A DNA stretch of 64,000 nucleotides, taken from Paralcaligenes ureilyticus (GTDB taxonomy: Bacteria > Pseudomonadota > Gammaproteobacteria > Burkholderiales > Burkholderiaceae_B). Where the stretch lies: positions 1 through 64,000 of the forward strand of contig NZ_SMAJ01000011.1 of NCBI RefSeq assembly GCF_004346225.1, written 5' to 3'. Of this stretch, positions 1 through 64,000 are shown piece by piece; within the stretch, counting starts at the first letter, position 1; each line of letters starts with the position of its first letter. Below the pieces are notes generated by a model. It was not told the origin of the DNA and did not search any database. It saw nothing but the letters and a program-made list of their open reading frames with translations. Position numbers and translations under genes: made by a program.

Positions 1-26
1 TGGCCCGGTTCTTGTTTCTTTGTCAT
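1..26 (-). CDS. 5' end of a CDS leaving the left edge (possibly IS3-type orfA)
   Basis: An ATG on the minus strand at 26-24 opens a frame reading M-T-K-K-Q-E-P-G up to the window edge. AAGGTG lies 5 bases upstream as a Shine-Dalgarno site, and an in-frame TAA sits just before it, so this is the first possible start in that frame. The basic start and the IS-end-like sequence upstream (61-87) suggest OrfA of an IS3-family transposase, but eight residues cannot prove this. Confidence 0.35.
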
Positions 27-87
27 GGAATCACCTTATAAATTAATAATGATTCACTTCAAAAGTGTCCTCCAAAATTAGACCACA
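1..87 (-). mobile_element. Candidate left end of an IS3-family insertion sequence
   Basis: Read on the minus strand from 87, the sequence starts TGTGGTCTAATTTTGGAGGA. It has a TG terminus and the length and layout of an IS3-family terminal inverted repeat, and a small ORF with a good RBS starts 61 bases inside. The sequence outside it (from 89) matches the long repeat at 5723-5805 and loses the match at this boundary, as expected for an insertion there. The other end and the transposase body lie outside the window, so the family call is inference. Confidence 0.4.
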
Positions 88-88
88 G

Positions 89-172
89 CAAACAGTGCGC
101 CCCTTGCCTCCCCAATCCAGGCGCTTGACGCAGCGGACTCAAGCTCGCCCGCCCGCCTGGGCCGCCGTCGCC
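89..172 (+). repeat. Long GC-rich repeat, copy A
   Basis: These 84 bases are nearly identical to the reverse complement of 5723-5805. They differ by a substitution and a one-base indel in the middle, around the CTCGCCC/TTCGCC segment. The 3' part (CCGCCTGGGCCGCCGTCGCC) recurs at 5926-5945, and a decayed fragment is seen near 3679-3698. Open frames across it are not convincing genes. It is probably part of a dispersed non-coding element. Confidence 0.7.
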
Positions 173-227
173 TTGCGTGGGTTTGCGGGACTGATTTTGT
201 AGGTGCTGTCTTGTCGTTGCCGATATT

Positions 228-291
228 GGCAGCCCTTGTAGTTGCCATTTCGTAGCGATGCTTTTGTAGCGGCACCCCTAGTGGGTGCCAT
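228..291 (+). repeat. REP elements: one decayed, one intact
   Basis: The intact copy (266-291) is GTAGC followed by the stem GGCACCC, loop CTAGT, stem GGGTGCC and then AT. A decayed AGCC-type copy precedes it at 228-248. The intact copy shares about 50 bases, including 3' flank (ATTGCTGTTTGCT), with the copy at 3726-3751, so the two may have spread as a longer unit. It lies downstream of the lysR-type gene's 3' end. Confidence 0.75.
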
Positions 292-364
292 TGCTGTTTG
301 CTTGCGCGGCTCTTGGGCTCAACATTGAGTGTCAGGAGAAAATTGTTAAGCCATTACATTGCGT

Positions 365-1321
365 TCAGAATTTCTTGAGCGCGTCGTGTGCCGCGGCATG
401 AATGATCTGGCGAAAGGGCTCTAGCACGGTGTCGGCTTTTATCGCATGGTTATAAACCAGCATGACGGTACTCGCCGGTAAGGCTGGGCGTACATTGAGT
501 ATTTTTACCAGACCCAGGCCAGCGTAACGACGGGCTATGGATTCGGGAACGATTGAAATAAAAGGGGTGTCGGCCACTAGTGCAAGATTGGATTCGAATG
601 TGCGCGTTTCAATTACCGACCTGATCGGTGGTAGTCCTTGGTCGTTCCAGAATCGATCCAGCACGGCTCTGGAAGTTGTTTCAAGCGACGGCAAAATCCA
701 TTCCTGATCAGCCAGTACTGCCAGATCGATAGTGCGTTTCCCGAATGTCCGGTTCCCGGCACTGCAAACGATAAGAGGACGCTCTTCGTAGAGCCGTTCA
801 GCCATGAAGTCGCTGCTGATTCCAGCCGCTCCTGCTACGTGCCGCATGATGGCGAAGTCCAGTTTTTCCTTGCAGAGCGCGTCAAAGAGCAGAATGGAAC
901 TGTCTTCGATAACGTTCATTCGAAAAACGGGAAGGCCACTTGACGCGTGGTCTCCAGATGACTGCGAATGTACTCGACTTAGCAGATAGGGCATCACGGA
1001 ATGCATGGCTCGCGGTATGCAACCCAGCTTTACGGTCGAGCCGGAGGCATCGGTAATTTTGTCCAGCCGCTCTATGCCGCGCAATACGAAGCGAGCTTGG
1101 GTGATAACGGCTTTTCCTCGAATAGTTGGCTTGCTGCCGTGCACAGAGCGTTCGAAGACGCGAGCTCCTAGCCGATCTTCCGCCTCGGACAACAGTCGGG
1201 ATAGCGCTGGTTGAGGCATGCCAAGGCTGATAGCGGCACGATGCACTGAACTGTGGTCGGCGATCGATACCAGGGCTTCAATATGGCGACGCTGCAGAGG
1301 TTTTTTTGCGGGGACTGTCAT
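365..1321 (-). CDS. LysR-family transcriptional regulator
   Basis: This 318-residue protein has an N-terminal winged helix-turn-helix (residues about 10-70; SSVHRAAISLGMPQPALSRL is the recognition region) and a LysR substrate-binding domain to the C-terminus. The ATG at 1321 is preferred; a longer reading would need a TTG at 1339. It is divergent from the enolase-superfamily gene at 1461, separated by an AT-rich spacer with two TGATG/CATCA inverted repeats. It probably controls that gene and the following binding-protein gene. The inducer is unknown; a sugar acid is the natural guess from the neighbours. Confidence 0.9.
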   Translation of the reverse strand: MTVPAKKPLQRRHIEALVSIADHSSVHRAAISLGMPQPALSRLLSEAEDRLGARVFERSVHGSKPTIRGKAVITQARFVLRGIERLDKITDASGSTVKLGCIPRAMHSVMPYLLSRVHSQSSGDHASSGLPVFRMNVIEDSSILLFDALCKEKLDFAIMRHVAGAAGISSDFMAERLYEERPLIVCSAGNRTFGKRTIDLAVLADQEWILPSLETTSRAVLDRFWNDQGLPPIRSVIETRTFESNLALVADTPFISIVPESIARRYAGLGLVKILNVRPALPASTVMLVYNHAIKADTVLEPFRQIIHAAAHDALKKF

Positions 1322-1341
1322 GACTGTTTGGCCTGGCAATA

Positions 1342-1400
1342 TGATGTATTTTTTAGCATCACGCTATAGCAATAATATATCATTTACATCATTTTTGATG
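1342..1400. promoter_or_regulatory. Candidate LysR operator region
   Basis: The divergent promoter region holds TGATG-N10-CATCA (1342-1361) and, 25 bp on, CATCA-TTTT-TGATG (1387-1400). Paired inverted repeats with the same half-sites in a LysR divergent promoter fit the usual recognition and activation site arrangement. No experimental support; inferred from symmetry and position. Confidence 0.45.
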
Positions 1401-1460
1401 ACAGCTATATTGGCCGGAGATCGTAAGTGTCATCGTATCCATGCGCCTGGAAGCCAATTC

Positions 1461-2621
1461 ATGAAAATCAAGAAAGTCGAATGCCTTATTGTCCATCCCA
1501 GTTGGAGAAAGAACCTGGTTTTTGTCCGTGTTGAAACGGATGACGGTATTGTCGGCTGGGGTGAGGCCTACAGCCAGTACGACCGCGATCGTGCAATCGC
1601 TGCGCAGGTGGAAGAGCTTGGGCAGTATCTGGTGGGGCGTGATGCTTTCCACATTCGGCATTTCGTCCAGATCGCATTCGATGATTACGCGCAACGCCGA
1701 TCGTCGCTGGAGTACTGGTGCGCGCTATCGGGAATCGAACAAGCCCTTTGGGACATAGCCGGGAAGGCCGTGGGGCAACCGGTGTACAACCTGCTGGGAG
1801 GGCCATGCCGCCAGAAGATACGCGTGTACGCCAATGGCTGGAGCTACAAGATGCAGAAACCGGACGATTTCGCACGAGCCGCCGAAAGCGTCGCCCGGAC
1901 AGGGTTTACCGCGATGAAATTCGACCCTTTGCCCAGGCCTTGGCGCACCTATGTGCCAAAGGAGCATATACGCCACTCGGTTGAGGTTCTTCGCGCTGTT
2001 CGGGATGCGGTTGGCCCGGATGTTGACCTGCTCTTGGATATCCACAGGCGTTTGGCGCCTATGCACGCCATCAGCTTGGCGAATGCTCTGGCGGAGTTTG
2101 AACCTTATTGGTTTGAAGAGCCTTGCCAGGTCGAAAATCTGGATGCATTGGCAGAGGTTCGCGCGGCGAGCCCTATTCCGGTGGTTAGCGGGGAGGCAAT
2201 GTATGGCCGGGCCGATTTCCGTCGATTGTTCCGGGAGCGTGCCGTGGACATCATCAATCCGGATGTTTCCAACTGTGGAGGCATTCTAGAGTTGATGTTC
2301 ATAGCCGCTGCGGCAGAATCCGAAATGATCGCGGTGTCCCCCCATAACTACAACTCAACCACTTTGTCGCTGTCGGCGACCGTGCACGCGGCAGCCTGCA
2401 TGCCGAATTTCATTATTACCGAATATTTTCTGCCCTACGAGGAGTTCGGCCGCGTGGTGGCACGCAACCCGCTTGTGCCTGTAAATGGCTATATCACTTT
2501 GCCGGAGGGGCCCGGACTAGGATTGGACGTTATCGAAGATGCTGTGCGTGCCCGGCCGTATCAAGGTTATCCCGCAAGGACATTTCGTGCGAGCGAGGAT
2601 GATGTCCCAATGGGGCTTTGA
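1461..2621 (+). CDS. Mandelate racemase/muconate lactonizing enzyme family dehydratase (galactonate dehydratase-like)
   Basis: This 386-residue enolase-superfamily enzyme has an N-terminal capping domain and a C-terminal barrel. Visible catalytic landmarks are the Mg ligands in LLDIHRR, WFEEP and VSGEAMY and the base-region SPHNYN. The pattern is closest to D-galactonate/mannonate-type sugar-acid dehydratases, which abstract an alpha proton and eliminate water. The ATG at 1461 is chosen because the MLE fold starts at once (MKIKKVECLIV); an upstream extension is not conserved-looking. The downstream Bug-type binding protein suggests uptake and dehydration of a sugar acid; the exact substrate is not readable. 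Confidence 0.85.
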   Translation: MKIKKVECLIVHPSWRKNLVFVRVETDDGIVGWGEAYSQYDRDRAIAAQVEELGQYLVGRDAFHIRHFVQIAFDDYAQRRSSLEYWCALSGIEQALWDIAGKAVGQPVYNLLGGPCRQKIRVYANGWSYKMQKPDDFARAAESVARTGFTAMKFDPLPRPWRTYVPKEHIRHSVEVLRAVRDAVGPDVDLLLDIHRRLAPMHAISLANALAEFEPYWFEEPCQVENLDALAEVRAASPIPVVSGEAMYGRADFRRLFRERAVDIINPDVSNCGGILELMFIAAAAESEMIAVSPHNYNSTTLSLSATVHAAACMPNFIITEYFLPYEEFGRVVARNPLVPVNGYITLPEGPGLGLDVIEDAVRARPYQGYPARTFRASEDDVPMGL

Positions 2622-2673
2622 CTCCACACGCAGGTTAATGCCGCCGGTCTGAGCCGGAGGAGGAGACGGAAAA

Positions 2674-3630
2674 ATGAAAAATACATGGATTGCTCGATTG
2701 TTATTGGTCGGCGTGAGCCTGTTGCTATGGAGTTCCCCTAGCCTGGCGAGCTATCCCGACAAACCAATACATTTCATTTGCACTTCGGCTGCGGGGTCTT
2801 CGCTAGACCTGATGATGCGGACTTTGGCCAAATTTTTGGGGGGCGAATTAAAACAGACAGTCATCGTAGAAAACAGACCTGGAGGCACTGGGGCCGTTGG
2901 GATGGGCGTAGCGACCAATGCGCCCGCGGATGGCTATACCGTCGTCTCCGCGACTGGCTCAACGTCATTTTTCATGGCGGAGGGAAAATCGTCTTATACG
3001 ACGAATGATTTTATCTTTCTAAGAGGCCTGCAGGCCGAGCCATCGGCAATTGCGGTACGAAAGGACAGCAAGTTTCACACGCTGCCGCAGCTTGTCGAAG
3101 CGTTACGCAAGGATCCCGATAAAATCAATATTGGAGGTTACGCCGCCGCCGGTTTTCATCAGTTCGTTTACTACCGCCTGCAGCAGGCGGCTCGTTTCGA
3201 GGGAGTATGGGTTCCATTTCAGGGAGGCAATCAAGCCGTCATGGCCTTGATGGGCGGGTTTCTGGATGCTGCCGTCATTACGCCAAGTTCGGCCTTGCCA
3301 CAGCTGCGACACGGTGACCTTCGCTTGCTGGCGATTAGTACTCCAGAGCGCGATCATTATTTTCCCGATGTGCCTACCTTTAAAGAACAGGGCTATGACG
3401 TAGTGGAAGCCCTTTGGCGCGGCGTCATGGTCAAGACGGGAACGCCGCCCGATGTCATTGCCGTCCTTTCCTCCGCCATGGACCGTGTGGAAGCAAATCC
3501 GGCCTGGAAGAAATTTATGACGCAGAACGTGCAGTCTCCATTGAATATAACGGGTGAAGAAATGCAGAATTATGTGATCGGGGAAGTGGCGGAACGGCGT
3601 AAGTTTTTACAGACTATAGGCGCGAAGTAG
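2674..3630 (+). CDS. Bug/TctC-family tripartite tricarboxylate transporter substrate-binding protein
   Basis: This 318-residue periplasmic protein has a signal peptide (residues 1 to about 25, cut near SLASYP). The Bug-family start YPDKPIHFIC and the ligand-loop segments VENRPGGTGAVG and ADGYT are visible. A strong GGAGGAGGAG Shine-Dalgarno precedes the ATG. It lies 52 bases after the dehydratase gene and is probably cotranscribed. No TctA/TctB membrane subunits are nearby, which is typical of orphan Bug proteins in Alcaligenaceae. The ligand is probably a carboxylate or sugar acid. Confidence 0.88.
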   Translation: MKNTWIARLLLVGVSLLLWSSPSLASYPDKPIHFICTSAAGSSLDLMMRTLAKFLGGELKQTVIVENRPGGTGAVGMGVATNAPADGYTVVSATGSTSFFMAEGKSSYTTNDFIFLRGLQAEPSAIAVRKDSKFHTLPQLVEALRKDPDKINIGGYAAAGFHQFVYYRLQQAARFEGVWVPFQGGNQAVMALMGGFLDAAVITPSSALPQLRHGDLRLLAISTPERDHYFPDVPTFKEQGYDVVEALWRGVMVKTGTPPDVIAVLSSAMDRVEANPAWKKFMTQNVQSPLNITGEEMQNYVIGEVAERRKFLQTIGAK

Positions 3631-3725
3631 TTTTCGTGATCTTAAAAGCGTTCGTTTTTTGAATCGTTTGTGGGCAGAGCGGCGACGGCGCTCAGGCCTA
3701 ATTTTGTAGCGACGTATTAATACTT

Positions 3726-3775
3726 GTAGCGGCACCCCTAGTGGGTGCCATTGCTGTTTGCTCGCATGGCTCTCC
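3726..3775 (+). repeat. REP element (CACC type) with extended flank
   Basis: GTAGC at 3726 is followed by the perfect stem GGCACCC/GGGTGCC with loop CTAGT. The next 25 bases resemble the flank of the copy at 266-291. A decayed piece of the long GC-rich repeat lies just before it (3679-3698). The element sits between two convergent genes, where its hairpin could also end transcription. Confidence 0.8.
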
Positions 3776-3795
3776 GGCCCAACCTCGGGCTTCCG

Positions 3796-4839
3796 CTATT
3801 GGGCTTCCATGGGGCGGGCCCATGCGTTTAGCGGCAATGGCGGTGCTTCCCGCCAGATACGGTGCAACGTGGTCCACAGCGCATCCAGCGCCGGCGGCGA
3901 GGGCCAGCGTGTGGGCACGACCGCTCGCCATGTGCCGTCCGGATTTCGTTCCGCCAGGCGAAAGCGGAACGAGTAATAGCCCACGCCCAGACCCATGCGC
4001 AGGTCGGTGGCGATCAGTTGGCCCTGAATCTCGTCGTACCGCAGCCAGTTGCCGGTGAACCACTGCAGGCGGGTCAGCCAAGGCAGTATGGGCGTTGCAG
4101 GAAGTATCGAGGTATGCAGCGGCTGCTCGATGAGTTCCGCTGGCTGGTTGTCGAACACGCCGGCTATCGCTTCGATATAGTGATCATCGCCTGTGCGCGC
4201 CACAACGCGCCACAGCAAAATACTGAAAGGTTCGGGCGTGGAGAACATAGCCTGGACCGCAACGCCTTTATGTGCCAGCTGTGCATGTACACGCGCCTCG
4301 ATAGTGGCCTTCAAGCCTATGGATAAGGCCACGTAAGCAACACTGATCCCCAGCGCCCAATGCGCGGCACGCAGAGTGCGCGGCGTGGCTCCGGCAATCA
4401 GGCCCGCCAGGCCGGCAAGCAGCAAGGGGAGGGTGTAGAACGGATCGATGATGAATAGGCTGGACCAACTGGTGGGCACAGGCTTGAATGGCCAGAACAA
4501 CTGCGTGCCATAACTGGTAAAGGCATCGAGCAGCGGGTGCGTGACCAGCACTAGCCACACAGCCAGAAACAGGCGGCTCGCGCCATAGCCTTGCGCGGGC
4601 CGCCAGCGCCGCAGACCCCAGGCCAATACCGCCGCAAGCGCCGTCAGCACAAACAGAGAATGAGAAAAGCTGCGATGGCTGATCATGGCCGCAACAGGAT
4701 TGGCGTGACGGATCAGCACATCCAGGTCAGGCAGGGTAGCCAGGACGGCGCCTGCCACATAAGCTTTCCGGCCGTGAGCGCGTCCCAGCAGGGTGCCGGA
4801 AATGCACGCGCCCATCACTGCGTGGGTTATCGAATCCAT
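3796..4839 (-). CDS. YdjM/DUF457-type inner-membrane metal-dependent hydrolase family protein
   Basis: This 347-residue protein has several N-terminal membrane helices and the family signature MDSITHAVMGA, HRSFSHSL and THPLLDAFTSYG, which supply conserved His/Asp residues thought to bind metal. The last 150 residues are a soluble domain. The family includes the LexA-regulated YdjM of E. coli; its substrate is not known. It is convergent with the Bug-protein gene and divergent from nothing obvious; the next gene (4936) reads the same way. Confidence 0.8.
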   Translation of the reverse strand: MDSITHAVMGACISGTLLGRAHGRKAYVAGAVLATLPDLDVLIRHANPVAAMISHRSFSHSLFVLTALAAVLAWGLRRWRPAQGYGASRLFLAVWLVLVTHPLLDAFTSYGTQLFWPFKPVPTSWSSLFIIDPFYTLPLLLAGLAGLIAGATPRTLRAAHWALGISVAYVALSIGLKATIEARVHAQLAHKGVAVQAMFSTPEPFSILLWRVVARTGDDHYIEAIAGVFDNQPAELIEQPLHTSILPATPILPWLTRLQWFTGNWLRYDEIQGQLIATDLRMGLGVGYYSFRFRLAERNPDGTWRAVVPTRWPSPPALDALWTTLHRIWREAPPLPLNAWARPMEAQ

Positions 4840-4935
4840 GAAAAACTTTCGGGGCGAACCATCGTGGTATTTATCCGGTTTTACAGTGAAGAAGGCGCTG
4901 TTGGCTTCACGGACATAAAAGGCCGTGGTTCGGCG

Positions 4936-5352
4936 TCACGAACGAACATTAACGATCGTTGCCTGCATGATGGCAATCACCTTGTGGGTGGTCCCCGAGA
5001 TGGCCCGGACCTCTCCTGTGCAGACCGTGAGAAGCTTGCCCGAATTCTGTACCTTTCCGATGGCCAGGAATTGTTCGCCGATCGCTGGGCGTAAAAAATT
5101 AATTTTGAACTCGGCCGTGACAACTTCGCACTCGGGCGGCGCTTTGGTCAACGCGGCATATCCGCATGCGCTGTCAACGACACTTGTTATTGCGCCGGCA
5201 TGAACATAGCCATGCTGCTGAGAAAGCCGCTCGGAGAATGGCAGCTCTATTTGCACTTCACCGTCTGCGACCGACACAAGGTGCGCTCCAAGCGTTGCCA
5301 TCAGGCCCTGCGCTGCAAAGCTGGCTGTAATTCGTTCCTGAATGTCATTCAT
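4936..5352 (-). CDS. PaaI-family hotdog thioesterase
   Basis: This 138-residue single hotdog domain has the PaaI-type motif HGYVHAGAITSVVDSACGYAA near residues 47-67, which includes the catalytic-face His-Gly and Asp. The family hydrolyses acyl-CoA thioesters, often phenylacetyl-type or medium-chain ones. The ATG at 5352 gives the usual family length. It stands alone; the flanks do not fix the substrate. Confidence 0.85.
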   Translation of the reverse strand: MNDIQERITASFAAQGLMATLGAHLVSVADGEVQIELPFSERLSQQHGYVHAGAITSVVDSACGYAALTKAPPECEVVTAEFKINFLRPAIGEQFLAIGKVQNSGKLLTVCTGEVRAISGTTHKVIAIMQATIVNVRS

Positions 5353-5554
5353 AGGAAAAATAGACCTTTTGATTGGGAGTGCATGACGCCCGACCGTTGC
5401 GATACGGGCCGATTGGATACGAGCTGATGAATCTTCGAATTCGGTGTTCTCCCGATTTTATCGGACGGGTGCGCAGAGTGGTTGCCCCCGATAGTCTAAC
5501 TGAAGCGTCTTGGCTGCCAGTGATTTTTGCACAATGATTTTGGCAGCTACTGTT

Positions 5555-5624
5555 GGCAGCCACAAGGGCTGCCACTACATACTCCGCAGGTATGTTTTGT
5601 AGCGGCACCCCTTGTGGGTGCCAT
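5555..5624. repeat. REP pair with GTAG ends facing inward
   Basis: The left copy (5555-5580, minus) has the stem GGCAGCC/GGCTGCC. The right copy (5599-5624, plus) has GGCACCC/GGGTGCC. Their GTAG ends face each other across a short spacer that is itself palindromic (CTACATAC ... GTATGTTTTGTAG). The 5353-5554 stretch before it holds no gene that I can support. Confidence 0.8.
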
Positions 5625-5722
5625 TGAGAGAAAATAGGCGTCGTGACGAGGCATACATGACGCCCAACACTTACGGCATGGATCGATTGGGCCGGATTTT
5701 CCTCAATATACAAGTTCGAAGC

Positions 5723-5945
5723 GGCGACGGCGGCCCAGGCGGGCGGCGAACTTGAGTCCGCTGCGTCAAGCGCCTGGATTGGGGAGGCAAGGGGCGCACT
5801 GTTTGAGCAGGAAGCTTGCGAACAGCCCGGGGGGCTGTTCGCCCTGCGAGTTTGCGCACCGCCCCAATCCAGGCGCTTGACGCAGGCAGTCCTGGCAACG
5901 CCAGGACCGGACGAAGTGAGCACGCCCGCCTGGGCCGCCGTCGCC
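5723..5945. repeat. Long nested inverted repeat, copies B and C of the GC-rich repeat
   Basis: The left arm (5723-5805) is the reverse complement of copy A at 89-172. The right arm (5862-5945) repeats CCCCAATCCAGGCGCTTGAC and the terminal CCGCCTGGGCCGCCGTCGCC in the opposite direction. Between the arms is a perfect 11-bp hairpin, GCGAACAGCCC/GGGCTGTTCGC (5818-5842). The right arm also contains a GTCCTGGC/GCCAGGAC hairpin. REPs at 5599 and 5980 bound the whole stretch. No coding signal. Confidence 0.7.
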
Positions 5946-5979
5946 GCGGGTTAAGAACCTATGTATGTCAATAAAAACA

Positions 5980-6005
5980 ATGGCACCCACAAGGGGTGCC
6001 GCTAC
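5980..6005 (-). repeat. REP element (CACC type)
   Basis: It is intact on the minus strand: GTAGC, stem GGCACCC, loop CTTGT, stem GGGTGCC, AT. Together with the plus-strand copy at 5599 it encloses the long inverted repeat, with GTAG at both outer ends. It lies 48 bases past the pta stop. Confidence 0.8.
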
Positions 6006-6052
6006 AAAAACCAGTACCGTTGCAAAACCAGTGCCGCCACAGAAACCAGTGC

Positions 6053-7051
6053 CTACAACCCCTGCGCCTGCACCGCCGTCACCGCAATCACGTTGAAAAC
6101 GTCCTCCGCGCTACATCCCCGCGACAAATCATTCGCAGGCCTGTTCAGCCCCTGCAGCACAGGCCCTATTGCCCATGCGTGTCCCAGCCTTTCAGTCAGC
6201 TTGTAGCCAATATTGCCGGCATCCAGATTAGGGAAAATCAGCACATTGGCTTCGCCCTTGACCTGAGAATCGACCACCTTTCGTGCCGCAATCGAAGGCA
6301 CAATCGCTGCATCGAGCTGCACCTCGCCATCGACCGCCAGCGCCGGATCCTTCTCCCGCAGCAAAGCCGTTGCATGAGCCACCTTGCGTACATCGTGATG
6401 GTGCGCGCTGCCGCTCGTGGAAAACGACAGCATTGCCACCTTCGGTTCTACCCCCAACAACTGCCGTGCACTGTTGGCAGCCGCCAAAGCAATATCGGCC
6501 AGCTCTTCTTCGTTAGGGTTCACCACCAAGGCGCAGTCCGAAAAAATCATGGCCGACGTATCCCCATGAAACGGCTCTTCGCGCAGCATGATGAAAAAGC
6601 TCGACACCAGCCGCGTACCGGGCTTGGCGCCTATCAATTGAATCGCGCTGCGCACCACGTCGGCCGTAGTGTGCGCCGCGCCGGACACCGACCCGTCAGC
6701 GTGACCCAGCCGCACCATAAGGGCGGCAAAGGTCAGCGGCGCCAGCGCCGCTTCGGCCGCCTGTTCGGGTGTCATGCCGCGCTTATGGCGTAAATCGAGG
6801 AGGGTCTGAGTGATTTCCGGCAATAGTGCAGACGTGCCCGGCTCGATCAACCGCATCGCGCTCAGATCGAGACCGTGCTTGGCGGCGAGCGCCGTGATGG
6901 CTTCGCACCGGCCCACCATGTATATCTTTGCAATCTGTTCTTTTGCGGCGCGGGCCGCAGCCTGCAGCACTCGCAGATCTTCGCCCTCGCACAGCACGAT
7001 GCGCTGCGGCGATCGGCGTGCCTGCGCTAATAATCGATCTAGTGCATTCAT
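6053..7051 (-). CDS. pta: Phosphate acetyltransferase
   Basis: This 332-residue protein is the single PTA/PTB catalytic domain, without the N-terminal regulatory domains of long Pta. Recognisable stretches are [15 protein letters not shown], the SSFFIMLRE segment, [15 protein letters not shown] and [12 protein letters not shown]. It converts acetyl phosphate and CoA to acetyl-CoA, and sits 104 bases downstream of xsc, which makes acetyl phosphate, so the two form the lower taurine pathway. The ATG at 7051 has a CGGAG-like RBS; a longer frame to 7243 runs into the xsc 3' end. Confidence 0.92.
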
Positions 7052-7155
7052 GGCCGTGCGCTCCGTTGGTGGGTGTATAAAAAATGGAGCCCCCTCATCG
7101 ATCAACGCAGCGAATATGAGATCGACGTTAAAGAGAGAGCCCCATGTAAAGCAGT

Positions 7156-8958
7156 TTATACGTAGTCTTTGTACTTCGGAAGGAAACGAACCGGTTTGGA
7201 CAAAGCGTCGCGCCGGAACGGATCGCCCAGCTCGCGCGTGCACATGATTTCGACTATCGTTGTCTTGCCGTGATTCATTTGCAGATCGATCGCCTTTTTA
7301 AGCGCGGGGCCCACATCTTCGAGCCTGTCGACCGTGATGCCTTCGGCTCCCATGGCCTTGGCGATACCCGCAAAGCTCTGGTTGTCGAGCTCACCGGCCA
7401 CGAAGCGGCGGTTGTAGAAATCAACCTGGTTTTTCTTCTCGGCGCCCCATTGGCGGTTGTGGAAGACCACCGCGGTGACCGGAATATTGTGGCGCACGCA
7501 GGTCATGGTTTCCATCAGACTCATCCCCCAGGCTCCGTCGCCGGCATACGATACGGCGGGGCGTTCGGGCGCGGCCACCTTGGCGCCAATGATCGTCGGG
7601 AAGGCATAGCCGCAGTTTCCAAAGCTCATGGCGGCAAAGAAGCTGCGCGGCTTCTCGAAGCGCAGATAGCTGTTGGCAACTGAATTGATGTTGCCGATGT
7701 CGGTCGAGACCATCACGTCAGGGGGCATGGCTTTTTCAAGCTCGCGCAGAACCTGGCGCGGGTGCAGATAGCGGCCCGGCTCTTTGCTTTGCTCGGCGAT
7801 CATGTCCAGGCTGAAGGGATCTTTCTCATGGGTCCATTCGTCCAGTTCTTTTTCCCACGAAGCCTTTTCAGCCTTGATTTCTTTGGCGCGGGCTTCTTTG
7901 CTGGCATCGCAAACCAGCTTCTTGCCGGCCAAGCGTTGCGTCAGCGCAATGGCGCTTGCCTTGGCGTCGCCGCAGATACCGACCGAAATTTTCTTGACCA
8001 GGCCCAGCATTTTGTTGTCGGCGTCGATCTGGATGATCTTGGCGTCTTTGGGCCAGTAGTCCAGGCCGTGCTGGGGCAGCGTGCCGAAAGGTCCGAGGCG
8101 TGTGCCCAGGGCCAGCACGACGTCGGCGCGGGCAATGAGTTTCATGGCGGCCTTGGAGCCTTGATAGCCCAGGGGGCCGCACCACAGAGGGTGGCTGGCG
8201 GGGAAGGAGTCGTTATGCAGGTAGCTGTTGACGACCGGCGCGCCCAGGCGCTCGGCGAGCGCTTTGCACTCTTCGACCGCGTCGGCCATCACCACTCCGC
8301 CGCCCGAGATAATGACCGGGAACTTGGCGTGCGCCAGAATTTCAGCGGCTTCGTTCAGGCTGTTTTCGCCGCCCGCGCCGCGATCCAGGCGTTGGGGTTT
8401 GGGGATTTCGGCTTTGATTTCGCCGTAGAAATAGTCGCGCGGAATGTTCAGTTGAGTAGGACCCATTTCCGACAGGGCGCGATCGAAGCAGCGCCCGGTG
8501 TATTCGGCCATGCGGGCCGGATGGGTAACGTGGCCCTGGTATTTGGTGAATTCCTGGAACATGGGTAGCTGATTGGCCTCCTGGAAGCCGCCCAGGCCGA
8601 TGCCCATGGTGCCGGCTTCAGGGGTGACGATCACGACCGGTGAATGGGCCCAATAGGCGGCTGCAATGGCGGTGACGCAATTGCTGATGCCTGGGCCGTT
8701 TTGGCCAATGACCACACCGTGGCGGCCGCTCACGCGGGCGTAGCCGTCGGCCATGTGGCCGGCGCCTTGTTCGTGCACGACGGGAATCAGGCGGATGCCT
8801 GCCGGCGCGAAAATATCCATGGCATCCATGAACGCCGAGCCCATGATGCCGAACATTTCTGTGACGCCATTGGCGGCCATGGTTTCAACAAAGGCCTCGG
8901 ACGGCGTCATCTTTTGCGGGCCGGGGGCGGGAGCAGGAGTAGGTTTGCTGGAGCTCAT
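7156..8958 (-). CDS. xsc: Sulfoacetaldehyde acetyltransferase
   Basis: This 600-residue ThDP-dependent enzyme cleaves sulfoacetaldehyde with phosphate to sulfite and acetyl phosphate in the cytosol. The N-terminal Pyr domain holds the ThDP-activating Glu in [16 protein letters not shown]. The C-terminal PP domain has the [12 protein letters not shown] cofactor motif. The run [12 protein letters not shown] is typical of Xsc. The ATG at 8958 is preceded by AGGAAGAG. pta follows, and tauXY and tauABC lie nearby, so the taurine role is secure from context. Confidence 0.95.
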
Positions 8959-9308
8959 TTCATCTCTTCCTTTGGTGGTTATTGCGGTCTGATCATCACA
9001 AACAGTGGGGAGTAAAATTAGATATCGGTATATTTTATTCCGATATTTAATATTCACAAATACTTTATGTGTCTTATGAAAAAAAGTCAATTAAAAATTA
9101 TTGAAGATGGAACCAATTGTACCGATTAATTGTATTTGATATGTAGATTTACGGCTACTGCTCCTCTGTGCCGGCTTGAACGACTTCCCAACTGGCTTAT
9201 GCGAAACGTCTGCTCTGGCTCTAGACCCGTCATCGGCGATCTCCTAACTTAGCAATATTGCAAGGCGAGCGTGCGCTTCGCGCTGCCAAACTTACAGGAG
9301 ATCCAAAC
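8959..9308. promoter_or_regulatory. Divergent xsc/tauX control region
   Basis: This 350-base AT-rich gap has no gene. It holds a palindrome ATATCGG-N11-CCGATAT at 9022-9046, 64-88 bases before the xsc start, and a pair of direct-repeat boxes at 9192-9223 nearer tauX. Both operons of the taurine pathway must start here. Confidence 0.6.
9192..9223 (+). promoter_or_regulatory. Candidate TauR binding site (two direct repeats)
   Basis: CTGGCTTAT (9192) and CTGGCTCTA (9215) start exactly 23 bp apart on the same strand, about 90 bases before the tauX start. The same pair with the same spacing precedes tauA. MocR-type TauR of Rhodobacter capsulatus is known to bind direct repeats of the form CTGGACYTAA, which these resemble. 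Assignment to the local TauR is inference. Confidence 0.65.
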
Positions 9309-9701
9309 ATGTCTGATGAAACATTGACCCGAGTACTCGAAACGTTCGGTGCGGCCTGGAACCGCCACGACATTGATGGCCTGATGGCGTGCATGCATGA
9401 TCGCTGCGTGTTTGAGGGCGTAGGGGGATCGGAAGTGTATGGCACCCGGTATGAAGGGATGGATGCTGTGCGCAAGGCCTTTGAGTCGGCATGGCTGACC
9501 ATTCCCGATGCACAGTGGCGCAACCCAAAAATCTGGGTCAAGGGCGACCAGGGCGTCATGGAGTCTACCTTTACCGGCACGGCCGCCGACGGCGCTCATA
9601 TTGAAGCCAATATGGTTGACCTGATTGTGTTTCGCGATGGAAAAATCCTGCGCAAGAACGCTTTCCGAAAAAACCGCCCGCCCATCCAGGCCAAGGCCTG
9701 A
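9309..9701 (+). CDS. tauX: SnoaL/NTF2-like protein, probable taurine dehydrogenase small subunit
   Basis: This 130-residue SnoaL-like fold protein has the characteristic N-terminal W-N-R-H-D-I-D-G-L-M segment and GVMESTFTGTAADG strands. The ATG at 9309 follows CAGGAGA; an upstream alternative lacks an RBS. It lies 67 bases before the tauY-like oxidoreductase gene and has candidate TauR boxes upstream. TauX of taurine dehydrogenase belongs to this small protein class, so context and fold agree. SnoaL proteins are diverse, so the subunit role is not proven by sequence alone. Confidence 0.75.
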   Translation: MSDETLTRVLETFGAAWNRHDIDGLMACMHDRCVFEGVGGSEVYGTRYEGMDAVRKAFESAWLTIPDAQWRNPKIWVKGDQGVMESTFTGTAADGAHIEANMVDLIVFRDGKILRKNAFRKNRPPIQAKA

Positions 9702-9768
9702 TTTCCCGCTTTCATTTTGACGGCGCAATGGCGCGCCGCTTTACCCAGTACTTATCCACGGAGTCATC

Positions 9769-11178
9769 ATGGCAGCCAGTCCCGAAGTTGTTAATGGCGC
9801 GCATCCGGCGTCGTTCAAGGAAAGTCCTTACGATCCCTTGTTCGATCCTTTAGTCACCCCAACCGGACGCGGCCAGGCTTATGCGCCGACCTACTGGGTA
9901 GGAACGGCAGGTACTCCTCCCGAGGACGATGGCCCCATCAACTCGGATATCGACGCCGACATCGTGATTATCGGCTCCGGTTTTACGGGGCTGGCCACCG
10001 CCTTGAATCTGGCGCAAGAGCATGGGGTCAAGGCGATTGTGCTGGAAGCCAACCGTACTGTTTGGGGTTGCACCAGCCGCAACGGCGGTCAGGGTCAGAA
10101 CGCCTCGGGCAGACTCTATCGGTCGCAGTGGATCCAGCGTTGGGGCCTGGACACCGCCAAGCGTCTGGATGCTGAAATCCGCGGCGGATTCGAATACTGG
10201 AAAAGCATGGTGGCCACGATTGATTGCGATGCGCAGCCCGGCGGTCATTTGTATACGGCCCATCGTGCAAAAAAAATGGCCTTTCTCGAGAACGAAGCGC
10301 GCATCATGAAAGACGTGTTCGGCTACAACACACGGATGCTCAGCAGGGCCGAGCTGCATGAGCAGTATGTCTGCGACCAGGAAGCCCACGGAGCCTTGCA
10401 TGAGCCCGATGGCGTGGGCGTCCATCCGCTGAAGCTGGCGTTCGGCTATATACGCAAGGCGCGCGCCCTGGGGGTGAAGATTCATCCGGCCAGTCCGGTG
10501 CTGGGCTGGGAAACGGTCAACGGCGTGCATCATCTGCGCACGCCAGGCGGCATTGTGCGCGCTCGCCGCGTGGCGGTGGCCACCGGTGGGTACACCCCGC
10601 AAGGGCTGCACAAAAGCCTGACCAGCAAGATCATGCCCATCTTGTCCAATTCGATGGTGACACGCCCGTTGACCGAGGCCGAAAGGGCCGAGGCGGGCCT
10701 AAAGACCACCACATTTATTACGGATACGCGCACCCTGCGTTTTTATTATCGCTTGTTGCCCGACGGCTCCATGCAGATTGGCAGCCGTAGCTCGGTGACC
10801 GGCGCCGATGCCAAGAATCCGCGTCATTTCGAGTTGTTGAAGGAAGGCTTGTACCGGAAATTTCCCAGTCTGCGCAATATCCCTATTGCGTATTCGTGGT
10901 GGGGATGGGTGGATGTCAGCCATGACATGATGCCGCGCATTACTCAGCCCGATCCTCGCGAGCAAATTTATTACGCGTTTGGCTACGGTGGCAACGGAGT
11001 TTCGTTTTCATCTCATGCCGGCCGCAGGCTCGCGGAGCGGATCATGGGCCGTCCGGGTGAACAATGGAATCTGCCGATTTACAACTCGCCGCTGCCGGGC
11101 CATTTGTTCGCGCCGTTCCGCCGCCTGGGCCAAGCCATGCTGTATAAATATTATTATCTGCGCGACGAGCATCTTTGA
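9769..11178 (+). CDS. tauY: FAD-dependent taurine dehydrogenase large subunit
   Basis: This 469-residue DAO-type flavoprotein has the dinucleotide-binding motif IVIIGSGFTGLATALNLA near residues 65-82. CTSRNGGQGQNASG is typical of the puuB/tauY branch, and GYGGNGVSFSSHAGRRLAE closes the FAD site. It would oxidise taurine to sulfoacetaldehyde and ammonia with electrons passed to the respiratory chain, feeding Xsc. tauX is immediately upstream in the same operon. The alternative, a gamma-glutamylputrescine-type oxidase, is less likely in this setting. Confidence 0.85.
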   Translation: MAASPEVVNGAHPASFKESPYDPLFDPLVTPTGRGQAYAPTYWVGTAGTPPEDDGPINSDIDADIVIIGSGFTGLATALNLAQEHGVKAIVLEANRTVWGCTSRNGGQGQNASGRLYRSQWIQRWGLDTAKRLDAEIRGGFEYWKSMVATIDCDAQPGGHLYTAHRAKKMAFLENEARIMKDVFGYNTRMLSRAELHEQYVCDQEAHGALHEPDGVGVHPLKLAFGYIRKARALGVKIHPASPVLGWETVNGVHHLRTPGGIVRARRVAVATGGYTPQGLHKSLTSKIMPILSNSMVTRPLTEAERAEAGLKTTTFITDTRTLRFYYRLLPDGSMQIGSRSSVTGADAKNPRHFELLKEGLYRKFPSLRNIPIAYSWWGWVDVSHDMMPRITQPDPREQIYYAFGYGGNGVSFSSHAGRRLAERIMGRPGEQWNLPIYNSPLPGHLFAPFRRLGQAMLYKYYYLRDEHL

Positions 11179-11251
11179 TTGGCGGATGCTGTTTCGGTTG
11201 TCGATATCGCTAGGGCATTTTTGGTCAATCTGTATACGGCATGGGATGTTT

Positions 11252-11369
11252 GGGTATTTGAAGACGCCGTCTATGGGGGCCGGGGCGGGGCCGGCCGGCG
11301 GCCTGCCTCTATCACGTTGCCCGCCGCCCCTACCCACCCCTCGCCCTGCGGCGTCTTAAGAAAATACCC
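11252..11369. repeat. 118-bp element with imperfect terminal inverted repeats
   Basis: The left arm (11252-11269) reads GGGTATTTGAAGACGCCG. The reverse complement of the right arm (11349-11369) gives GGGTATTTT, an extra CTT, then AAGACGCCG. The interior is very GC-rich with G-runs on one side and C-runs on the other, so the whole can fold on itself. It lies between convergent tauY and tauR and may end transcription both ways, or be a small mobile or RNA element. Confidence 0.5.
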
Positions 11370-11444
11370 CACCCAAAACGGCGCAAAAAAACAGCGACGC
11401 GAAACGCGTTCAGTTCCGTAAACATTTGAATCGAAAATGCCCTA

Positions 11445-11470
11445 ATGGCACCCACAAGGGGTGCCGCTAC
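11445..11470 (-). repeat. REP element (CACC type)
   Basis: Intact minus-strand copy with the canonical stem GGCACCC/GGGTGCC and GTAG end. It is 15 bases past the tauR stop in the convergent tauY/tauR gap. Together with the 118-bp inverted repeat it fills most of that 307-base gap. Confidence 0.8.
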
Positions 11471-11485
11471 AAAAACGTGGCGTCA

Positions 11486-12997
11486 TTAACCACGCATCTC
11501 GCGGTAAACCTTGCTCAGACGCTCGATTCCAGGGCCAATGCGGCTGCTGTCAATGGCGCTAAAACCCATGCGTATGTAGTTGTTCCGATCGTGCAGGGCG
11601 TTATGAAAAAAAACATGGCCCGGCTCTATACATACCCCTTGTTTGACGGCCAGATCGGCCAGTTCTTGTGTATTGACGCCCTCGGGGGCCTTGACCCAGC
11701 ACGATGACCCGCCGCTTAATGGAATAAGCTCGAATTCCGGCAGATGCTTGCCCAGTTCTTCGGTCAGGACTCGGGCGCGCTCCTGGTAGATGACGGACAA
11801 TCGGCGCAGCAGTGCATGGTGATGGCCCAACGAGATGAATAGGGCAAATGCCCGTTGTATATAGGCTGAGGGATGGCGCAGCATCAGGCGGCGCAGGGCG
11901 CGTAATTCATGGATCAGCTCTTTGGGGGCAACGATATAGCCAATGCGCAAGCCCGGCGCAAAGCTTTTGGACAAACTGCCTACATAAATGACACGCCCGT
12001 TCTTGTCCAGGCTTTTGAGCGCAGGGGTGGGGGTGTTGTCGTAGCGATTTTCTGTTTCGTAGTCATCTTCGATAATGATGCTGTCGGCTTCCTCGGCCAT
12101 GGCCAGTAGCGCTTCGCGTCTTGCAAGCGGTAGCGTTACCGTGGTGGGGCATTGATGGCTGGGGGTCACGAACAGGTAGTCGCAATCGAGCAACTGGGGC
12201 GTAATGCACAGGCCGTCGCGATCGATAGGCAGCGGCAACAGATGCGCGGTCCGGTGGGCGAAGGTATTGCGTGCATCGGGGTAGCCCGGATCTTCCATGC
12301 CCACCACGGTGTGGCTCTGAATCAGCATATCGCCCAGCAGATAGAGCGCATGCTGAGCGCCTACGGTAATGACTATTTCTTCTTTTTCCGCCCAGACACC
12401 CCGCCGGGGCAGAACCTGGGTGCGGATTTCTTCGATCAGCACGGAGTCGTCGTGAGTGATCAGGTCGGGAGCCCAACTGCGGATATCAAGCACCGATAAG
12501 GCTTTGGTGCAGCATTCGCGCCATTCCGCCGTGGGGAATTGGGACGCGTCGAATTGGGCATAAACGAACGGAAACGGAAGCGTCTGCCAGTCGGCGGGCT
12601 TGACGATATTGCGTTGAGTCGAAGGATGAAAGCTCAGGCGCTGATCCCAGGATGCCCGGGGTTGCGCCATCTGGCCGGTGGCGGGTTCGGACACCGCGGC
12701 CACTCGCCCCTGGAGGACGTCGTTGGCAACGACGTGGCCACTGCGCTCCCGCGACACCAGATAGCCTTCGGACACCAATTGCTGGTAGGCAAACACCACC
12801 GTGTTGCGCGCGACGCCCAGGCTGTCGGAGAGCAGACGGCTCGAAGGCACGGATGAGCCCGGTGGCAGGTGCCCGGACAGAATGGCGGACACCAATGTTT
12901 GTCGAATACGACCCTGCAGGCTGAGGTTCGAATCGCTGACGCGTTCGAACAGCGTGGCCCATAAAACAGACTGAGCGGGTGCGGTGGGTTGCTGCAT
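11486..12997 (-). CDS. tauR: MocR-type (GntR-aminotransferase fusion) taurine regulator
   Basis: This 503-residue protein has a GntR-type helix-turn-helix at the N-terminus (SSVPSSRLLSDSLGVARNTV, about residues 48-67). A fold-type-I aminotransferase-like domain follows, with the PLP lysine in YVGSLSKSFAPGLRIGYI. MocR proteins sense an amine through PLP; TauR activates taurine genes. Its position inside the tau locus and the two matching direct-repeat sites support this role. GabR-like control of gabD is an alternative that could coexist. Confidence 0.85.
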   Translation of the reverse strand: MQQPTAPAQSVLWATLFERVSDSNLSLQGRIRQTLVSAILSGHLPPGSSVPSSRLLSDSLGVARNTVVFAYQQLVSEGYLVSRERSGHVVANDVLQGRVAAVSEPATGQMAQPRASWDQRLSFHPSTQRNIVKPADWQTLPFPFVYAQFDASQFPTAEWRECCTKALSVLDIRSWAPDLITHDDSVLIEEIRTQVLPRRGVWAEKEEIVITVGAQHALYLLGDMLIQSHTVVGMEDPGYPDARNTFAHRTAHLLPLPIDRDGLCITPQLLDCDYLFVTPSHQCPTTVTLPLARREALLAMAEEADSIIIEDDYETENRYDNTPTPALKSLDKNGRVIYVGSLSKSFAPGLRIGYIVAPKELIHELRALRRLMLRHPSAYIQRAFALFISLGHHHALLRRLSVIYQERARVLTEELGKHLPEFELIPLSGGSSCWVKAPEGVNTQELADLAVKQGVCIEPGHVFFHNALHDRNNYIRMGFSAIDSSRIGPGIERLSKVYREMRG

Positions 12998-13111
12998 GGC
13001 GGTATCGACCCTGTAGGCGAATATAACCCCCGCCCAAGCCAGCGGGGAGTTGCCTTATACGATACCAGAGTCTGGAAGACGTATCTCGGAAATGGTGGTT
13101 GCTGCCGTTAT

Positions 13112-13180
13112 GTAGTGGCAGCCCTTGTGGCTGCCATCTATGCAATGACAAAAAAAGGCACCCACAAGGGGTGCCGCTAC
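13112..13180. repeat. REPIN: inverted REP pair with outward GTAG ends
   Basis: A plus-strand AGCC-type REP (13112-13137, stem GGCAGCC/GGCTGCC) faces a minus-strand CACC-type REP (13157-13180) across 19 bases. The unit reads GTAG ... CTAC over 69 bases. It lies 18 bases past the tauC stop and before the tauR promoter. Confidence 0.85.
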
Positions 13181-13198
13181 AAATTTCCTAACCTGGGA

Positions 13199-14026
13199 TC
13201 AGGCCTTGCCTTTCCATGGGATCAGTATCTTTTCCAGATAACGCACCAGCAGATCGAAAATAAAGGCGAAAAAGCCAATGACGATGATCCCCATGATGAC
13301 GGTGTCGCTGGCCAGGTACTGGGCCGCATTGAGCACCATGAAGCCCAGGCCGCGCGAGGCGGCAATCATTTCGGCCGCCACCAGGGTGGTCCAGCCCACG
13401 CCTATGCCTATGCGCATGCCGGTAAAGATTTCGGGCATGGCCGCTTTGAGAATGACGTGCCAGATAATCTGGGTGCTGGTCGCGCCCATGGCGTAGGCCG
13501 CGTGGATTTGCTCCATGGATACCGATTTGACTCCGGCCCGGGCTGCGATCGCCATGGGCGCAAAAATGGCCAGGTAGATCAGGAAAACCTTGGGGAATTC
13601 GCCGATGCCGAACCAGATGATGACCAAGGGCAAGTAGGCCAGCGGCGGCAGGGGGCGGTAAAACTCGATGATAGGATCGAACAGGCCCCGGGCGATACGA
13701 TTGACGCCCATTAATATGCCGACAGGCACGGCCGTGACCAGCGCCAGGAAGAAGGCGCCCATGACTCGGCTCAAGCTGGCCGCGGTATGCTGCGCGAGCG
13801 TGGAGTTGGCCACGCCCTCGGTCATGGCTTGGATGAACTTATCGTAGACGGCGCCGGGCGAAGGCAGGAAAATGGGCTTGATGAGCCCGACCCGTGTGAT
13901 CAGAAACCATAGGGCGATCAGGACGACTGCCGTCATGACACTGATGAAGACGCTGTTGCCCGCGCCCGGGGCCCCGTAAACCTTGCCTGGCGCGGCAGGT
14001 TTAACCAAAAAGAATTTCCTAAACAT
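13199..14026 (-). CDS. tauC: Taurine ABC transporter permease
   Basis: This 275-residue inner-membrane permease has about six helices and the SsuC/TauC-type EAA loop, [29 protein letters not shown]. The ATG at 14026 overlaps the tauB stop by 8 bases, implying translational coupling; the longer frame to 14059 would cut further into tauB. It imports taurine or related sulfonates with TauA and TauB. Confidence 0.9.
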
Positions 14027-14843
14027 GAATCGGCTCCGATTGTTCAGCGGCACGTTCATCGCCGTAAATAATGCTCAGGATGATTTCGCGCATGGCGATA
14101 AAGTCTTTACTGGATTTGATGGCGCGTGCGTCTCTGGACTCCAGGAATCGTTTGTTGAAGTCCAGCTCGTAGGTGTGGGTGATCCGCCCCGGCCGGGGCG
14201 ACATGACTACCAGGCGCGATCCTAGAAACAGTGCTTCTTCGACGCTGTGGGTAATAAAGAAAAACATCTTGTTCGTGTGCCGCCAGACGTCGAGCAATAG
14301 CTCTTGTATGGTTTCACGGGTAAGCGCGTCAAGAGCGGCCATTGGCTCGTCCATGAGCAGCATGGCGGGATTGCAGGTGAGCGCACGGGCGATCCCTACG
14401 CGTTGCTGCATGCCGCCCGACAATTGGTAGATCATGTGCTGGTGGAAATCCTGCAGGCCCACCAGTTCCAGGTTCTTCGCTGCGGTGGCGCGACGCTGGT
14501 TTTTGGGGACGCCTTGCAGCTTCAAACCGAATTCGGTGTTTTCCATTACGTTAAGCCAGGGCAGCAGGGCGTGTTTCTGGAATACTACGCCTCGATCCGA
14601 GCCTGGCCCTACGATGGGCTTGTTGCCCAACAGCAACTCCCCTTGCGTGGGCGATAAAAAACCCGCCAGCAAGTTCAGCAGCGTTGTTTTGCCGCAGCCC
14701 GACGCACCGAGCGCCACGACAAAATCGCCGGAATTGATTTGTAGATTGACGTCTTTGAGCGCCACTACCGAGCCGCCGTGCTGCAAACTGGGGTAGGTAA
14801 CGTTGACGCCGGTGACATGCAAAGCTTCCATAGGCGCTGTCAT
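14019..14843 (-). CDS. tauB: Taurine ABC transporter ATPase
   Basis: This 274-residue nitrate/sulfonate-type ATPase has Walker [10 protein letters not shown] (near residue 45), signature [15 protein letters not shown], Walker [12 protein letters not shown] and the switch His in [17 protein letters not shown] lies 7 bases before the ATG at 14843. It powers the TauC permease and is second in the tauABC operon. Confidence 0.92.
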
Positions 14844-14920
14844 GCTGAACTCCTTGGGCTGAGGTGAGGCCCGGCCCTGGCCTGCATGGGACGCAGGTTC
14901 GGGCTGGGTGTGGAAGGAGA

Positions 14921-15958
14921 CTATTTGCTGGCCGCTTCGGCGTACGAGCTGTTTACGAACGGGGCATAGTCGCCTAGCACGCGGTCGATCTGGCGTTGCG
15001 ACTTCAGGAAGTCGGCACTGGCGGTGAGGGCGCGTACGGCGCCGCTATCTTTGCCCCCACCCAGCCAGGTCTTGGACGCTTGTTCCTTGGCGTCGGGGAA
15101 GATCAGGAGTTTGAGCGCCGAGAGAATGTCGTCGGGCTTGCCGCCGATCATTTTGATGATGCCTTTGATATCCTGCGAGCTGGAGGCCATTTTTGCGCTA
15201 TTGGCGTTGTAGTCGCTGTACGACTTTGCCAGCACCTTGGTGAATGCCGCCATGAACTTGGGATTTTTGGCGGCCCATGCCTTGCTGGCGACAATGCCGT
15301 CGAAGGTGGGAACGCTTTGCGCGCCGATCTGGGCCGAATCGGTAATGGTGGTGCCGGTTTTCTGGATTTCGGTCAATGCTGGGGGCCAGACATAAGCGGC
15401 GTCGATGTCGCCGCGCTGCCAGGCGGCAACGATTTGAGGCGGCTGCATGTTCAGGATGTTGACCTTGGATGGGTCCATCTTCCAAAGTTTGGTCAGGCCG
15501 ACCAGAAGGTGAAAGTGCGAGGTCGAGACGAAGGGTACGGCGACTTTTTTGCCGATCAGATCCTGGGGTTTGGTAATGCCCGAACCGTTACGGGCCACCA
15601 GCGCCTCGGATTTGCCGATGTTGTCCAGAATCCAGAACAACTCTATGTCGACACCACGCGTGGCGGCGGCTGTAATGCCGGTCGAGCCAAGCACACCTAC
15701 AGGTACATCCCCCGAGGCCAATGCGGTGGAGATGTCGCCGGCCGAGCTGAATTGCCGCCAGTCGATTTTGTATCCGGCCTCTTTGGCTGCGCGATCGAAA
15801 CTGCCATCGGCGATGGCGCTGACAAACGGCCCTACAATTTGTTGATATCCCACTACGAGAGTGGTTTCTGCTTGGGCAGTGGCGGCGCTTAGCGCCAGGG
15901 TGCCACACGCCAGGCCCAACAGGCTTAATTTGCGTGCACGTCGGAATAACGATTGCAT
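14921..15958 (-). CDS. tauA: Taurine ABC transporter periplasmic binding protein
   Basis: This 345-residue protein has a signal peptide cut after SAATAQA (about residue 30) and a TauA/SsuA-type fold. Typical stretches are [33 protein letters not shown] and [12 protein letters not shown]. It captures taurine in the periplasm. It is the first gene of tauABC, and its promoter carries the second pair of candidate TauR boxes, 100-131 bases upstream. Confidence 0.93.
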
Positions 15959-16057
15959 GGTGAGTCTCCATCCAGGTAGTCGAGCACTTCTTTGAGCGCT
16001 ACATATTCGTGTGTTTCGCTGCGTGACTAAATAGTGCCTATACTACCCGGGGCAGGC

Positions 16058-16089
16058 TAGGTCCAGTTGATTTTATTAGATAGAGCCAG
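16058..16089 (-). promoter_or_regulatory. Candidate TauR binding site upstream of tauA
   Basis: On the minus strand CTGGCTCTA (16089-16081) and CTGGACCTA (16066-16058) start 23 bp apart. This matches the sequence and spacing of the pair before tauX. The second box fits the published TauR half-site form CTGGACYTAA at eight or more positions. Confidence 0.65.
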
Positions 16090-16226
16090 TTTTGGCGGAT
16101 TGCTGCGGCGAATCAATTTCGCCTGTGTTTCTACTGGGAAATCCAGTAAACGCAGGGTATGCGGCCGGATGGATTAAGGGTAATTGCCTAGGGGGATTGA
16201 AGGCAGGAGGGGGAGGGGTAGGAAAA

Positions 16227-16252
16227 ATGGCAGCCACAAGGGCTGCCACTAC
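16227..16252 (-). repeat. REP element (AGCC type)
   Basis: Minus-strand copy: GTAGT, stem GGCAGCC, loop CTTGT, stem GGCTGCC, AT. It sits 29 bases past the gabD stop, between gabD and the tauA promoter. The remainder of this 322-base gap holds only the TauR-type boxes. Confidence 0.8.
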
Positions 16253-16280
16253 GTCTCGTCTGAAATAACCGCCTACAGCG

Positions 16281-17765
16281 CTAAATCCCGCCCAAACATA
16301 CGTATTTGAGCTCCATGAAATCGTCCATGCCGTAGATCGAGCCTTCGCGCCCCAGTCCGGACTGCTTGACTCCGCCAAAAGGTGCAACTTCGTTGGAAAT
16401 CAGGCCGGTATTGACGCCCACCATGCCGTATTCCAGCGCTTCGGCTACACGGAAAATGCGGCCGACGTCGCGGCTGTAAAAGTACGAAGCGAGGCCGTAT
16501 TCGGTGTTGTTCGCCAGTTCAATGACATGGGCTTCATCGGTGAATTTGACCACCGGCGCCACGGGGCCGAAGGTTTCTTCGCGCATGCACAGCATATCTT
16601 CGCCCACATTGGACAGGATGGTGGGCTCGTAAAAACGTCCGCCCAGTGCGTGGGCCTTGCCGCCCATAACCACTTTTGCGCCTTTGTCGACAGCGTCCTT
16701 GACATGTTCCTGCACTTTGGCGACAGCCGCGTCGTCGATCAGCGGGCCTTGGGTCACGGCCTGGGCAAAGCCGTCGCCGACTTTAAGGACGCTGCGAACT
16801 TTGACGGCCAATTTTTCGATGAATTGATCGTACACGGCGGCGTGTACATAAAGGCGGTTGGCGCAAACGCAAGTCTGCCCCGCATTGCGGTATTTCGATA
16901 CGATGGCGCCGTCGACGGCGGCGTCGATATCGGCATCGTCAAAGACAATGAATGGCGCCAGGCCGCCCAGTTCCAGCGACAGTTTTTTAACGGTCGGGGC
17001 GCTTTGCTGCAGCAGGATGCGGCCCACAGGGGTTGAGCCCGTAAACGTAACCTTTTTCACGATGGGGCTGGCGCAAAGCACCTTGCCCACGGCAATCGAC
17101 CGTTCGCTGTCGGCGGCGATGATATTCATTACCCCGGCGGGGATGCCGGCGCGTTCGGCCAGTTCGGCCAGGGCCAGTGCCGACAGCGGCGTTTGCTCCG
17201 CCGGCTTGAGAACCACGGTGCAGCCCGCGGCCAGGGCGGGAGCAACCTTGCGGGTGATCATCGCATTGGGGAAGTTCCACGGCGTAATGGCGGCGCAAAC
17301 TCCAATGGGCTCGCGCATGACCAGCATGCGGTTTGAGGCGTTGGGCGAAGCCATGATGTCGCCGGTGACCCGTTTGGCCTGCTCGGCAAACCATTCGACG
17401 AATGAGGCGCCGTAAACGATTTCACCGCGCGATTCGGCGATAGGCTTGCCCTGCTCCAGGGTCATGATCTGGGCCAGATCTTCGGCATTGGCAAGAATCA
17501 GGTCGAACCAGCGGCGTAATATCGCGGCGCGGTCCTTGCCGGTGCGAGCCCGCCAGGCCTTTTGCGCCTTGTTGGCCGCGTCGATGGCGCGCTCGGTTTC
17601 GGCCGCGCCCAGATTGCAAACTTTGGCGATGATCGCGCCGGTCGATGGGTTGTCAACCGTAAAGGTGCTGGCATCGTCGGCGGCCACCCATTGGCCGTTG
17701 ATATAGGATTGGGTGCGGTAAAGCGTTGAGTCTTGCAAATGGATGGGAAGTTTTGTGGTCGTCAT
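16281..17765 (-). CDS. gabD: Succinate-semialdehyde dehydrogenase-type aldehyde dehydrogenase
   Basis: This 494-residue NAD(P)-dependent aldehyde dehydrogenase is close to GabD. Cofactor and catalytic sites visible are TPWNFP (162-167), FTGSTPVG (241-248), catalytic Glu265 in ELGG and Cys299 in GQTCVC. Residue 269 after ELGG is Leu where E. coli GabD has Asn, a possible specificity hint. The usual reaction is succinate semialdehyde to succinate. Next to the tau locus it could also oxidise sulfoacetaldehyde, as SafD-type enzymes do, but that is inference. Confidence 0.85.
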   Translation of the reverse strand: MTTTKLPIHLQDSTLYRTQSYINGQWVAADDASTFTVDNPSTGAIIAKVCNLGAAETERAIDAANKAQKAWRARTGKDRAAILRRWFDLILANAEDLAQIMTLEQGKPIAESRGEIVYGASFVEWFAEQAKRVTGDIMASPNASNRMLVMREPIGVCAAITPWNFPNAMITRKVAPALAAGCTVVLKPAEQTPLSALALAELAERAGIPAGVMNIIAADSERSIAVGKVLCASPIVKKVTFTGSTPVGRILLQQSAPTVKKLSLELGGLAPFIVFDDADIDAAVDGAIVSKYRNAGQTCVCANRLYVHAAVYDQFIEKLAVKVRSVLKVGDGFAQAVTQGPLIDDAAVAKVQEHVKDAVDKGAKVVMGGKAHALGGRFYEPTILSNVGEDMLCMREETFGPVAPVVKFTDEAHVIELANNTEYGLASYFYSRDVGRIFRVAEALEYGMVGVNTGLISNEVAPFGGVKQSGLGREGSIYGMDDFMELKYVCLGGI

Positions 17766-17838
17766 AATAGTAAGAGATAAGAGGCAGGATAAGGGCGTAG
17801 TTGGAAAGGTTTGAGCTGTCGGAATTATTGTACGCTGC

Positions 17839-18537
17839 TCATTCAGGTATGGCGGGCGCGCACTCCAGGTGTTCGGCGTAGTTGGTGCAGAACGCTTCGA
17901 TCTGATCCATGACCAGATCGATATCGTCGGAAACGGTAAACAGTTCCAGGTCGTGCGGGCCGATCAACTTATTGCTGAGCTGTTGAGCATTTATCCACTC
18001 GATCAGGCCCGACCAGAACGAGGCGCCCATCAAAACGATAGGCGCAGGCGGCAGTTTGCCTGTTTGAACCAGGGTAGCGATTTCGAAGATTTCGTCCAGT
18101 GTGCCAAACCCGCCCGGCAGGGCAATATAGGCGGCGCTATGCATAAAAAAGGTGGCTTTGCGCGAGGTGAAAAAATCGAAATACAGGCTGTGCGTCTGGT
18201 ATGGATTGTGGGTGGTTTCGTGTGGCAGCGTGATGTTCAACCCTATGCTTTTGCCGCCTGCCTCGTAGGCACCCTTGTTGGCGGCCTCCATAATGCCCGG
18301 CCCGCCGCCGGCGATCAGCGTCAGGCCCGCTTTGGCCAATCGGGCGCCGACGGCCTGCGCCAGTGCATAATAGGGGGATTGTGGCGTGACGCGGGCGCTG
18401 CCAAAAACGCTGACACCCCAGCCGACTTCCCTGAGGCGGTCCGCAGCGGCCTGCATCTCTGACATAATTCGGGGAATCTGCTGATCTACAGACGTACGGG
18501 CTATTTTACTCGTACGGGCCATTTTACTTATTGTCAT
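17839..18537 (-). CDS. LOG-family (TIGR00730-type) Rossmann-fold protein
   Basis: Up to 232 residues, with the LOG motifs GSARV, IAGGGPGIMEAANKGAYEAGG and ALPGGFGTLDEIFE, which bind the nucleotide phosphate and ribose. Family members are cytokinin-riboside-monophosphate phosphoribohydrolases or nucleotide 5'-monophosphate nucleosidases. The start is uncertain. ATG 18537 overlaps the divergent polA ATG and makes the N-terminus a 6-residue duplication (SKMART-SKIART). ATG 18465 (MSEMQAAADRL) gives a more typical protein. Confidence 0.82.
   Translation of the reverse strand: MTISKMARTSKIARTSVDQQIPRIMSEMQAAADRLREVGWGVSVFGSARVTPQSPYYALAQAVGARLAKAGLTLIAGGGPGIMEAANKGAYEAGGKSIGLNITLPHETTHNPYQTHSLYFDFFTSRKATFFMHSAAYIALPGGFGTLDEIFEIATLVQTGKLPPAPIVLMGASFWSGLIEWINAQQLSNKLIGPHDLELFTVSDDIDLVMDQIEAFCTNYAEHLECAPAIPE
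18493..18528. repeat. 18-bp tandem duplication in the LOG/polA start region
   Basis: CGTACGGGCTATTTTACT is followed directly by CGTACGGGCCATTTTACT, with 17 of 18 bases identical. It lies 8-43 bases before the polA ATG. The unit is a multiple of three, so it keeps frame if the LOG gene starts at 18537. It may instead be a regulatory duplication in the polA leader. Confidence 0.75.
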
Positions 18538-21253
18538 GAAAAAAACCTTGTTGCTTGTTGATGGATCCAGCTATCTGTATCGGGCCTATCATGCCATGCC
18601 CGATCTGCGAAACGCTAAAGAAGAGCCCACGGGGGCTCTCTATGGTGTCGTAGCCATGTTACGTAGACTGCTGTTAGATTACAAGGCAGATTACTTGGCT
18701 TGCGTGTTTGACGCAAAGGGGGGTACGTTTCGCGACGACATTTATCCTCAGTACAAAGCGCAACGGCCGTCCATGCCTGAAGACATGGTGGCGCAGATCG
18801 AGCCTATCCATAAGGTAGTCGCGGCGCTCGGCTGGCCGGTGCTGGCCGTGCCCGGTGTCGAAGCCGACGACGTGATCGGCTCGCTCGCCAAGCGCGCCAC
18901 CCGGGCCGGTTTGCATACGGTTATTTCCACGGGCGACAAAGACTTGGCCCAATTGGTCGACGAACATGTGGAACTGGTCAACACCATGAGCGGCGAGCGG
19001 CAGGATATCGCCGGCGTCATAAAGAAATTTGGCGTTGCTCCGGCCCAGATTGTGGATTACCTGATGTTGATCGGCGATAGCGTCGATAATGTTCCCGGAG
19101 TGGCCAAGGTCGGCCCCAAAACGGCGGCCAAATGGCTGACCGAGTATCAGTCCGTCGAGGGCCTGGTGGCTCACGCCGATGCCATCAAGGGGGCTGTCGG
19201 TAACAATCTGCGCGAGGCGATTCCCCATTTCGAGATGACGCGGCGTTTACTGGCCTTGAAGCTGGATTGCGAGATTCCCGGCGTTTCTGACGATCTGACC
19301 GAATTGGTTGCCAGGCCGGCGGATCGCGAGGCCTTGCTGAAGTACTACGATTATTACGGGTTCCGTACCTGGCTGCGCGAGTTAAGCGGCGAGCCCGAGC
19401 GCGTGCCGGCGCAAGATAGCCGCGTGGCGTCCCAGCCGCCCGAAGCGCCTGCCCAGGTGCACTACGACACCGTGCTCGACTGGCACGCCTTTGACGCCTG
19501 GCTGGGCAAGATCGAAGGCGCCGATCTGGTGGCCATTGATACCGAAACAACGTCGCTCGACCCGATGCAGGCGCGCCTGGTGGGTATTTCCCTGTCGGTT
19601 GCGCCTGGCGTTGCCTGCTACATTCCGGTGGATCATCGTGGCCCCGACCGAGTGGTTCAATTACCCAAGAAAGAGGTGCTTGATCGTTTGCGCCGCTGGC
19701 TCGAAGACGCGTCGGTGGCCAAGCTCTTGCATAACGCCAAATACGATGCCCATGTGTTCATGAACGAAGGTGTGCGCCTGGCTGGCATCACCGAGGATAC
19801 GATGTTGCAGGCGTATGTGCTGGAATCGCATCGGCGCGTCGGTTTGCAGGAATTGGCCGAACGCTGGCTGGGACGCACCGGCGTCACGTATGAAGAATTA
19901 TGCGGCAAGGGAGCCAAGCAAATCGGCTTTGACGAAGTCGAAATCGACCGGGCGGCGTATTACTCGAGCGAAGATTCCGACTTTACGCTGCAGCTGCATA
20001 GGGTTTTGCGCCCCCAGATTGCTCGCGAGGCGGGCCTTGAGGCCATTTACCGGCTCGAAATCAAGGCTTCGGCCGTGTTGACCACCATAGAACGCAACGG
20101 GGTGCGCATAGACGCGCATGCGTTGGCCATGCAAAGCCACGAAATCGGCCAGCAACTGGTGCAGCTGGAGCAGAAGGCGTACGAGCTGGCCGAACAGCCC
20201 TTTAACCTGAATTCGCCCAAGCAACTGGGCGAAATCCTGTTCGATCGCATGCATTTGCCGGTCGTACGCAAGACCGCAGGGGGGGCGCCGTCGACCGATG
20301 AAGATGTACTGACCAAGTTGGCGCACGATTATCCCTTGCCGCGCGTATTGCTCGACTATCGGGGCCTGGCCAAGCTTAAGTCCACCTATACCGACAAGCT
20401 GCCCAAAATGATTAACCGCGATACGCAGCGCGTACACACGCGCTATGCCCAAGCGGCGGTGATTACCGGGCGCCTGGCTTCGTCGGATCCCAATTTGCAA
20501 AATATCCCGGTTCGTACCCCCGAGGGTCGCCGGGTGCGTACGGCATTCGTGGCGACCGAAGGGCAGATCGTTTCGGCCGACTACTCGCAAATCGAGCTGC
20601 GCGTCATGGCGCATGTGTCGGGCGACGAAAATCTGCAACGCGCTTTTGCGCAAGGCGAAGATATTCACCGTGCGACCGCCGCTGAAGTGCTCGGGGTGGC
20701 GCTCGATCAGGTTTCGTCCGAACAGCGCCGCGCGGCCAAGGCCATTAATTTCGGCTTGATATACGGCATGGGCGAATTTGGCCTGGCCGCCAACCTGGGC
20801 ATTACCCGCGACGCCGCGCGTGCCTATATCGACCGTTATTTCGTGCGTTACCCGGGGGTCGCGGCGTATATGGAGCGAACGCGTGCGAAAGCGCGCGAGC
20901 AGGGTTATGTTGAAACCGTTTTCGGGCGGCGCTTGTGGTTTCCGGAGTTGCGCGGCGCCAAAGGGCCGCGCCAGGCTGCCGCCTTGCGGGCCGCCATCAA
21001 TGCGCCCATGCAGGGCACCGCGGCCGATCTTATAAAAATGGCCATGGTCGCGGTACAGGATTGGCTCGATGCCGAACAGCTCAAGACGATAATGATCATG
21101 CAGGTGCATGACGAGCTGGTCTTCGATGTACCCGAAGCCGAGGTGGAAGTGCTGGTTCAGCACCTGCCCGGCCTGATGTGCGATGTCGCGCAATTAAGCG
21201 TCCCGCTCGTGGCCGAGGTAGGCATGGGGCCAAACTGGGAGCAGGCACATTGA
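18536..21253 (+). CDS. polA: DNA polymerase I
   Basis: This 905-residue protein carries all three activities. The N-terminal 5'-3' nuclease (1 to about 290) shows EADDVIGSLA and GDSVDNVPG. The 3'-5' exonuclease appears intact (AIDTETTS, LLHNAKYDAHVF, YYSSEDSDFT). The polymerase has motif A SADYSQIELRVMAH, motif B RRAAKAINFGLIYG and motif C MQVHDELVF. It fills gaps and removes primers in replication and repair. No clear Shine-Dalgarno precedes the ATG, which overlaps the divergent LOG start. Confidence 0.97.
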   Translation: MKKTLLLVDGSSYLYRAYHAMPDLRNAKEEPTGALYGVVAMLRRLLLDYKADYLACVFDAKGGTFRDDIYPQYKAQRPSMPEDMVAQIEPIHKVVAALGWPVLAVPGVEADDVIGSLAKRATRAGLHTVISTGDKDLAQLVDEHVELVNTMSGERQDIAGVIKKFGVAPAQIVDYLMLIGDSVDNVPGVAKVGPKTAAKWLTEYQSVEGLVAHADAIKGAVGNNLREAIPHFEMTRRLLALKLDCEIPGVSDDLTELVARPADREALLKYYDYYGFRTWLRELSGEPERVPAQDSRVASQPPEAPAQVHYDTVLDWHAFDAWLGKIEGADLVAIDTETTSLDPMQARLVGISLSVAPGVACYIPVDHRGPDRVVQLPKKEVLDRLRRWLEDASVAKLLHNAKYDAHVFMNEGVRLAGITEDTMLQAYVLESHRRVGLQELAERWLGRTGVTYEELCGKGAKQIGFDEVEIDRAAYYSSEDSDFTLQLHRVLRPQIAREAGLEAIYRLEIKASAVLTTIERNGVRIDAHALAMQSHEIGQQLVQLEQKAYELAEQPFNLNSPKQLGEILFDRMHLPVVRKTAGGAPSTDEDVLTKLAHDYPLPRVLLDYRGLAKLKSTYTDKLPKMINRDTQRVHTRYAQAAVITGRLASSDPNLQNIPVRTPEGRRVRTAFVATEGQIVSADYSQIELRVMAHVSGDENLQRAFAQGEDIHRATAAEVLGVALDQVSSEQRRAAKAINFGLIYGMGEFGLAANLGITRDAARAYIDRYFVRYPGVAAYMERTRAKAREQGYVETVFGRRLWFPELRGAKGPRQAAALRAAINAPMQGTAADLIKMAMVAVQDWLDAEQLKTIMIMQVHDELVFDVPEAEVEVLVQHLPGLMCDVAQLSVPLVAEVGMGPNWEQAH

Positions 21254-21318
21254 AAGCGGTTGCGCCAATGCTTGCGTCGCCTTTTTAAGGCTATGTTTTA
21301 TTTGTACCGAGGGCTGAC

Positions 21319-22107
21319 ATGTCTTTTTCTCCCATTACCGGCGCTGCCGGCACCACCATCCATACCTCGTCCGACGGCCTCAGGCACGGCCTGTTCGATA
21401 TGCCGACCTACGACGGCGCGATCAAGGCGTATTACGCCGCGCCTGCCAAGCAGGCTCAGCGGCCCGTTATTCTGGTAATACAGGAAATCTTCGGCTTGCA
21501 TGAACATATTCAAGACGTTTGCCGCCGTTTTGCGCATGAGGGCTATTTTGCCGTGGCCGTCGAGCTCTACCAGCGGCAGGGCGATGCCGGGTCTTATACC
21601 GATATACCCGGGTTGATTCGCGAGATTGTCGCCAAAGTGCCCGATGAGCAAGTGATGGCCGATCTGGATGCCAGTGTGCAGTGGGCGGCCGCGCAGGGCG
21701 GCGATGTGGCGCGTCTGGGCGTGACTGGTTTTTGCTGGGGCGGCCGGCTGGCCTGGATGTATGCGGCGCATAATCCGGCGTGCAAGGCGGCCGTCGCCTG
21801 GTATGGGCGGCTGGTCAATGGCCATGGCCCCTTGCAGGTGCGCAACCCCATCGACGTGGCGGCCAGTGTGCATGCGCCTGTACTGGGTTTGTACGGCGCG
21901 CACGACGCCAGCATCCCGCTGGCCGGCCTGCATCAGGTTGAAGCGGCGCTGGCCCATGGCGGCGTGGCCTCCAAGGCTTCGCGTTTTGTGGTGTATCCGG
22001 ATGCCGGCCATGCTTTTTATAGCGATTATCGCCCCAGCTATCGCAAGGCCGACGCCGAGGATGCGTGGGCGCGTGCGCTGGAGTGGTTTGGGCGTTATTT
22101 AGCGTAA
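21319..22107 (+). CDS. Dienelactone hydrolase family protein
   Basis: This 262-residue alpha/beta hydrolase has the DLH nucleophile elbow GFCWGGR (Cys), a later Asp in GAHDASIPL and His in DAGHAFYSDYR, making a Cys-Asp-His triad. VIQEIFGLHEHIQDVC is the typical oxyanion-hole region. It may open dienelactones in chloroaromatic catabolism or act as a general carboxymethylenebutenolidase-like esterase; no catechol genes are adjacent, so the role is open. Confidence 0.88.
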   Translation: MSFSPITGAAGTTIHTSSDGLRHGLFDMPTYDGAIKAYYAAPAKQAQRPVILVIQEIFGLHEHIQDVCRRFAHEGYFAVAVELYQRQGDAGSYTDIPGLIREIVAKVPDEQVMADLDASVQWAAAQGGDVARLGVTGFCWGGRLAWMYAAHNPACKAAVAWYGRLVNGHGPLQVRNPIDVAASVHAPVLGLYGAHDASIPLAGLHQVEAALAHGGVASKASRFVVYPDAGHAFYSDYRPSYRKADAEDAWARALEWFGRYLA

Positions 22108-22129
22108 GTAATTGAAAAACGGAATCTGT

Positions 22130-23089
22130 ATGAACCTTCCTACCTATGACGATGTTATTGCCGCCGCCGATCGCCTTGAAAACCAGGCGCACCAAACCCC
22201 TGTTTTCACCTCGCGCACGGTTAACGAAGAGCTGGGCGCCGAAGTATTTTTCAAGTGCGAAAATTTTCAGCGCATGGGCGCCTTCAAGTTTCGCGGCGCG
22301 TTCAACGCCTTGTCGCGTTTCGACCCGAGCCAGCGCAAGGGCGGGGTGCTGGCATTTTCATCGGGCAATCATGCGCAGGCCATTTCGCTCGCCGCGCGAA
22401 TTCTGGGTATTGCCGCCACCATCGTCATGCCCCAGGATGCACCGGCCGCCAAGATGGCGGCCACCAAAGGCTATGGCGGCCAGGTGGTGCTCTACGATCG
22501 CTATACCGAAGATCGCGAAGCCATTTGTCGCAAGCTGGCCGATGAAAAGGGCATGACCCTGATTCCTCCTTACGATCATCCGGATGTCTTGGCCGGCCAG
22601 GGCACGGCCGCCCGCGAATTGTTCAACGAAGTTGGCGAGCTCGATTCGTTGTTCGCGCCCCTGGGCGGCGGCGGCCTGTTGTCCGGATCGGCGCTCGCCG
22701 CGCGTGCGCTGTCGCCCGCGTGCAAGGTATACGGCGTGGAGCCCGAAGCCGGCAACGACGGCCAGCAGTCCTTTCGCACTGGCTCCATCGTGCATATCGA
22801 CACGCCGCGTACCATTGCCGACGGCGCGCAAACCCAGCATTTAAGCCCGCTGACCTTTGCCATTATCCGTCGCGATGTCGACGACATCCTCACGGCAAGC
22901 GACTCCGAGCTGATCGAGTGCATGCGGTTTTTTGCCGCGCGCATGAAAATGCTGGTCGAGCCCACCGGCTGCCTGGGGTTTGCGGCGGCGCGCCGGATCA
23001 AGGACCAGATCAAGGGCCAGCGTGTCGGCGTGGTGCTGAGCGGCGGCAATGTCGACCTGACGCGCCTGTGCGAATTGCTCACGCCGTAG
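22130..23089 (+). CDS. PLP-dependent threonine/serine dehydratase (catabolic type)
   Basis: This 319-residue fold-type-II enzyme has the Schiff-base lysine in GAFKFRGAFNAL, the substrate loop SSGNHAQAIS and the phosphate-binding PLGGGGLLSG. It lacks an ACT domain, so it is a short catabolic threonine dehydratase, hydroxyaspartate ammonia-lyase or serine racemase relative. The ATG at 22130 is chosen over an in-frame TTG at 22112. Its TAG stop lies inside the GTAGC of a REP element. It starts 22 bases after the dienelactone hydrolase gene and is probably cotranscribed. Confidence 0.88.
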   Translation: MNLPTYDDVIAAADRLENQAHQTPVFTSRTVNEELGAEVFFKCENFQRMGAFKFRGAFNALSRFDPSQRKGGVLAFSSGNHAQAISLAARILGIAATIVMPQDAPAAKMAATKGYGGQVVLYDRYTEDREAICRKLADEKGMTLIPPYDHPDVLAGQGTAARELFNEVGELDSLFAPLGGGGLLSGSALAARALSPACKVYGVEPEAGNDGQQSFRTGSIVHIDTPRTIADGAQTQHLSPLTFAIIRRDVDDILTASDSELIECMRFFAARMKMLVEPTGCLGFAAARRIKDQIKGQRVGVVLSGGNVDLTRLCELLTP

Positions 23090-23111
23090 CGGCACCCCTT
23101 GTGGGTGCCAT
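23086..23111 (+). repeat. REP element (CACC type) containing a stop codon
   Basis: Canonical plus-strand copy: GTAGC, stem GGCACCC, loop CTTGT, stem GGGTGCC. The TAG at 23087-23089 ends the dehydratase gene. The convergent autotransporter gene stops only 8 bases beyond the element, so the hairpin fills the entire gap. Confidence 0.85.
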
Positions 23112-23118
23112 CCGCCCC

Positions 23119-26100
23119 TCACCACATGATTCGCAGTCCCATGCTCGCCGTCGTGGCGCGCCAGTGGCCGGCCGTTTCTTGCGCCACGTCGGCATACACA
23201 CTGACGCGTTGATTGATCTGGCCGCTTAGCCCCAAGCCCACGGTGACGGTTGTGCGGCCGACCGCTGCGCCTTTGATGTCCATGGAGGTGCCGAGCAGGG
23301 TTGTATTCAGGGTGGGACGCTTGTCGAGCAGTTCATGGCTGACGCGCGCTCGCAACGATGCGCGCCAGTCCATGGCGGCCGTCTTGAAGGGGATGCTGCC
23401 CGCCAGCCCCGCGGAAGGAGCGAGCGATTGCAGGGTGCCCGCTGAGATGCCCAGTACGGCGGCCGATGCGGCGCCGTTTTCAGAGGCCGCGAGATGGCGG
23501 CTGGCAAGGTATTGCAAACCCAGCGACGCTTCAAGTCGCGGGCCGTCGCCTTCCAGTCTCCAGCCCGTCTGGCCTTCCAGCGTTAGATTGCGGCTGCGCA
23601 GATCGGCGCGATAGACGCCGCCGATGCCTGGCAGGTTCACGTTGCGCCGGGCAGATATCTGGCCGATGCCAAAGCCGGCGGCGCCTTCCACGAACCAGCC
23701 GTCTCGTTCGCGGCTGCCGTAGGCCATCAGTTGCCAGTTTTGCAGACTGCCGCTGCCCATGCCCTGAGTGACTGTGGGCCTGCTGTCGGCGTAGCCCAGA
23801 GAGATGCCGGCCACCGCGCCGGGCGCCAGGCGCCGCTCGAAGCCGACCATAATGCCATTGGCCGTATCGTCGTAACCGTAGCCCAGGCTATCGTCTTTCT
23901 GGTGGCTATTGCGTTGCAGGACATAGGCCCATGCCGAACTGTCGCTTTTGCCGTCGATCGCGCGGGTTTGGACGCCGCGTTCATCGCGCCGGCTGGTTCC
24001 GACCAGATCCATGAGTTGTCGCGTCAGCATCTTGCTGTTGTTCATATCCGACCAGAGCAATTGGGCATGGCTGACACCGCTTAATTGATCCAGGGTGGGA
24101 GCCAGTTGCGTGGCGCCAACGGGTGAGAGCGCATCGAATAAAGCCTGGCTGCCGCCAGGCGCGCGCACGCCCGCCGCTGGCCGGATGCGCTCCAGCGCGC
24201 CGCCTACCCGTTGCCGATTGGCGTTGGTGGGAATCCCCAGCACGTCCAGGCCGGTATAGGAAGCCGGAGTCACGTAAAGCTGCACTGCCTGGCTGCCATA
24301 TACCGTATCGAAGCGCGAGCCCGGCAACAGCCCGCTGGCCGGCTGGGTGAGCCCGCTATAGCTGCCTGACACCCCGCCTGCTGCCTGGACGACCGTGAAG
24401 CCCTGGCCTAGCGCGGGGGTGTAGATATTGCTGGCCGCGCCGGTGATGCCGCGCAGAATTGGCGTGATCTGGCCGTTGGCGGTGTAGGTATTGGCCAGGC
24501 CGTTGACTACGAGGCGCGAATAATTGCCTGGGCCGTTGGCCGTTCCCGTGCCGTCTATATCGACGGCAAAAGAGCTGCCCGGCATCTGCGTGACGGGGCC
24601 GTTGACGGTCATGGTGCCGGGTGAGTTGCCGGGATAAAGTCTGCCCCGCACGGTGAGCGGACCGTTGATGAGGCCCGTGCCGCGCAGCGTGATGCTCGCG
24701 GGTACATTCATGGGGCCGTTCCAGATTGCGTTCATGTGCAGGTCGCCGGCAATTTGCAGTGGGTGTCCCAGAAAGGTAAGCGCGCCGCTGCCGTTGATGC
24801 TTCCTGCAAAGGGAATGTCGTTGTTGCCGGTGTCCAGCGTGCCTCCGCCCAGATATACGGTAAGCGGGCGATTGAATGTTCCGGATGGGTTCAGGGCAAA
24901 GTTGTCTTGCAGATTCAGACGCCCTGCATCAAAGCCGATGCCGCCGCCGGCTGCGCCCAGCTGACTATCTTTGGATGCGGCCAGTGTGGCGCCGGAAATG
25001 AACGTCCCCCCGGTATACGAATTGTCTGTAGTCAGTGTGTATAGGCCGCCACCCGTGATGGTGAGCTGGCCGGTGCCGCCGATAGGCTGGCTGCCTTGTG
25101 CGACGGCCAGGCGGCCGGTGTCGAGCGCGCCCCCGCCTGCCATGAGATTGATTGGGCGGTTCAGGCTGAACGGGGCCAGAAAGCGCAGGGTGCCGCTGTC
25201 AAAGCTCAGGCCGCTGCCGCCAACGCCCAGGTTGGCGTCTGAATCGACCAGCGTCAGGCCGCCATTCAAGGACGTACCGCCGCTGTAGGTAGCCGTGGCA
25301 CCTGCCAGGCTGAGCGTGCCGGCGCCCCGTTTGATCAGGGGGCGGCCAAACGCGTGACCGTCAAGTGTCTGGCCATCGGTCAACTGGGCGTTGACAGGCA
25401 GGCTGTCAAAGCCGGCCTGGCCAAAAATCAGTTGCGTAGCTTCGGGAAAATAAGTGGTCACGTCAGCCAGCGCGAAAGCGCCGCGGCCCATGGTGTAGGC
25501 CAGCAACACATCATCTTCGGTGGAGTAGTCCAGGCCGAATACCTGGCTGTTGGGAATTTTCCCCAGCCGGGTGTCCCAGATGAAACTGGTGGCGTCGGCC
25601 GGGCCGCGCAAGGTATATAGCCAGTTGCCGCCGGCCACGTTATGGGTGCCTGCGGCGACCAGGGCCGATACGCCGTTGTAATCGATGTGATCCAGGCCGC
25701 GCCGCTCGTTGAAGCCTGCAGGCAGATTGCCGCTGATGTCGGTAAAGGCATAGGCGGTATTGCTGGTGGGTGCCCCGCGCAAAATATGGGTGCCGTCGCT
25801 GGCGTAAACCCGCCCGGTCCCCAGGCTCCGGTCAAAGAGCGCCGCCTGAATGCCCGTGCTGCTGTATATGGACGTTGGCACCGTGGTATTGACGTCCGGG
25901 GTGTAGTACAGGTCGCCGTTGACGGCAAGGTCGTTGCGATAGCCCGTGCCGCCAAGCAGGGCGTCGGCATTGTTGTGGGCGCCGTAGGCAAGTGAAATGA
26001 AGCCCAGGTTGGTCGGGCCGGTGTTGGTGAGTTTTTGCGTGACGATCCGGACCGGATTCTGACTGTCTTCCACCATCGGGTCCTGGCCGGCATACAGATC

Positions 26101-27966
26101 GTAGCCGCCTATCGCAAAGCGGGTTGGGTCGACTCTATTCAAGACAAAGCTGGGGTAGAACGGTATGACCTCAATGCCTGTCTGGGTTTGAGCCGCCGCG
26201 GCCTGGCCCTTGGTGACGGGCTTTTTGGGTCGCGGGGGATCGATTTGACCCGTGCCGTCGCCAAAGCGCAGGAACTGCCCGTTTTGTTCTATGCCCAGAT
26301 CCAGCGTTGTGGCGGCTATTCCTTCGTTTGCGGCATCGGTTCGAATGCGCGTGGGGCCTCCCAGGTGCTGCGAACTGATGTAGTTTGCCGCATAGCGCTG
26401 GCCGTTTAACTGCCAGTTGGAATTGACCGCGGCAATGCCGCCGTCGCCGCCGGCCACGACGGCATAGGTGGGGTTGCCTGCGCGCAACTGGATGGTCGAG
26501 CCGTTGTCCTGCATGGCGGCAACGGTGGTGTGGCTTAGCGCGTTCCAGGCCGCGTCGTGGATTTCCCCCGTTTGCAGATTGCCGTTCAAAGACTGCCAGA
26601 TGCCGTAGCGGCTTGTCGGGTCGGTGCGCCGGTAAATGCCGCCGTCGTCGGTCTGCAGCAGATTGCCGGCCGCATCGATCATCATGAAGCGCGAATCGGC
26701 GTGAGGGCCCGAGCCATTGGCCGTGTAATCATCGGTGATGGCTTCCCATACGGTTTGGCCGGTGGCGGGGTTGAACTTGCCGCGAAACAGGCGGCCGCTG
26801 TAGGTGCGCGCGCCGATGGAGGTGGGCAGGCCATCGCCGACCAGCGCGCCGGGGCCCTGTGCATCGCCGCTCAGGTACACCACGGTGGAGTCGTTGGGGT
26901 CGACCAGCAGCGCGCCATGCAGCCCGAATTGCCCCGAGGTGTAGATGCCCCACTGAACCGTCGTGCCGTCGGGCAGATATTCGGTGGTGCCTACCGACCC
27001 CATGCTGGTCCAGGACTGGCCCTGATTGGAGGAGCGGTATACCGTGACGGGCGGGTTTTCCTTTAATAGCCCGCTGGGGGTGCTGACGGGGCTGATGACG
27101 CTGGCCACAACGGTTCCGTCGCGGGCGATGGACAGCATGATGTCCTGGGTCAGAGGCATATTCGCGCTGGCGGGCTTGAGGATGGGCAAGGCCGACAGCC
27201 AGGTCCAGCTGGCCCCACCGTCGTCAGAGCGGTATACCCCTTTGGGATCCTGGTAAATGCCGGCGCTATCCTTGCCCGCCACGACCGCGGCGTAGTAGCG
27301 GTTGGCGTTGTTGGGGTCGTTCACCAGGCTGGTGATATTGCCGGCGGGCAGGCCGGTGCTGGCATTGGTGAATGTCGCGCCGCCGTCGGCGCTGCGCCAG
27401 ACGCCGGGGTCGTTTGGCGACGTCTTGATGCCTACTACGATCTGATTGCCGTTGGCAATAATTCGCGAGATATCCTTGCCCATCAGATCGTTGCCCAGAG
27501 GAGGCGACCAGGCCCCCGTGGTGGTGTCAAAGCGCACGATGCCGGTCGATGCGCCGCTTACGTTGTACGAGCTTTGCTTGCCAAAGCCCACCCATAAATA
27601 AGACGGGTCGCTCTGGTCGAAAGACATGGCGCCAATCGACAGGGACGGGAGATCGTCGCCCAGCGGTTTCCAGGTAGCTCCGCCGTCCACGGTCTGCCAG
27701 ACGCCGCCGTTGACCGCGCTGGCAAACAGCATGTTGGGATGGGTGGGGCTGGGCAGCACGGCCTGCATGGCTCCCGCTACCGGATTGTTGCCGATGCCTA
27801 CGACGTTGGTCGAGGCGCCGCCAGGCGTGGCCATGATGGTGGGAGAAGGGCCTACGGGCATCCACGATTGCGCCCGGGCAGGGGAGTATGGAATCGACAA
27901 GGCCACGACAAGCGCCGCGAACAGAGTGGCAAAATTCGGGTGTTGTCGTGGGGTGCGAAGAATCAT
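23119..27966 (-). CDS. Autotransporter with BNR-type propeller passenger
   Basis: This 1615-residue type Va secreted protein has four parts. Residues 1-33 are a signal peptide ending ARAQS. Residues about 40-830 hold BNR/sialidase-like repeats (TVDGGATW, SADGGATF, SDDGGASW, SSNQGQSW), suggesting one or two beta-propellers. Residues about 860-1100 hold passenger-associated beta-strand repeats (YSGGTSLNGGLTL, YTGGTFISGATL). About 1340-1615 is the outer-membrane beta-barrel, ending in Trp. Sialidase catalytic residues are not evident, so a binding role is as likely as an enzymatic one. It is likely surface-exposed. Confidence 0.9.
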   Translation of the reverse strand: MILRTPRQHPNFATLFAALVVALSIPYSPARAQSWMPVGPSPTIMATPGGASTNVVGIGNNPVAGAMQAVLPSPTHPNMLFASAVNGGVWQTVDGGATWKPLGDDLPSLSIGAMSFDQSDPSYLWVGFGKQSSYNVSGASTGIVRFDTTTGAWSPPLGNDLMGKDISRIIANGNQIVVGIKTSPNDPGVWRSADGGATFTNASTGLPAGNITSLVNDPNNANRYYAAVVAGKDSAGIYQDPKGVYRSDDGGASWTWLSALPILKPASANMPLTQDIMLSIARDGTVVASVISPVSTPSGLLKENPPVTVYRSSNQGQSWTSMGSVGTTEYLPDGTTVQWGIYTSGQFGLHGALLVDPNDSTVVYLSGDAQGPGALVGDGLPTSIGARTYSGRLFRGKFNPATGQTVWEAITDDYTANGSGPHADSRFMMIDAAGNLLQTDDGGIYRRTDPTSRYGIWQSLNGNLQTGEIHDAAWNALSHTTVAAMQDNGSTIQLRAGNPTYAVVAGGDGGIAAVNSNWQLNGQRYAANYISSQHLGGPTRIRTDAANEGIAATTLDLGIEQNGQFLRFGDGTGQIDPPRPKKPVTKGQAAAAQTQTGIEVIPFYPSFVLNRVDPTRFAIGGYDLYAGQDPMVEDSQNPVRIVTQKLTNTGPTNLGFISLAYGAHNNADALLGGTGYRNDLAVNGDLYYTPDVNTTVPTSIYSSTGIQAALFDRSLGTGRVYASDGTHILRGAPTSNTAYAFTDISGNLPAGFNERRGLDHIDYNGVSALVAAGTHNVAGGNWLYTLRGPADATSFIWDTRLGKIPNSQVFGLDYSTEDDVLLAYTMGRGAFALADVTTYFPEATQLIFGQAGFDSLPVNAQLTDGQTLDGHAFGRPLIKRGAGTLSLAGATATYSGGTSLNGGLTLVDSDANLGVGGSGLSFDSGTLRFLAPFSLNRPINLMAGGGALDTGRLAVAQGSQPIGGTGQLTITGGGLYTLTTDNSYTGGTFISGATLAASKDSQLGAAGGGIGFDAGRLNLQDNFALNPSGTFNRPLTVYLGGGTLDTGNNDIPFAGSINGSGALTFLGHPLQIAGDLHMNAIWNGPMNVPASITLRGTGLINGPLTVRGRLYPGNSPGTMTVNGPVTQMPGSSFAVDIDGTGTANGPGNYSRLVVNGLANTYTANGQITPILRGITGAASNIYTPALGQGFTVVQAAGGVSGSYSGLTQPASGLLPGSRFDTVYGSQAVQLYVTPASYTGLDVLGIPTNANRQRVGGALERIRPAAGVRAPGGSQALFDALSPVGATQLAPTLDQLSGVSHAQLLWSDMNNSKMLTRQLMDLVGTSRRDERGVQTRAIDGKSDSSAWAYVLQRNSHQKDDSLGYGYDDTANGIMVGFERRLAPGAVAGISLGYADSRPTVTQGMGSGSLQNWQLMAYGSRERDGWFVEGAAGFGIGQISARRNVNLPGIGGVYRADLRSRNLTLEGQTGWRLEGDGPRLEASLGLQYLASRHLAASENGAASAAVLGISAGTLQSLAPSAGLAGSIPFKTAAMDWRASLRARVSHELLDKRPTLNTTLLGTSMDIKGAAVGRTTVTVGLGLSGQINQRVSVYADVAQETAGHWRATTASMGLRIMW

Positions 27967-28284
27967 GCGGCGTCCCGTATGGCAAGGCTGGTGTTTGAGG
28001 GGATGGGTGTCCCGGTTTCAGGCTCGTCAGGCGATATCAGGCGTGAAATCGCATTCCAAATTGTTTCTGAAAAGAAACAATACATATCTTTATATGTATC
28101 TTAACATTTCTTTAGCGCTAAATGGTTACTTTTTGCACTTGATATATACCTGATGGCAGCTTTGGCCGATGGCTCAAATCCATCTTCTATTAGGGTAATT
28201 TTTGATGGTTCACATACCTTTTTCAGAATGTGATGTATAACGTCCCACAGCATAAAAATGCTACCCCCGCTGCGGGTACGTTCT
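27967..28284. promoter_or_regulatory. Autotransporter upstream region with two adjacent palindromes
   Basis: This gap holds TTGTTTC-TGAAAA-GAAACAA (28061-28080), directly followed by TACATAT-CTTT-ATATGTA (28081-28098), 95-132 bases before the autotransporter ATG. They could be operator sites or stem-loops in the leader. I see no further gene in it; short frames at 28101-28310 are not convincing. Confidence 0.5.
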
Positions 28285-28351
28285 GTAGCGGCACCCCTTG
28301 TGGGTGCCATCGATGCGCTACAAAAATGGCAGCCACAAGGGCTGCCACTAC
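28285..28351. repeat. REPIN: inverted REP pair with outward GTAG ends
   Basis: A plus-strand CACC-type copy (28285-28310) and a minus-strand AGCC-type copy (28326-28351) are separated by 15 bases, reading GTAG ... CTAC over 67 bases. It lies downstream of the FadR-type gene's 3' end. It has the same layout as the unit at 13112-13180 but with the two stem types swapped. Confidence 0.85.
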
Positions 28352-28402
28352 ATTGCTGCCGCGACCCCCAGCATTTCGGCCGGAATCTGGACCTGTCGCA
28401 GT

Positions 28403-29158
28403 TCAGCCTTTCGCCGATTCGTGCGTCATCTGTTCGTACGCTTTGCGCAGGCGCTCGCGGCTATTGGTCAGATGGGTGCGCATGGCGGCGCGTGCGGCCT
28501 CGGGGTCGCGCCGTTCGATGGCGGCATATATATTTTCGTGCTCGCGGTTGACGCGCTGCAAGTAGATGCGTCGGTCATCCAGAGCCAGCTGAGCCGTGTC
28601 GATACGAGCCCGGGGGATCATGTTGTTGCCCAACTGGCGAAGAATGTCCTGAAAATACTGGTTTCCGGCGATGCTCGCCATCTTCAAATGAAAGGCCAAG
28701 TCGGCTGAAATGGCGCTGCCGTCGGCTTGATCGATATGTTTTTCGAAGTCGTCGAGCAAGGCGCTGAGCGCCAGTACGTCTTGATCGCTGCGGCGCACGG
28801 CGGCGAGCGCCGCGACTTCGGTTTCCAGGCCCAAACGCAGCTCCAGAACCGCCAGGGTGTCGAGCATGGTGAAAATGCCATCTGTCGCAATCTTGACCGC
28901 CTGGCCGGCGTTGGGCTCCAGCACGAAAGTGCCGATGCCGTGGCGGGTTTCGACCAGACCGGCCGCCTGCAGGCGCGAAATGGCTTCGCGCACGACGGTG
29001 CGGCTGACCGAGTGTTCGCGCATGATGTCCGATTCGGTGGGAAGCTTCGCGCCGGTGCTGAAACGGCCATTGCGGATATGTTCGGAGAACGCGTCGACTA
29101 CCTTGTCGGTCAGGCTGCGCGGGCGTTTTTTGGAAGAGGCACTGGAAGTCGTAGCCAT
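28403..29158 (-). CDS. FadR/GntR-family transcriptional regulator
   Basis: This 251-residue protein has an N-terminal winged helix (KLPTESDIMREHSVSRTVVREAISRL, about residues 39-64) and an all-helical FCD ligand domain (about 95-235) with His/Asp metal-site candidates. The ATG at 29158 replaces a much longer, unsupported upstream frame. It closely resembles the regulator at 61379-62125 (both have RTVVREAISRLQAAG and VETRHGIG), so it may sense a related sugar acid. No clear target operon adjoins it. Confidence 0.88.
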   Translation of the reverse strand: MATTSSASSKKRPRSLTDKVVDAFSEHIRNGRFSTGAKLPTESDIMREHSVSRTVVREAISRLQAAGLVETRHGIGTFVLEPNAGQAVKIATDGIFTMLDTLAVLELRLGLETEVAALAAVRRSDQDVLALSALLDDFEKHIDQADGSAISADLAFHLKMASIAGNQYFQDILRQLGNNMIPRARIDTAQLALDDRRIYLQRVNREHENIYAAIERRDPEAARAAMRTHLTNSRERLRKAYEQMTHESAKG

Positions 29159-29198
29159 TGCTGCACAGTATAAGCACATATGATGCCTGTCAATGCGA

Positions 29199-30092
29199 TT
29201 ATTTCTGGATGTGATCGGCCAGAAAATCAATGAGCGTACGCACTGAAGGCAGCAGGCCCCTGCGCGATGGGAATACCGCGTGCACGATCGCGCCCTGAGG
29301 AGTCCAGTCAGGAATGATGTCCACCAGGCGTCCTTCCTGCAGGTCCTTTTCCACCACCATGCACGGTAGTTGCACGACACCGATTCCCAGCAGGGCGGCC
29401 TGGCGCAGCGCCGTCATGTCTTCGGTGATATAGCGGGGGTGATGCGGTACTTCGGCGATAGCCCCATTGGGGCCGTTCAGCCGCCAGAGATGATCATGCT
29501 GCGATCCCCGCCAATCCATGCTGGGCAAGCCGCTCAAATCGGCCGGCGTCAGCCGTGATTTAAGCGCACCTGATAAACGTGGGCTGGCCACCAGCCGTTG
29601 TGGGCTGTCGGCCAATACCCGCATCACGAGATCGCTGCTTTCCAAAGGTGGGAAACGCACGCGTAGAGCCAGGTCCAGTCCTTCTCCCAACACATCTGCC
29701 TGCCGGTTTGCGGCATCAAGGTGCACCTGAACACGCGGGTTTTCAACCATGAAACGGCCGACCAGTTCGCCTATGCAGTAGTGCAGCAGGGTGGTGGGAC
29801 AGCTCATGCGCACAATGCCTTGCGGTTCTGACTGCATGCGCTGGACGGCCTCTGCGGCCGCTTCGGCTTCAATCAGCATGGCGACGCAATGGCGGTAGTA
29901 TTCCTGGCCCAGCTCGGTCACGAAAAAGTGCCGCGTCGATCGTTGTATCAGGCGAACACCGAGGCGTTCCTCAAGCTGGGATATGCGTCTGCTAAGTTTG
30001 GACTTTGGCATGTTCAAGGCCCGGCCCGCCGGCGCAAAGCCGCGGTGCTCGACGACCTGCGCGAAGTAGTAGAGATCGTTGAGATCTTCCAT
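29199..30092 (-). CDS. LysR-family transcriptional regulator
   Basis: This 297-residue regulator opens with MEDLNDLYYFAQVVEHRGFAP and has the helix-turn-helix LNMPKSKLSRRISQLEERLG (about residues 26-45), followed by the LysR effector domain. It is divergent from the first pirin gene, 100 bases away. This LysR-pirin pairing is common, and the regulator probably controls the pirins. Confidence 0.9.
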   Translation of the reverse strand: MEDLNDLYYFAQVVEHRGFAPAGRALNMPKSKLSRRISQLEERLGVRLIQRSTRHFFVTELGQEYYRHCVAMLIEAEAAAEAVQRMQSEPQGIVRMSCPTTLLHYCIGELVGRFMVENPRVQVHLDAANRQADVLGEGLDLALRVRFPPLESSDLVMRVLADSPQRLVASPRLSGALKSRLTPADLSGLPSMDWRGSQHDHLWRLNGPNGAIAEVPHHPRYITEDMTALRQAALLGIGVVQLPCMVVEKDLQEGRLVDIIPDWTPQGAIVHAVFPSRRGLLPSVRTLIDFLADHIQK

Positions 30093-30191
30093 TATTGTTC
30101 CTTAAATAGAACTCTGATGGCAATTTAACCGGTCTACCGCGAAAAATGTTGAGCCCCTATGATGGTATTCATGAACATCAGGAGAAACACT

Positions 30192-31064
30192 ATGAAAAAA
30201 ATTCTCGGCACCTATAGCAGCCCCAGACAGCATTGGGTGGGTGATGGCTTCCCGGTTCGCTCGCTATTTTCGTATGACACTTTGGGCAAGCACGTTAGCC
30301 CTTTTTTGCTGCTGGACTATGCGGGCCCGATGGATTTTGCCCCCGCCCAACGCCCGCGCGGCGTAGGCGAGCATCCGCATCGCGGCTTCGAGACAGTCAC
30401 GATTGTCTACAAGGGCGAAGTGGCGCACCGCGATTCGACCGGTAGCGGCGGCCTTATCGGCCCGGGCGATGTGCAATGGATGACGGCGGCCTCGGGCATC
30501 CTGCATGAAGAGTTCCATTCGCCTGAGTTCACCCGTACGGGTGGCTCTCTGGAAATGGTGCAGCTTTGGGTAAACCTTCCCGCCAAGGACAAAATGAGTG
30601 CGCCGGGCTACCAGACGATACTCGACGGCGACATCCCTTCGCTTGAATTGGCCGGCAACGCCGGGCAAGTGCGAGTCATCGCGGGCAACTACAAGGGGCA
30701 TCAGGGGCCGGCCAAGACGTTCACGCCGATCGATGTGTGGGACTTGCGTTTGCGGGCTGGCCACACGACCGAATTGATGGCGCCCGAGGGCCGCACCTTT
30801 GCGCTGGTCGTGCTGCATGGTACTGTGCTTGTCAATGGGCAACAGCTCGCGCGTGAAGCGCAAATGGTCATGCTCGACCGCGCTGGAACCGATGTGTCTC
30901 TGGAGGCCAACAGCGATGCGACGGTGCTGGTGTTAAGCGGCGAACCCATAGAAGAACCGATAGTAGGCTATGGTCCGTTCGTGATGAACACGCAGGCTGA
31001 AATCCAGCAAGCCATCGAAGACTTCAACAGTGGCCGGTTTGGCCAGATGCCGCAGGCGGCGTAA
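30192..31064 (+). CDS. Pirin family protein
   Basis: This 290-residue bicupin has the pirin metal-binding run GEHPHRGFETVT (His cluster near residues 60-65), the later GDVQWMTAASGILHEE, and the pirin C-terminal domain. CAGGAGA precedes ATG 30192; the upstream ATG in frame lacks this. Pirins bind iron and some have quercetin 2,3-dioxygenase activity; the physiological role is unclear. A second pirin follows after 28 bases. Confidence 0.9.
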   Translation: MKKILGTYSSPRQHWVGDGFPVRSLFSYDTLGKHVSPFLLLDYAGPMDFAPAQRPRGVGEHPHRGFETVTIVYKGEVAHRDSTGSGGLIGPGDVQWMTAASGILHEEFHSPEFTRTGGSLEMVQLWVNLPAKDKMSAPGYQTILDGDIPSLELAGNAGQVRVIAGNYKGHQGPAKTFTPIDVWDLRLRAGHTTELMAPEGRTFALVVLHGTVLVNGQQLAREAQMVMLDRAGTDVSLEANSDATVLVLSGEPIEEPIVGYGPFVMNTQAEIQQAIEDFNSGRFGQMPQAA

Positions 31065-31092
31065 ATCCGCACATCATCCAGGAGAAATGCGA

Positions 31093-32028
31093 ATGAGCAC
31101 TAATGAAACCCAGCCTGCGCCATCGGGCCAGCAGGCCGATGGCGAACCAGCCATACAGCGCGTGATCGCACGCAGCGCCGAAATTGGCGGCGGCATTTCG
31201 GTCAATCGCCTGATGCCGTCGCGACAGCGCAGGATGATCGGCGCCTGGTGTTTCCTGGATCATGCCGGCCCGGCCGTTTTCAGCCCCGGCGCGGGCATGC
31301 GCGTGGGGCCGCACCCGCATACGGGCTTGCAGACGTTCACGTGGATGATCGAGGGTGAGGTTCTGCACCGCGATAGCCTGGGCAATGTTCAGGTCATACG
31401 CCCCGGCCAGGTCAATCTGATGACGGCCGGACGAGGCATCACTCACACCGAGGAATCATTGCCGGGGGAAAACAAGCTGCACGCGGCTCAGTTGTGGATT
31501 GCTTTGCCGTCCAAGGACAAGGACTGCGAGCCGGCCTTCGATCATCATCCGGATCTGCCCGTGTGGGATGCGCAGGGTTGCCGTTTTACCTTGTTGGCCG
31601 GCCGCTATGAAGGGCGTAGCGCCGCGGCCAAAACGTACTCGCCGCTGGTGGGAATCGATGTGTTCAGCGCGCAGGGCGGCGCTGTCGAACTGACGCTGGA
31701 TCCCGCGTTCGAATATGGTGTATTGCCTTTGACGGGCCATGTTTCGATTGATCAGGAAAGTTTTGCCGCCAACGAACTGGCTTATCTGGGGTCGGGATCA
31801 ACGCGTGCGAACCTGCATTTTTCGGCTGATAGCCGGGCTATTTTGATTGGCGGCGAACCCTATCGGGAAGAAATTCTGCTGTGGTGGAATTTCGTGGGCC
31901 ACAGCAAATCCGAAATTGCCCAGGCCCAGCACGAATGGGAAGCGGGCGGCGCCCGCTTTGGGCGCGTCGATGGCTACGATGGCGCGCCCCTGGTGGCTCC
32001 CGCTTTGCCGTGGCCGGGTTTTGCCTGA
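31093..32028 (+). CDS. Pirin family protein (second copy)
   Basis: This 311-residue bicupin has the metal motif GPHPHTGLQTFTWM and GQVNLMTAGRGITHTEES. It differs strongly from its upstream neighbour, so the pair is not a recent duplication. AGGAG lies 8 bases before ATG 31093; an ATG two codons earlier is too close to that site. It is probably cotranscribed with the first pirin under the divergent LysR regulator. Confidence 0.9.
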   Translation: MSTNETQPAPSGQQADGEPAIQRVIARSAEIGGGISVNRLMPSRQRRMIGAWCFLDHAGPAVFSPGAGMRVGPHPHTGLQTFTWMIEGEVLHRDSLGNVQVIRPGQVNLMTAGRGITHTEESLPGENKLHAAQLWIALPSKDKDCEPAFDHHPDLPVWDAQGCRFTLLAGRYEGRSAAAKTYSPLVGIDVFSAQGGAVELTLDPAFEYGVLPLTGHVSIDQESFAANELAYLGSGSTRANLHFSADSRAILIGGEPYREEILLWWNFVGHSKSEIAQAQHEWEAGGARFGRVDGYDGAPLVAPALPWPGFA

Positions 32029-32087
32029 CCAGGCATCTAGCGTGCTTCCTTCGTGATATAGTCTTTACGCAACGTGATTCGTTGCAA

Positions 32088-32232
32088 CGTTCTCAGGGCG
32101 GGGCGAAAATCCCCACCGGCGGTAATTGCGCGTTAGCGCATAGCCCGCGAGCGCTTGCTGGTTTATGCGGCAGGGACAGCAGACCTGGTTGGATTCCGGG
32201 GCCGACGGTTAAAGTCCGGATGAAAGAGAATG
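32088..32232 (+). ncRNA. FMN riboswitch (RFN element)
   Basis: Conserved RFN blocks appear in order: TCTCAGGGCGGGG, CCCCACCGGCGGTAA, AGCCCGCGAGCG, CAGCAGACCTGGTTGGATTC, GGGGCCGACGGTTAAAGTC and CGGATGAAAGAGAA. The P1 stem pairs CGTTCTC with GAGAATG. It lies 78 bases before ribH. FMN binding would reduce expression of the lumazine synthase gene, probably through the hairpin at 32280-32298. Confidence 0.95.
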
Positions 32233-32279
32233 GGGTTTCTGCCTGGTTGTTTCCGTGCCGTCGTGGTTATCCCGTGCGC

Positions 32280-32298
32280 CCTATTTTTCGTAAATAGG
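32280..32298 (+). promoter_or_regulatory. RBS-sequestering hairpin after the FMN riboswitch
   Basis: CCTATTT-TTCGT-AAATAGG is a perfect 7-bp stem whose 3' arm overlaps the ribH Shine-Dalgarno (AGGAG, 32296-32300). This suggests translational control by the riboswitch rather than transcription termination. The role is inferred from the overlap. Confidence 0.6.
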
Positions 32299-32309
32299 AG
32301 CTTCAAAGA

Positions 32310-32801
32310 ATGTCTTCCCATCAAGCCAGTGCCTTTTCCAAAGCGGCCAGAATTGCCTTTGTGCAAGCATGTTGGCATCGCGACGTTGTGGATCAATGCC
32401 GTATCGGATTTGCAGAGGAAATGAAAAATCTCGGCTTTGCGGATAGTGCGGTCGATTACTTCGAGGTGGCCGGCGCCTTCGAAATACCGTTATACGCGAA
32501 GCGGCTTGCCCAAAGCGGCCGGTACAAGGCGGTGGTGGCCGCGGGGTTCGTGGTCGATGGCGGGATCTATCGCCACGAATTCGTCGCCGGGGCCGTCATT
32601 ACAGGGCTGATGCAGGTACAGCTGGAGACCAGCGTGCCGGTCATTTCGGCCGTTCTGACGCCCCACCATTTCAATGCTCACGATGAACATACCAAGTTCT
32701 TTCGCGAGCACTTTCGTGTGAAGGGGATGGAGGCGGCACAGGCTTGCACCGACACGATCGAGAAAACGCAACAGCTCGAGCAGTGGGGCAAGGCGGCTTG
32801 A
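32310..32801 (+). CDS. ribH: 6,7-dimethyl-8-ribityllumazine synthase, type II
   Basis: This 163-residue enzyme condenses 5-amino-6-ribitylamino-uracil with dihydroxybutanone phosphate to lumazine, the riboflavin precursor. VAGAFEIPLYAKRLA and FVVDGGIYRHEFVAGAVI resemble Brucella-type RibH2 rather than the classic RibH with its GxVIRG loop, and the catalytic His is in PHHF. It has its own FMN riboswitch and no other rib gene beside it, so the main riboflavin operon is probably elsewhere. Confidence 0.9.
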   Translation: MSSHQASAFSKAARIAFVQACWHRDVVDQCRIGFAEEMKNLGFADSAVDYFEVAGAFEIPLYAKRLAQSGRYKAVVAAGFVVDGGIYRHEFVAGAVITGLMQVQLETSVPVISAVLTPHHFNAHDEHTKFFREHFRVKGMEAAQACTDTIEKTQQLEQWGKAA

Positions 32802-32876
32802 GGCGGTTTTTCTGATGGGTTGAAAATTTTTTGCCGCGGCCCTGGATGGGCGGGTGATTAATAAAGGTGAGTCGAT

Positions 32877-33314
32877 ATGAGCAGCTTCATGCAAGCGGCT
32901 ATTGAGGAGGCGCAATGCGGCCTGGCCGAGGGCGGCATCCCGATTGGTTCGGTGCTCGTGCATCAGGGCCGGATCATCGGCCGAGGGCACAACCGGCGGG
33001 TCCAGCAGGGCAGCGCGATCCTGCATGGCGAAATGGACGCGTTCGAAAACGCCGGCCGTCAGCCGGCCAGCGTATACCGCGAGTCGGTGTTGTACACGAC
33101 TCTTTCGCCCTGCCCGATGTGCAGCGGCGCTATTTTGCTCTACGGGATTCCGAAGGTGGTCGTGGGCGAAAACCGCACATTCATGGGCGACGAAGCCTTG
33201 TTGCGCGATCGCGGCGTGCAGGTGGAAACGCTGCAGGACGAAACCTGCATTGCATTGATGCGCGATTTCATTGCCGCCAAGCCGGCGTTGTGGGATGAGG
33301 ATATTGGGGTGTGA
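32877..33314 (+). CDS. Cytosine/nucleoside deaminase of the yeast Fcy1 type
   Basis: This 145-residue CDA-fold zinc enzyme has HGEMDAFENAG (zinc His and catalytic Glu) and SPCPMCSGAI (two zinc Cys). The following YGIPKVVVGENRTFMG and the C-terminal WDEDIGV closely resemble yeast cytosine deaminase. It probably deaminates cytosine to uracil for pyrimidine salvage; guanine or another base is possible. AAAGGTGA precedes the ATG. It stands between ribH and a convergent ABC-F gene. Confidence 0.88.
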   Translation: MSSFMQAAIEEAQCGLAEGGIPIGSVLVHQGRIIGRGHNRRVQQGSAILHGEMDAFENAGRQPASVYRESVLYTTLSPCPMCSGAILLYGIPKVVVGENRTFMGDEALLRDRGVQVETLQDETCIALMRDFIAAKPALWDEDIGV

Positions 33315-33315
33315 T

Positions 33316-33337
33316 ATGGCACCCACAAGGGGTGCCG

Positions 33338-33341
<4 letters not shown>
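33316..33341 (-). repeat. REP element (CACC type) containing a stop codon
   Basis: Minus-strand copy with the stem GGCACCC/GGGTGCC. Its GTAGC supplies the TAG (33340-33338) that ends the ABC-F gene. It lies between two convergent genes, 2 bases after the deaminase stop. Confidence 0.85.
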
Positions 33342-35008
<1,667 letters not shown>

Positions 35009-35085
35009 TGAAATAGGCCCTTCGCTCGTCGTGTGTGTCCGGGCAGGGCGATAGAAAACCATGTAGGAGGGCGTGGATTGTAGCA

Positions 35086-35102
35086 TTCGCGCCTGGCGCG
35101 AA
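35086..35102. promoter_or_regulatory. Perfect short palindrome between divergent promoters
   Basis: TTCGCGCC-T-GGCGCGAA lies between the divergent ABC-F and M20 peptidase genes, 53 bases before the latter. It could be an operator; no family is assignable. Confidence 0.35.
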
Positions 35103-35154
35103 GGCATGGACTTGGGTTTAAAATCAACGGGTTCACTATCGATGAGGAAAAGCA

Positions 35155-36624
35155 ATGAATGCTCGCATCCCCCACGAGGCCTTGCCTCCCTCCCTGGATC
35201 CACAAGCCTTGCAAGCTTTTGTAGACGAAAAATGGGATCGCGCGATTATTCCTGCCCTGACCGACTACATTGCCATTCCCGCCAAAAGTCCGGCGTTCGA
35301 TGCCGATTGGGCCAAGAATGCGTATCTCGAACGCGTCGTGCGCGATGCCGCGCAATGGGTCCAGGCGCAGAAGGTATCGAACCTGACATTGGAGGTGGTC
35401 CGTCTGCCAGGCCGCACTCCCGTCATCTACTTTGAAGCACCGGCCACTCGCAAAGATAACGGCGATACGGTGCTGATGTACGGCCATCTTGACAAGCAGC
35501 CGGAGTTTTCCGGATGGCGCTCGGGACTGGGGCCGTGGACGCCCAAGTATGAAAATGGCAAACTCTACGGCCGTGGAGGCGCCGACGACGGGTATGCCGT
35601 CTATGCGTCGCTTACGGCGATTTTGTCTCTGGACAAGCAGGATGTACCGCGACCGCGCTGTGTGGGGCTGATCGAAACCTGCGAAGAGTCGGGAAGCTAC
35701 GATCTGCTGCCGTATGTCGAGGCGCTGCGCGATCGCATGGGCCATGTGGCTCTGGTGGTTTGTCTGGATTCGGGGGCGGGCAATTACGACCAGCTTTGGA
35801 TGACGACATCGTTGCGCGGCCTGGTGGCCGGCACGCTGGAGGTGCAGGTGCTGGAAGAGGGCGTGCATTCGGGCGACTCCAGCGGTGTGGTGCCTTCCAG
35901 CTTTCGCATTTTGCGGCATTTGCTCGACCGTCTGGAAGACAGCGCGACGGGCCGCCTGCTGCCGCATGGCTTTCATTGCGAGATCCCGGCCGATCGCATC
36001 GAACAGGTGCACGCCGCGGCGCGTATTCTAGGAGACGAAGTCTGGCGCCGTTTCCCCTGGAGTTGCGGTGCCGAGGGCGGTTTTGTGCTGCCTATGACGA
36101 CCGAGCCTGAGCAAGCCTTGTTGAACCGCACGTGGAAGCCGACCTTGTCCGTGACCGGTGCAGAAGGGTTGCCGCCGTTGACCAGCGCCGGCAATGTGCT
36201 GCGTCCGCGCACCGCGTTCAAGCTTTCGCTGCGCTTGCCGCCGCTGGTCGATGCGGTGACGGCGGCCCAAGAGTTGAAAGCGTTGCTGGAATCGGACGCG
36301 CCCTATAACGCCAAAGTGCTGTTCAAGCCCGATCAAGGCGTGGCCACCGGATGGAATGCGCCGGAATCGGCCGCCTGGCTGCACGAAGCCCTGGACGCGG
36401 CCTCCCAGCAATATTACGGTGCGCCTTGTGGCTATATTGGGCAAGGCGGGACCATACCGCTGATGAGCTTGCTGCAAAAGGGGTTTCCGAAGTCGCAGTT
36501 CATGGTGTGCGGGGTGCTGGGGCCACAATCAAATGCGCATGGCCCTAACGAGTTTCTGCATGTTCCCTATGGGAAGCGGCTGACCGCTGCCGTGGCGCAG
36601 ACGATTGCGGCGCTGCCGGTTTAG
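35155..36624 (+). CDS. M20-family metallopeptidase (dipeptidase-like)
   Basis: This 489-residue cytosolic enzyme has zinc-site residues in VLMYGHLDKQP, the bridging Asp in YGRGGADDGYA and the catalytic Glu pair in ETCEESGS. A dimerisation domain follows (VHSGDSSGVV) and the final zinc His is in NAHGPNEF. Length and motifs fit the carnosinase/dipeptidase branch. GAGGAAAA precedes the ATG. Confidence 0.9.
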   Translation: MNARIPHEALPPSLDPQALQAFVDEKWDRAIIPALTDYIAIPAKSPAFDADWAKNAYLERVVRDAAQWVQAQKVSNLTLEVVRLPGRTPVIYFEAPATRKDNGDTVLMYGHLDKQPEFSGWRSGLGPWTPKYENGKLYGRGGADDGYAVYASLTAILSLDKQDVPRPRCVGLIETCEESGSYDLLPYVEALRDRMGHVALVVCLDSGAGNYDQLWMTTSLRGLVAGTLEVQVLEEGVHSGDSSGVVPSSFRILRHLLDRLEDSATGRLLPHGFHCEIPADRIEQVHAAARILGDEVWRRFPWSCGAEGGFVLPMTTEPEQALLNRTWKPTLSVTGAEGLPPLTSAGNVLRPRTAFKLSLRLPPLVDAVTAAQELKALLESDAPYNAKVLFKPDQGVATGWNAPESAAWLHEALDAASQQYYGAPCGYIGQGGTIPLMSLLQKGFPKSQFMVCGVLGPQSNAHGPNEFLHVPYGKRLTAAVAQTIAALPV

Positions 36625-36631
36625 CGAAAAC

Positions 36632-36704
36632 ATGGCAGCCACAAGGGCTGCCGCTACAAAAACATATTCGCTGCTCATGTAGCGGCAGCTCTTGTGGCTG
36701 CCAT
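36632..36704. repeat. REP pair (AGCC type) with GTAG ends facing inward
   Basis: The minus-strand copy (36632-36657) and plus-strand copy (36679-36704) both have AGCC-type stems; the second has one mismatch (GGCAGCT/GGCTGCC). They fill the gap between the convergent M20 peptidase and vapC genes. Confidence 0.82.
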
Positions 36705-36713
36705 CGCTGCCCT

Positions 36714-37118
36714 CTATTTTTCGGGCGTTATTAGCCTCACGCTGGAAAAATACGAGGCGTAGCGCCGTGTATCCCGGGTCAATATCGGATAGTCTGACAC
36801 GGCTGCGTGGGCTCCAATAAAAAAATCGCCGAGAACATTGTTCTTTGTCCCGCCGAGCCGGCGGTAACGCACAAATGCCTTACCGGCAAGGAACAGGGCC
36901 GGACGCGGCATCTCGATCATTGTCATACCAAGATCGTCAAGGATTTGGTCCAAGGCTTCCACCGTGGAAAATGTCAGCGACAGCTCGGAATAAATAATAG
37001 GATTAATGGCCAGACGATGGATTTTCGACTGGGCGCGTAATTGAGCGATCGACCAGTCGACCCAGGCCGGATCATTTTCCAGCACGTCGACCAGCACGTT
37101 GGTATCGACCAGCAGCAT
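36714..37118 (-). CDS. vapC: VapC-type PIN-domain toxin ribonuclease
   Basis: This 134-residue protein starts MLLVDTNVLVDVLENDP with the first PIN-domain Asp. Further acidic residues are at SELSLTF, GDFFIGAHA and LTRDTRRY. VapC toxins cut RNA, commonly initiator tRNA. Its ATG overlaps the antitoxin stop by one base (TGATG), so translation is coupled. The frame extending to 37163 would overlap the antitoxin further and is rejected. Confidence 0.88.
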   Translation of the reverse strand: MLLVDTNVLVDVLENDPAWVDWSIAQLRAQSKIHRLAINPIIYSELSLTFSTVEALDQILDDLGMTMIEMPRPALFLAGKAFVRYRRLGGTKNNVLGDFFIGAHAAVSDYPILTRDTRRYASYFSSVRLITPEK

Positions 37119-37357
37119 CAGCTCTCGCCACGCAGTAGCGCCATTAGATCGTCGGTTCGCCAAATGACATCGGCCTTGCCGCGAGCCGCCTGGAAACGAT
37201 CTGGTTTGCGGCTTGCCCGTGCGCCGACTTTGTGGATGAGCACATCGCCTTCATGATTAACGGCAAAATCCACGGCGCAGCCGGGCGCCAGATCGAGCGC
37301 ATCGCGAATCTGCTTGGGGATGGTGACCTGGCCCTTGCTGGTAAGTGTCGTCGACAT
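37118..37357 (-). CDS. vapB: VapB/AbrB-type antitoxin
   Basis: This 79-residue swapped-hairpin AbrB-fold antitoxin opens STTLTSKGQVTIPKQIRDAL. The C-terminal tail (residues about 45-79) should bind and block VapC. An ATG at 37369 gives four more residues and is also possible. A perfect inverted repeat directly upstream fits autorepression by VapBC. Confidence 0.87.
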   Translation of the reverse strand: MSTTLTSKGQVTIPKQIRDALDLAPGCAVDFAVNHEGDVLIHKVGARASRKPDRFQAARGKADVIWRTDDLMALLRGES

Positions 37358-37371
37358 GGTTCGGCTCATCG

Positions 37372-37400
37372 AGTATTACTGAAAGACTTATTGTAATACT
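37372..37400. promoter_or_regulatory. Candidate VapBC operator
   Basis: AGTATTAC-N13-GTAATACT is a perfect 8-bp inverted repeat whose half-sites are 21 bp centre to centre. It begins just 2 bases upstream of the 37369 ATG. Position and symmetry fit autoregulation by the AbrB-type antitoxin. Confidence 0.6.
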
Positions 37401-37452
37401 TGTGAAGATTGCAGGCAATCGATTACGTTTTTCAGCTCGTAGCGATAGGCCT

Positions 37453-37478
37453 GTAGCGACAGGCCTTGTGGCTGCCAT
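37453..37478 (+). repeat. Decayed REP element (AGCC type)
   Basis: GTAGC is followed by GACAGGC-CTTGT-GGCTGCC, so the left stem arm has mutated while the right arm and GTAG are kept. It lies between vapB and the end of the catabolic island. Confidence 0.6.
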
Positions 37479-37600
37479 TGCCGCACTAAACCACCGACGC
37501 CTGGCGCCGTGCGATCACATGTGCGCGCCAGGGCCAAAAACCAATCTTCAGAAAGCGCTGCATTTGTTCAATTGGGTGGATGCACTATAGTTCACGGAGG

Positions 37601-38512
37601 TCATATCGAGCCTTTTTCCTGTTGTTGCCGCAACCATTTAATAGACCGCCCGCCCAAGGTTCGTTGTAGTTGTTTTTCAGCGTAGTCAATAGCTGCTAAT
37701 AGCCCGAGTAAATTAATATTGGTGTGGAGTCCGCATTGCCTGGCCATTAATACAAGATCTTCTGTTGCCAAATTTCCGGCGGCGCCGGGGGCAAATGGAC
37801 ATCCACCGATACCACCGGTACTGGCATCGAATCTGCGTATCCCAATTTCTAGCGCCGCCCACGCATTTGCTAGCCCCATGCCACGCGTGTCGTGAAAGTG
37901 CACTGACGTTCTCGCAATTGGCACCGTTTGCACAACGGCTGAAAGAAGCTTCTTCACTTCGCATGGTGAAGCCGAGCCAATAGTGTCAGCAATTATAATT
38001 TCGTCGGCGCCAGCGGTATGCATCTTCGCCGACAAACGCAATACCGTGGCCGGCGAAGTTGGCCCTTCAAATGGGCAATCAAACGCTACGGCAATATAGG
38101 CTCGTGTGCGCAGACCTGCGCTTTTAGCTGCGCGTAGAGTCTGCTCGCTCATTTTTGTGGCAGTTTCCAGACTCATGTTGATGTTTTTCTGGTTCATAAT
38201 TTCTGTTGCTGCGAGCACCACTGCTATCTCTTTGACTCCAGCCGCGCAAGCGCGCTCTAGTCCTTTCATGTTTGGCACCAGCACGGAGGCCCGCAAGTTG
38301 GGCAGGTCGATATTTAGCTGGGATATTATGGCGCTTGCATCAGCCATTTGAGGCACATGCTTTGGCGAAACGAAACTGGTCGCTTCGAGGCTTTGAACGC
38401 CGGAGGCAACCAGAAGCTTGATAAGCTCAAGCTTGGCAGAGGTAGCGACCATAATCTGTTGGTTCTGCAAGCCGTCCCGTAGGGCGACATCAGTAATGTA
38501 TAGTTGGTCCAT
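37601..38512 (-). CDS. HMG-CoA lyase-like enzyme
   Basis: This 303-residue TIM-barrel lyase keeps the catalytic set of HMG-CoA lyases: ALRDGLQNQ (metal Asp), VHFHDTRG (metal His pair), the catalytic Cys in GGCPFAPGAAGN and the Asn in the same loop. The family cleaves 3-hydroxy-3-methylglutaryl-CoA or similar tertiary hydroxyacyl-CoAs to acetyl-CoA or pyruvate plus a keto acid. It is the last gene of the minus-strand catabolic island and follows a CoA-transferase gene, a common pairing. Confidence 0.85.
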   Translation of the reverse strand: MDQLYITDVALRDGLQNQQIMVATSAKLELIKLLVASGVQSLEATSFVSPKHVPQMADASAIISQLNIDLPNLRASVLVPNMKGLERACAAGVKEIAVVLAATEIMNQKNINMSLETATKMSEQTLRAAKSAGLRTRAYIAVAFDCPFEGPTSPATVLRLSAKMHTAGADEIIIADTIGSASPCEVKKLLSAVVQTVPIARTSVHFHDTRGMGLANAWAALEIGIRRFDASTGGIGGCPFAPGAAGNLATEDLVLMARQCGLHTNINLLGLLAAIDYAEKQLQRTLGGRSIKWLRQQQEKGSI

Positions 38513-38530
38513 TGTGGATGTCCAAATTGA

Positions 38531-39727
38531 TCACGCGATAGCACCAGTGGCCTGTAGTTGCGCGACCTTCTGTGGCGCATATCCCAAAAGGTCTTGCAGG
38601 ACATCACGAGTATGCTCTCCCAAGTCTGGCGGTGCGGCATATTGCATGTTTTTTGCGGCCGAAAGCTTGATAGGATTACCAGGCATGCGAACCGTTTCGC
38701 CTGTTTTTAGCGACACATTAATTACCATATTGCGAGCTTGAACTTGCGTATCATTAAGCGCCTGTTCAAAATTGTTTACCGGCCCGCATGGAATCCGTGC
38801 AGCTTGCAGCAATTCTAGCCAGTGTTCTGTTGTTTGTTTCTTTAGCTCGTCGGAAATAATTGCATCTATTGTGGTCTTGGCTGCAAAGCGTACCTGCTGT
38901 TGCAGGTATTCTGGTTTTTTCAGCGTGGGCAGATCTAATATTTGCGCAAACTGGGCGAAAAACTGATCTCCTATGCAGGCAATGATGATATGTCCATCGG
39001 ACGTGGGGTAGCAGTTGTAAGGTACATGCACGAAATGGCCGTTGCCTATCATGCTTGGCACGATTCCGGACATCAAATACATAGTTGCCATATAGTTGAG
39101 CAGTGAAATCTGTGAGTCGAGCATGGAAATGTCGACATGCTGGCCCTCGCCTGTCCGATCACGCTGCGCAATAGCGGCGAGAACGCCCATGGCTCCAAAA
39201 ATGCCACCTCCAAGATCTCCGATAGGAATTCCGCTGCGTATCGGGCCGCTCTCACGAGTGCCTGTGATAGACATCCCACCGCCCATGCCCTGTACTACTT
39301 GATCGAATGCCGGGCGTTTAGGGTCGGGTCCTGTTTGACCAAAGCCTGTCACTGAGCAAGTGATGATGCGAGGGTTCACTTTCGATAGGGTTTGGTAATC
39401 AATGCCAAGTCGTTCGGTCACTCCTACGCTAAAGTTGTCGAACACGACGTCTGCCTTCCGTACCAGATCAAGAAACACTGCTTTGCCGATTTCATTTTTC
39501 AAGTCGATGCAGACGCTTTCTTTATTGCGATTTAATGTTAAAAAATATGCTCCCATCCCTTCCCGGGAAAAATTGGAATCATGTTCTTGTAGGCGACGTG
39601 TGCCTTCGCCGGTGATGGGAGGCTCGATTTTTATCGTGCGAGCCCCCAGGTCTGCCAACAGCATGGTTCCATAGGGGCCGGACAGCATATGGGTAAGGTC
39701 GAGTACGACGATATGTTCAAGTGACAA
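38531..39727 (-). CDS. CaiB/BaiF-family (family III) CoA-transferase
   Basis: This 398-residue enzyme has the family start VLDLTHMLSGPYGTMLLADL, the catalytic Asp in HVDISMLDSQ and the typical IKIEPP segment. It moves CoA between carboxylic acids through a glutamyl/aspartyl anhydride. No ATG fits; a TTG at 39727 with GGAG 7 bases upstream is the best start and gives the usual short N-terminus. A TTG at 39754 is the alternative. It probably activates an acid for the adjacent HMG-CoA-lyase-like enzyme. Confidence 0.88.
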   Translation of the reverse strand: MSLEHIVVLDLTHMLSGPYGTMLLADLGARTIKIEPPITGEGTRRLQEHDSNFSREGMGAYFLTLNRNKESVCIDLKNEIGKAVFLDLVRKADVVFDNFSVGVTERLGIDYQTLSKVNPRIITCSVTGFGQTGPDPKRPAFDQVVQGMGGGMSITGTRESGPIRSGIPIGDLGGGIFGAMGVLAAIAQRDRTGEGQHVDISMLDSQISLLNYMATMYLMSGIVPSMIGNGHFVHVPYNCYPTSDGHIIIACIGDQFFAQFAQILDLPTLKKPEYLQQQVRFAAKTTIDAIISDELKKQTTEHWLELLQAARIPCGPVNNFEQALNDTQVQARNMVINVSLKTGETVRMPGNPIKLSAAKNMQYAAPPDLGEHTRDVLQDLLGYAPQKVAQLQATGAIA

Positions 39728-39763
39728 ATCTTGTCTCCAGTAACGAGCAATCAATATGAAGTC

Positions 39764-40588
39764 TCAATTTATAGACAGCAAACGGCGTGCATTACCGCTA
39801 AGAATGGCACGACACTCATCATCGGTAAGGTCGGATTCTAGAATCTCATTTAAAGGAAATGCAGTATTGAATAATTTTGGGAATGAGTAGAAATCAGTGC
39901 CCAGTAACAGTCTATGCGCGCCTATTCGCCGCACGAATATCTCTATCAAATGCGCTACAGAAACCATTACACCCGTATCAAAGATAATATTGGGATGCTT
40001 GTCTGCCAAATAGGGCATCCAGTGTGCGTGGTCGGGTGACGAAAAACCATCAAGTGCGACAAACTGGACTGCCGGAAATCGATCTGCGAGTATTTCGAGT
40101 CGCCAGGGAGACTCGAGCGACGAATCGGCTATAAGATGAATGAATGCAGGAAGAGCATGTTCTTGCAGGCGTCGTAAAAACTTGTCCATCATTGGGTGAT
40201 CAATGGCTGTTCCCTGAAAACGATGATGCCAGACGATACCTTTCATGCCCAACTCGTTTACGCAACGATCTATTTCATCTAATGCTCCATCTCCGTCCAG
40301 CGGGCTAACGGTTCCAACAGCAGCAGGAAATCGGTCGGGGCGCTGGTCGCGGTATTTCGCGACATAATCATTGACTCGACGGGTGGCTTGAATTCCATCG
40401 GGAGCCGAGTATCCGTTAGAGGGCATTAGCATGACCGCAGAGATGTTATTTGCGTCCATGTATGTCAGCCGCCGGGCAATATCGTCTTCCAGTGTTGGTG
40501 CTCGTCCTGTTGACGATCCGGCGACAATGTCTAAAGATCCGACGTGGTGATGAATGTCGAACGCAGAAAAATCACTCAAGTGCCGCAT
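39764..40588 (-). CDS. Amidohydrolase-2 family metal enzyme
   Basis: This 274-residue TIM-barrel protein has the metal motif FDIHHHVG near the N-terminus, HHRFQG and FIHL in the middle and the conserved Asp in LLLGTDFYSF. The family includes decarboxylases such as ACMSD and gamma-resorcylate decarboxylase, C-C hydrolases and lactonases. The ATG at 40588 overlaps the enoyl-CoA hydratase stop (TAATG). It may decarboxylate or hydrolyse a ring-derived intermediate, but the substrate is unknown. Confidence 0.82.
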   Translation of the reverse strand: MRHLSDFSAFDIHHHVGSLDIVAGSSTGRAPTLEDDIARRLTYMDANNISAVMLMPSNGYSAPDGIQATRRVNDYVAKYRDQRPDRFPAAVGTVSPLDGDGALDEIDRCVNELGMKGIVWHHRFQGTAIDHPMMDKFLRRLQEHALPAFIHLIADSSLESPWRLEILADRFPAVQFVALDGFSSPDHAHWMPYLADKHPNIIFDTGVMVSVAHLIEIFVRRIGAHRLLLGTDFYSFPKLFNTAFPLNEILESDLTDDECRAILSGNARRLLSIN

Positions 40589-41349
40589 TATTTCTCCCAA
40601 AATTGGTCGTACTTCGGAGGGCGATGTTCTGTGAACGCACTCAGCCCTTCTTGCCATTCGGCGGGAGGTAGCCTTTTTAGGGTCCCGTCAATTTCGTCCC
40701 AGTCTATGCCGGCATGTTTGTCCAAACTGGTCTTTATCTCTGCAATGGCCCCCGGCGAGGCGCCCGATACGATGCTTTCCGCCAGAGCGATAGCGGTGTG
40801 CGTCACTGCAAGTGAGGGGGTAACCACGTTTACGATGCCAAGCTCGAGTGCTTCCTGCGCTGATATACGGCGACGTGTCAGCATCAGCTCGAGCGCTTTC
40901 CTTCTGCCGACCATGGGTGCGAGCAACGCCAGACCCGTGTTTGGAACGACGCCATGGCCTATTTCCGGTAGCGAAAAACTGGCACTGTCCGAAGCTATCG
41001 CTAAATCGCAACTCAACATAAGCTCAAAACCGCCGCCCAGCGCCATGCCCTGGACGGCAGCTATCACTGGGCGGGGGTATGAGGCGATTCTGCGAAATAG
41101 AGCGCTAGGGTTTGAGTTGGCACTCAGCCCCTCCATCCATCCGCTGCGCAAAAGATCGTCGATATTGGCGCCAGCACAGAAGGCTGGCCCGATTGCCGTG
41201 ATCACGATAGCGCGAGCATTTTGTACAACAGGCTCGTTCAGAATGTTCAGCGTGTCCGTCACGAGCCTCATTGACAGGCTGTTGCGGTCCTCTGGATTGT
41301 TCAGTGTGATGATCGCGATGGATCCACTGAAACGAATTTCAACAGGCAT
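40588..41349 (-). CDS. Enoyl-CoA hydratase/isomerase family protein
   Basis: This 253-residue crotonase has the oxyanion-hole motif GMALGGGFELMLSCDLAIA and the second loop FSLPEIGHGVVPNTG, which carries one catalytic Glu position. It would hydrate an enoyl-CoA made by the acyl-CoA dehydrogenase of this cluster. Isomerase, hydrolase or lyase activity cannot be excluded in this diverse family. It is translationally coupled to the next gene. Confidence 0.88.
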   Translation of the reverse strand: MPVEIRFSGSIAIITLNNPEDRNSLSMRLVTDTLNILNEPVVQNARAIVITAIGPAFCAGANIDDLLRSGWMEGLSANSNPSALFRRIASYPRPVIAAVQGMALGGGFELMLSCDLAIASDSASFSLPEIGHGVVPNTGLALLAPMVGRRKALELMLTRRRISAQEALELGIVNVVTPSLAVTHTAIALAESIVSGASPGAIAEIKTSLDKHAGIDWDEIDGTLKRLPPAEWQEGLSAFTEHRPPKYDQFWEK

Positions 41350-41391
41350 GGCGTCCTTTGTGTCGGTGAATGAGCGTTTGCGATACTAAGG

Positions 41392-42594
41392 TCAATTGCT
41401 TGGGTATACCAATTTGCCATTGGCTTTGCCTATAGGCCAAACTACTTCTTGGCCCGTTTTTCGGTATTGCCAGACAACCAGGTTTTTTTCCGATAGAAGC
41501 TGATGTTTACCGCCACGTTCGGAATCTTTATAAGACACTTGGCCAAAGGGAGTTGCAAATGTGGAGCCATCCATTGCAGTCATCACTTTATTGTGATCCA
41601 GAGTGTTTGCTTTCTTGATCGACTGAATAAGCGTAAACATGCCGGTGTAACCCATGACCAAGGTAGGCAAAACCTTCGTGTTGGCTGGCAAGGCAAGCGT
41701 AATACGCTTTAGAAAAGCGTCAAGCCCTTCAATTTTCTGCTCGGGTGCCCATTCGCCGATGACGGCAATACCATTGCCAAAGTTGCCAAAATCTTCACGC
41801 TTTTCGCCGGCAGCTATGATCAGTGTCAGCTTTGGGTTTATTTTCAGCTCGTGGGCTTGACGTGCAATCTGGATGTTGTCGCCAGAATAGCCAACAAAGA
41901 AGAACACATCGGGATTCAACGCTTTAACACGGTTCAAGATCGGCGATAGGTCAGGGCTGCCTGCTTTAAACGGCTCCTTCATTACGATTTTGTAGCTGGC
42001 TTTCCCTAAATACTCATCGCTGAATTTGACCGCATCCGAGCCGTAGAGGCCGTCTTCATAGGCAATGGCGACTGTTTTTGGGCGAGGCGTTATGCTGTTC
42101 AGGAAAGACGTGACACCCTTTTGGCGCATGTAATCAACAATATAGACGTGGTAATACCATGGTTCAGCTCCGAAGGTTTCTTCCAGTTTTACCGCTGATG
42201 ATCCGACATGGACGAATATAGGCTTGTATCGTTTTACTGCCTGCAGCATGGCAAAATCAGGCGTGCTGCCATAACCACCAACAATGGCGAAAACCTTGTC
42301 CTGGCTCGTCATTTTTGCAGCTATTCCCGCAGCGGTATTGGGTTCACTTTTGGTATCTTCAATGAGCAGCTGAATTTTTCTGCCAAGCACACCGCCTTGC
42401 CCGTTAGCCTCATCAGCAGCGTATTGAATGCCGGCAAGAATCATACGCCCCCCACCAGCTAGAGGCCCAGTCAGAGGCAGCGGAACCCCGATTTTTATTG
42501 GCTCGGAAGCGCTTTGCGCAGAGGCGAAAGGCAGTGCTGCAAACGATAACAGCGCTGCAACTCCCGTTGTTTTAAGAAATTTAAAAATATTCAT
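41392..42594 (-). CDS. Branched-chain amino acid-type ABC transporter substrate-binding protein
   Basis: This 400-residue periplasmic protein has a signal peptide ending FASAQS (about residue 27) and a two-lobe LivK-type fold opening IKIGVPLPLTGPLAGGG. Such proteins in catabolic islands often bind aromatic or branched carboxylates rather than amino acids. The transporter's membrane and ATPase genes follow upstream in the same operon, separated by the DUF35/thiolase pair. Confidence 0.88.
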   Translation of the reverse strand: MNIFKFLKTTGVAALLSFAALPFASAQSASEPIKIGVPLPLTGPLAGGGRMILAGIQYAADEANGQGGVLGRKIQLLIEDTKSEPNTAAGIAAKMTSQDKVFAIVGGYGSTPDFAMLQAVKRYKPIFVHVGSSAVKLEETFGAEPWYYHVYIVDYMRQKGVTSFLNSITPRPKTVAIAYEDGLYGSDAVKFSDEYLGKASYKIVMKEPFKAGSPDLSPILNRVKALNPDVFFFVGYSGDNIQIARQAHELKINPKLTLIIAAGEKREDFGNFGNGIAVIGEWAPEQKIEGLDAFLKRITLALPANTKVLPTLVMGYTGMFTLIQSIKKANTLDHNKVMTAMDGSTFATPFGQVSYKDSERGGKHQLLSEKNLVVWQYRKTGQEVVWPIGKANGKLVYPSN

Positions 42595-42623
42595 GAATAG
42601 TCTCTCCTTGGACGAGTCGGCTT

Positions 42624-43034
42624 TTACAACGTAAAAAACGGTAATTTCTGATTTTCAGTTTCGACAAAAAATACTTTCACCCGATCTCCTATTTTCACTT
42701 GGCTTCTGTCGCCACCAACGAGGCGACTCAGCATGCGTGGCCCCTCGTCTAGATCGATCAGTACAACGGTGTAGGGCAGTTCAGTGTTCCATTCAGGGCC
42801 GAAGAAGGAAACGCGGACTTCAGAAAATGAAAAAATGGTTCCGGTCCCAGCGCTAGGCTCCCAGTCAAGGCGTTGGCCGCCGCAGGCCGGGCATAGGCGG
42901 CGGGGGAAATAGAAGCGAGTGTTGCAATCAGCGCAATGCTGAAGCAGCAGTATTTCTTGGTTGCAGCCGGCCCAAAAGGGGGCGGAGTCGATGGTGGGGG
43001 TGGGGAGTAGCGCTTTATATAAGATTGAACTCAT
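42624..43034 (-). CDS. DUF35 zinc-ribbon/OB-fold protein
   Basis: This 136-residue protein has a rubredoxin-like zinc ribbon (CADCNTRFYFPRRLCPAC, about residues 34-51) and then an OB fold. In the Ltp2 and MaoC systems DUF35 proteins partner thiolase-like subunits and may guide acyl-CoA binding. The ATG at 43034 overlaps the thiolase-like stop by 4 bases, so the two subunits are coupled. Confidence 0.87.
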   Translation of the reverse strand: MSSILYKALLPTPTIDSAPFWAGCNQEILLLQHCADCNTRFYFPRRLCPACGGQRLDWEPSAGTGTIFSFSEVRVSFFGPEWNTELPYTVVLIDLDEGPRMLSRLVGGDRSQVKIGDRVKVFFVETENQKLPFFTL

Positions 43035-44194
43035 ACCGCCTCCAAAGTCATGACGCCGCACACCGAGAAAACACCGCCATTTCCGCTCACGATTGCACGA
43101 CGAGCGTTTGGCACCTGACGCTTTCCCGCCGTTCCGCGTAGTTGATGGACCGCTTCGGTAATGTGCAGCATGCCACCGATGTGGGCTTGAGATAATAGCC
43201 CTCCGTGCGGATTGAGTGGGCAGCGGCCACCCATGCTGGCATGTCCGGCCCGCATGTAATCGCCGCCTTCCCCTGGGCCACAGAAACCTAACGCTTCTAA
43301 TGTGATTAGTACCGATATTGTGAATGCGTCGTGTAGTAGTGCGACCTGTACGTCTTTAACACCAAAACCGGCACTCTCGAATGCATCGTGACCGGCATCG
43401 GCGAAACCCAGGTTTTCGATGTCGGGTATCTGTGTAATTGAATTATGAGTCCCGCGCATCGCCATCGAGCGTACCGTTACGTATTTACAGCCTGCTTTTT
43501 TGGCTCGCGACCGTGTCGTCAGGATAACGGCGCCGCCACCATCAGAAATCAGGCAGCAGTCAAGCAAGCGCAAGGGCGAGCTGATCATGCGACTGTTCAG
43601 GTGGTCTTCGATGCTCATCGCTTTTTTCATTTGAGCATTGTCGTTATTGAGAGCGTGCCTGCGGGTCACGACAGCAACCTCTGCGAGGTCATTGGTTGTC
43701 GCGTTGTATTGGTGCAGATAACGTTGAGCAACGAGGGCGTATGGTGTTAGTAGGCCATGCACACCGAATGGGTCTTCCCATTCTTCGCCGCCCAGCAGGT
43801 TACGCATCGCTAGACCATGTCTGTTGTCGGGCCGGCCAGTTAGTGTATTTTCACCATATACACATGCAGCGACTTCGCAATGGCCCGATTCAATAGCCCA
43901 AATAGCCTGCTGCAGCATGGTCATGCCTGTTACGGTGCCTCCCACGTCTACCGTTGATACAAATTTCAGCTTTAAGCCCAGATACTCCATGAGTGTTGAG
44001 GAAAACATTGAGTTGGGTGTGGCGTATGGGTCGAGGTTTATCAGCCCATCGAGATCGCTTGTGCGAAGCCCGCAGTCGGCCAAAGCCTCTTGCACGGCCC
44101 ATGCCTGGATTTGCACGGCCTGATATCCCGGTAGTTTGCCCACCTGGGTCTCGCCGACGCCGATAATTACGACTTCATCCGAAATGCGTGGCAT
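43031..44194 (-). CDS. SCP2-type thiolase-like protein, probable retro-aldolase
   Basis: This 387-residue thiolase-superfamily protein opens VVIIGVGETQVGKLPG and keeps the late motif CPLNPHGGLLSQAHIGG. The segment that should hold the nucleophilic Cys reads VDVGGTVTGMT instead, so classic thiolysis is unlikely. Its coupled DUF35 partner matches Ltp-type aldol lyases that cut beta-hydroxyacyl-CoAs. I infer retro-aldol side-chain cleavage in this pathway; a condensing role is also possible. Confidence 0.85.
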   Translation of the reverse strand: MPRISDEVVIIGVGETQVGKLPGYQAVQIQAWAVQEALADCGLRTSDLDGLINLDPYATPNSMFSSTLMEYLGLKLKFVSTVDVGGTVTGMTMLQQAIWAIESGHCEVAACVYGENTLTGRPDNRHGLAMRNLLGGEEWEDPFGVHGLLTPYALVAQRYLHQYNATTNDLAEVAVVTRRHALNNDNAQMKKAMSIEDHLNSRMISSPLRLLDCCLISDGGGAVILTTRSRAKKAGCKYVTVRSMAMRGTHNSITQIPDIENLGFADAGHDAFESAGFGVKDVQVALLHDAFTISVLITLEALGFCGPGEGGDYMRAGHASMGGRCPLNPHGGLLSQAHIGGMLHITEAVHQLRGTAGKRQVPNARRAIVSGNGGVFSVCGVMTLEAV

Positions 44195-44204
44195 GTTTGC
44201 TTCC

Positions 44205-44927
44205 CTATAAACCTAAGTAAGCAGTGCGCAAGCGCTCATCGGATAGCACCGTGTTCATAGGACCGGACAGCACGACCTTGCCTTCGGCTAATACGATGCA
44301 GTCGCCGGCGAATTGGGTTGCATAGCCTGCATTCTGTTCAGCCAGAATAACGGAGCATCCGCGCTCGTGTTTTATTTTGCCTAGAGTCTCGAACAGTTCT
44401 TCGACGATGATTGGCGCCAGGCCGGCGGAGGGCTCATCGAGTAGGAGTACGCGTGGCTCGGCCATTAGAGCCCGGCCGACGGCCAGCATTTGTCGTTGTC
44501 CGCCGCTCATCGTTCCCGATATCTGTTGTGCACGTTGTCCCAATATGGGAAAGAACGAGATTACTTCGTCGTAGAGGCGCTTGAACTCAGCACCGTCAAC
44601 GCGCTGATGAGTGGCTGCGAATGTACCGCGCAAATTGTCGTATACCGAGACGTTTGGAAAGCATCTCGCGCCATCGGGTACTAATACAATTCCTTCACTT
44701 GGGAGGCACCATGAAGGAAGACCGCTGAGATTTTTTCCATTCAGGTGTACCTCACGATAAGCCGTATCAACTACGGCTACGAGGCTTCGCAGCGTTGTTG
44801 TTTTGCCGGCCCCATTGGATCCGAGCAGAACCAGCATTCCGCCAGACTCGACAGTCATCGTCACATCTCCCAGCACTGTTAGTTGGCCGTATCGGGATCC
44901 GGAGATTTTTGCAGTGAAAGTGTTCAT
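44205..44927 (-). CDS. LivF-type ABC transporter ATPase
   Basis: This 240-residue ATPase has Walker A LGSNGAGKTT, signature MSGGQRQMLAVGRAL and Walker B LLLDEPSAGLAP. The short C-terminus is typical of LivF. Its start overlaps the LivG stop by 4 bases (ATGA). It powers uptake with LivG, LivH, LivM and the binding protein at 41392. Confidence 0.92.
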   Translation of the reverse strand: MNTFTAKISGSRYGQLTVLGDVTMTVESGGMLVLLGSNGAGKTTTLRSLVAVVDTAYREVHLNGKNLSGLPSWCLPSEGIVLVPDGARCFPNVSVYDNLRGTFAATHQRVDGAEFKRLYDEVISFFPILGQRAQQISGTMSGGQRQMLAVGRALMAEPRVLLLDEPSAGLAPIIVEELFETLGKIKHERGCSVILAEQNAGYATQFAGDCIVLAEGKVVLSGPMNTVLSDERLRTAYLGL

Positions 44928-45655
44928 AACTTGAATCCTTTCCCGAGGTACGCTTCACGGACAGAAGGCGCTGACAGTACATCCTTCGGTTTACCGTCGG
45001 CCAGTAGCTCTCCTTGGTTTAGCACTACAACCCTGTCGCACAGGTTGGCGATAATCGACATAACGTGTTCGACGATCACAACCGTTACTCCGGCAGCATG
45101 GATCCGACGTACGATTTCTATGACGGCGTGTGCGTCCTCATGCGACAGGCCGGCCATTACCTCGTCTAGCAGTAAGACGTCGGGGCCGCATGCCAATGCA
45201 CGTGCAATCTCAAGTCGTCGCAGGTCCGTAATCGAGAGATCTCCACAACGTCGCATTACCACCGGCGAGAGGCCACAGAACTCTGCTATCGACCGTTCGT
45301 CACCTATTCCCGGTGCTAGGTGGCTTTTGCGGCGGACATAAGAGAACGGGACGGAGATCACTTCTTGGACGGTCAGTTGTGGCGGGACGCGCGGAATTTG
45401 ATATGTGCGTGCCAGCCCCATTACAGCAATTTGGTCTGACCGCAGGCCATTAATCTCTTGTGCGCCCAGGCGGACACTACCGGCTGAGGGTGTGAGCTGC
45501 CCTGAAATGGTATTGATCATTGTGCTTTTACCAGAACCATTCGGCCCGATTAGGCCGGTAATCTGACCTCCCGGGAAAGCGATTGAGACGTTGTTCAGTG
45601 CTTTCAGTCCGCCGAATGCGACGGTAACGTTCTCTACCGAAAGATTTGCCTTCAT
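44924..45655 (-). CDS. LivG-type ABC transporter ATPase
   Basis: This 243-residue ATPase has Walker A GPNGSGKST, signature LSITDLRRLEIARAL (a LivG-like variant of LSGGQ) and Walker B LLLDEVMAGLS. Its ATG overlaps the LivM stop by 4 bases. The LSITD form of the signature is unusual compared with LSYGEQ/LSGGQ of many LivG proteins. Confidence 0.9.
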   Translation of the reverse strand: MKANLSVENVTVAFGGLKALNNVSIAFPGGQITGLIGPNGSGKSTMINTISGQLTPSAGSVRLGAQEINGLRSDQIAVMGLARTYQIPRVPPQLTVQEVISVPFSYVRRKSHLAPGIGDERSIAEFCGLSPVVMRRCGDLSITDLRRLEIARALACGPDVLLLDEVMAGLSHEDAHAVIEIVRRIHAAGVTVVIVEHVMSIIANLCDRVVVLNQGELLADGKPKDVLSAPSVREAYLGKGFKL

Positions 45656-46587
45656 TTGGGGTCCTTATGCAGGTGTGCCACGATTTTCTTGAAGAGACCC
45701 ATTAGCCCAGTGGGTAAGAAAAGTACGAACAGAATAATGATGGCACCATAGACAACTTGATAGCCAACACCGCCAATGTAGGCTCGAGCGATTTCTTCTA
45801 TGGCTTTGATTAATAGCGCCCCTAGGATTGGCCCAAGCGTGGTATCCATGCCTCCGAGAATAACGATGGCGAGCGGCAGAACGCTCCAGTTGATAGTGAA
45901 AACATCTGTGGGTACTACATAGCCGTATAAGCCGCCATAGAGCGCCCCGCTTATTCCGGCCAGAACGCCTGATACTGTGAAGACCAGTATGCGTGTGCGC
46001 ACTACGGGGATTCCGCTGGCAGCGGCCAACTCCGGATTTGTGCGGACTAGAAAGAGTGCTGGCCTGAGTCGATCTGACAAAAAATAATCTGAAACCAGTG
46101 CGGCGATCAGCACAAAACCGGTGATGGCGAGTAGTTGAAGTCGCGGGTCACCATCGAGCAGTACGGGAGGCGATAGGCCGCCACTGCCACCTGTCCATTC
46201 TTTGAATACCAATACAAGTACTTGCAGAGACAAGGAGAGGCCCAGTGTCGCAATGGCAAAATACATTTTTCGTAGACGTAGCGTTAAGAGGCCAAGCAGC
46301 ATGGCGACCAAGGCACAGATGATCAAGGTTGCTATCCACGCTAAGAAGATGCCCATAACCGGTGCGAGCAGCCCGACCCCATAGGCACCAAGTCCAAAGA
46401 ATGCAGCCGAGGCTAACGTTACCTGTCCCGTTCGAGACAGGATATCCCAGGCTAGAGCAAGAATTGCCGAGATGAGAACGCCGATAGCGAGCTGTACCCA
46501 AAACGGGCTATTGAAAGAGGCGATGCCTCCGCCGGCGATCGCGATGCTCGCGTAAACTAAAAGGTTCTTTCTGATAGGGAGCTTCAT
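45652..46587 (-). CDS. LivM-type ABC transporter permease
   Basis: This 311-residue membrane protein has about eight hydrophobic helices and a LivM core (SGIPVVRTRILVFTVSGVLAG, GGMDTTLGPILGAL). It overlaps LivG and LivH genes by 4 bases at each side. With LivH it forms the import channel. Confidence 0.92.
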   Translation of the reverse strand: MKLPIRKNLLVYASIAIAGGGIASFNSPFWVQLAIGVLISAILALAWDILSRTGQVTLASAAFFGLGAYGVGLLAPVMGIFLAWIATLIICALVAMLLGLLTLRLRKMYFAIATLGLSLSLQVLVLVFKEWTGGSGGLSPPVLLDGDPRLQLLAITGFVLIAALVSDYFLSDRLRPALFLVRTNPELAAASGIPVVRTRILVFTVSGVLAGISGALYGGLYGYVVPTDVFTINWSVLPLAIVILGGMDTTLGPILGALLIKAIEEIARAYIGGVGYQVVYGAIIILFVLFLPTGLMGLFKKIVAHLHKDPK

Positions 46588-47465
46588 GAACGCAACTCCT
46601 TACCGAATAGCCCAGTTGGCCGAATGAGCAAAACGACCAGAATGATGAGAAAAGCGACTCCATACCCCCAGCTTGCACCTTGCGATACAAAGTTGGCGAC
46701 TACGCCTTCTGCAATTGAAAGCAGAACGGCTCCGATCAATGCTCCAGGAATGCTGCCAAAGCCTGCTAGCGCTATGATGGCAAATGCCCGGATGACAAGT
46801 GCGACGCCAACGTCTGGTTGCACGTAGAGCACCAATGCAACTAAACCACCGGCGATGCCGGCAGTGATTCCGCCGATAACAAATGAAAGACCGAACATCC
46901 GATCCACGTTAACGCCGGCCAGCGTTGCCAAGTCCGGGTCATCGCTAGCCAGACGCAGTTGTATTCCATACTTGGAATAGCGCATAAATATCATAAGTAA
47001 TGCATATAAAACACAACCGACCAGCAGCACGAATGCGTTGTTTCCTGGGATGGTTATTCCAGCGAACTGAATGGTTGGTAGTACCGCGGGCGCGTGCATG
47101 ACACGCGCATCGGGTGTCCAGAGGATGACTGCAAGGTTGACAATAAGTATTGAAAGCCCAAGAGTGGCCAAGATTTGGTTGTGCTCGTCTTGCCGTAAGA
47201 CTTTGGCTAGAAAGCTGCGATATATCAGGATGGAAAATAGGCCTATTATTACGCCCGCGATAAGCATGCCAAAGACTGGTGGCACGCCGTATAGCGTATA
47301 TAAAAAGTAGGTCACGAATGCGCCGAGCATGACAAACTCGCCATGGGCAAAATTGATAATGCGGGTGACTCCAAACTCAATGGCGAGTCCGGAGGCGACA
47401 GCGGCGTATAGCCCTGCTGTGGTCAGCGCGAGTAGTAGTGACTGTACGATGAATGTTGCTTCCAC
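46584..47465 (-). CDS. LivH-type ABC transporter permease
   Basis: This 293-residue membrane protein has the LivH-type opening SGLAIEFGVTRIINFAHGEF and the late GFGSIPGALIGAVLLSIAE loop that contacts the ATPase. It is the first of the four coupled transporter genes livH-livM-livG-livF, 10 bases after the acyl-CoA dehydrogenase stop. Confidence 0.92.
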   Translation of the reverse strand: MEATFIVQSLLLALTTAGLYAAVASGLAIEFGVTRIINFAHGEFVMLGAFVTYFLYTLYGVPPVFGMLIAGVIIGLFSILIYRSFLAKVLRQDEHNQILATLGLSILIVNLAVILWTPDARVMHAPAVLPTIQFAGITIPGNNAFVLLVGCVLYALLMIFMRYSKYGIQLRLASDDPDLATLAGVNVDRMFGLSFVIGGITAGIAGGLVALVLYVQPDVGVALVIRAFAIIALAGFGSIPGALIGAVLLSIAEGVVANFVSQGASWGYGVAFLIILVVLLIRPTGLFGKELRS

Positions 47466-47475
47466 GTGCGTACCT

Positions 47476-48636
47476 TTAGTTGTCTAATACGTGGCGGGCG
47501 ATTTGTAGGCGCTGCATTTCGGAGGTTCCTTCGCCGATACGAAATGCACGCACATCTCTATAAAAGCGTTCGACCGGAAGGTCTGTTGTATAGCCCGCGC
47601 CGCCCATAATTTGCATGACTCTATCGGCGACTCGACCTCCCATTTCACTTGCATAGAGTTTGGCGCGGGAGGCAGCAATTCGAAATTCTGTGCTATCAGA
47701 ATCTGCCAGGTGCGCTGCTTTTCGGTTCAGGAGACGCGCGGCGTCCAGCTCGACATCGCAGTCTGCAACCATAAATTGAATTGCTTGATGGTCGGCCAGG
47801 CGCTTCCCAAAGGTTTTCCGTTCGCGCGTATACGGCAGCGCAATATCCATCAACGCCTGCGCAATTCCTGCGCATTTGGACGCGACCATTAATCGATCTT
47901 TATTGATGGTAGCCATCATGGTAAGAAAACCTTGCCCTGGCTGCCCCAGCATATGTTTGTCGGGCACGAAGCAACTATCCAGTGCTAGCTCTGAAAGCGG
48001 GTGGCCGCGCCATCCCATTGTTTTAAAGCGTCGTAATAGCTTGAGTCCTGGATTTTCACGCTCGACGATAAACGTTGATAAGCGATTTTTGAGAGGTGCA
48101 TCTTTGTTAGTGGCCGCCAGGACTATGATGTAGTCAGCGTGTTCAGCACCTGAAATAAAATGTTTGGTGCCGTTTAATTCCCAACCTCCGCTGACACGCA
48201 TCGCACGGGTGTTGATTGCCGATAAATCCGAGCCAGCAGTAGGTTCAGTTAGCGCATAAGCGATGGTCTTTTCTGCCTGCATCAGTGGCTTTATCAACCA
48301 CTCGCGTTGATTTTCATCAGCAAACCGTAATGAGCCGGGAAGGTGGCCGAATACTTCGCTAAGCGGCATGGATGTATGCCCAATCTCTTCGTCCATGACG
48401 CTTTGCGCGACGGCACTGATGCCTGGACCCCCGAGTTCCCGCGGCATGTTGTAGCCAAACAACCCAATTGATATCGCTTCTTTCTTTAACGCCTGTATCA
48501 CATCGTGATCGACCTCGCCTGTGGCGTCGATCTCAGCCTCTAGCGGGGCTAGTCTCTCTTTGATGAATCGACGCACCGTTTCTGCCAGTAGTTTGTTTTC
48601 ACCCGCATCGCTGAACGTCAACATATCGCCTTCCAT
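47476..48636 (-). CDS. Acyl-CoA dehydrogenase
   Basis: This 386-residue flavoenzyme has the FAD/substrate loop YALTEPTAGSDLSAI, GTKHFISGAEHADY, the late MGGAGYTTDLPVERFYRD and the catalytic-region GEGTSEMQRLQIARH. It would oxidise an acyl-CoA to an enoyl-CoA. GGGAG precedes the ATG at 48636. It is the first gene of the long minus-strand operon, facing the GntR regulator, so the operator at 48674 probably controls it. Confidence 0.92.
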   Translation of the reverse strand: MEGDMLTFSDAGENKLLAETVRRFIKERLAPLEAEIDATGEVDHDVIQALKKEAISIGLFGYNMPRELGGPGISAVAQSVMDEEIGHTSMPLSEVFGHLPGSLRFADENQREWLIKPLMQAEKTIAYALTEPTAGSDLSAINTRAMRVSGGWELNGTKHFISGAEHADYIIVLAATNKDAPLKNRLSTFIVERENPGLKLLRRFKTMGWRGHPLSELALDSCFVPDKHMLGQPGQGFLTMMATINKDRLMVASKCAGIAQALMDIALPYTRERKTFGKRLADHQAIQFMVADCDVELDAARLLNRKAAHLADSDSTEFRIAASRAKLYASEMGGRVADRVMQIMGGAGYTTDLPVERFYRDVRAFRIGEGTSEMQRLQIARHVLDN

Positions 48637-48673
48637 GCATGTCTCCCGAGCTTGTTTTAATTTGTTTAGCCAT

Positions 48674-48695
48674 TGTCCTCTATAATTGTAGGACA
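48674..48695. promoter_or_regulatory. Candidate GntR operator in the divergent catabolic promoter
   Basis: TGTCCT-N10-AGGACA is a perfect inverted repeat centred about 50 bases before the acyl-CoA dehydrogenase start and about 95 before the GntR start. It is the clearest dyad in the intergenic region and the natural site for the adjacent regulator. Confidence 0.5.
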
Positions 48696-48778
48696 GTATA
48701 TATGATAGTATTTGTCTGTCAATTATTGAGAATAAAAATATTCGCAGACCGATTTTTTGAGCAAAGGCGAGGCTAATT

Positions 48779-49480
48779 ATGAATAATCAAGGGCTTCTTT
48801 CCTCCGATGTGTCGCGCGGCGAGGTAGTCAATTTTGTGGTTCAGCATTTGCGGGACGGCATATTTCACGGAAGATTCGCACCCGGACAACGGCTTATCAC
48901 GAGTGAGCTAATGACCGATATCGGCGTAAGTCGTGGATCATTGCGAGAGGCATTTAGTCGATTAGCGGCGGATGGCATAGTCGATCTTGTTCCAAACCGA
49001 GGGGCGGTGGTGCGCAGGCTCTCACGTGTTGAACTGATAAATTTGTTTCGGATACGTGAAGTGCTAGAAGGCCTGGCTGCGCGCCAGGCCGCCGAGGCCA
49101 TAAACGTTGCAGAAAATCGGAGAGTATTTGAAGCCATGTGGGAACGAGCCGGACCTGATGACACTCCTCTAACGGCTACTAGGTTCGCCGAAAAAAATAG
49201 TCTTTTCCATCAGACTCTCGTGACCATCGGTGGTAACGCCCAGCTTGCTGAACTCATCAATAAACTGCAGTTGCCCATGCTAATGCCGCAACTTAGTCGA
49301 GCTCTTACACCCGCTGATATCGAACTGTCGATCGAGGAGCATGTTCCGATTGCGATGGCAATCAAGGCGGCAGATCCGGATGCGGCAGACCAGGCGATGC
49401 AACAACATTTACGCGGGTCATGTTCGCGGATTTTGCGCTTGTCAGGTTCTTTGCTAAAGCCGGAGCCACGGTCCCGTTAA
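48779..49480 (+). CDS. GntR/FCD-family transcriptional regulator
   Basis: This 233-residue regulator has a winged helix (LITSELMTDIGVSRGSLREAFSRL) followed by an FCD domain from about residue 85 with metal-type His residues. It lies between the minus-strand catabolic operon and the plus-strand ligase gene and probably controls both. Its ligand is likely the pathway substrate or a CoA intermediate. Confidence 0.9.
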   Translation: MNNQGLLSSDVSRGEVVNFVVQHLRDGIFHGRFAPGQRLITSELMTDIGVSRGSLREAFSRLAADGIVDLVPNRGAVVRRLSRVELINLFRIREVLEGLAARQAAEAINVAENRRVFEAMWERAGPDDTPLTATRFAEKNSLFHQTLVTIGGNAQLAELINKLQLPMLMPQLSRALTPADIELSIEEHVPIAMAIKAADPDAADQAMQQHLRGSCSRILRLSGSLLKPEPRSR

Positions 49481-49541
49481 GTGGGAAAAACGTTGACGGA
49501 GCTGCAAAAAAGCCCGCATAAATTTACCAAAGGGAGAAAAA

Positions 49542-51098
49542 ATGATATTGGGTGAGGTGTTCGAACGAAATGCAGCTCATTATGGTCAGTCGCCTGCTAT
49601 TTATTATGAAGACAGGGTCATTACCCACGCTGAGTTTTTGAACAGGGCCTATCGCCTGGGTAACGCTTTACAGAACCTGGGTGCGCGTAAGCAGGATCGA
49701 GTTCTCATCTTGGCGCAGAATTGTCCTGAGTTTTTGGAACTGAATTGCGCGTGTAGCCTGACCGGCCTGATTAGTGTTGGGCTTAATTATCGACTTGCCG
49801 CGAGCGAGCAGCTGCATATTATCAATGATTGTTTGCCTGCAATCTGGATATTTGAAGAGCAGTACTCAGAGCGTGTGGCAGAAATTTGTGAAAAACTCTC
49901 AAGCGTACCGCAGCTAATTTGTATTGGCAGAAAAAATGCGAAGGACGGCTGCGACTACGATGAATTGCTGGCGCGGTCGTCTGGCGATAAGCCAGCCTTA
50001 AGGGCTATAGAGCAGGATATTGTATTTCTGGTTTATACCAGCGGTACGACGGGGCACCCCAAAGGAGTAATGCAGACCCATGCGGCTCAGATAGAACAGG
50101 CAAAAATAACGTCAAATGCCTGTGCCGCCACTCCGATAGATCGAGTGCTGATGGTGATGCCCTTCTATCATGCCGGAGCACCTAATATTTATCTTGGGTA
50201 TGCATGGGCCGGCGCTTCGATAGTGCTGCTCCGCGCTTTTGATGTGAAGGTTATCTTCGCTAATTTTGCGCGTCATCGGGTTACGGCGGCGCTGCTTGCC
50301 CCTGTCATGATTCAAATGTTGCTAGATGCTCCGGAAGAAATACGAAACGGGCCGAATTATTTAAGTTTAATTGTTTACTCATCGGCCCCGATGCCTGTTC
50401 CTCTTCTTAAGCGAGCAATTGCACAATTTGGCTCTATTTTTGCGCAGGCCTACGGAATGACTGAATGCTTGGTCGGCTCTTTTATGTACAAACATCAACA
50501 CAGGCTTGATGGCGCTCCTGATGAGGTGAAGCGGCTGGCTTCGGCAGGCCAGCCTTATTTTGGCTGCAATATTGTTGTGCGTCGCTCGAATGGGAGTGCT
50601 TGCGAAGTGGGCGAAGTGGGCGAAGTCACCATTAATAGCCCTGCCACTATGCACGGCTACTGGAATAATACGCAGGCGACCCTTAGTGCTATTCGAGACG
50701 GCTGGTACTTCACCGGCGACCTGGGCTACTTTGACAATGAGCATTACCTGTTTGTGGTTGATCGCAAAAAGGACATGATCATCTCCGGCGGTGAGAATAT
50801 ATATTCTCGCGAGGTTGAAGAGGCGTTATTAACGCATCCATCGGTCTTTGAAACCGCCGTAATAGGCATTCCCGATGAAAAATGGGGGGAGTCCGTAATG
50901 GCTTTCGTTGTATGTCGTAACGGAGAGCCGGAAGCGAGCGAATTAATCGAGCACTGTCAGATGCATATCGCTAGCTATAAAAAACCTAGGGTTGTCAAGT
51001 TTGTAGAGGCGCTTCCGCGTGTAGCCAGCACAAATAAGGTAGATAAAAAGAGACTTCGGGCACCTTATTGGAACCTTGACCAGCAAGCGGGTGTTTAA
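49542..51098 (+). CDS. AMP-dependent acyl-CoA synthetase
   Basis: This 518-residue adenylate-forming enzyme has the P-loop VYTSGTTGHPKGVMQTH, the A5 region AQAYGMTE, the A7 GWYFTGDLGYF, the A8 hinge DRKKDMIISGGENIY and the A10 lysine in NKVDKKRL. It activates a carboxylic acid to its CoA thioester at the cost of ATP and is the likely entry step of this pathway. GGGAG lies upstream of the ATG; the gene follows the regulator by 61 bases. Confidence 0.92.
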   Translation: MILGEVFERNAAHYGQSPAIYYEDRVITHAEFLNRAYRLGNALQNLGARKQDRVLILAQNCPEFLELNCACSLTGLISVGLNYRLAASEQLHIINDCLPAIWIFEEQYSERVAEICEKLSSVPQLICIGRKNAKDGCDYDELLARSSGDKPALRAIEQDIVFLVYTSGTTGHPKGVMQTHAAQIEQAKITSNACAATPIDRVLMVMPFYHAGAPNIYLGYAWAGASIVLLRAFDVKVIFANFARHRVTAALLAPVMIQMLLDAPEEIRNGPNYLSLIVYSSAPMPVPLLKRAIAQFGSIFAQAYGMTECLVGSFMYKHQHRLDGAPDEVKRLASAGQPYFGCNIVVRRSNGSACEVGEVGEVTINSPATMHGYWNNTQATLSAIRDGWYFTGDLGYFDNEHYLFVVDRKKDMIISGGENIYSREVEEALLTHPSVFETAVIGIPDEKWGESVMAFVVCRNGEPEASELIEHCQMHIASYKKPRVVKFVEALPRVASTNKVDKKRLRAPYWNLDQQAGV

Positions 51099-51185
51099 AG
51101 GGCCAAATATACTGTGTTGATGGCCCCGTATTTGCTAGATCGGCTTGTTGTGTTTTAGTGCTTGTTGGGGTTGCAGGTGATGTCG

Positions 51186-51210
51186 GTAGTGGCACCCCTT
51201 TGGTGTGCCA
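51186..51210 (+). repeat. Decayed REP element (CACC type)
   Basis: GTAGT is followed by GGCACCC-CTTTG-GTGTGCC, with the right arm damaged at one position. It lies 88 bases after the ligase stop, at the right border of the catabolic island. Confidence 0.6.
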
Positions 51211-51281
51211 AAAATAAAGCCAAGACTCGGTGCCTATGAAAATCGCGTTAAGTTTAGACTGCTGATATTAGGCTTGGCTCC

Positions 51282-51425
51282 CAGGTGAACCTGGTTATGG
51301 TGCAAATGGATCAGGTTACTCAGCAAAACGCCGCCCTGGTGGAAGAGGTGTCTGCCACGGCCGGTTCGCTGCAAGATCAGGTGCAGCATTTGGCGCAGGC
51401 TGTGGCGGTATTCAGAATAAATTAA
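51282..51425 (+). pseudogene. C-terminal remnant of a methyl-accepting chemotaxis protein
   Basis: Translation gives a run with MVQMDQVTQQNAALVEEVSA and LAQAVAVFRIN before a TAA stop. This is the classic MCP C-terminus that follows the signalling tip, but only about 47 residues remain and nothing upstream continues it. The stop and last helix are intact while the body is missing, so it is a deletion relic. Confidence 0.75.
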
Positions 51426-51864
51426 AAATGTGAGGTATCTATTCCTGGAATGGTCACTCTTTTTATAGAATTGTAAATTTTCTACCATTTATAATTCTAT
51501 TTTATTGGTCGACTCGAAACCTACATTTCACATAGTCAGCTCGATTGCCATCTATGCCACAAGCCCCGTATATCAGTGCTTATACAAAGCTTTCATACCT
51601 CCCATCATTTCAATATTCGTGTTTGACCACGGCCTTTTACATCGGGCATTGACGTAATGTTTGTTGCATTTCGACAAAAAAAACTTGAAGTTAATTAAAT
51701 AAAGTTTAAAATTTGTTTGAATTCAGACATTTATTTCGCCATCAAATGTAAATATGTCAATGGCTTGCGCCAATGGCCATTGATTCCTCGGTGGCATAGG
51801 TCGTCATGGTGGCGACTTTTGTCTATATAGGTCTGGTGATTGGAAGCGATCAAAGGTGGATGTG
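51426..51864. other. AT-rich gap with a terminator-like hairpin
   Basis: This AT-rich stretch holds no gene that I can support. At 51466-51499 TAGAATTGTAAA pairs with TTTATAATTCTA (11 of 12) and is followed by TTTTATT. It may be the old terminator of the lost chemotaxis gene. Base composition differs sharply from the GC-rich neighbourhood. Confidence 0.45.
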
Positions 51865-52173
51865 ATGAGGGCAAAACGTATTTTTATAATGATGAAAAAC
51901 GGACTAGGCCTGTCGATTGGAGCCCTGCTGTTCCTGTGCACGCAGGCTGCGGTAGCGGGCCAGGACGGCGTTACATCAGGGGCGTTCCAGGTAAGAGTCA
52001 ACATTCTGGCGCAGTGCGACCTATCGCCTACGGCCCTCGAGTCTGTGAAAAATGTCTGTCGCAACGAAGTGCTGCATCAGGTCGTCGCAACCCCAATAGA
52101 ATCTTCATCGGCACATGCGGCGGCTACGCGCGATCAGAAAGCGCAGGTTTACCGGGTCACTGTTGTCTACTGA
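51865..52173 (+). CDS. Small exported protein of unknown function
   Basis: This 102-residue protein has an N-terminal signal peptide (KRIFIMMKNGLGLSIGALLF, cut near AVAG) and a short mature part with two Cys residues that could form a disulfide. I do not recognise the family. The ATG at 51865 follows an AAGGTGG site; a GTG at 51856 is an alternative. A strong terminator follows at 52195. Confidence 0.65.
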   Translation: MRAKRIFIMMKNGLGLSIGALLFLCTQAAVAGQDGVTSGAFQVRVNILAQCDLSPTALESVKNVCRNEVLHQVVATPIESSSAHAAATRDQKAQVYRVTVVY

Positions 52174-52194
52174 TCGATCCGCGACGTCCCACGC

Positions 52195-52226
52195 AAAAGC
52201 CCCAGCCGGAAACGACTGGGGCTTTT
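52195..52226 (+). terminator. Rho-independent terminator
   Basis: AAAAGCCCCAG and CTGGGGCTTTT form a perfect 11-bp stem with a 10-base loop and T-run. It lies 21 bases after the small exported protein gene and may serve both strands because the stem begins with an A-run. Confidence 0.9.
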
Positions 52227-52280
52227 ATGTTCCAGGGCACTTGAGGCGGCGCCCAGTCAGGAACCAAGAAGCGTACTGGG

Positions 52281-52688
52281 TTAGTTGCTAAGGATAATTT
52301 GCGCAATGAGGCCCGTGGTGATGGCCGCAAGCACAAAATCGCCGCCTGTCTGAACCCAATAATAACCGCGGGGCGGGGGGCTCAAGTGATGGCCGCGCCA
52401 ATCTTCAATAACGTACTGCCTGTTCCGGTATTCCGGAGGGAGCCGTCCGCCTCTGTAGAAATTGTGAGAAGGCCCCGCTCCGCGTCCACGGTGATCTTCA
52501 TGTTCGCGTGCAGGCATTCTGCGTGGAGGCGGCGCTTCGTGTGCATTGCGCCCGTGATCGTTATTTCGAAAGTCATGCGCCGACGGCCTGTCGTGCCCGC
52601 TATCGCGATGGTCGTTTTGAGCGAAAGCGGAACCGCATGCCGTTACACATAGTGCCAGGACGGTGGAACCAATCAATTTGCTGTTCAT
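52281..52688 (-). CDS. RcnB-like periplasmic protein
   Basis: This 135-residue exported protein has a signal peptide (cut near GSAFAQN), a His/Asp/Arg-rich middle (about residues 25-70) and the RcnB-type ending YVIEDWRGHHLSPPPRGYYW then VLAAITTGLIAQIIL. RcnB proteins take part in nickel/cobalt homeostasis; metal binding through the His-rich part is inference. Confidence 0.8.
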   Translation of the reverse strand: MNSKLIGSTVLALCVTACGSAFAQNDHRDSGHDRPSAHDFRNNDHGRNAHEAPPPRRMPAREHEDHRGRGAGPSHNFYRGGRLPPEYRNRQYVIEDWRGHHLSPPPRGYYWVQTGGDFVLAAITTGLIAQIILSN

Positions 52689-52817
52689 ATATCACACTCC
52701 TGTTGTAGCATCGCAATCGGTAGAGTTGGTGTCAGTAATCCTTCTCTTGCATCAAGGCGCCTACCTATTCCGATGGCCTGCCTGATGCCCATTTAAGCAT
52801 TAAAGATGTTTTAGACC

Positions 52818-52838
52818 CATGGCGGTTTAGCCGCCAAG
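52818..52838. other. Intergenic hairpin
   Basis: TGGCGG-TTTAG-CCGCCA extends by CC/GG pairs past one mismatch. It lies between the RcnB-like gene and the haloacid dehalogenase gene and has no T-run, so its purpose is unclear. Confidence 0.35.
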
Positions 52839-52911
52839 GTTACAAAACCTATCGTGGTTATTTCGGTGTGGATAGGTTTCCGCGCAACGCATGAATTAAC
52901 GAGAATCAGGT

Positions 52912-53601
52912 ATGGAATCCGCTGACAATTTTGCTGTGGCTTTTGACGCCTACGGCACTCTTTTCGATGTTCATTCGGTGACGGCTCTAGCTGAGACGCT
53001 CTTCCCCGGTAGCGGAGGCGAGTTTTCCCAAATATGGCGTGCGAAACAGCTTGAATACTGTTTTCTGCGCACCATGGGCGGGCGCTACGAGGACTTCTGG
53101 GAAGTTACCAGGTCGGCCTTGCAATACACGGCCGAAAAACTACAGTTGAACCTGGCGTCGAACAGTCGAGACCGCTTGATGGCGGCTTACCTGAGTCTGG
53201 CGCCTTTTCCGGAAAGCCTGGCGGTGTTGAACTCCATCAAGGACCTGGGCGGCAAACTGGCCATCCTGTCCAATGGCAATCAGACAATGCTTGATCATCT
53301 GGTGCGCAATGCGGGCATGGAAGGCCTGTTCACTTACGTGCTTAGCGTCGATCAAATCAAAAAATACAAGCCCGATCCGCAGGTCTACCAGATGGCTTGC
53401 GATGCCTTCAGCCTGCCCGCGCGGCAGATCAATTTTGTTTCATCCAATGGGTGGGATGTCAGCGGCGCCGCGTGGTTTGGCTTCAGCACGTTCTGGGTTA
53501 ATCGCCAATCCAGCCCGGTCGAGCGTCTGGGGGTGGTGCCGCGGGGGATGGGTAGTTCATTGACCGGCTTGCTGAATCACTTGCGTGGCGCGCCGTTGTA
53601 G
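52912..53601 (+). CDS. Haloacid dehalogenase, type II (2-haloacid dehalogenase-like)
   Basis: This 229-residue HAD enzyme has the nucleophile Asp in VAFDAYGTLFDV, the substrate Arg region WRAKQLEYCFLRTMGG, LSNGNQ, the Lys in KKYKPDPQVYQ and SSNGWDVSGA. These match the residues known in L-2-haloacid dehalogenases, which turn 2-haloalkanoates into 2-hydroxy acids. Its TAG stop lies in a decayed REP copy. It is convergent with a second type II HAD gene. Confidence 0.87.
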   Translation: MESADNFAVAFDAYGTLFDVHSVTALAETLFPGSGGEFSQIWRAKQLEYCFLRTMGGRYEDFWEVTRSALQYTAEKLQLNLASNSRDRLMAAYLSLAPFPESLAVLNSIKDLGGKLAILSNGNQTMLDHLVRNAGMEGLFTYVLSVDQIKKYKPDPQVYQMACDAFSLPARQINFVSSNGWDVSGAAWFGFSTFWVNRQSSPVERLGVVPRGMGSSLTGLLNHLRGAPL

Positions 53602-53655
53602 CGGCATTTTATGGGTGTGTTCGTGACGTATGTAGCGCCACCCCTTGTGGGTGGC
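53598..53655 (+). repeat. Two REP elements, one decayed and one with a third stem type
   Basis: The first (53598-53620) keeps GTAGCGGCA but has lost its hairpin; its TAG ends the dehalogenase gene. The second (53632-53655) is GTAGC with the stem GCCACCC/GGGTGGC, in which both arms changed together compared with the common form. Both sit between convergent genes. Confidence 0.7.
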
Positions 53656-53689
53656 AAAACCGTACTCGCGGAAGGAAATGCTCGTCTAC

Positions 53690-54406
53690 CTACAGGGCAG
53701 CCTTGCCGGCCAGCTCGTTGAAATCATGGGCGACGATGTCCCACGATTCCGAGGGCTCCAGGTCCGTGCTTTGCGCGGGCCCGTGTTCGGTCGGGCGCGT
53801 GACGAAAGCCGTGGCCAGTCCGCATTGCCTTGCGGCGTGCAGGTCGTTGTTGTGCGCGGCGGTCATGCAGACTTCACCGGGAGCCAGACCCAGGATTTCG
53901 GCCATGCGTGTGTAGGCCTGGGGGGCGGGCTTGTAGGCCTGGGTTACTTCGGCTCCCAGGATGGCGTCCCACGGCAGGCCGCCACGCCTGGCCAGGTCGA
54001 TCATGATGGCGATGTTGCCGTTCGAGGCGGGCGCGATGATGTATTTCGTTTTCAGGCGCGCCAGCCCGGCGGCGACGTCGGGCCAGGGGTCGAGCCGATG
54101 CCATGCCAGGTTCAGCGCTCCGAGTTCGGCTTCGGTGATGGTGGTGATGTCCACGTCGAACGACCGCAGTGCTTTCTCGAGGTTTTCGCGGTGCAGGACA
54201 TCGAGGCGCGTGTAAGGCCGTTCGCCGTTGCGGCAGGCTTGCATGGCGGGTTGGTACAGGCTGCGCCAGGTGTCGGCGAATTGGTGGGCATCAATATGTT
54301 CCAGCCCGTGTCCGTGGAAAAACCTGGCCGCTTCGCGGGCTACGCCGCGGCGCCAGTCGACGACCGTGCCGAATACATCGAAACAGAATGCCTTGATCTG
54401 ACTCAT
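53690..54406 (-). CDS. HAD-superfamily hydrolase, type II haloacid dehalogenase-like
   Basis: This 238-residue HAD protein has the nucleophile Asp in FCFDVFGTVVDW, the Ser/Thr loop APASNGNIAI, the Lys in AYKPAPQAY and an acidic loop AAHNNDLHAAR. The overall order fits type II haloacid dehalogenases. The phrase MTAAHNNDLHAA differs from the SSNGWD of the neighbour, so it may prefer another substrate. Confidence 0.85.
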   Translation of the reverse strand: MSQIKAFCFDVFGTVVDWRRGVAREAARFFHGHGLEHIDAHQFADTWRSLYQPAMQACRNGERPYTRLDVLHRENLEKALRSFDVDITTITEAELGALNLAWHRLDPWPDVAAGLARLKTKYIIAPASNGNIAIMIDLARRGGLPWDAILGAEVTQAYKPAPQAYTRMAEILGLAPGEVCMTAAHNNDLHAARQCGLATAFVTRPTEHGPAQSTDLEPSESWDIVAHDFNELAGKAAL

Positions 54407-54518
54407 GAGTGATTCCGCTTATTTTTCAGGCATTACTATACCGCCAGAGGGCGAGCACCTGGCAACGGTGTGATCCGCTGCGGCATGCTTTGCAGATACC
54501 ATCTCGATCCTTGACGAT

Positions 54519-54603
54519 TTGGCACCCACAAGGGGTGCCGCTACATGACTCACGGCCATGTTTTGTAGGGGTGACCCTTGTGGTCGCCCTTGTGGGTGCC
54601 ATT
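54519..54603. repeat. REP cluster between divergent genes
   Basis: A minus-strand CACC-type copy (54519-54544) faces a plus-strand composite (54565-54603). The latter reads GTAGGGG, then TGACC-CTTGT-GGTCGCC, then a truncated CTTGTGGGTGCCAT. The composite looks like a hybrid or slipped duplication of two REP stems. It lies in the leader of the M20D amidohydrolase gene. Confidence 0.7.
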
Positions 54604-54665
54604 TCGATGCATTACTCTGACGACAGGCCACTTGACCCATTTCAGGCGATAGAAAGGAAAATGTC

Positions 54666-55934
54666 ATGAATGCGCTGACCTCGGCTTTGGACATTGATGC
54701 TAAAGAAGTGCTTTCTGAATTGGAAGCCATTTATAAAGACTTGCACCGCAACCCCGAGCTTTCCATGCAGGAGGCCCGCACCGCGGGTATTGCGGCCGAC
54801 TATCTGGCGGCCCAGGGTTTCGAGGTATCGCGCCAGATTGGCCTGACCGGGGTCGTCGGCGTCTTGAAAAACGGCGAAGGCCCCACGGTCATGCTGCGTG
54901 CCGATATGGATGCGCTTCCCGTCACCGAAGCCACTGGCTTGCCGTATGCCAGTACCACTAAGGCCAGGGACGAAGACGGCATCGAGGTCGGTGTGGCCCA
55001 CGCCTGCGGCCATGATATGCACGTCACCTGGCTAATGGGTGCGGCGCGGCTTCTGTCCAGACACCGCGATGTGTGGAAGGGCACTGTGTTGGCGGTTTTC
55101 CAGCCTGGCGAGGAAGTCGGGCGCGGGGCACAAGGCATGATCGACGATGGGATGCTCGAACGCTTTCCCAAACCGGACATCATTCTGGGCCAGCATGTCA
55201 TGGTCGGTGAAGCGGGCACCGTAGGCTATCGCAGTGGCGTCATCCTGTCTGCGGGCGACAGCATGAAGGTCAGGCTTTTCGGTCGCGGCTCGCATGGCTC
55301 GCAACCACAAACGTCTATCGACCCGGTCATTATGGCGGCATCGACTACGATGCGGCTGCAAACGATCGTTTCACGCGAAATCGCGCCGATAGATAGCGCG
55401 GTATTGACAATTGGATCGCTGCAGGCCGGGACCAAGGAAAACATTATCCCGGACGAGGCCACGCTCAAGCTGAACATACGTACCTATGACGAAGACGTAC
55501 GCAGCACCATGCTTTCCGCCGTCAAGCGTATCTGCTGCGCGGAATGCGCCGCGTCGAACGCCCCACGGGAGCCTGAATTTACCGCTCTCAGTACTTACCC
55601 CTTGACCCGCAACGATGTCGAGGCGACCGAAAAGGTCGCGCAGGCATTTAATGCACAGTTCGGCGAGCGCGCACATGAAACCAAGCCCGCCGGCGCCAGT
55701 GAAGACTTCAGCACGTTCGGGCGCGCCTGGAAAGTGCCTTATGTTTTCTGGTTTGTGGGAGGCACTGACGCCCAAACCTACGTCAAGGCCAAGGAAGCAA
55801 AGAAACTCAACGAAATTCCGAGCAATCATTCGCCCAAATTCGCCCCGACGCTCGACCCTACATTGAAAACCGGGTTGCAAGCCATGCTGACGGCCGCATC
55901 CGTCTGGCTATGCGCGAAGGAGAAAAAGGCGTGA
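54666..55934 (+). CDS. M20D-family amidohydrolase (AbgA/hippurate hydrolase-like)
   Basis: This 422-residue metallohydrolase has the start IYKDLHRNPELSMQE, metal residues in VAHACGHDMHVT, the catalytic Glu in FQPGEEVGRGAQ and the dimerisation segment RGSHGSQPQTSIDP. The family cleaves N-acyl amino acids such as hippurate or p-aminobenzoyl-glutamate. It overlaps the following gene by 4 bases (GTGA), so the two are probably coupled. Confidence 0.9.
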   Translation: MNALTSALDIDAKEVLSELEAIYKDLHRNPELSMQEARTAGIAADYLAAQGFEVSRQIGLTGVVGVLKNGEGPTVMLRADMDALPVTEATGLPYASTTKARDEDGIEVGVAHACGHDMHVTWLMGAARLLSRHRDVWKGTVLAVFQPGEEVGRGAQGMIDDGMLERFPKPDIILGQHVMVGEAGTVGYRSGVILSAGDSMKVRLFGRGSHGSQPQTSIDPVIMAASTTMRLQTIVSREIAPIDSAVLTIGSLQAGTKENIIPDEATLKLNIRTYDEDVRSTMLSAVKRICCAECAASNAPREPEFTALSTYPLTRNDVEATEKVAQAFNAQFGERAHETKPAGASEDFSTFGRAWKVPYVFWFVGGTDAQTYVKAKEAKKLNEIPSNHSPKFAPTLDPTLKTGLQAMLTAASVWLCAKEKKA

Positions 55935-56554
55935 CTATACATGCCTTGTTCACATCGCTCGATCTGATAGGCACCTTCGCTTTCGCCATCAGCGGAGCCG
56001 TTGCCGCGCATCAGAAAAAGCTGGATTTATTCGGCATCATTACGCTGGCCTACACGACGGCCTGCGGCGGAGGCATTATCAGGGATGTGTGCATAGGCGC
56101 GCTACCACCCGCAGGTTTGTCGGATTGGCGTTATCTTGCACTGTCCATCGTTGCGGCGGGCCTAGTCATCGGTGCTGGTCAACTGGTGCAAAAACTCTCT
56201 CAGCCGGTACTTTTGTTCGATGCCGTGGGGCTGGGTTTTTTTGCCGTTTTCGGCGCCCATAAGGCGCTGGTTTACGGCCACAGCATGGAAGCGGCCATTA
56301 TTCTTGGCATGATATCGGCAGTGGGCGGCGGCGCATTGCGCGACCTGCTGCTCAATCGCACGCCCGTCATTTTGCAGAAAGAAATCTACGCCTCGGCGGC
56401 GCTTGTCGCCGCGGTGCTTCAGACTGGCGGCGAAACCCTCGGCTGGTCTTTGCGCTGGGTTCCCTGGGTGGCAATAGCCTTGTGTTTTGCGATTCGCTAC
56501 CTATCGCTATGCTTTCACTGGAACCTTCCCCGGTTTGCCAACGACAAAGAGTAG
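55931..56554 (+). CDS. TRIC-family (UPF0126/YicG-type) membrane protein
   Basis: This 207-residue inner-membrane protein has two repeats of three helices, each with a Gly-rich break: TTACGGGIIRDV and SAVGGGALRDL. It belongs to the trimeric intracellular cation channel family. The GTG at 55931 is chosen because AAGGAGA lies 9 bases upstream and it overlaps the M20D TGA; the ATG at 55910 lacks an RBS. The physiological ion is unknown. Confidence 0.87.
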   Translation: MTIHALFTSLDLIGTFAFAISGAVAAHQKKLDLFGIITLAYTTACGGGIIRDVCIGALPPAGLSDWRYLALSIVAAGLVIGAGQLVQKLSQPVLLFDAVGLGFFAVFGAHKALVYGHSMEAAIILGMISAVGGGALRDLLLNRTPVILQKEIYASAALVAAVLQTGGETLGWSLRWVPWVAIALCFAIRYLSLCFHWNLPRFANDKE

Positions 56555-56580
56555 GATCTGACACGAAGAAGGATGAAGCG

Positions 56581-56922
56581 CTACGCTTCGAGAAGACGTT
56601 GAGCCAATAGCGATTGCATATCCCGTCGGCCATCCGCAATGACATAAATAATGACTTTGGCTTCCACCACGCGGTAAATCACCCGGTATGGTTTGAAAAA
56701 CGTCTGTCGATACTCCCGAATGCCAAGCGTACTCAGTTCCGCGGGATAACCGTTACGTTCAGGAAATCGCGACAAGCTTTCTACTGCTTCCAACAATCGG
56801 TCGAGCACGTAATTGGCGTTGGCTACGCAATCGAACTCAGCGATGTAGTCATATATTGATTCAAGATCGTGCTCGGCCCCCTTCGTGAGCAGGATCTCGA
56901 AGGGGGCCTTGGCTGCTGGCAT
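56581..56922 (-). CDS. ParE/RelE-family toxin
   Basis: This 113-residue protein has the ParE/RelE fold: FEILLTKGAEHDLESIYDYIA, LSRFPERNGYPAEL, REYRQTFFKPYRVIYRV and VIYVIADGRRDMQ. It may poison gyrase or cut mRNA on the ribosome. Its ATG overlaps the antitoxin stop by one base (TGATG), a coupled toxin-antitoxin layout. Confidence 0.88.
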   Translation of the reverse strand: MPAAKAPFEILLTKGAEHDLESIYDYIAEFDCVANANYVLDRLLEAVESLSRFPERNGYPAELSTLGIREYRQTFFKPYRVIYRVVEAKVIIYVIADGRRDMQSLLAQRLLEA

Positions 56923-57197
56923 CAGGCCGGCGCTCGCTTGGCACGCAGACGCGCAACGACATCCCCTACGGGCTTGACCTTGCCAGCCGTAACTTCCTGA
57001 CTGCCCAAAGCCAGGATTTTCAGCAGTGCCAATGTCTCCTGAGTTTTCTCGAATGAAGCCACATCTTGCAACACGGCCTTGGCCTCGCCATTCTGAGTAA
57101 TGACCAATGGTTCGCGTAGCTCGCCTAGCTGAGTCAGTACCTTGGCTGCATTAGCCTTGAGATAGCTGATGGGTCTGACTTGGGATGAGTAGCGCAT
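56922..57197 (-). CDS. Phd/YefM-family antitoxin
   Basis: This 91-residue protein has the Phd/YefM start MRYSSQVRPISYLKANAAKV, then PLVITQNGEAKAVLQDVASF. The C-terminal part binds the toxin. AAGGAT lies 9 bases before ATG 57197; the longer frame to 57266 is not needed. No clear operator dyad is seen upstream. Confidence 0.87.
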   Translation of the reverse strand: MRYSSQVRPISYLKANAAKVLTQLGELREPLVITQNGEAKAVLQDVASFEKTQETLALLKILALGSQEVTAGKVKPVGDVVARLRAKRAPA

Positions 57198-57380
57198 GGT
57201 AGGTATCCTTAATGCCGGGCTGAGGCTAAATGTAGTCTTTTTATGGTCTTCTTTCAAGCAGCTCAATCACTAATAACACTCAACATCAGTGATGGTCGGA
57301 TTTCCTCTAATGCCCGACAGCCTCCTAGGGGTTTCCCTTGGGCCTATCAAAAAACATTGACAACCCAAAACAGAACACTG

Positions 57381-57410
57381 GATAATTATCAGTCATCAGA
57401 TAACTGATAA
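57381..57410. promoter_or_regulatory. Candidate operator upstream of uronate dehydrogenase
   Basis: TTATCAGT-N9-ACTGATAA (57386-57410) is a perfect inverted repeat, and GATAATTATC overlaps its left end. GATAACTGATAA within it matches GATAACCGATAA upstream of kdgD at 11 of 12 positions. It lies 91 bases before udh. The rest of the 57198-57500 gap holds no gene. Confidence 0.6.
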
Positions 57411-57500
57411 CACAAACGTCGCATTGAAAAGTGCAGCTAGCCTTAGCAACCAGGCCTCCATACTGTGTTTTCAGCGAAATTCCGACTGGAAGTATCCATA

Positions 57501-58313
57501 ATGACCATCAAAGTCCACGAGAAACTATTGCTGACCGGCGCTGCCGGCGGCTTGGGCCGGGCCTTGCGCGAACGCCTCAAGGCTAACTGCTCCGTGCTGC
57601 GTCTGTCGGATGTGCAGCCTTTCGGCGAAGCTGCCGCCGCCGAAGAAGTCGTGCTGGCGGACTTGGCCGACGCCGCGGCAGTGGACGGCATGGTCAAGGG
57701 CGTGGACGCTATCGTCCACCTGGGCGGCATCTCGGTGGAAGGCCCTTTTGGCCCTATCCTGCAAGCGAACATCATCGGTATGTACAACTTGTACGAGGCG
57801 GCCCGCAAGCATGGCGTCAAGCGCCTGGTGTTCGCCAGCTCCAACCACGTGACGGGCTTTTACCGTCAAGACCAGACCCTTACCGCCGACCATCCGCCCC
57901 GGCCCGACAGCTTCTATGGCCTGAGCAAGGCTTTCGGCGAAGATCTGTCGCGTTTCTATTTCGATCGCTACGGAATCGAAACCGCCTGTGTGCGCATCGG
58001 CTCGTCGTTTCCCGAGCCCAAAGACCGCCGCATGCTGGCCACCTGGCTCAGTTTCAACGATCTGCACCGCCTGATCACGGCGTGCCTGACCACGCCGGTG
58101 CTGGGCCACTCGATTATTTTCGGCATGTCCGACAACGCGGTCACTTGGTGGGACAACTCGCGCGCGCACCATGTGGGTTATGCCCCGCAGGACAGCTCAG
58201 ACGTATTTCGCGAAGCCGTTTATGCGCGCACCCCCCAGCCCGACCTGACCGATCCGGCAGTGCAGTTCCAGGGCGGTGCGTTTGTCAAGGCCGGGCCATT
58301 CGACAGTCGCTAA
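57501..58313 (+). CDS. udh: Uronate dehydrogenase
   Basis: This 270-residue short-chain NAD-dependent enzyme has the coenzyme loop LLTGAAGGLGRAL, HLGGISVEGPF and the catalytic Tyr/Lys in SFYGLSKAFGE (about residues 136-142). The ending DPAVQFQGGAF is typical of Udh. It oxidises D-galacturonate or D-glucuronate to the aldarolactone, the first step of the oxidative hexuronate route that ends at KdgD. It heads the cluster, with an operator-like dyad upstream. Confidence 0.92.
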   Translation: MTIKVHEKLLLTGAAGGLGRALRERLKANCSVLRLSDVQPFGEAAAAEEVVLADLADAAAVDGMVKGVDAIVHLGGISVEGPFGPILQANIIGMYNLYEAARKHGVKRLVFASSNHVTGFYRQDQTLTADHPPRPDSFYGLSKAFGEDLSRFYFDRYGIETACVRIGSSFPEPKDRRMLATWLSFNDLHRLITACLTTPVLGHSIIFGMSDNAVTWWDNSRAHHVGYAPQDSSDVFREAVYARTPQPDLTDPAVQFQGGAFVKAGPFDSR

Positions 58314-58336
58314 ATACGATATACGATAACCTATAA
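58314..58336 (+). promoter_or_regulatory. Candidate operator between udh and the ABC permease genes
   Basis: ATACGAT occurs twice in tandem (58314-58327), and ATACGATAACCTATAA (58321-58336) matches ATACGATAACCGATAA before kdgD at 15 of 16 positions. It suggests an internal promoter under the FadR-type regulator of this locus. Confidence 0.6.
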
Positions 58337-58369
58337 CAAAACGTCGAAACAAACGACCCGGAGACCCAA

Positions 58370-59104
58370 TTGCAGTATCACTTCAATTTTGCCGGCCTGC
58401 TTCCGTACTGGGAAAAGTTCCTGGAAGGTACAACGCTGACGCTGGAACTGACGCTGGCGTCGACCGTGTTCGGACTGATCATAGGCGTGTTGTGCGCCAT
58501 TGGCCGGCGCAGCCAGGTACGCAGCCTCTCTACCCTTTGTGCGATCTATGTCGAAACCATACGGAACACGCCGTTCCTGGTGCAGATTTTCATTTTCTAT
58601 TTCGGCCTGTCCAGCTTAGGGATTCAGATTCCCGCCGCTATCTCGACCGTCATCACCATGGTCATCAACGTTGGGGCGTATTCGTCGGAGATCATACGGG
58701 CCGGCATGGACGCCATTCCGGCCGGCCAGGTCGAAGCCGCCGAATGCCTGGGCCTGTCCAAGCCGCGCATTTACTGGCACGTGATCATGCAGCCCGCGTT
58801 CGAAAAAGTGTACCCGTCCATCACCAGCCAGTTCATCCTGATGATGCTGATGTCGTCGGTGGCCTCGCAAATCTCGACCGAAGAACTCACGGCGGTCGCC
58901 AACAACGTTCAGTCGGTCACTTTTCTGTCGCTCGAGTCGTATATTGTCGTTGCCGTTCTTTACCTGATCCTGGCCGGGGTGCTCCGATTCCTGTTCTGGC
59001 TGGGCGGCCTGTGGCTGTTCCGGCGTAAGCGCGTCATCGCCGCGGCCGAACGCCGCATCGCCGTGAAACCTTTGGCCAACAGCATCCAGAGGCGGCCAAC
59101 ATGA
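58370..59104 (+). CDS. Polar amino acid-type ABC transporter permease
   Basis: This 244-residue permease has about five helices and the HisM/GlnP-type loop AAECLGLSKPRIYWHVIMQPA. It starts with TTG at 58370, supported by GGAGA 6 bases upstream. It lies 57 bases after udh and overlaps the next permease by 4 bases. In this cluster it probably imports a sugar acid rather than an amino acid. Confidence 0.88.
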   Translation: MQYHFNFAGLLPYWEKFLEGTTLTLELTLASTVFGLIIGVLCAIGRRSQVRSLSTLCAIYVETIRNTPFLVQIFIFYFGLSSLGIQIPAAISTVITMVINVGAYSSEIIRAGMDAIPAGQVEAAECLGLSKPRIYWHVIMQPAFEKVYPSITSQFILMMLMSSVASQISTEELTAVANNVQSVTFLSLESYIVVAVLYLILAGVLRFLFWLGGLWLFRRKRVIAAAERRIAVKPLANSIQRRPT

Positions 59105-59751
59105 ACTCTTTCACTCTGATCCAGATGGAGTATCTGCTTAAAGGCATGGGCTGGACCATCGTGCTTTCGCTGATTTCATTCATTCTGGGTTCGATGGGCG
59201 GCTTTGGCGTGATGCTGGCGCGGGTCTCGCGATTCGCTTCGGTACGTTTTATGACCTCGGTGTTCATCCAGATCATCCAGGGCATACCGCTGCTGGTGCT
59301 CCTGTTCATTGTGTATTTCGGCGTGGGCATTTTCGGGCTGAACGTCCTGCCGCTGACGGCCGCCAGCATAGCGCTGATGATTTATGTCAGCGCCTTCCTG
59401 GGTGAAATCTGGCGCGGCAGCGTGGAGTCCATTCAGAAAACCCAATGGGAAGCCTCGGAATGCCTGGGCCTGTCACGCTGGCAATCGCTGCTGCTGGTCA
59501 TTATTCCGCAGGCCGTCAAGCTGTCGCTGCCGTCCACAGTGGGGTTTCTGGTGCAAGTCATCAAATCGACTTCGCTGGCATCCATCGTGGGGTTCGTGGA
59601 ACTCACGCGCGCCGGCCAGATCATCAACAACTCGCTGTTCCAGCCGTTTCTGGTCTTTGCCCTGGTCGGGCTGCTGTATTTTTGCCTGTGCTATCCGCTA
59701 TCGCTATGGAGCCGGATCATGGAAAGGAAATTGAATGTCGGCAATCGTTAA
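59101..59751 (+). CDS. Polar amino acid-type ABC transporter permease
   Basis: This 216-residue permease is similar in plan to its neighbour, with EASECLGLSRWQSLLLVIIP as the ATPase-contact loop. Its ATG overlaps the previous stop (ATGA), and its end overlaps the ATPase gene by 17 bases. The two permeases form the import channel. Confidence 0.9.
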   Translation: MNSFTLIQMEYLLKGMGWTIVLSLISFILGSMGGFGVMLARVSRFASVRFMTSVFIQIIQGIPLLVLLFIVYFGVGIFGLNVLPLTAASIALMIYVSAFLGEIWRGSVESIQKTQWEASECLGLSRWQSLLLVIIPQAVKLSLPSTVGFLVQVIKSTSLASIVGFVELTRAGQIINNSLFQPFLVFALVGLLYFCLCYPLSLWSRIMERKLNVGNR

Positions 59752-60463
59752 AGTACAAGACGTCTACAAGAAGTTCGGCGACAACGAAGTTCTGAAAGGG
59801 GTGTCGTTCGATGTGCGCAAAGGCGAAGTCGTTGCCATCATCGGCCAGAGCGGTTCGGGCAAAAGCACCGCGCTGCGCTGCCTGGACCACCTTGAAACCA
59901 TCAATAGCGGATCAATCGAGGTGTGCGGGCACACGTTGGGCACAGGCAAGGTCGACCTGCATAAATTGCGCCAGGATGTAGGTATCGTCTTCCAAAGCTA
60001 TAACCTGTTCCCGCATCTGACCGTGCGCCAGAACATCATGCTGGCGCTCAAGCATGTGCGTAAACTGCCCAAAAGCGACTGTCTGGTCAAGGCCGATTAC
60101 GTGCTGAAAAAAGTAGGGCTAAGCGTAAAGGCCGATTGCTATCCCGAACAACTGTCGGGCGGCCAGCAGCAACGCGTGGCCATCGCCCGCTCGTTGGCCA
60201 TGGAGCCGCAAGTCATGCTGTTCGACGAGGTCACCTCGGCGCTGGATCCGCAGCTTACCGGCGAAGTGCTGAAGGTCATCGAAGACCTGGCCGCCGGCGG
60301 CATGACCATGATCTTGGTCACGCACGAAATGGCGTTTGCTCGGCGCCTGGCGGACAAAATTATTTTCATGTACGAGGGCCTGGTCTGGGAATCAGGCGGG
60401 CCCGAAATCCTGACAGCCCCCACAACGAGGGAACTGCAGGACTTTGTAGGAACCGGGCTGTAA
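59735..60463 (+). CDS. Polar amino acid-type ABC transporter ATPase
   Basis: This 242-residue ATPase has Walker A GQSGSGKSTALRC, signature LSGGQQQRVAIARSL, Walker B VMLFDEVTSALDP and the His switch in LVTHEMAFARRLAD. It is GlnQ/HisP-like. It overlaps the upstream permease and is followed after 50 bases by the binding-protein gene. Confidence 0.93.
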   Translation: MSAIVKVQDVYKKFGDNEVLKGVSFDVRKGEVVAIIGQSGSGKSTALRCLDHLETINSGSIEVCGHTLGTGKVDLHKLRQDVGIVFQSYNLFPHLTVRQNIMLALKHVRKLPKSDCLVKADYVLKKVGLSVKADCYPEQLSGGQQQRVAIARSLAMEPQVMLFDEVTSALDPQLTGEVLKVIEDLAAGGMTMILVTHEMAFARRLADKIIFMYEGLVWESGGPEILTAPTTRELQDFVGTGL

Positions 60464-60513
60464 ATGCGGCACGCAGCTTCTTGAATCTTTCATCAACAAA
60501 CGCGAGGCGACAA

Positions 60514-61311
60514 ATGAAGTTTACACATACATTCAAGCAACTTGGCCTAGGCGTGGCGCTGGCGGCCCTATGCACCGCTAGCTATGCCAATGGCCTGGAC
60601 AAAATCAAAAGCGAAGGCACCCTACGCGTGGCCATCGCCATGGGCGTGCCCATGTTCAGCTATGCCAACGCCCAGATGCAACCCGAAGGCTCGGACGTCG
60701 CTACGGCCCAGTTGCTGGCCAAAGACCTGGGCGTAAAACTGCAAATGGTGGAAATCACCAATGCCGCGCGTGTGCCCACCATTCAGACGAACAAGGCGGA
60801 CATCGAGGTGGCCAGCCTGTCGATCACCCCGGAGCGCGCCAAGGTCATCGATTTTTCCATCCCCTACGCATCACTGCAAACCATCGTGGCCGCACCCAAG
60901 GCTCTGAAAATCAAGGACTACGCAGACCTGAAGGGGGTTCGCATCGGCGTGACGCGCGCCACCGTCAACGACGCGGACATTACCAAGAACGCCAGCTTTG
61001 CCAACATCCGCCGCTACGAAGACGACGCCACGCTAGTGACTTCAGCCGTCAGCGGCCAGGTGCAAGCCATATCGTCGCAATGGCCCAATGTCGTCGAAAT
61101 CAACAAGAAGCTGACGAAAACGCCCTACGAAACAAAATTCGTGGAACACGAATTCATGCTGGGTATTGCGATGCAAAAAGATACGCCCAAGCTCAAGGCC
61201 TGGATCAATGAATGGATCCAGACCAATCTGAAAAACGGCAAGCTCAACGCCATTTACAAGAAATACCATGGCAACGACCTGTCGCCCAAAGTGTTGAACC
61301 CGGCATCCTGA
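60514..61311 (+). CDS. Family 3 ABC transporter substrate-binding protein
   Basis: This 265-residue periplasmic protein has a signal peptide (cut near TASYANG) and the SBP-bac-3 fold: IKSEGTLRVAIAMGVPMF, VASLSITPERAKVIDFSIPY and GVRIGVTRATVND. The usual amino-acid-binding pattern RFGD is not seen, so a sugar-acid ligand is plausible. Part of the locus with the two permeases and the ATPase. Confidence 0.9.
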   Translation: MKFTHTFKQLGLGVALAALCTASYANGLDKIKSEGTLRVAIAMGVPMFSYANAQMQPEGSDVATAQLLAKDLGVKLQMVEITNAARVPTIQTNKADIEVASLSITPERAKVIDFSIPYASLQTIVAAPKALKIKDYADLKGVRIGVTRATVNDADITKNASFANIRRYEDDATLVTSAVSGQVQAISSQWPNVVEINKKLTKTPYETKFVEHEFMLGIAMQKDTPKLKAWINEWIQTNLKNGKLNAIYKKYHGNDLSPKVLNPAS

Positions 61312-61378
61312 ACGGCCCAACGCAAAGGATCAATGCAATAATGCCGTGTCTCCCGGCCTCGTCCTATTCAAAGGCATC

Positions 61379-62125
61379 ATGCTCATGAACACGATTCAAA
61401 AATCGTCCACCCGCAGCGCTCCGCGGCGCAGGCCCAAAAGCCTGGCCCAGGAAGTCGTGGATGACTTGATGGGCCAGATCGAGGGCGGCTTATTGCAGCA
61501 GGGCGACAAACTTCCCACCGAATCCGAACTGATGCAATTGCAAGGCGTCAGCCGCACGGTGGTGCGCGAAGCGATATCACGCCTACAGGCGGCAGGCGTG
61601 GTCGAAACCCGACACGGCATCGGCTCATTCGTGCTGGGGATTCGCAACGAACAGAGCTTTCACATCGACCCCAAAGATCTGGTCACCATACAAGATATTC
61701 TCAACGTGCTGCAGTTGCGGCAAAGCCTGGAATCGGCCGCGGCCGGGATTGCAGCGATCAACAGGACGCAGCACGACCTGGATAGCCTGCAAACCATTTT
61801 GCAGGAATTCAAGCAACTGCTCGACCAAGGCAAGGAAACCGTGGACGCCGACTTCCGCTTTCACTTGGCCATTTCCCAGGCCACCGGCAATCGCTACTTC
61901 ACGGAATTTATGTCGTACCTGGGCCAGACCGTCATTCCGCGCACCCGTATCAACACCGCGCTGCTGGGCAAGGAAACACAGCGGCGCTACCTGGAACGGG
62001 TCCATTACGAGCACGAGGAAATCTACAAAGCCATACGGCTGCAAAACTCCCTGGTCGCCAGCAGCGCTATGCAGATGCATCTGAACAACAGCGCCGAGCG
62101 CTTGCGCTCTACATTGAACAACTGA
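61379..62125 (+). CDS. FadR-subfamily GntR regulator of the uronate locus
   Basis: This 248-residue protein has a winged helix (KLPTESELMQLQGVSRTVVREAISRLQ) and an FCD domain with likely metal His residues. It resembles the FadR-type GguR/ExuR-like regulators of hexuronate and aldarate use. The operator-like ATACGATAACC motifs at 57399, 58321 and 62165 flank its neighbours. ATG 61379 or 61385 may be used; a GTG at 61346 is less likely. Confidence 0.87.
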   Translation: MLMNTIQKSSTRSAPRRRPKSLAQEVVDDLMGQIEGGLLQQGDKLPTESELMQLQGVSRTVVREAISRLQAAGVVETRHGIGSFVLGIRNEQSFHIDPKDLVTIQDILNVLQLRQSLESAAAGIAAINRTQHDLDSLQTILQEFKQLLDQGKETVDADFRFHLAISQATGNRYFTEFMSYLGQTVIPRTRINTALLGKETQRRYLERVHYEHEEIYKAIRLQNSLVASSAMQMHLNNSAERLRSTLNN

Positions 62126-62163
62126 ATCCGCACGTCACCTAAGCAGGAAGCGTCGATTCAAGT

Positions 62164-62180
62164 TATACGATAACCGATAA
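62164..62180 (+). promoter_or_regulatory. Candidate operator upstream of kdgD
   Basis: TATACGATAACCGATAA lies 59 bases before the kdgD ATG and shares its core with the sites before udh and before the permease genes. It is the third copy of the motif in this locus. Confidence 0.6.
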
Positions 62181-62238
62181 GTAATCAGCCCTTGATTAAT
62201 CTATCGCCCGACACATAAAACCGAATTGGAGAACCCAG

Positions 62239-63150
62239 ATGGACCCCCAGAAACTCAAGGCACTGCTCAGCTCCGGCTTGCTGTCCTTCCCGTTGACAGA
62301 CTTTGACGAACGCGGCGACTTCAACGCCGATGGATACCGCAAACGCCTGGAGTGGCTGATTCCGTATGGCGCCACGGCCTTGTTCGCCGCCGGAGGCACC
62401 GGCGAATTCTTCTCGTTGACCGGCCGCGAATACCCGGCCATCATCAAGACCGCCGTCGATACCTGCCGCAATCAGGTGCCCATTATCGCCGGCGCAGGCG
62501 GCGCTACCCGCTTTGCCATCGAATGCGCGCAAGCGGCGCAAAAAGCCGGTGCCGACGGCATATTGCTGCTGCCGCACTACCTGACCGAGGCCAGCCAGGA
62601 AGGGCTGGCGGCGCATATAGAGCAAATTTGCAAGAGCGTAAACATCGGCATCATCGTGTACAACCGCGCCAACTCACGGCTGGCGCCCGACACGCTGGAA
62701 AAACTGGCGGCGCGCTGTCCCAATCTCATCGGCTTTAAAGACGGTGTAGGCCATATCGAGAAGATGTCGGCCATTCACCTGCGCCTGGGCGACCGGTTGT
62801 GCTATCTGGGCGGGCTGCCCACAGCCGAAGTCTATGCGGCCGCCTACAAGGCGCTGGGCACGCCGGTGTATTCGTCAGCCGTCTTCAACTTCATTCCCAA
62901 GACCGCCATGGCGTTCTATAAAGCGGTCGAATCGGACGACATGGCCACGCAGCACAAGCTGCTCAGGGAATTTTTCCACCCCTACCTGGAAATCAGGAAT
63001 CGCGTGCCGGGATATGCCGTCAGCATCGTCAAGGCCGGCGCCGCGCTGGTGGGCCATAATGCCGGCCCGGTACGCGCTCCGTTAACCGATTTGACGGCTG
63101 GGGAAAGAGAGCAGTTGAAAGCGTTGATTGATCGGGTAGAGCCGCAGTAG
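62239..63150 (+). CDS. kdgD: 5-dehydro-4-deoxyglucarate dehydratase
   Basis: This 303-residue DHDPS/NAL-superfamily enzyme has the strand [20 protein letters not shown], the catalytic Tyr in IIVYNRANS and the Schiff-base Lys in LIGFKDGVG. It converts 5-keto-4-deoxyglucarate to 2-oxoglutarate semialdehyde with loss of water and CO2. GGAG lies 7 bases before the ATG. With Udh it marks the oxidative hexuronate pathway; the lactonase, aldarate dehydratase and semialdehyde dehydrogenase are not in this locus. Confidence 0.93.
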
Positions 63151-63158
63151 GCGGCAGG

Positions 63159-63179
63159 AAGAGGCGTCAATCGCCTCTT
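63159..63179 (+). terminator. Terminator-like hairpin after kdgD
   Basis: AAGAGGCG-TCAAT-CGCCTCTT is a perfect 8-bp stem 8 bases after the kdgD stop, followed by a T. The T-run is short, so termination strength is uncertain; A-rich bases before it allow the same on the other strand. Confidence 0.6.
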
Positions 63180-63300
63180 TGGCACGTCTTGCGAAAATGT
63201 TCACCGTTCCTCAAACCCAAGGCATTCTGTAGCTCTTGCCGGGATAGATCGGTCGGCAAGACCCGTATTACCTTTTCAACTTCCGGGGTGACTTCCGGGC
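63167..63300 (-). pseudogene. Fragment of a Fic/AAA-type protein C-terminal winged helix
   Basis: The minus strand encodes GPEVTPEVEKVIRVL, LSRQELQNALGL and NGEHFRK before a stop. This run is typical of the winged-helix tail of Fic or AAA-4-type proteins, which normally continues for about 25 more residues. Upstream residues in the frame do not fit the family, so this looks like a relic. It lies between kdgD and the tRNA gene, a common place for debris of integration. Assignment is by eye only. Confidence 0.4.
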
Positions 63301-63492
63301 CGTCGGGCTTCGGCTTTTGCAGTTCGAAGTAGACGCGCAAGCTCGTTGGCAGGAGATAATCAAGTCCCTGAATAGTCATGATCGTAATGAGGAACAGTGC
63401 GGCCATGGCGCTTCGTTGCCAAGTGTTCGTCATAGCGCTCATCGGCCACGTTGAGTTGGAGTCGCTACGTGAGCGTTGCGGGAGATAGATAC

Positions 63493-63522
63493 AAAAACGC
63501 CCAACCAAGAACGGTCAGGCGT
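63493..63522 (-). terminator. Terminator of the tRNA-Ala gene
   Basis: On the minus strand ACGCC-TG-ACC pairs with GGT-TG-GGCGT across GTTCTT and is followed by TTTTTGT. It lies 8 bases after the tRNA 3' end. Confidence 0.75.
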
Positions 63523-63529
63523 AGATGTT

Positions 63530-63605
63530 TGGTGGAGAAGAGGAGGATCGAACTCCCGACCTCTGCATTGCGAACGCAGCGCTCTCCCAGCTGAGCTACT
63601 TCCCC
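63530..63605 (-). tRNA. tRNA-Ala (anticodon CGC)
   Basis: A 76-base cloverleaf: acceptor GGGGAAG/CTTCTCC, D-arm GCTCAGCTGGGAGAGC, anticodon loop TTCGCAA with CGC, T-arm GGGAGTTCGATCCTCC and encoded CCA. The acceptor has the G3-U70 pair that marks alanine tRNAs. Confidence 0.95.
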
Positions 63606-63677
63606 GTGGGAACGACATTCTAGCAAATTGGCGCCGGTCGTGGGGGCGGAGGCGCCAATTTTTTAAAAGGATCGCCC

Positions 63678-64000
63678 CTATCCTTCGGTATCGCGCACGC
63701 GGTTGGGCAATAGTTCGTTGTGCTTGGCCAGCACCGGATAGGCGGCGGCACCGACCAGATAGGAATTGACGGACTTTATATCGCGCAGGATTTCAAGGTA
63801 AAACGAGCCTACGTCGGCGGATTCGACCTGCCCGGACTTGATGCGGCCAAGCTGGCGCTCGGCGGCGGCCGATTCGACGGCTCGGAACTGGTCTTTTTCC
63901 AACGCCAGGTGACGGGCGCTTTTCAGGTCTTCGGCGACAAACAGTGCGGCGGTCTGGCGCTGGTTGCGTATCAGCCGGTCAAGAATATTGGTCAGTTCTT
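63678..64000 (-). CDS. C-terminal part of a Na/Pi-cotransporter family protein (partial)
   Basis: The frame is open to the right edge and ends at 63678, giving 106 residues. The helical segments ELTNILDRLIRNQRQTAALF, LKSARHLALEKDQFRAVESA and YLEILRDIKSVNSYLVGAAA fit the PhoU-like tail of NptA-type Na/Pi cotransporters. The membrane part lies outside the window, so the call rests on this tail alone. Confidence 0.7.
   Translation of the reverse strand, partial: ELTNILDRLIRNQRQTAALFVAEDLKSARHLALEKDQFRAVESAAAERQLGRIKSGQVESADVGSFYLEILRDIKSVNSYLVGAAAYPVLAKHNELLPNRVRDTEG

Follow-up and report, generated by a model that had tools for sequence, protein, structure and literature searches.

Introduction

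Autotransporter passengers are sorted, in a 2022 review, into those that are a helix only, those in which an enzyme is placed on a helix, and those in which an enzyme is present without a helix, and the same text counts five classes of characterised autotransporter enzymes, namely proteases, esterases, an aminopeptidase, an acid phosphatase, and one sialidase (PMC9289746). In Ssp, the subtilase enzyme sits atop a PATR-bearing beta-helix (PMC9977779). Propeller passengers are already in print: NanB (PMC5447721) and, by prediction, XatA (PMC3426408). Outside the autotransporters, GH74 enzymes are described as holding polysaccharide in a cleft between two seven-bladed propellers (PMC9103125). Here we analyse an autotransporter gene of Paralcaligenes ureilyticus, located in a window of 64,000 nucleotides (contig NZ_SMAJ01000011.1, positions 1 to 64,000), in which the head of the passenger is predicted to have a GH74-like fold.

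Results

The ORF at 23119-27966 encodes a type Va autotransporter

The ORF at 23119-27966 on the reverse strand of the window, to which all features of the protein given below belong, has an ATG start, no internal stop, and a stop codon at 23119-23121, and encodes a protein of 1615 amino acids without a single cysteine. The source genome (4.37 Mb) contains one full copy of this gene and five PF03797 matches in all. By eye, the N terminus shows a hydrophobic stretch followed by ARAQ/S, which we read as a signal peptide of residues 1-33 (cleaved at about ...SPARAQ/SW; 27868-27966). The head, residues 34-834 (25465-27867), is followed by a head-stalk joint, residues 835-905 (25252-25464), which was delimited by Pfam and by conservation in four full-length autotransporters (see below) and includes the first PATR repeat (Pfam match at residues 877-906). 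The stalk, residues 906-1290 (24097-25251), is presumed to be a beta-helix with further beta-strand repeats; joint and stalk together contain two stretches each of TIGR02601 and PATR. The translocator barrel, residues 1345-1615 (23122-23934), matches PF03797 (Autotransporter beta-domain) over residues 1345-1594 with an E value of 8.6e-41 and 140.8 bits against a cut-off of 26, and its last residue is aromatic (Trp), as in type Va autotransporters. A single-sequence model of residues 850-1615 (stalk and barrel) reached a pLDDT of 33.0 and a pTM of 0.27. We conclude that the product is a type Va autotransporter with a putative signal peptide, a propeller head of ~800 residues, a PATR stalk, and a PF03797 barrel, and we infer that the head is displayed on the cell surface. 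The initial annotation had read the protein as an autotransporter with about 800 residues of propeller first, then beta-strand repeats, and then the barrel, and the PF03797, PATR, and TIGR02601 matches, together with the Asp-boxes and the fold search described below, bear out this order.

The autotransporter gene is alone on its strand. Its neighbours encode polA, a dienelactone hydrolase, a PLP enzyme, GntR and LysR regulators, and pirins; the PLP-enzyme gene runs towards the autotransporter gene and ends at 23089, and the GntR regulator lies at 28403-29380. An operon partner was rejected on the basis of these neighbours and of the flanking ORFs of three relatives, which share nothing among the 10 scanned. 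The G+C content is 63-66% across the gene and 56-61% in the other 1-kb intervals of 18-33 kb; so modest an increase is no proof of transfer. We also rejected a phage-type protein, as the protein has no PHROG family and no relative in viral contigs. In the congener G001, only 58 bases of contig remain after the PLP-enzyme gene, and the contig stops where the autotransporter gene would begin; the absence of the gene from G001 is therefore not usable. We note, further, a short interspersed repeat at 28260-28365, upstream of the gene, with 97 matches in G001, and two consecutive pirin genes at 30159-32028 on the forward strand.

The head is predicted to be a GH74-like double propeller

Relatives of the head were fetched with the patterns [NA]GG[VI]W[RQ]T[LVT]D and G[VI]YRS[DN][DN][GA]G, and 80 of the 510 loci encoding a relative, across several phyla, were kept. 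The head of the window protein and 33 of the 80 loci were aligned with MAFFT (alignment A4; 21-37% identity to the window protein), and an AlphaFold model of residues 34-863 based on this alignment had a mean pLDDT of 72.7 and a pTM of 0.82, the second propeller being less well modelled, with many blocks at pLDDT 40-80. When the model was compared with the PDB using Foldseek, ranks 1-24 were GH74 enzymes. With VIA-align, ranks 1-18 were GH74 (Z 27.9-30.0, rmsd 5.1-6.3, 603-643 residues), and the best match, 6p2k_B, had a Z of 30.0 over 643 aligned residues at an rmsd of 5.2 and 17% identity. Unrelated single propellers came next in the list, with Z of about 26-27 over about 280 residues; because this margin in Z is small, it is the aligned length that sets GH74 apart. 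A sequence profile of the heads retrieved 59 PDB sequences, with GH74 chains down to an E value of 3.2e-39, and the 19 sequences below 1e-24 were 18 of the GH74 type and 3b7f, a single-propeller BNR protein. Further, an HMM-HMM alignment of the heads with the GH74-type ORFs L219, L220, L221, and L224, from named plasmids (for L222 and L223 the motif filter yielded no ORF), was co-linear over 619 columns with a probability of 99.85 and an E value of 8.5e-31.

Because the fold matches are led by GH74, we read the head as a tandem double propeller, in agreement, as judged by fold matches and not by blade counts, with the tandem double seven-bladed propeller of GH74. The first propeller would extend over about residues 64-455 (26602-27777), with limits set by the single propellers that matched the model over its residues 31 to about 422, and the second over about residues 456-834 (25465-26601), as indicated by the model, the fold search, and the HMM-HMM alignment. 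The head contains four strict Asp-box (BNR) motifs, at residues 92, 192, 247, and 312; in 2000 residue shuffles the mean was 0.10, and none had 4. We conclude that the head is, on the modelled structure, a GH74-like tandem of two propellers and not one sialidase- or Vps10-type propeller. The initial annotation had called the propeller BNR/VPS10-like. The Asp-boxes, and a Sortilin-Vps10 match below the cut-off, speak for that label, which does not extend to the predicted fold. It had also named structure prediction and a fold search as the check, with a known enzyme family as an outcome against its reading; that outcome is half of what was found, as the predicted fold belongs to an enzyme family and one of the two catalytic Asp residues is missing.

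Four acidic positions are conserved and one GH74 catalytic position is lost

We take the GH74 catalytic pair to be the Asp of RTDIGG (D35/D60/D70) and the Asp of GDIGGF (D465/D480). The mutants D60A and D465N that appear in titles of PDB entries are consistent with this pair, 2cn2 and 2cn3 differ at the first of the two positions, and the GDIGGF position was also located in PDB GH74 chains. In the HMM-HMM alignment, the RTDIGG Asp of the first propeller falls on Val85 (27712-27714), and the GDIGGF Asp of the second propeller falls on Asp487 (in QDNG; 26506-26508); the head thus has the second catalytic Asp and not the first. The Val85 column of A4 holds Ala in 18 rows, Val in 9, Gly in 3, and Ser, Asn, and Cys in 1 each, with Asp in 0 of the 33 itemised rows (of 34). 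As the first GH74 catalytic Asp is absent, GH74 chemistry is not transferable to the head, which, by the aligned residues, is not a typical GH74 enzyme.

The columns of A4 that are acidic in at least 31 of the 34 rows are 104, 194, 213, 249, 424, 441, 487, 508, and 811, of which 194 and 249 fall inside Asp-boxes. Only 424, 441, 487, and 508, all inside one 85-residue stretch, are acidic in 34 of 34 rows, in an alignment with rows 21-37% identical to the window protein and with less certain columns in the second propeller. Asp424 (in HADSR; 26695-26697) and Asp441 (in DDGGIY; 26644-26646) are Asp in all 34 heads, and Asp487 and Asp508 (in GGDG; 26443-26445) are Asp or Glu in all 34. The same four positions are acidic in all four full-length autotransporters too, and the patterns used to fetch the loci do not cover them. 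In a spaced-motif scan, 101 of 118 ORFs passed, compared with 0 of 118 shuffled ones; the giant-protein heads L043-L045 and L047 failed, L044 having, by eye, a long insert there. Residues 424, 441, 487, and 508 may form one site.

The autotransporter form is rare and its heads group together

We searched for relatives at several taxonomic levels. At the level of the phylum, profile A3 matched 97 of 398 genomes at 0.001, mostly through other propeller proteins; this search yielded G560. In the class of the window, 10 of 321 genomes matched at 1e-20, and the whole model was covered only by the window's protein. In its family, 3 of 268 genomes matched at 1e-20: the source genome; G1660, with a 1546-aa autotransporter (PF03797 E 3.7e-30); and G1668, where a contig end leaves a 313-aa fragment that stops short of the barrel. 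G560, which like G794 belongs to another class, has a 1364-aa ORF that matches the window protein over 902 residues (31%, E 5.8e-79) and carries PF03797 (E 4.3e-42); among 385 genomes of this class, 12 matched at 1e-20, and the search yielded G794 (1603 aa, PF03797 E 7.7e-35). A first scan of genome contigs with the window head alone gave no match. With the head alone against 399 genomes of the order, 35 matched, the nearest being giant-protein modules in other families. The autotransporter form was thus seen in five genomes across the searches (full length in the source genome, G560, G794, and G1660, and as the G1668 fragment), and we therefore regard it as rare. Among 9 other long head-matching ORFs listed, only that of L209 has an autotransporter end; this check was given 15 loci, 6 of them without a listed ORF, and for L049, L058, L061, and L210 the ORF continues beyond the sequence that was fetched. 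None was found in 6 further long head-matching ORFs, of which that of L263 begins at the edge of its stretch.

In a midpoint-rooted tree of 25 heads, which contains neither G1668 nor GH74 rows, the four full-length autotransporter heads are split off together by a branch supported at 99/98. This grouping points to one origin of the autotransporter heads, the four forming one clade. They fall within a 13-row group that also holds the Planctomycetota modules L065 and L066 and giant-protein modules. Invariant residues in alignment A6 number 115 of 801 in the head, 26 of 71 in the joint, 23 of 385 in the stalk, and 12 of 271 in the barrel; the joint is thus the best conserved region of the four full-length autotransporters, and the barrel is the least conserved of the folded parts. 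This pattern fits a head-and-joint unit that would be under selection on a drifting carrier. Three of the relatives (G560, G794, and G1660) have a stalk that matches the EprS model, and in G560 the match continues into the barrel; all of these matches are far below the cut-off, and the window protein itself gave no match to that model. The protein had been called unusual at the outset, a description now tempered by other propeller passengers in print and by the autotransporter head being a family and not a single case.

We also note the other settings of this propeller module. L065, from the Planctomycetota MAG KLAP214, has the closest non-autotransporter head in a named record (33% over query residues 2-798), followed by SdrD-B, FG-GAP, GEVED, and dockerin domains. 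L042, L044, and their relatives (G224, G064, G284, and G314), from another family of the order, are giant ORFs of ~10,000-13,000 aa with the same module. In L044 the module lies near the N terminus, and the start before it is, presumably, LEPR-XLL-like.

Discussion

We propose that the signal peptide would take the protein through the inner membrane, that the C-terminal barrel would insert in the outer membrane, and that folding of the PATR stalk would pull the passenger out, leaving the double propeller at the tip of the stalk, comparable with the subtilase domain in Ssp. There, the head would most likely bind and perhaps cleave polysaccharide in the inter-propeller cleft, with the conserved acids at 424, 441, 487, and 508 doing the work of the two catalytic Asp residues of GH74. 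The binding or cleavage of polysaccharide at the surface appears to us the most likely function, at about even odds, with a glycan as the presumed ligand, and we hold the whole proposal, from the displayed GH74-like double propeller to the four-acid group, to be as probable as it is not. The initial suggestion of a glycan-binding surface protein gains partial support from polysaccharide-holding GH74 folds and from the four conserved acids, and the head may be an adhesin or an enzyme. Against the proposal, no glycan-related gene was recognised in a scan of 10 neighbours, and the three relatives have none of their 10 scanned flanking ORFs in common; the four acids might just as well bind a structural metal ion, and the second propeller is modelled less well.

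The double propeller could instead be a non-catalytic adhesin that binds host, matrix, or cell-surface ligands, with the acids holding structural calcium, and we regard this as possible, though short of probable. In line with it, the GH74 catalytic pair has lost one Asp, and the head's close relatives occur as modules within giant or dockerin/SdrD/TIG proteins and not as lone enzymes, which suits binding; calcium also stabilises Ssp (PMC9977779). However, two columns are Asp and two are Asp or Glu in 34 of 34 heads from several phyla, and one of these columns coincides with a GH74 catalytic position, all of which argues against a purely adhesive head. The same coincidence, with the best fold matches, is what a true GH74 xyloglucanase on the cell surface would have to offer. 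Val85 at the RTDIGG Asp, with no Asp in the 33 itemised rows, makes such an enzyme very unlikely, the head groups with module relatives in a tree that holds no GH74 rows, and we rejected the simple GH74 reading because one catalytic position is lost.

The Asp-boxes raise the question of the other propeller families. A receptor domain of the Vps10/sortilin type, binding peptides, would accord with the Sortilin-Vps10 Pfam match at residues 189-321 (E 5.5e-6) and with the account of Vps10 propellers as Asp-box propellers without enzyme activity (PMC2716378). We rejected this as highly improbable, however, because the match scores 25.9 bits against a curated cut-off of 33 and the protein has no Cys and hence no 10CC module. 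GH74 chains also head both fold lists, although the absence from the VIA list of sortilin, with the ten-bladed propeller of its family, excludes nothing. Another candidate is a sialidase autotransporter of the NanB type (Pasteurella multocida), which has the same plan on paper, an Asp-box propeller with PF03797 (PMC5447721), but BNR_2 matched only at E 0.056, the head is predicted to be a double propeller, and the RIP motif of GH33 sialidases, searched as RIP or [FYW]R(I)P, occurs nowhere in the 1615 aa. The sialidase catalytic residues are thus as little apparent as first reported, and we rejected a sialidase as having next to no chance.

It is further conceivable, and to our minds doubtful, that the heads constitute an undescribed family of surface polysaccharide-active enzymes with a GH74-like fold, one catalytic Asp lost, and relocated acids, which would have been joined a single time to an autotransporter chassis of the subtilase type and then passed on as individual genes to two or more classes of Pseudomonadota. 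If the four-acid site were catalytic, it would give a testable activity to a family of double propellers with a wide distribution in bacteria; the nearest NCBI model, loosely named 'glycosylhydrolase', matched far below its cut-off. A literature search, covering few subscription papers, brought up no description of an autotransporter with a GH74-like head.

Compared with the described systems, the window protein resembles the GH74 xyloglucanases (6p2k, 2cn2/2cn3, 1sqj) in a double-propeller fold that is co-linear over the whole head and in the second-propeller Asp and differs from them in Val85 at the first-propeller Asp and in its autotransporter stalk and barrel. The Vps10/BNR 'glycosyl hydrolase' double-propeller family (Bacteroidota, Acidobacteriota, and others) and the Planctomycetota and giant-protein modules have the same head and the four acids, whereas they continue into T9SS tails or SdrD/dockerin, TIG, or giant-protein regions and not into an autotransporter. 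NanB likewise combines a PF03797 barrel with an Asp-box propeller as its passenger (PMC5447721, PMC9289746), yet it is a BNR_2 type sialidase, unlike the GH74-like double propeller without a RIP motif predicted here. XatA of Xylella fastidiosa, compared by description, has a passenger that is predicted to be a beta-propeller (PMC3426408), though with LGxL repeats, another repeat type. Ssp and EprS share a globular head on a short PATR-bearing beta-helix with a barrel (PMC9977779), the head being a protease there and a double propeller here. By this analogy, the protein would belong to the second passenger type, an enzyme on a helix, or be its adhesive counterpart. A GH74-like head would extend the short list of non-helical autotransporter passengers, and a Cys-free double propeller of 800 residues would be a demanding test of how large folded heads pass the barrel.

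Follow-up and report, generated by a model that had tools for sequence, protein, structure and literature searches.

A putative island for the uptake and breakdown of a beta-branched carboxylic acid in Paralcaligenes ureilyticus

Layout of the island

Which carboxylic acid is handled by the genes at positions 37601-51098 of the window (the whole 64,000-nucleotide stretch of Paralcaligenes ureilyticus DNA analysed here), and by what chemistry would its carbon chain be cut? These positions hold an island of 14 genes, a 12-gene minus-strand operon and two divergent plus-strand genes. Every gene named in the initial annotation was found where it had been placed, and the description of a catabolic block with its own five-gene Liv importer and regulator holds, the GntR regulator being refined to the GntR/FCD type. 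However, the two units do not face each other as had been described, but are divergent, back to back around positions 48637-48778. The features are listed below, where identities are those to a related locus, L009.

37601-38512, minus strand: HMG-CoA-lyase-like enzyme (HMGL; PF00682, E = 2e-52)
38531-39754, minus strand: class III CoA-transferase (CaiB/BaiF; PF02515, E = 3e-124)
39764-40588, minus strand: amidohydrolase_2 family enzyme (PF04909, E = 8e-25)
40588-41349, minus strand: enoyl-CoA hydratase, crotonase family (PF00378, E = 4e-51)
41392-42594, minus strand: periplasmic binding protein, LivK type (PF13458, E = 8e-51)
42624-43034, minus strand: DUF35/ChsH2-type Zn-ribbon and OB-fold partner (PF01796, 2e-19; PF12172, 3e-10)
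43031-44194, minus strand: nucleophile-less thiolase-fold protein, proposed retro-aldolase (PF22691, 1e-46; Cys absent)
44205-44927, minus strand: ABC transporter ATPase, LivF type (64% identical)
44924-45655, minus strand: ABC transporter ATPase, LivG type (67% identical)
45652-46587, minus strand: ABC transporter permease, LivM type, assigned from its place among the Liv genes and its homology with annotated LIV permeases (74% identical, same order)
46584-47465, minus strand: ABC transporter permease, LivH type (76% identical)
47476-48636, minus strand: acyl-CoA dehydrogenase, short-chain type (PF00441, PF02770, PF02771; PDB relatives include SCAD)
48637-48778, no strand: divergent intergenic region, with a promoter-like site (48722-48695) and an imperfect inverted repeat (48673-48735)
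48779-49480, plus strand: GntR/FCD transcriptional regulator (PF00392 and PF07729)
49542-51098, plus strand: acyl-CoA ligase, AMP-forming (PF00501, 7e-71; PF13193, 6e-21)

Since the gaps among the 12 minus-strand genes span only -70 to +42 bases, these genes are likely transcribed as a single unit. The DUF35 ORF opens at 43061 and its likely start, at 43034, overlaps the stop of the thiolase-fold gene; similarly, the amidohydrolase ORF opens at 40657 but has a further start, at 40588, that overlaps the stop of the hydratase gene. The promoter-like site (TTGACA-16-TATACT), upstream of the dehydrogenase gene, sits within the inverted repeat, and the GntR regulator would act on this divergent promoter.

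A predicted retro-aldol cut

We propose, at about even chances, that the island serves the uptake and breakdown of an acid with a branched beta carbon, for example one whose acetic-acid arm is attached to a ring or to a tertiary carbon, a branching that makes ordinary beta-oxidation to a 3-ketoacyl-CoA impossible. The acid would be imported by the Liv-type ABC transporter, joined to CoA by the ligase (49542) and dehydrogenated between its alpha and beta carbons (47476), after which the hydratase (40588) would make a tertiary 3-hydroxyacyl-CoA and the thiolase-fold/DUF35 pair would cut it by a retro-aldol reaction into a ketone and acetyl-CoA (probably) or propionyl-CoA. This sequence of ligase, dehydrogenase, hydratase and retro-aldolase had been suggested earlier and is supported. 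The catalytic Glu of the dehydrogenase is conserved (IGEGTSEMQ), with the base retained in five loci, and both catalytic Glu residues of the hydratase are intact in four loci (the island and three relatives). The initial annotation had also called the thiolase Cys-less, and indeed no nucleophile Cys is present: that of the FadA-type thiolase of the same genome aligns near G85-G86 of the window protein (MAFFT), a position at which Ltp2 and Sal, in the parts aligned, likewise have none. For this first stage, ligation through cleavage, we see the balance as roughly level.

For steroids, it is established that a thiolase-fold enzyme partnered with DUF35 can cut a tertiary 3-hydroxyacyl-CoA by retro-aldol cleavage (PMC12502768). 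The steroid aldolases used as references, Ltp2-ChsH2(DUF35) and Sal-Shy(DUF35) (6ok1, 9myr; PMC12502768, PMC11321319), are the nearest characterised relatives of the window protein in sequence (Ltp2 2e-56, Sal 3e-55), ahead of BbsB (5e-41) and ordinary thiolases. They share with the island pair a Cys-less thiolase fold, a DUF35 partner and a preceding dehydrogenase and hydratase, and in them a CoA-bound fragment is removed by retro-aldol. The DUF35 gene adjoins the thiolase-fold gene in every relative examined. Taken together, the lack of a 3-hydroxyacyl-CoA dehydrogenase among the island genes in a profile search, the nucleophile-less fold, the overlapping DUF35 gene and the Ltp2/Sal kinship would favour retro-aldol chemistry to about the point of balance.

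The pair differs from its steroid counterparts in several respects. The DUF35 protein stands alone, the hydratase is of the crotonase type, the dehydrogenase is single-subunit and short-chain, and the island has its own Liv importer and no steroid genes. Where Ltp2 carries what we take to be its active-site Tyr pair (Y294/Y344, positions taken from the alignment), the window protein has H288 (HDAFT) and H338 (SQAHIGG). Sal has Tyr at the first position and Thr opposite the second, so the group does not uniformly carry the Tyr pair. However, His at both positions is closer to BbsB and thiolases, and the chemistry may therefore differ from that of Ltp2. The bbs operon likewise encodes a dehydrogenase, a hydratase and a CoA-transferase, and forms its ketone through a hydroxyacyl-CoA dehydrogenase. 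The island lacks this step, although its pair resembles benzoylsuccinyl-CoA thiolase BbsAB (7pxp) in combining a thiolase fold with DUF35 and in the HDAFT motif; its NCBIfam scores fall far below both equivalog cut-offs (167 of 750 bits for BbsB, 31 of 250 for BbsA). In the case of ibuprofen, ipfDE are reported to release propionyl-CoA by retro-aldol (PMC9195938), and the ipfDEF genes resemble the island in a ligase and a thiolase-type retro-aldolase but employ ring dioxygenation where the island has dehydrogenation and hydration.

Conserved core, exchangeable tail and rival substrates

When the conserved gene set was sought in other genomes, as the initial annotation had advised, only part of it recurred. 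From sequence comparison, the predicted conserved unit is a ligase-dehydrogenase-(hydratase)-thiolase-fold-DUF35 core, while the amidohydrolase, CoA-transferase and HMGL form a tail missing from the nearest relatives. The core co-occurs in L009 (same gene order, 55-79% identity) and also in L018 and L020, while in locus L011 the ligase adjoins the thiolase-DUF35 genes; the ligase is 63-69% identical to its counterparts in L009, L011 and L018. A hydratase orthologue is missing in L018 and L020, with a MaoC gene nearby in L018, and in neither L009 nor L018 does a GntR/FCD gene separate the ligase from the dehydrogenase. Lyase and CoA-transferase orthologues are missing from L009, L018 and L020, so these two are not core. 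Three other loci (L023, L035, L037) carry dehydrogenase and hydratase orthologues (44-56%) alongside a citryl-CoA-lyase-like enzyme, predicted to be once more a retro-aldol-type lyase following hydration. Related loci thus appear to exchange the second lyase for this enzyme or another tail, with the core retained. Both the citryl-CoA-lyase-like gene and the thiolase/DUF35 pair are present in L011 and L012, which indicates that they are not simple substitutes. Elsewhere in the P. ureilyticus genome, a citryl-CoA-lyase-like gene gave only a 29% match.

The HMGL scores 330 bits against the PRK05692 subfamily model (NF004283, cut-off 246), retains the RD, HFHD and GGCP...GN active-site motifs of HMG-CoA lyase and has the human enzyme as its top PDB match (7e-76). 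The neighbouring CoA-transferase matches human succinate--hydroxymethylglutarate CoA-transferase (SUGCT; 2.5e-76) and YfdE (1.9e-77) over its full length. Human enzymes are thus among the best solved relatives of each, and this resemblance to the SUGCT/HMGCL pair, a likeness of sequence within a different operon, suggests that the tail works on a short dicarboxylate intermediate. Other HMGL-CaiB pairs of the same genome (C17, C30) are only 40-41% / 32-33% identical to the window pair, which rules out a recent duplicate. The amidohydrolase conserves the HxH motif, with Asp in place of the usual beta6 His. On an Ochrobactrum plasmid, a 53% identical copy is coupled to a hydratase gene and has Asn where the beta8 Asp is usual (a literature search on that strain returned nothing relevant), while a 40% identical relative in Embleya is surrounded by unrelated genes. 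A structure model of the amidohydrolase, built from the single sequence, was of too low quality and was discarded.

In a second stage that we put forward tentatively, the amidohydrolase would hydrolyse the ketone or a derivative of it to a short dicarboxylate (its role is a guess), the CoA-transferase would activate this with succinyl-CoA as donor, and the HMGL would split it into acetyl-CoA and an oxo acid, the whole ketone-handling stage being exchangeable. The order of these tail steps is equally tentative, as is the earlier suggestion that the last cut falls on a tertiary hydroxyacyl-CoA. Much less probable than the main proposal is a direct breakdown of a 3-substituted glutarate, such as 3-methylglutarate, or of a related short dicarboxylate. 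The ligase or CoA-transferase would then activate the acid, the dehydrogenase and hydratase would lead to an HMG-CoA-type product, the HMGL would make the main cut and the thiolase-fold/DUF35 pair would take the oxo-acid product. The closeness of the CoA-transferase to SUGCT and of the lyase to human HMG-CoA lyase, above the NCBIfam cut-off, fits such a route, as does the short-chain dehydrogenase; nevertheless, both tail enzymes lie outside the core, given that L009, L018 and L020 have no orthologues of them, and the thiolase-fold enzyme lacks the Cys required for acetoacetyl-CoA thiolysis.

It is improbable that the substrate is 2-oxindole-3-acetate (oxidised auxin) or a different ring-acetate beside a carbonyl. 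Ligation, exocyclic dehydrogenation and hydration would give a dioxindole-type CoA ester, retro-aldol cleavage an isatin-like dicarbonyl, and the amidohydrolase would hydrolyse the latter. A tertiary alcohol beside a carbonyl could be cleaved by either a citryl-CoA-lyase-like enzyme or an aldolase, both of which swap or co-occur in the related loci, and the iad pathway is proposed to strip the acetyl arm through the IadF ligase and thiolase-annotated IadG (PMC12633357). As described, the iad locus (PMC12633357, PMC9613470) also shares an ABC binding protein with the island; its Rieske oxygenase and formamidase are, however, missing here, and no iad locus could be assigned from Rieske oxygenase and thiolase-fold matches in three family genomes. 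Moreover, the island has no indole oxygenase, isatin or anthranilate gene, the HMGL and CoA-transferase would go unexplained, and several of the closest loci stem from aquatic metagenomes, not root bacteria (record titles). A steroid or bile-acid side-chain module is less probable still, given that the kinship to Ltp2 and Sal amounts to only about 32% identity (structural alignment) and that a DUF35-fused MaoC hydratase, a two-subunit dehydrogenase and ring-degradation genes are all absent from the island.

The earlier remark that the island matches no nameable pathway stands after the mrc, iad, bbs and steroid comparisons. The Castellaniella monoterpene (mrc) pathway was rejected, having a BadHIK-like ring opening in a paper that mentions neither thiolase nor DUF35. 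An RB-TnSeq paper on dicarboxylates does not mention HMG-CoA lyase, CaiB or DUF35, the passages found on the KF-1 sulfophenylbutyrate genes name no thiolase for the corresponding step, and a literature search on the island's enzyme combination found nothing relevant.

Acquisition and implications

The lower wobble GC noted earlier was confirmed: third-position GC is 0.44-0.60 in the island genes (mean 0.53) and 0.58-0.79 in 26 flanking genes (mean 0.71; Mann-Whitney, P = 3e-7). A local palindromic repeat family has about 19 copies across the window and none in 37485-53629, as the initial annotation had claimed of REPs within the island. Copies do lie at both borders (36613, 36677 and 37451 on the left, 53630 and 54500 on the right), but these are ordinary, because the family is scattered over the whole window; the informative part is the 16 kb repeat-free gap. 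Among 268 genomes of the family and 398 of the phylum, the amidohydrolase was found in no other genome. Composition and rarity make acquisition as a block likely, as had been proposed. A search for an empty site gave none: five other genomes of the family conserve the left-flank M20 gene, and in the four that were read no right-flank genes lay near it. No tRNA was found at the island borders.

More broadly, and only as a possibility, the island may represent a new aerobic route that uses a dehydrogenase, a hydratase and a DUF35-type retro-aldolase to take the acetic-acid arm off a tertiary or ring carbon in compounds other than steroids. Such a route could serve aquatic and plant-associated bacteria as a general means of degrading beta-branched acids. 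An interchangeable second lyase, either HMG-CoA-lyase-like with a CoA-transferase or citryl-CoA-lyase-like with a ligase, could finish the product, a feature that we hold equally tentatively. Its repeated exchange offers a testable handle on substrate identity. Should the core act in the proposed way, the shortening of beta-branched acids by retro-aldol cleavage would be a transferable module reaching beyond steroids and ibuprofen, and would aid both the annotation of similar orphan clusters and attempts to trace what becomes, in water, of acids that are branched or alicyclic.

Gene order and the divergent region with its candidate promoter

The initial annotation described the island as two operons facing each other. 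The two transcription units are instead divergent, being arranged around a 142-base region from which twelve genes are read on the minus strand, with intergenic gaps of -70 to +42 bases, and two in the opposite direction:

48636 to 37601 (-): acyl-CoA dehydrogenase, LivH, LivM, LivG, LivF, thiolase-fold protein, DUF35 protein, LivK, enoyl-CoA hydratase, amidohydrolase, CoA-transferase and HMG-CoA-lyase-like enzyme, in this order
43031..44194 (-): thiolase-fold protein
42624..43034 (-): its DUF35 partner
From 48779, opposite direction: GntR/FCD regulator and AMP-forming acyl-CoA ligase

Within the divergent region, the long operon is preceded by a promoter-like site that nearly matches the consensus. 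Since the region scanned held 11 promoter-like sites while 17 were expected in shuffles, we argue for this candidate promoter from its position and its closeness to the consensus, and not from the number of sites.

Composition, borders and distribution

The lower wobble GC proposed for the island was borne out, the mean third-position GC being 0.53 in its 14 genes versus 0.71 in 26 flanking genes. A palindromic repeat family of the TGTAGCGGCACCCCTTGTGGGTGCCA type is dispersed over the window (for example at 5961, 13110, 28283, 36677, 37451 and 53630), and the repeats are indeed missing from the island, which lies in a 16 kb stretch that carries no copies of the family. Directly left of the island, a PIN-domain protein (PF01850; 36714-37163, minus strand) is possibly one half of a toxin-antitoxin pair. 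To the right of the ligase, at about 51285-51420 on the plus strand, a short open stretch resembles the last, C-terminal part of a methyl-accepting chemotaxis protein (QVTQQNAALVEEVSATAGSL; the motif was read by eye and is unscored) and is likely a gene remnant at the right border.

The genes of the island are rarely encountered in relatives of the source genome. At E <= 1e-120, the thiolase-fold gene was detected in 4 of the 268 genomes of the family, P. ureilyticus included, and among 399 genomes of the order only in the source genome. The same was true of the acyl-CoA dehydrogenase at E <= 1e-112 among 369 genomes of the class, and of the amidohydrolase among 268 family and 398 phylum genomes. 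When 84,980 species genomes were scanned, four betaproteobacterial loci (66-79% identity) and one locus from the Chloroflexota (38%) were returned; the scan relies on exact peptide patterns, and divergent copies therefore escape it. Composition and distribution thus support the earlier suggestion that the island was acquired as a block, but do not prove it, since there is no tRNA at its borders, the scan of flanking genes revealed no recognisable integrase or transposase, and an island-free version of the insertion site could not be shown.

Active-site residues and a possible reaction sequence

When we aligned the thiolase-fold protein with the FadA-type thiolase of the source genome, glycines were found near the position of the nucleophilic cysteine, as expected of the Cys-less thiolase recognised earlier. 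In the alignment with the steroid aldolase Ltp2, tyrosines 294 and 344 of the latter, which we take to be functionally important positions, stand opposite H288 and H338. A structure predicted for the protein (pLDDT 72, pTM 0.80) broadly matches the thiolase superfamily, and its top ten structural matches include the steroid aldolases Sal-Shy (9myr; Z 40.5, rmsd 3.3, 372 residues aligned) and Ltp2-ChsH2 (6ok1; Z 39.9, rmsd 2.7, 354 aligned). Archaeal thiolases and the benzoylsuccinyl-CoA thiolase subunit BbsB rank beside them, so that the predicted fold alone does not separate aldolase from thiolase relatives.

The dehydrogenase retains the usual C-terminal Glu in its end RIGEGTSEMQ, while the hydratase retains both Glu positions in the alignment with its relatives, with which it also has a C-terminal EW(Q/R)EG...FW signature in common. 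That residues at these positions are catalytic is established for both families. Because the gene set includes no hydroxyacyl-CoA dehydrogenase, and because an intact hydratase accompanies a cleaving enzyme without the thiolase nucleophile, the best-supported reading of the first stage is that a beta-branched acid would be ligated to CoA, dehydrogenated, hydrated and then cleaved by a retro-aldol reaction. For the second stage the reading is less secure. Here the CoA-transferase and the lyase resemble human succinate--hydroxymethylglutarate CoA-transferase (SUGCT) and HMG-CoA lyase (HMGCL), respectively, a likeness that points to a short dicarboxylate as intermediate, which the amidohydrolase could set free.

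Known pathways and related loci

The island had been said to match no named pathway, and we likewise found no homologue of the whole set assigned to one in the genome collections and literature searched, most subscription papers being outside our reach. The steroid side-chain aldolases (PMC12502768, PMC11321319), the ibuprofen ipfDE genes (PMC9195938) and the auxin iad locus (PMC12633357) have the idea of retro-aldol cleavage or acetyl removal in common with the island, but the gene set of the island is present in none of the three.

Conservation of the gene set elsewhere is partial. The related locus L009 has the core in the same order (ligase / dehydrogenase-LivHMGF-thiolase-DUF35-LivK-hydratase), but orthologues of the amidohydrolase, CoA-transferase and lyase are missing from the next 7.5 kb, where the first genes encode a receptor of the TctC type and a member of the aconitase family. 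In L018 and L020 the ligase / dehydrogenase-thiolase-DUF35 arrangement is retained, and the neighbours in L018 are alpha/beta hydrolase, CoA-transferase (38%), MaoC and SDR genes. A citryl-CoA-lyase-like gene lies close to thiolase-DUF35 in both L011 and L012.

An Ochrobactrum plasmid locus (L023) carries a dehydrogenase (52%), hydratase (45%), amidohydrolase (53%) and ligase (40%), together with ETF and a citryl-CoA-lyase-like gene, and lacks thiolase/DUF35. In its amidohydrolase (16070-16909) the usual beta8 Asp is replaced by Asn (LLGTNYYS), so that this enzyme may differ from ordinary metal-dependent hydrolases. Dehydrogenase, hydratase and citryl-CoA-lyase-like genes are all present in Paraburkholderia (L035) and Variovorax (L037), with ligases only distantly related to that of the island. 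On these replicons they belong to a conserved operon of dehydrogenase, ligase, citryl-CoA-lyase-like, thioesterase and hydratase genes (L035, 9310-20219; L037, 11980-16768), and RidA, MFS, flavin reductase, ETF and aldehyde dehydrogenase genes also occur nearby in L035. The source genome itself encodes two more pairs of HMG-CoA-lyase-like enzyme and CoA-transferase, on contigs C17 (L030, 7596-9813) and C30 (L031, 1891-4001), with 40-41% and 32-33% identity to the island pair.

The genes of the island and of the related loci are thus an overlapping set, put together differently from locus to locus, which argues for a single kind of chemistry with dehydrogenation, hydration and cleavage without oxidation.
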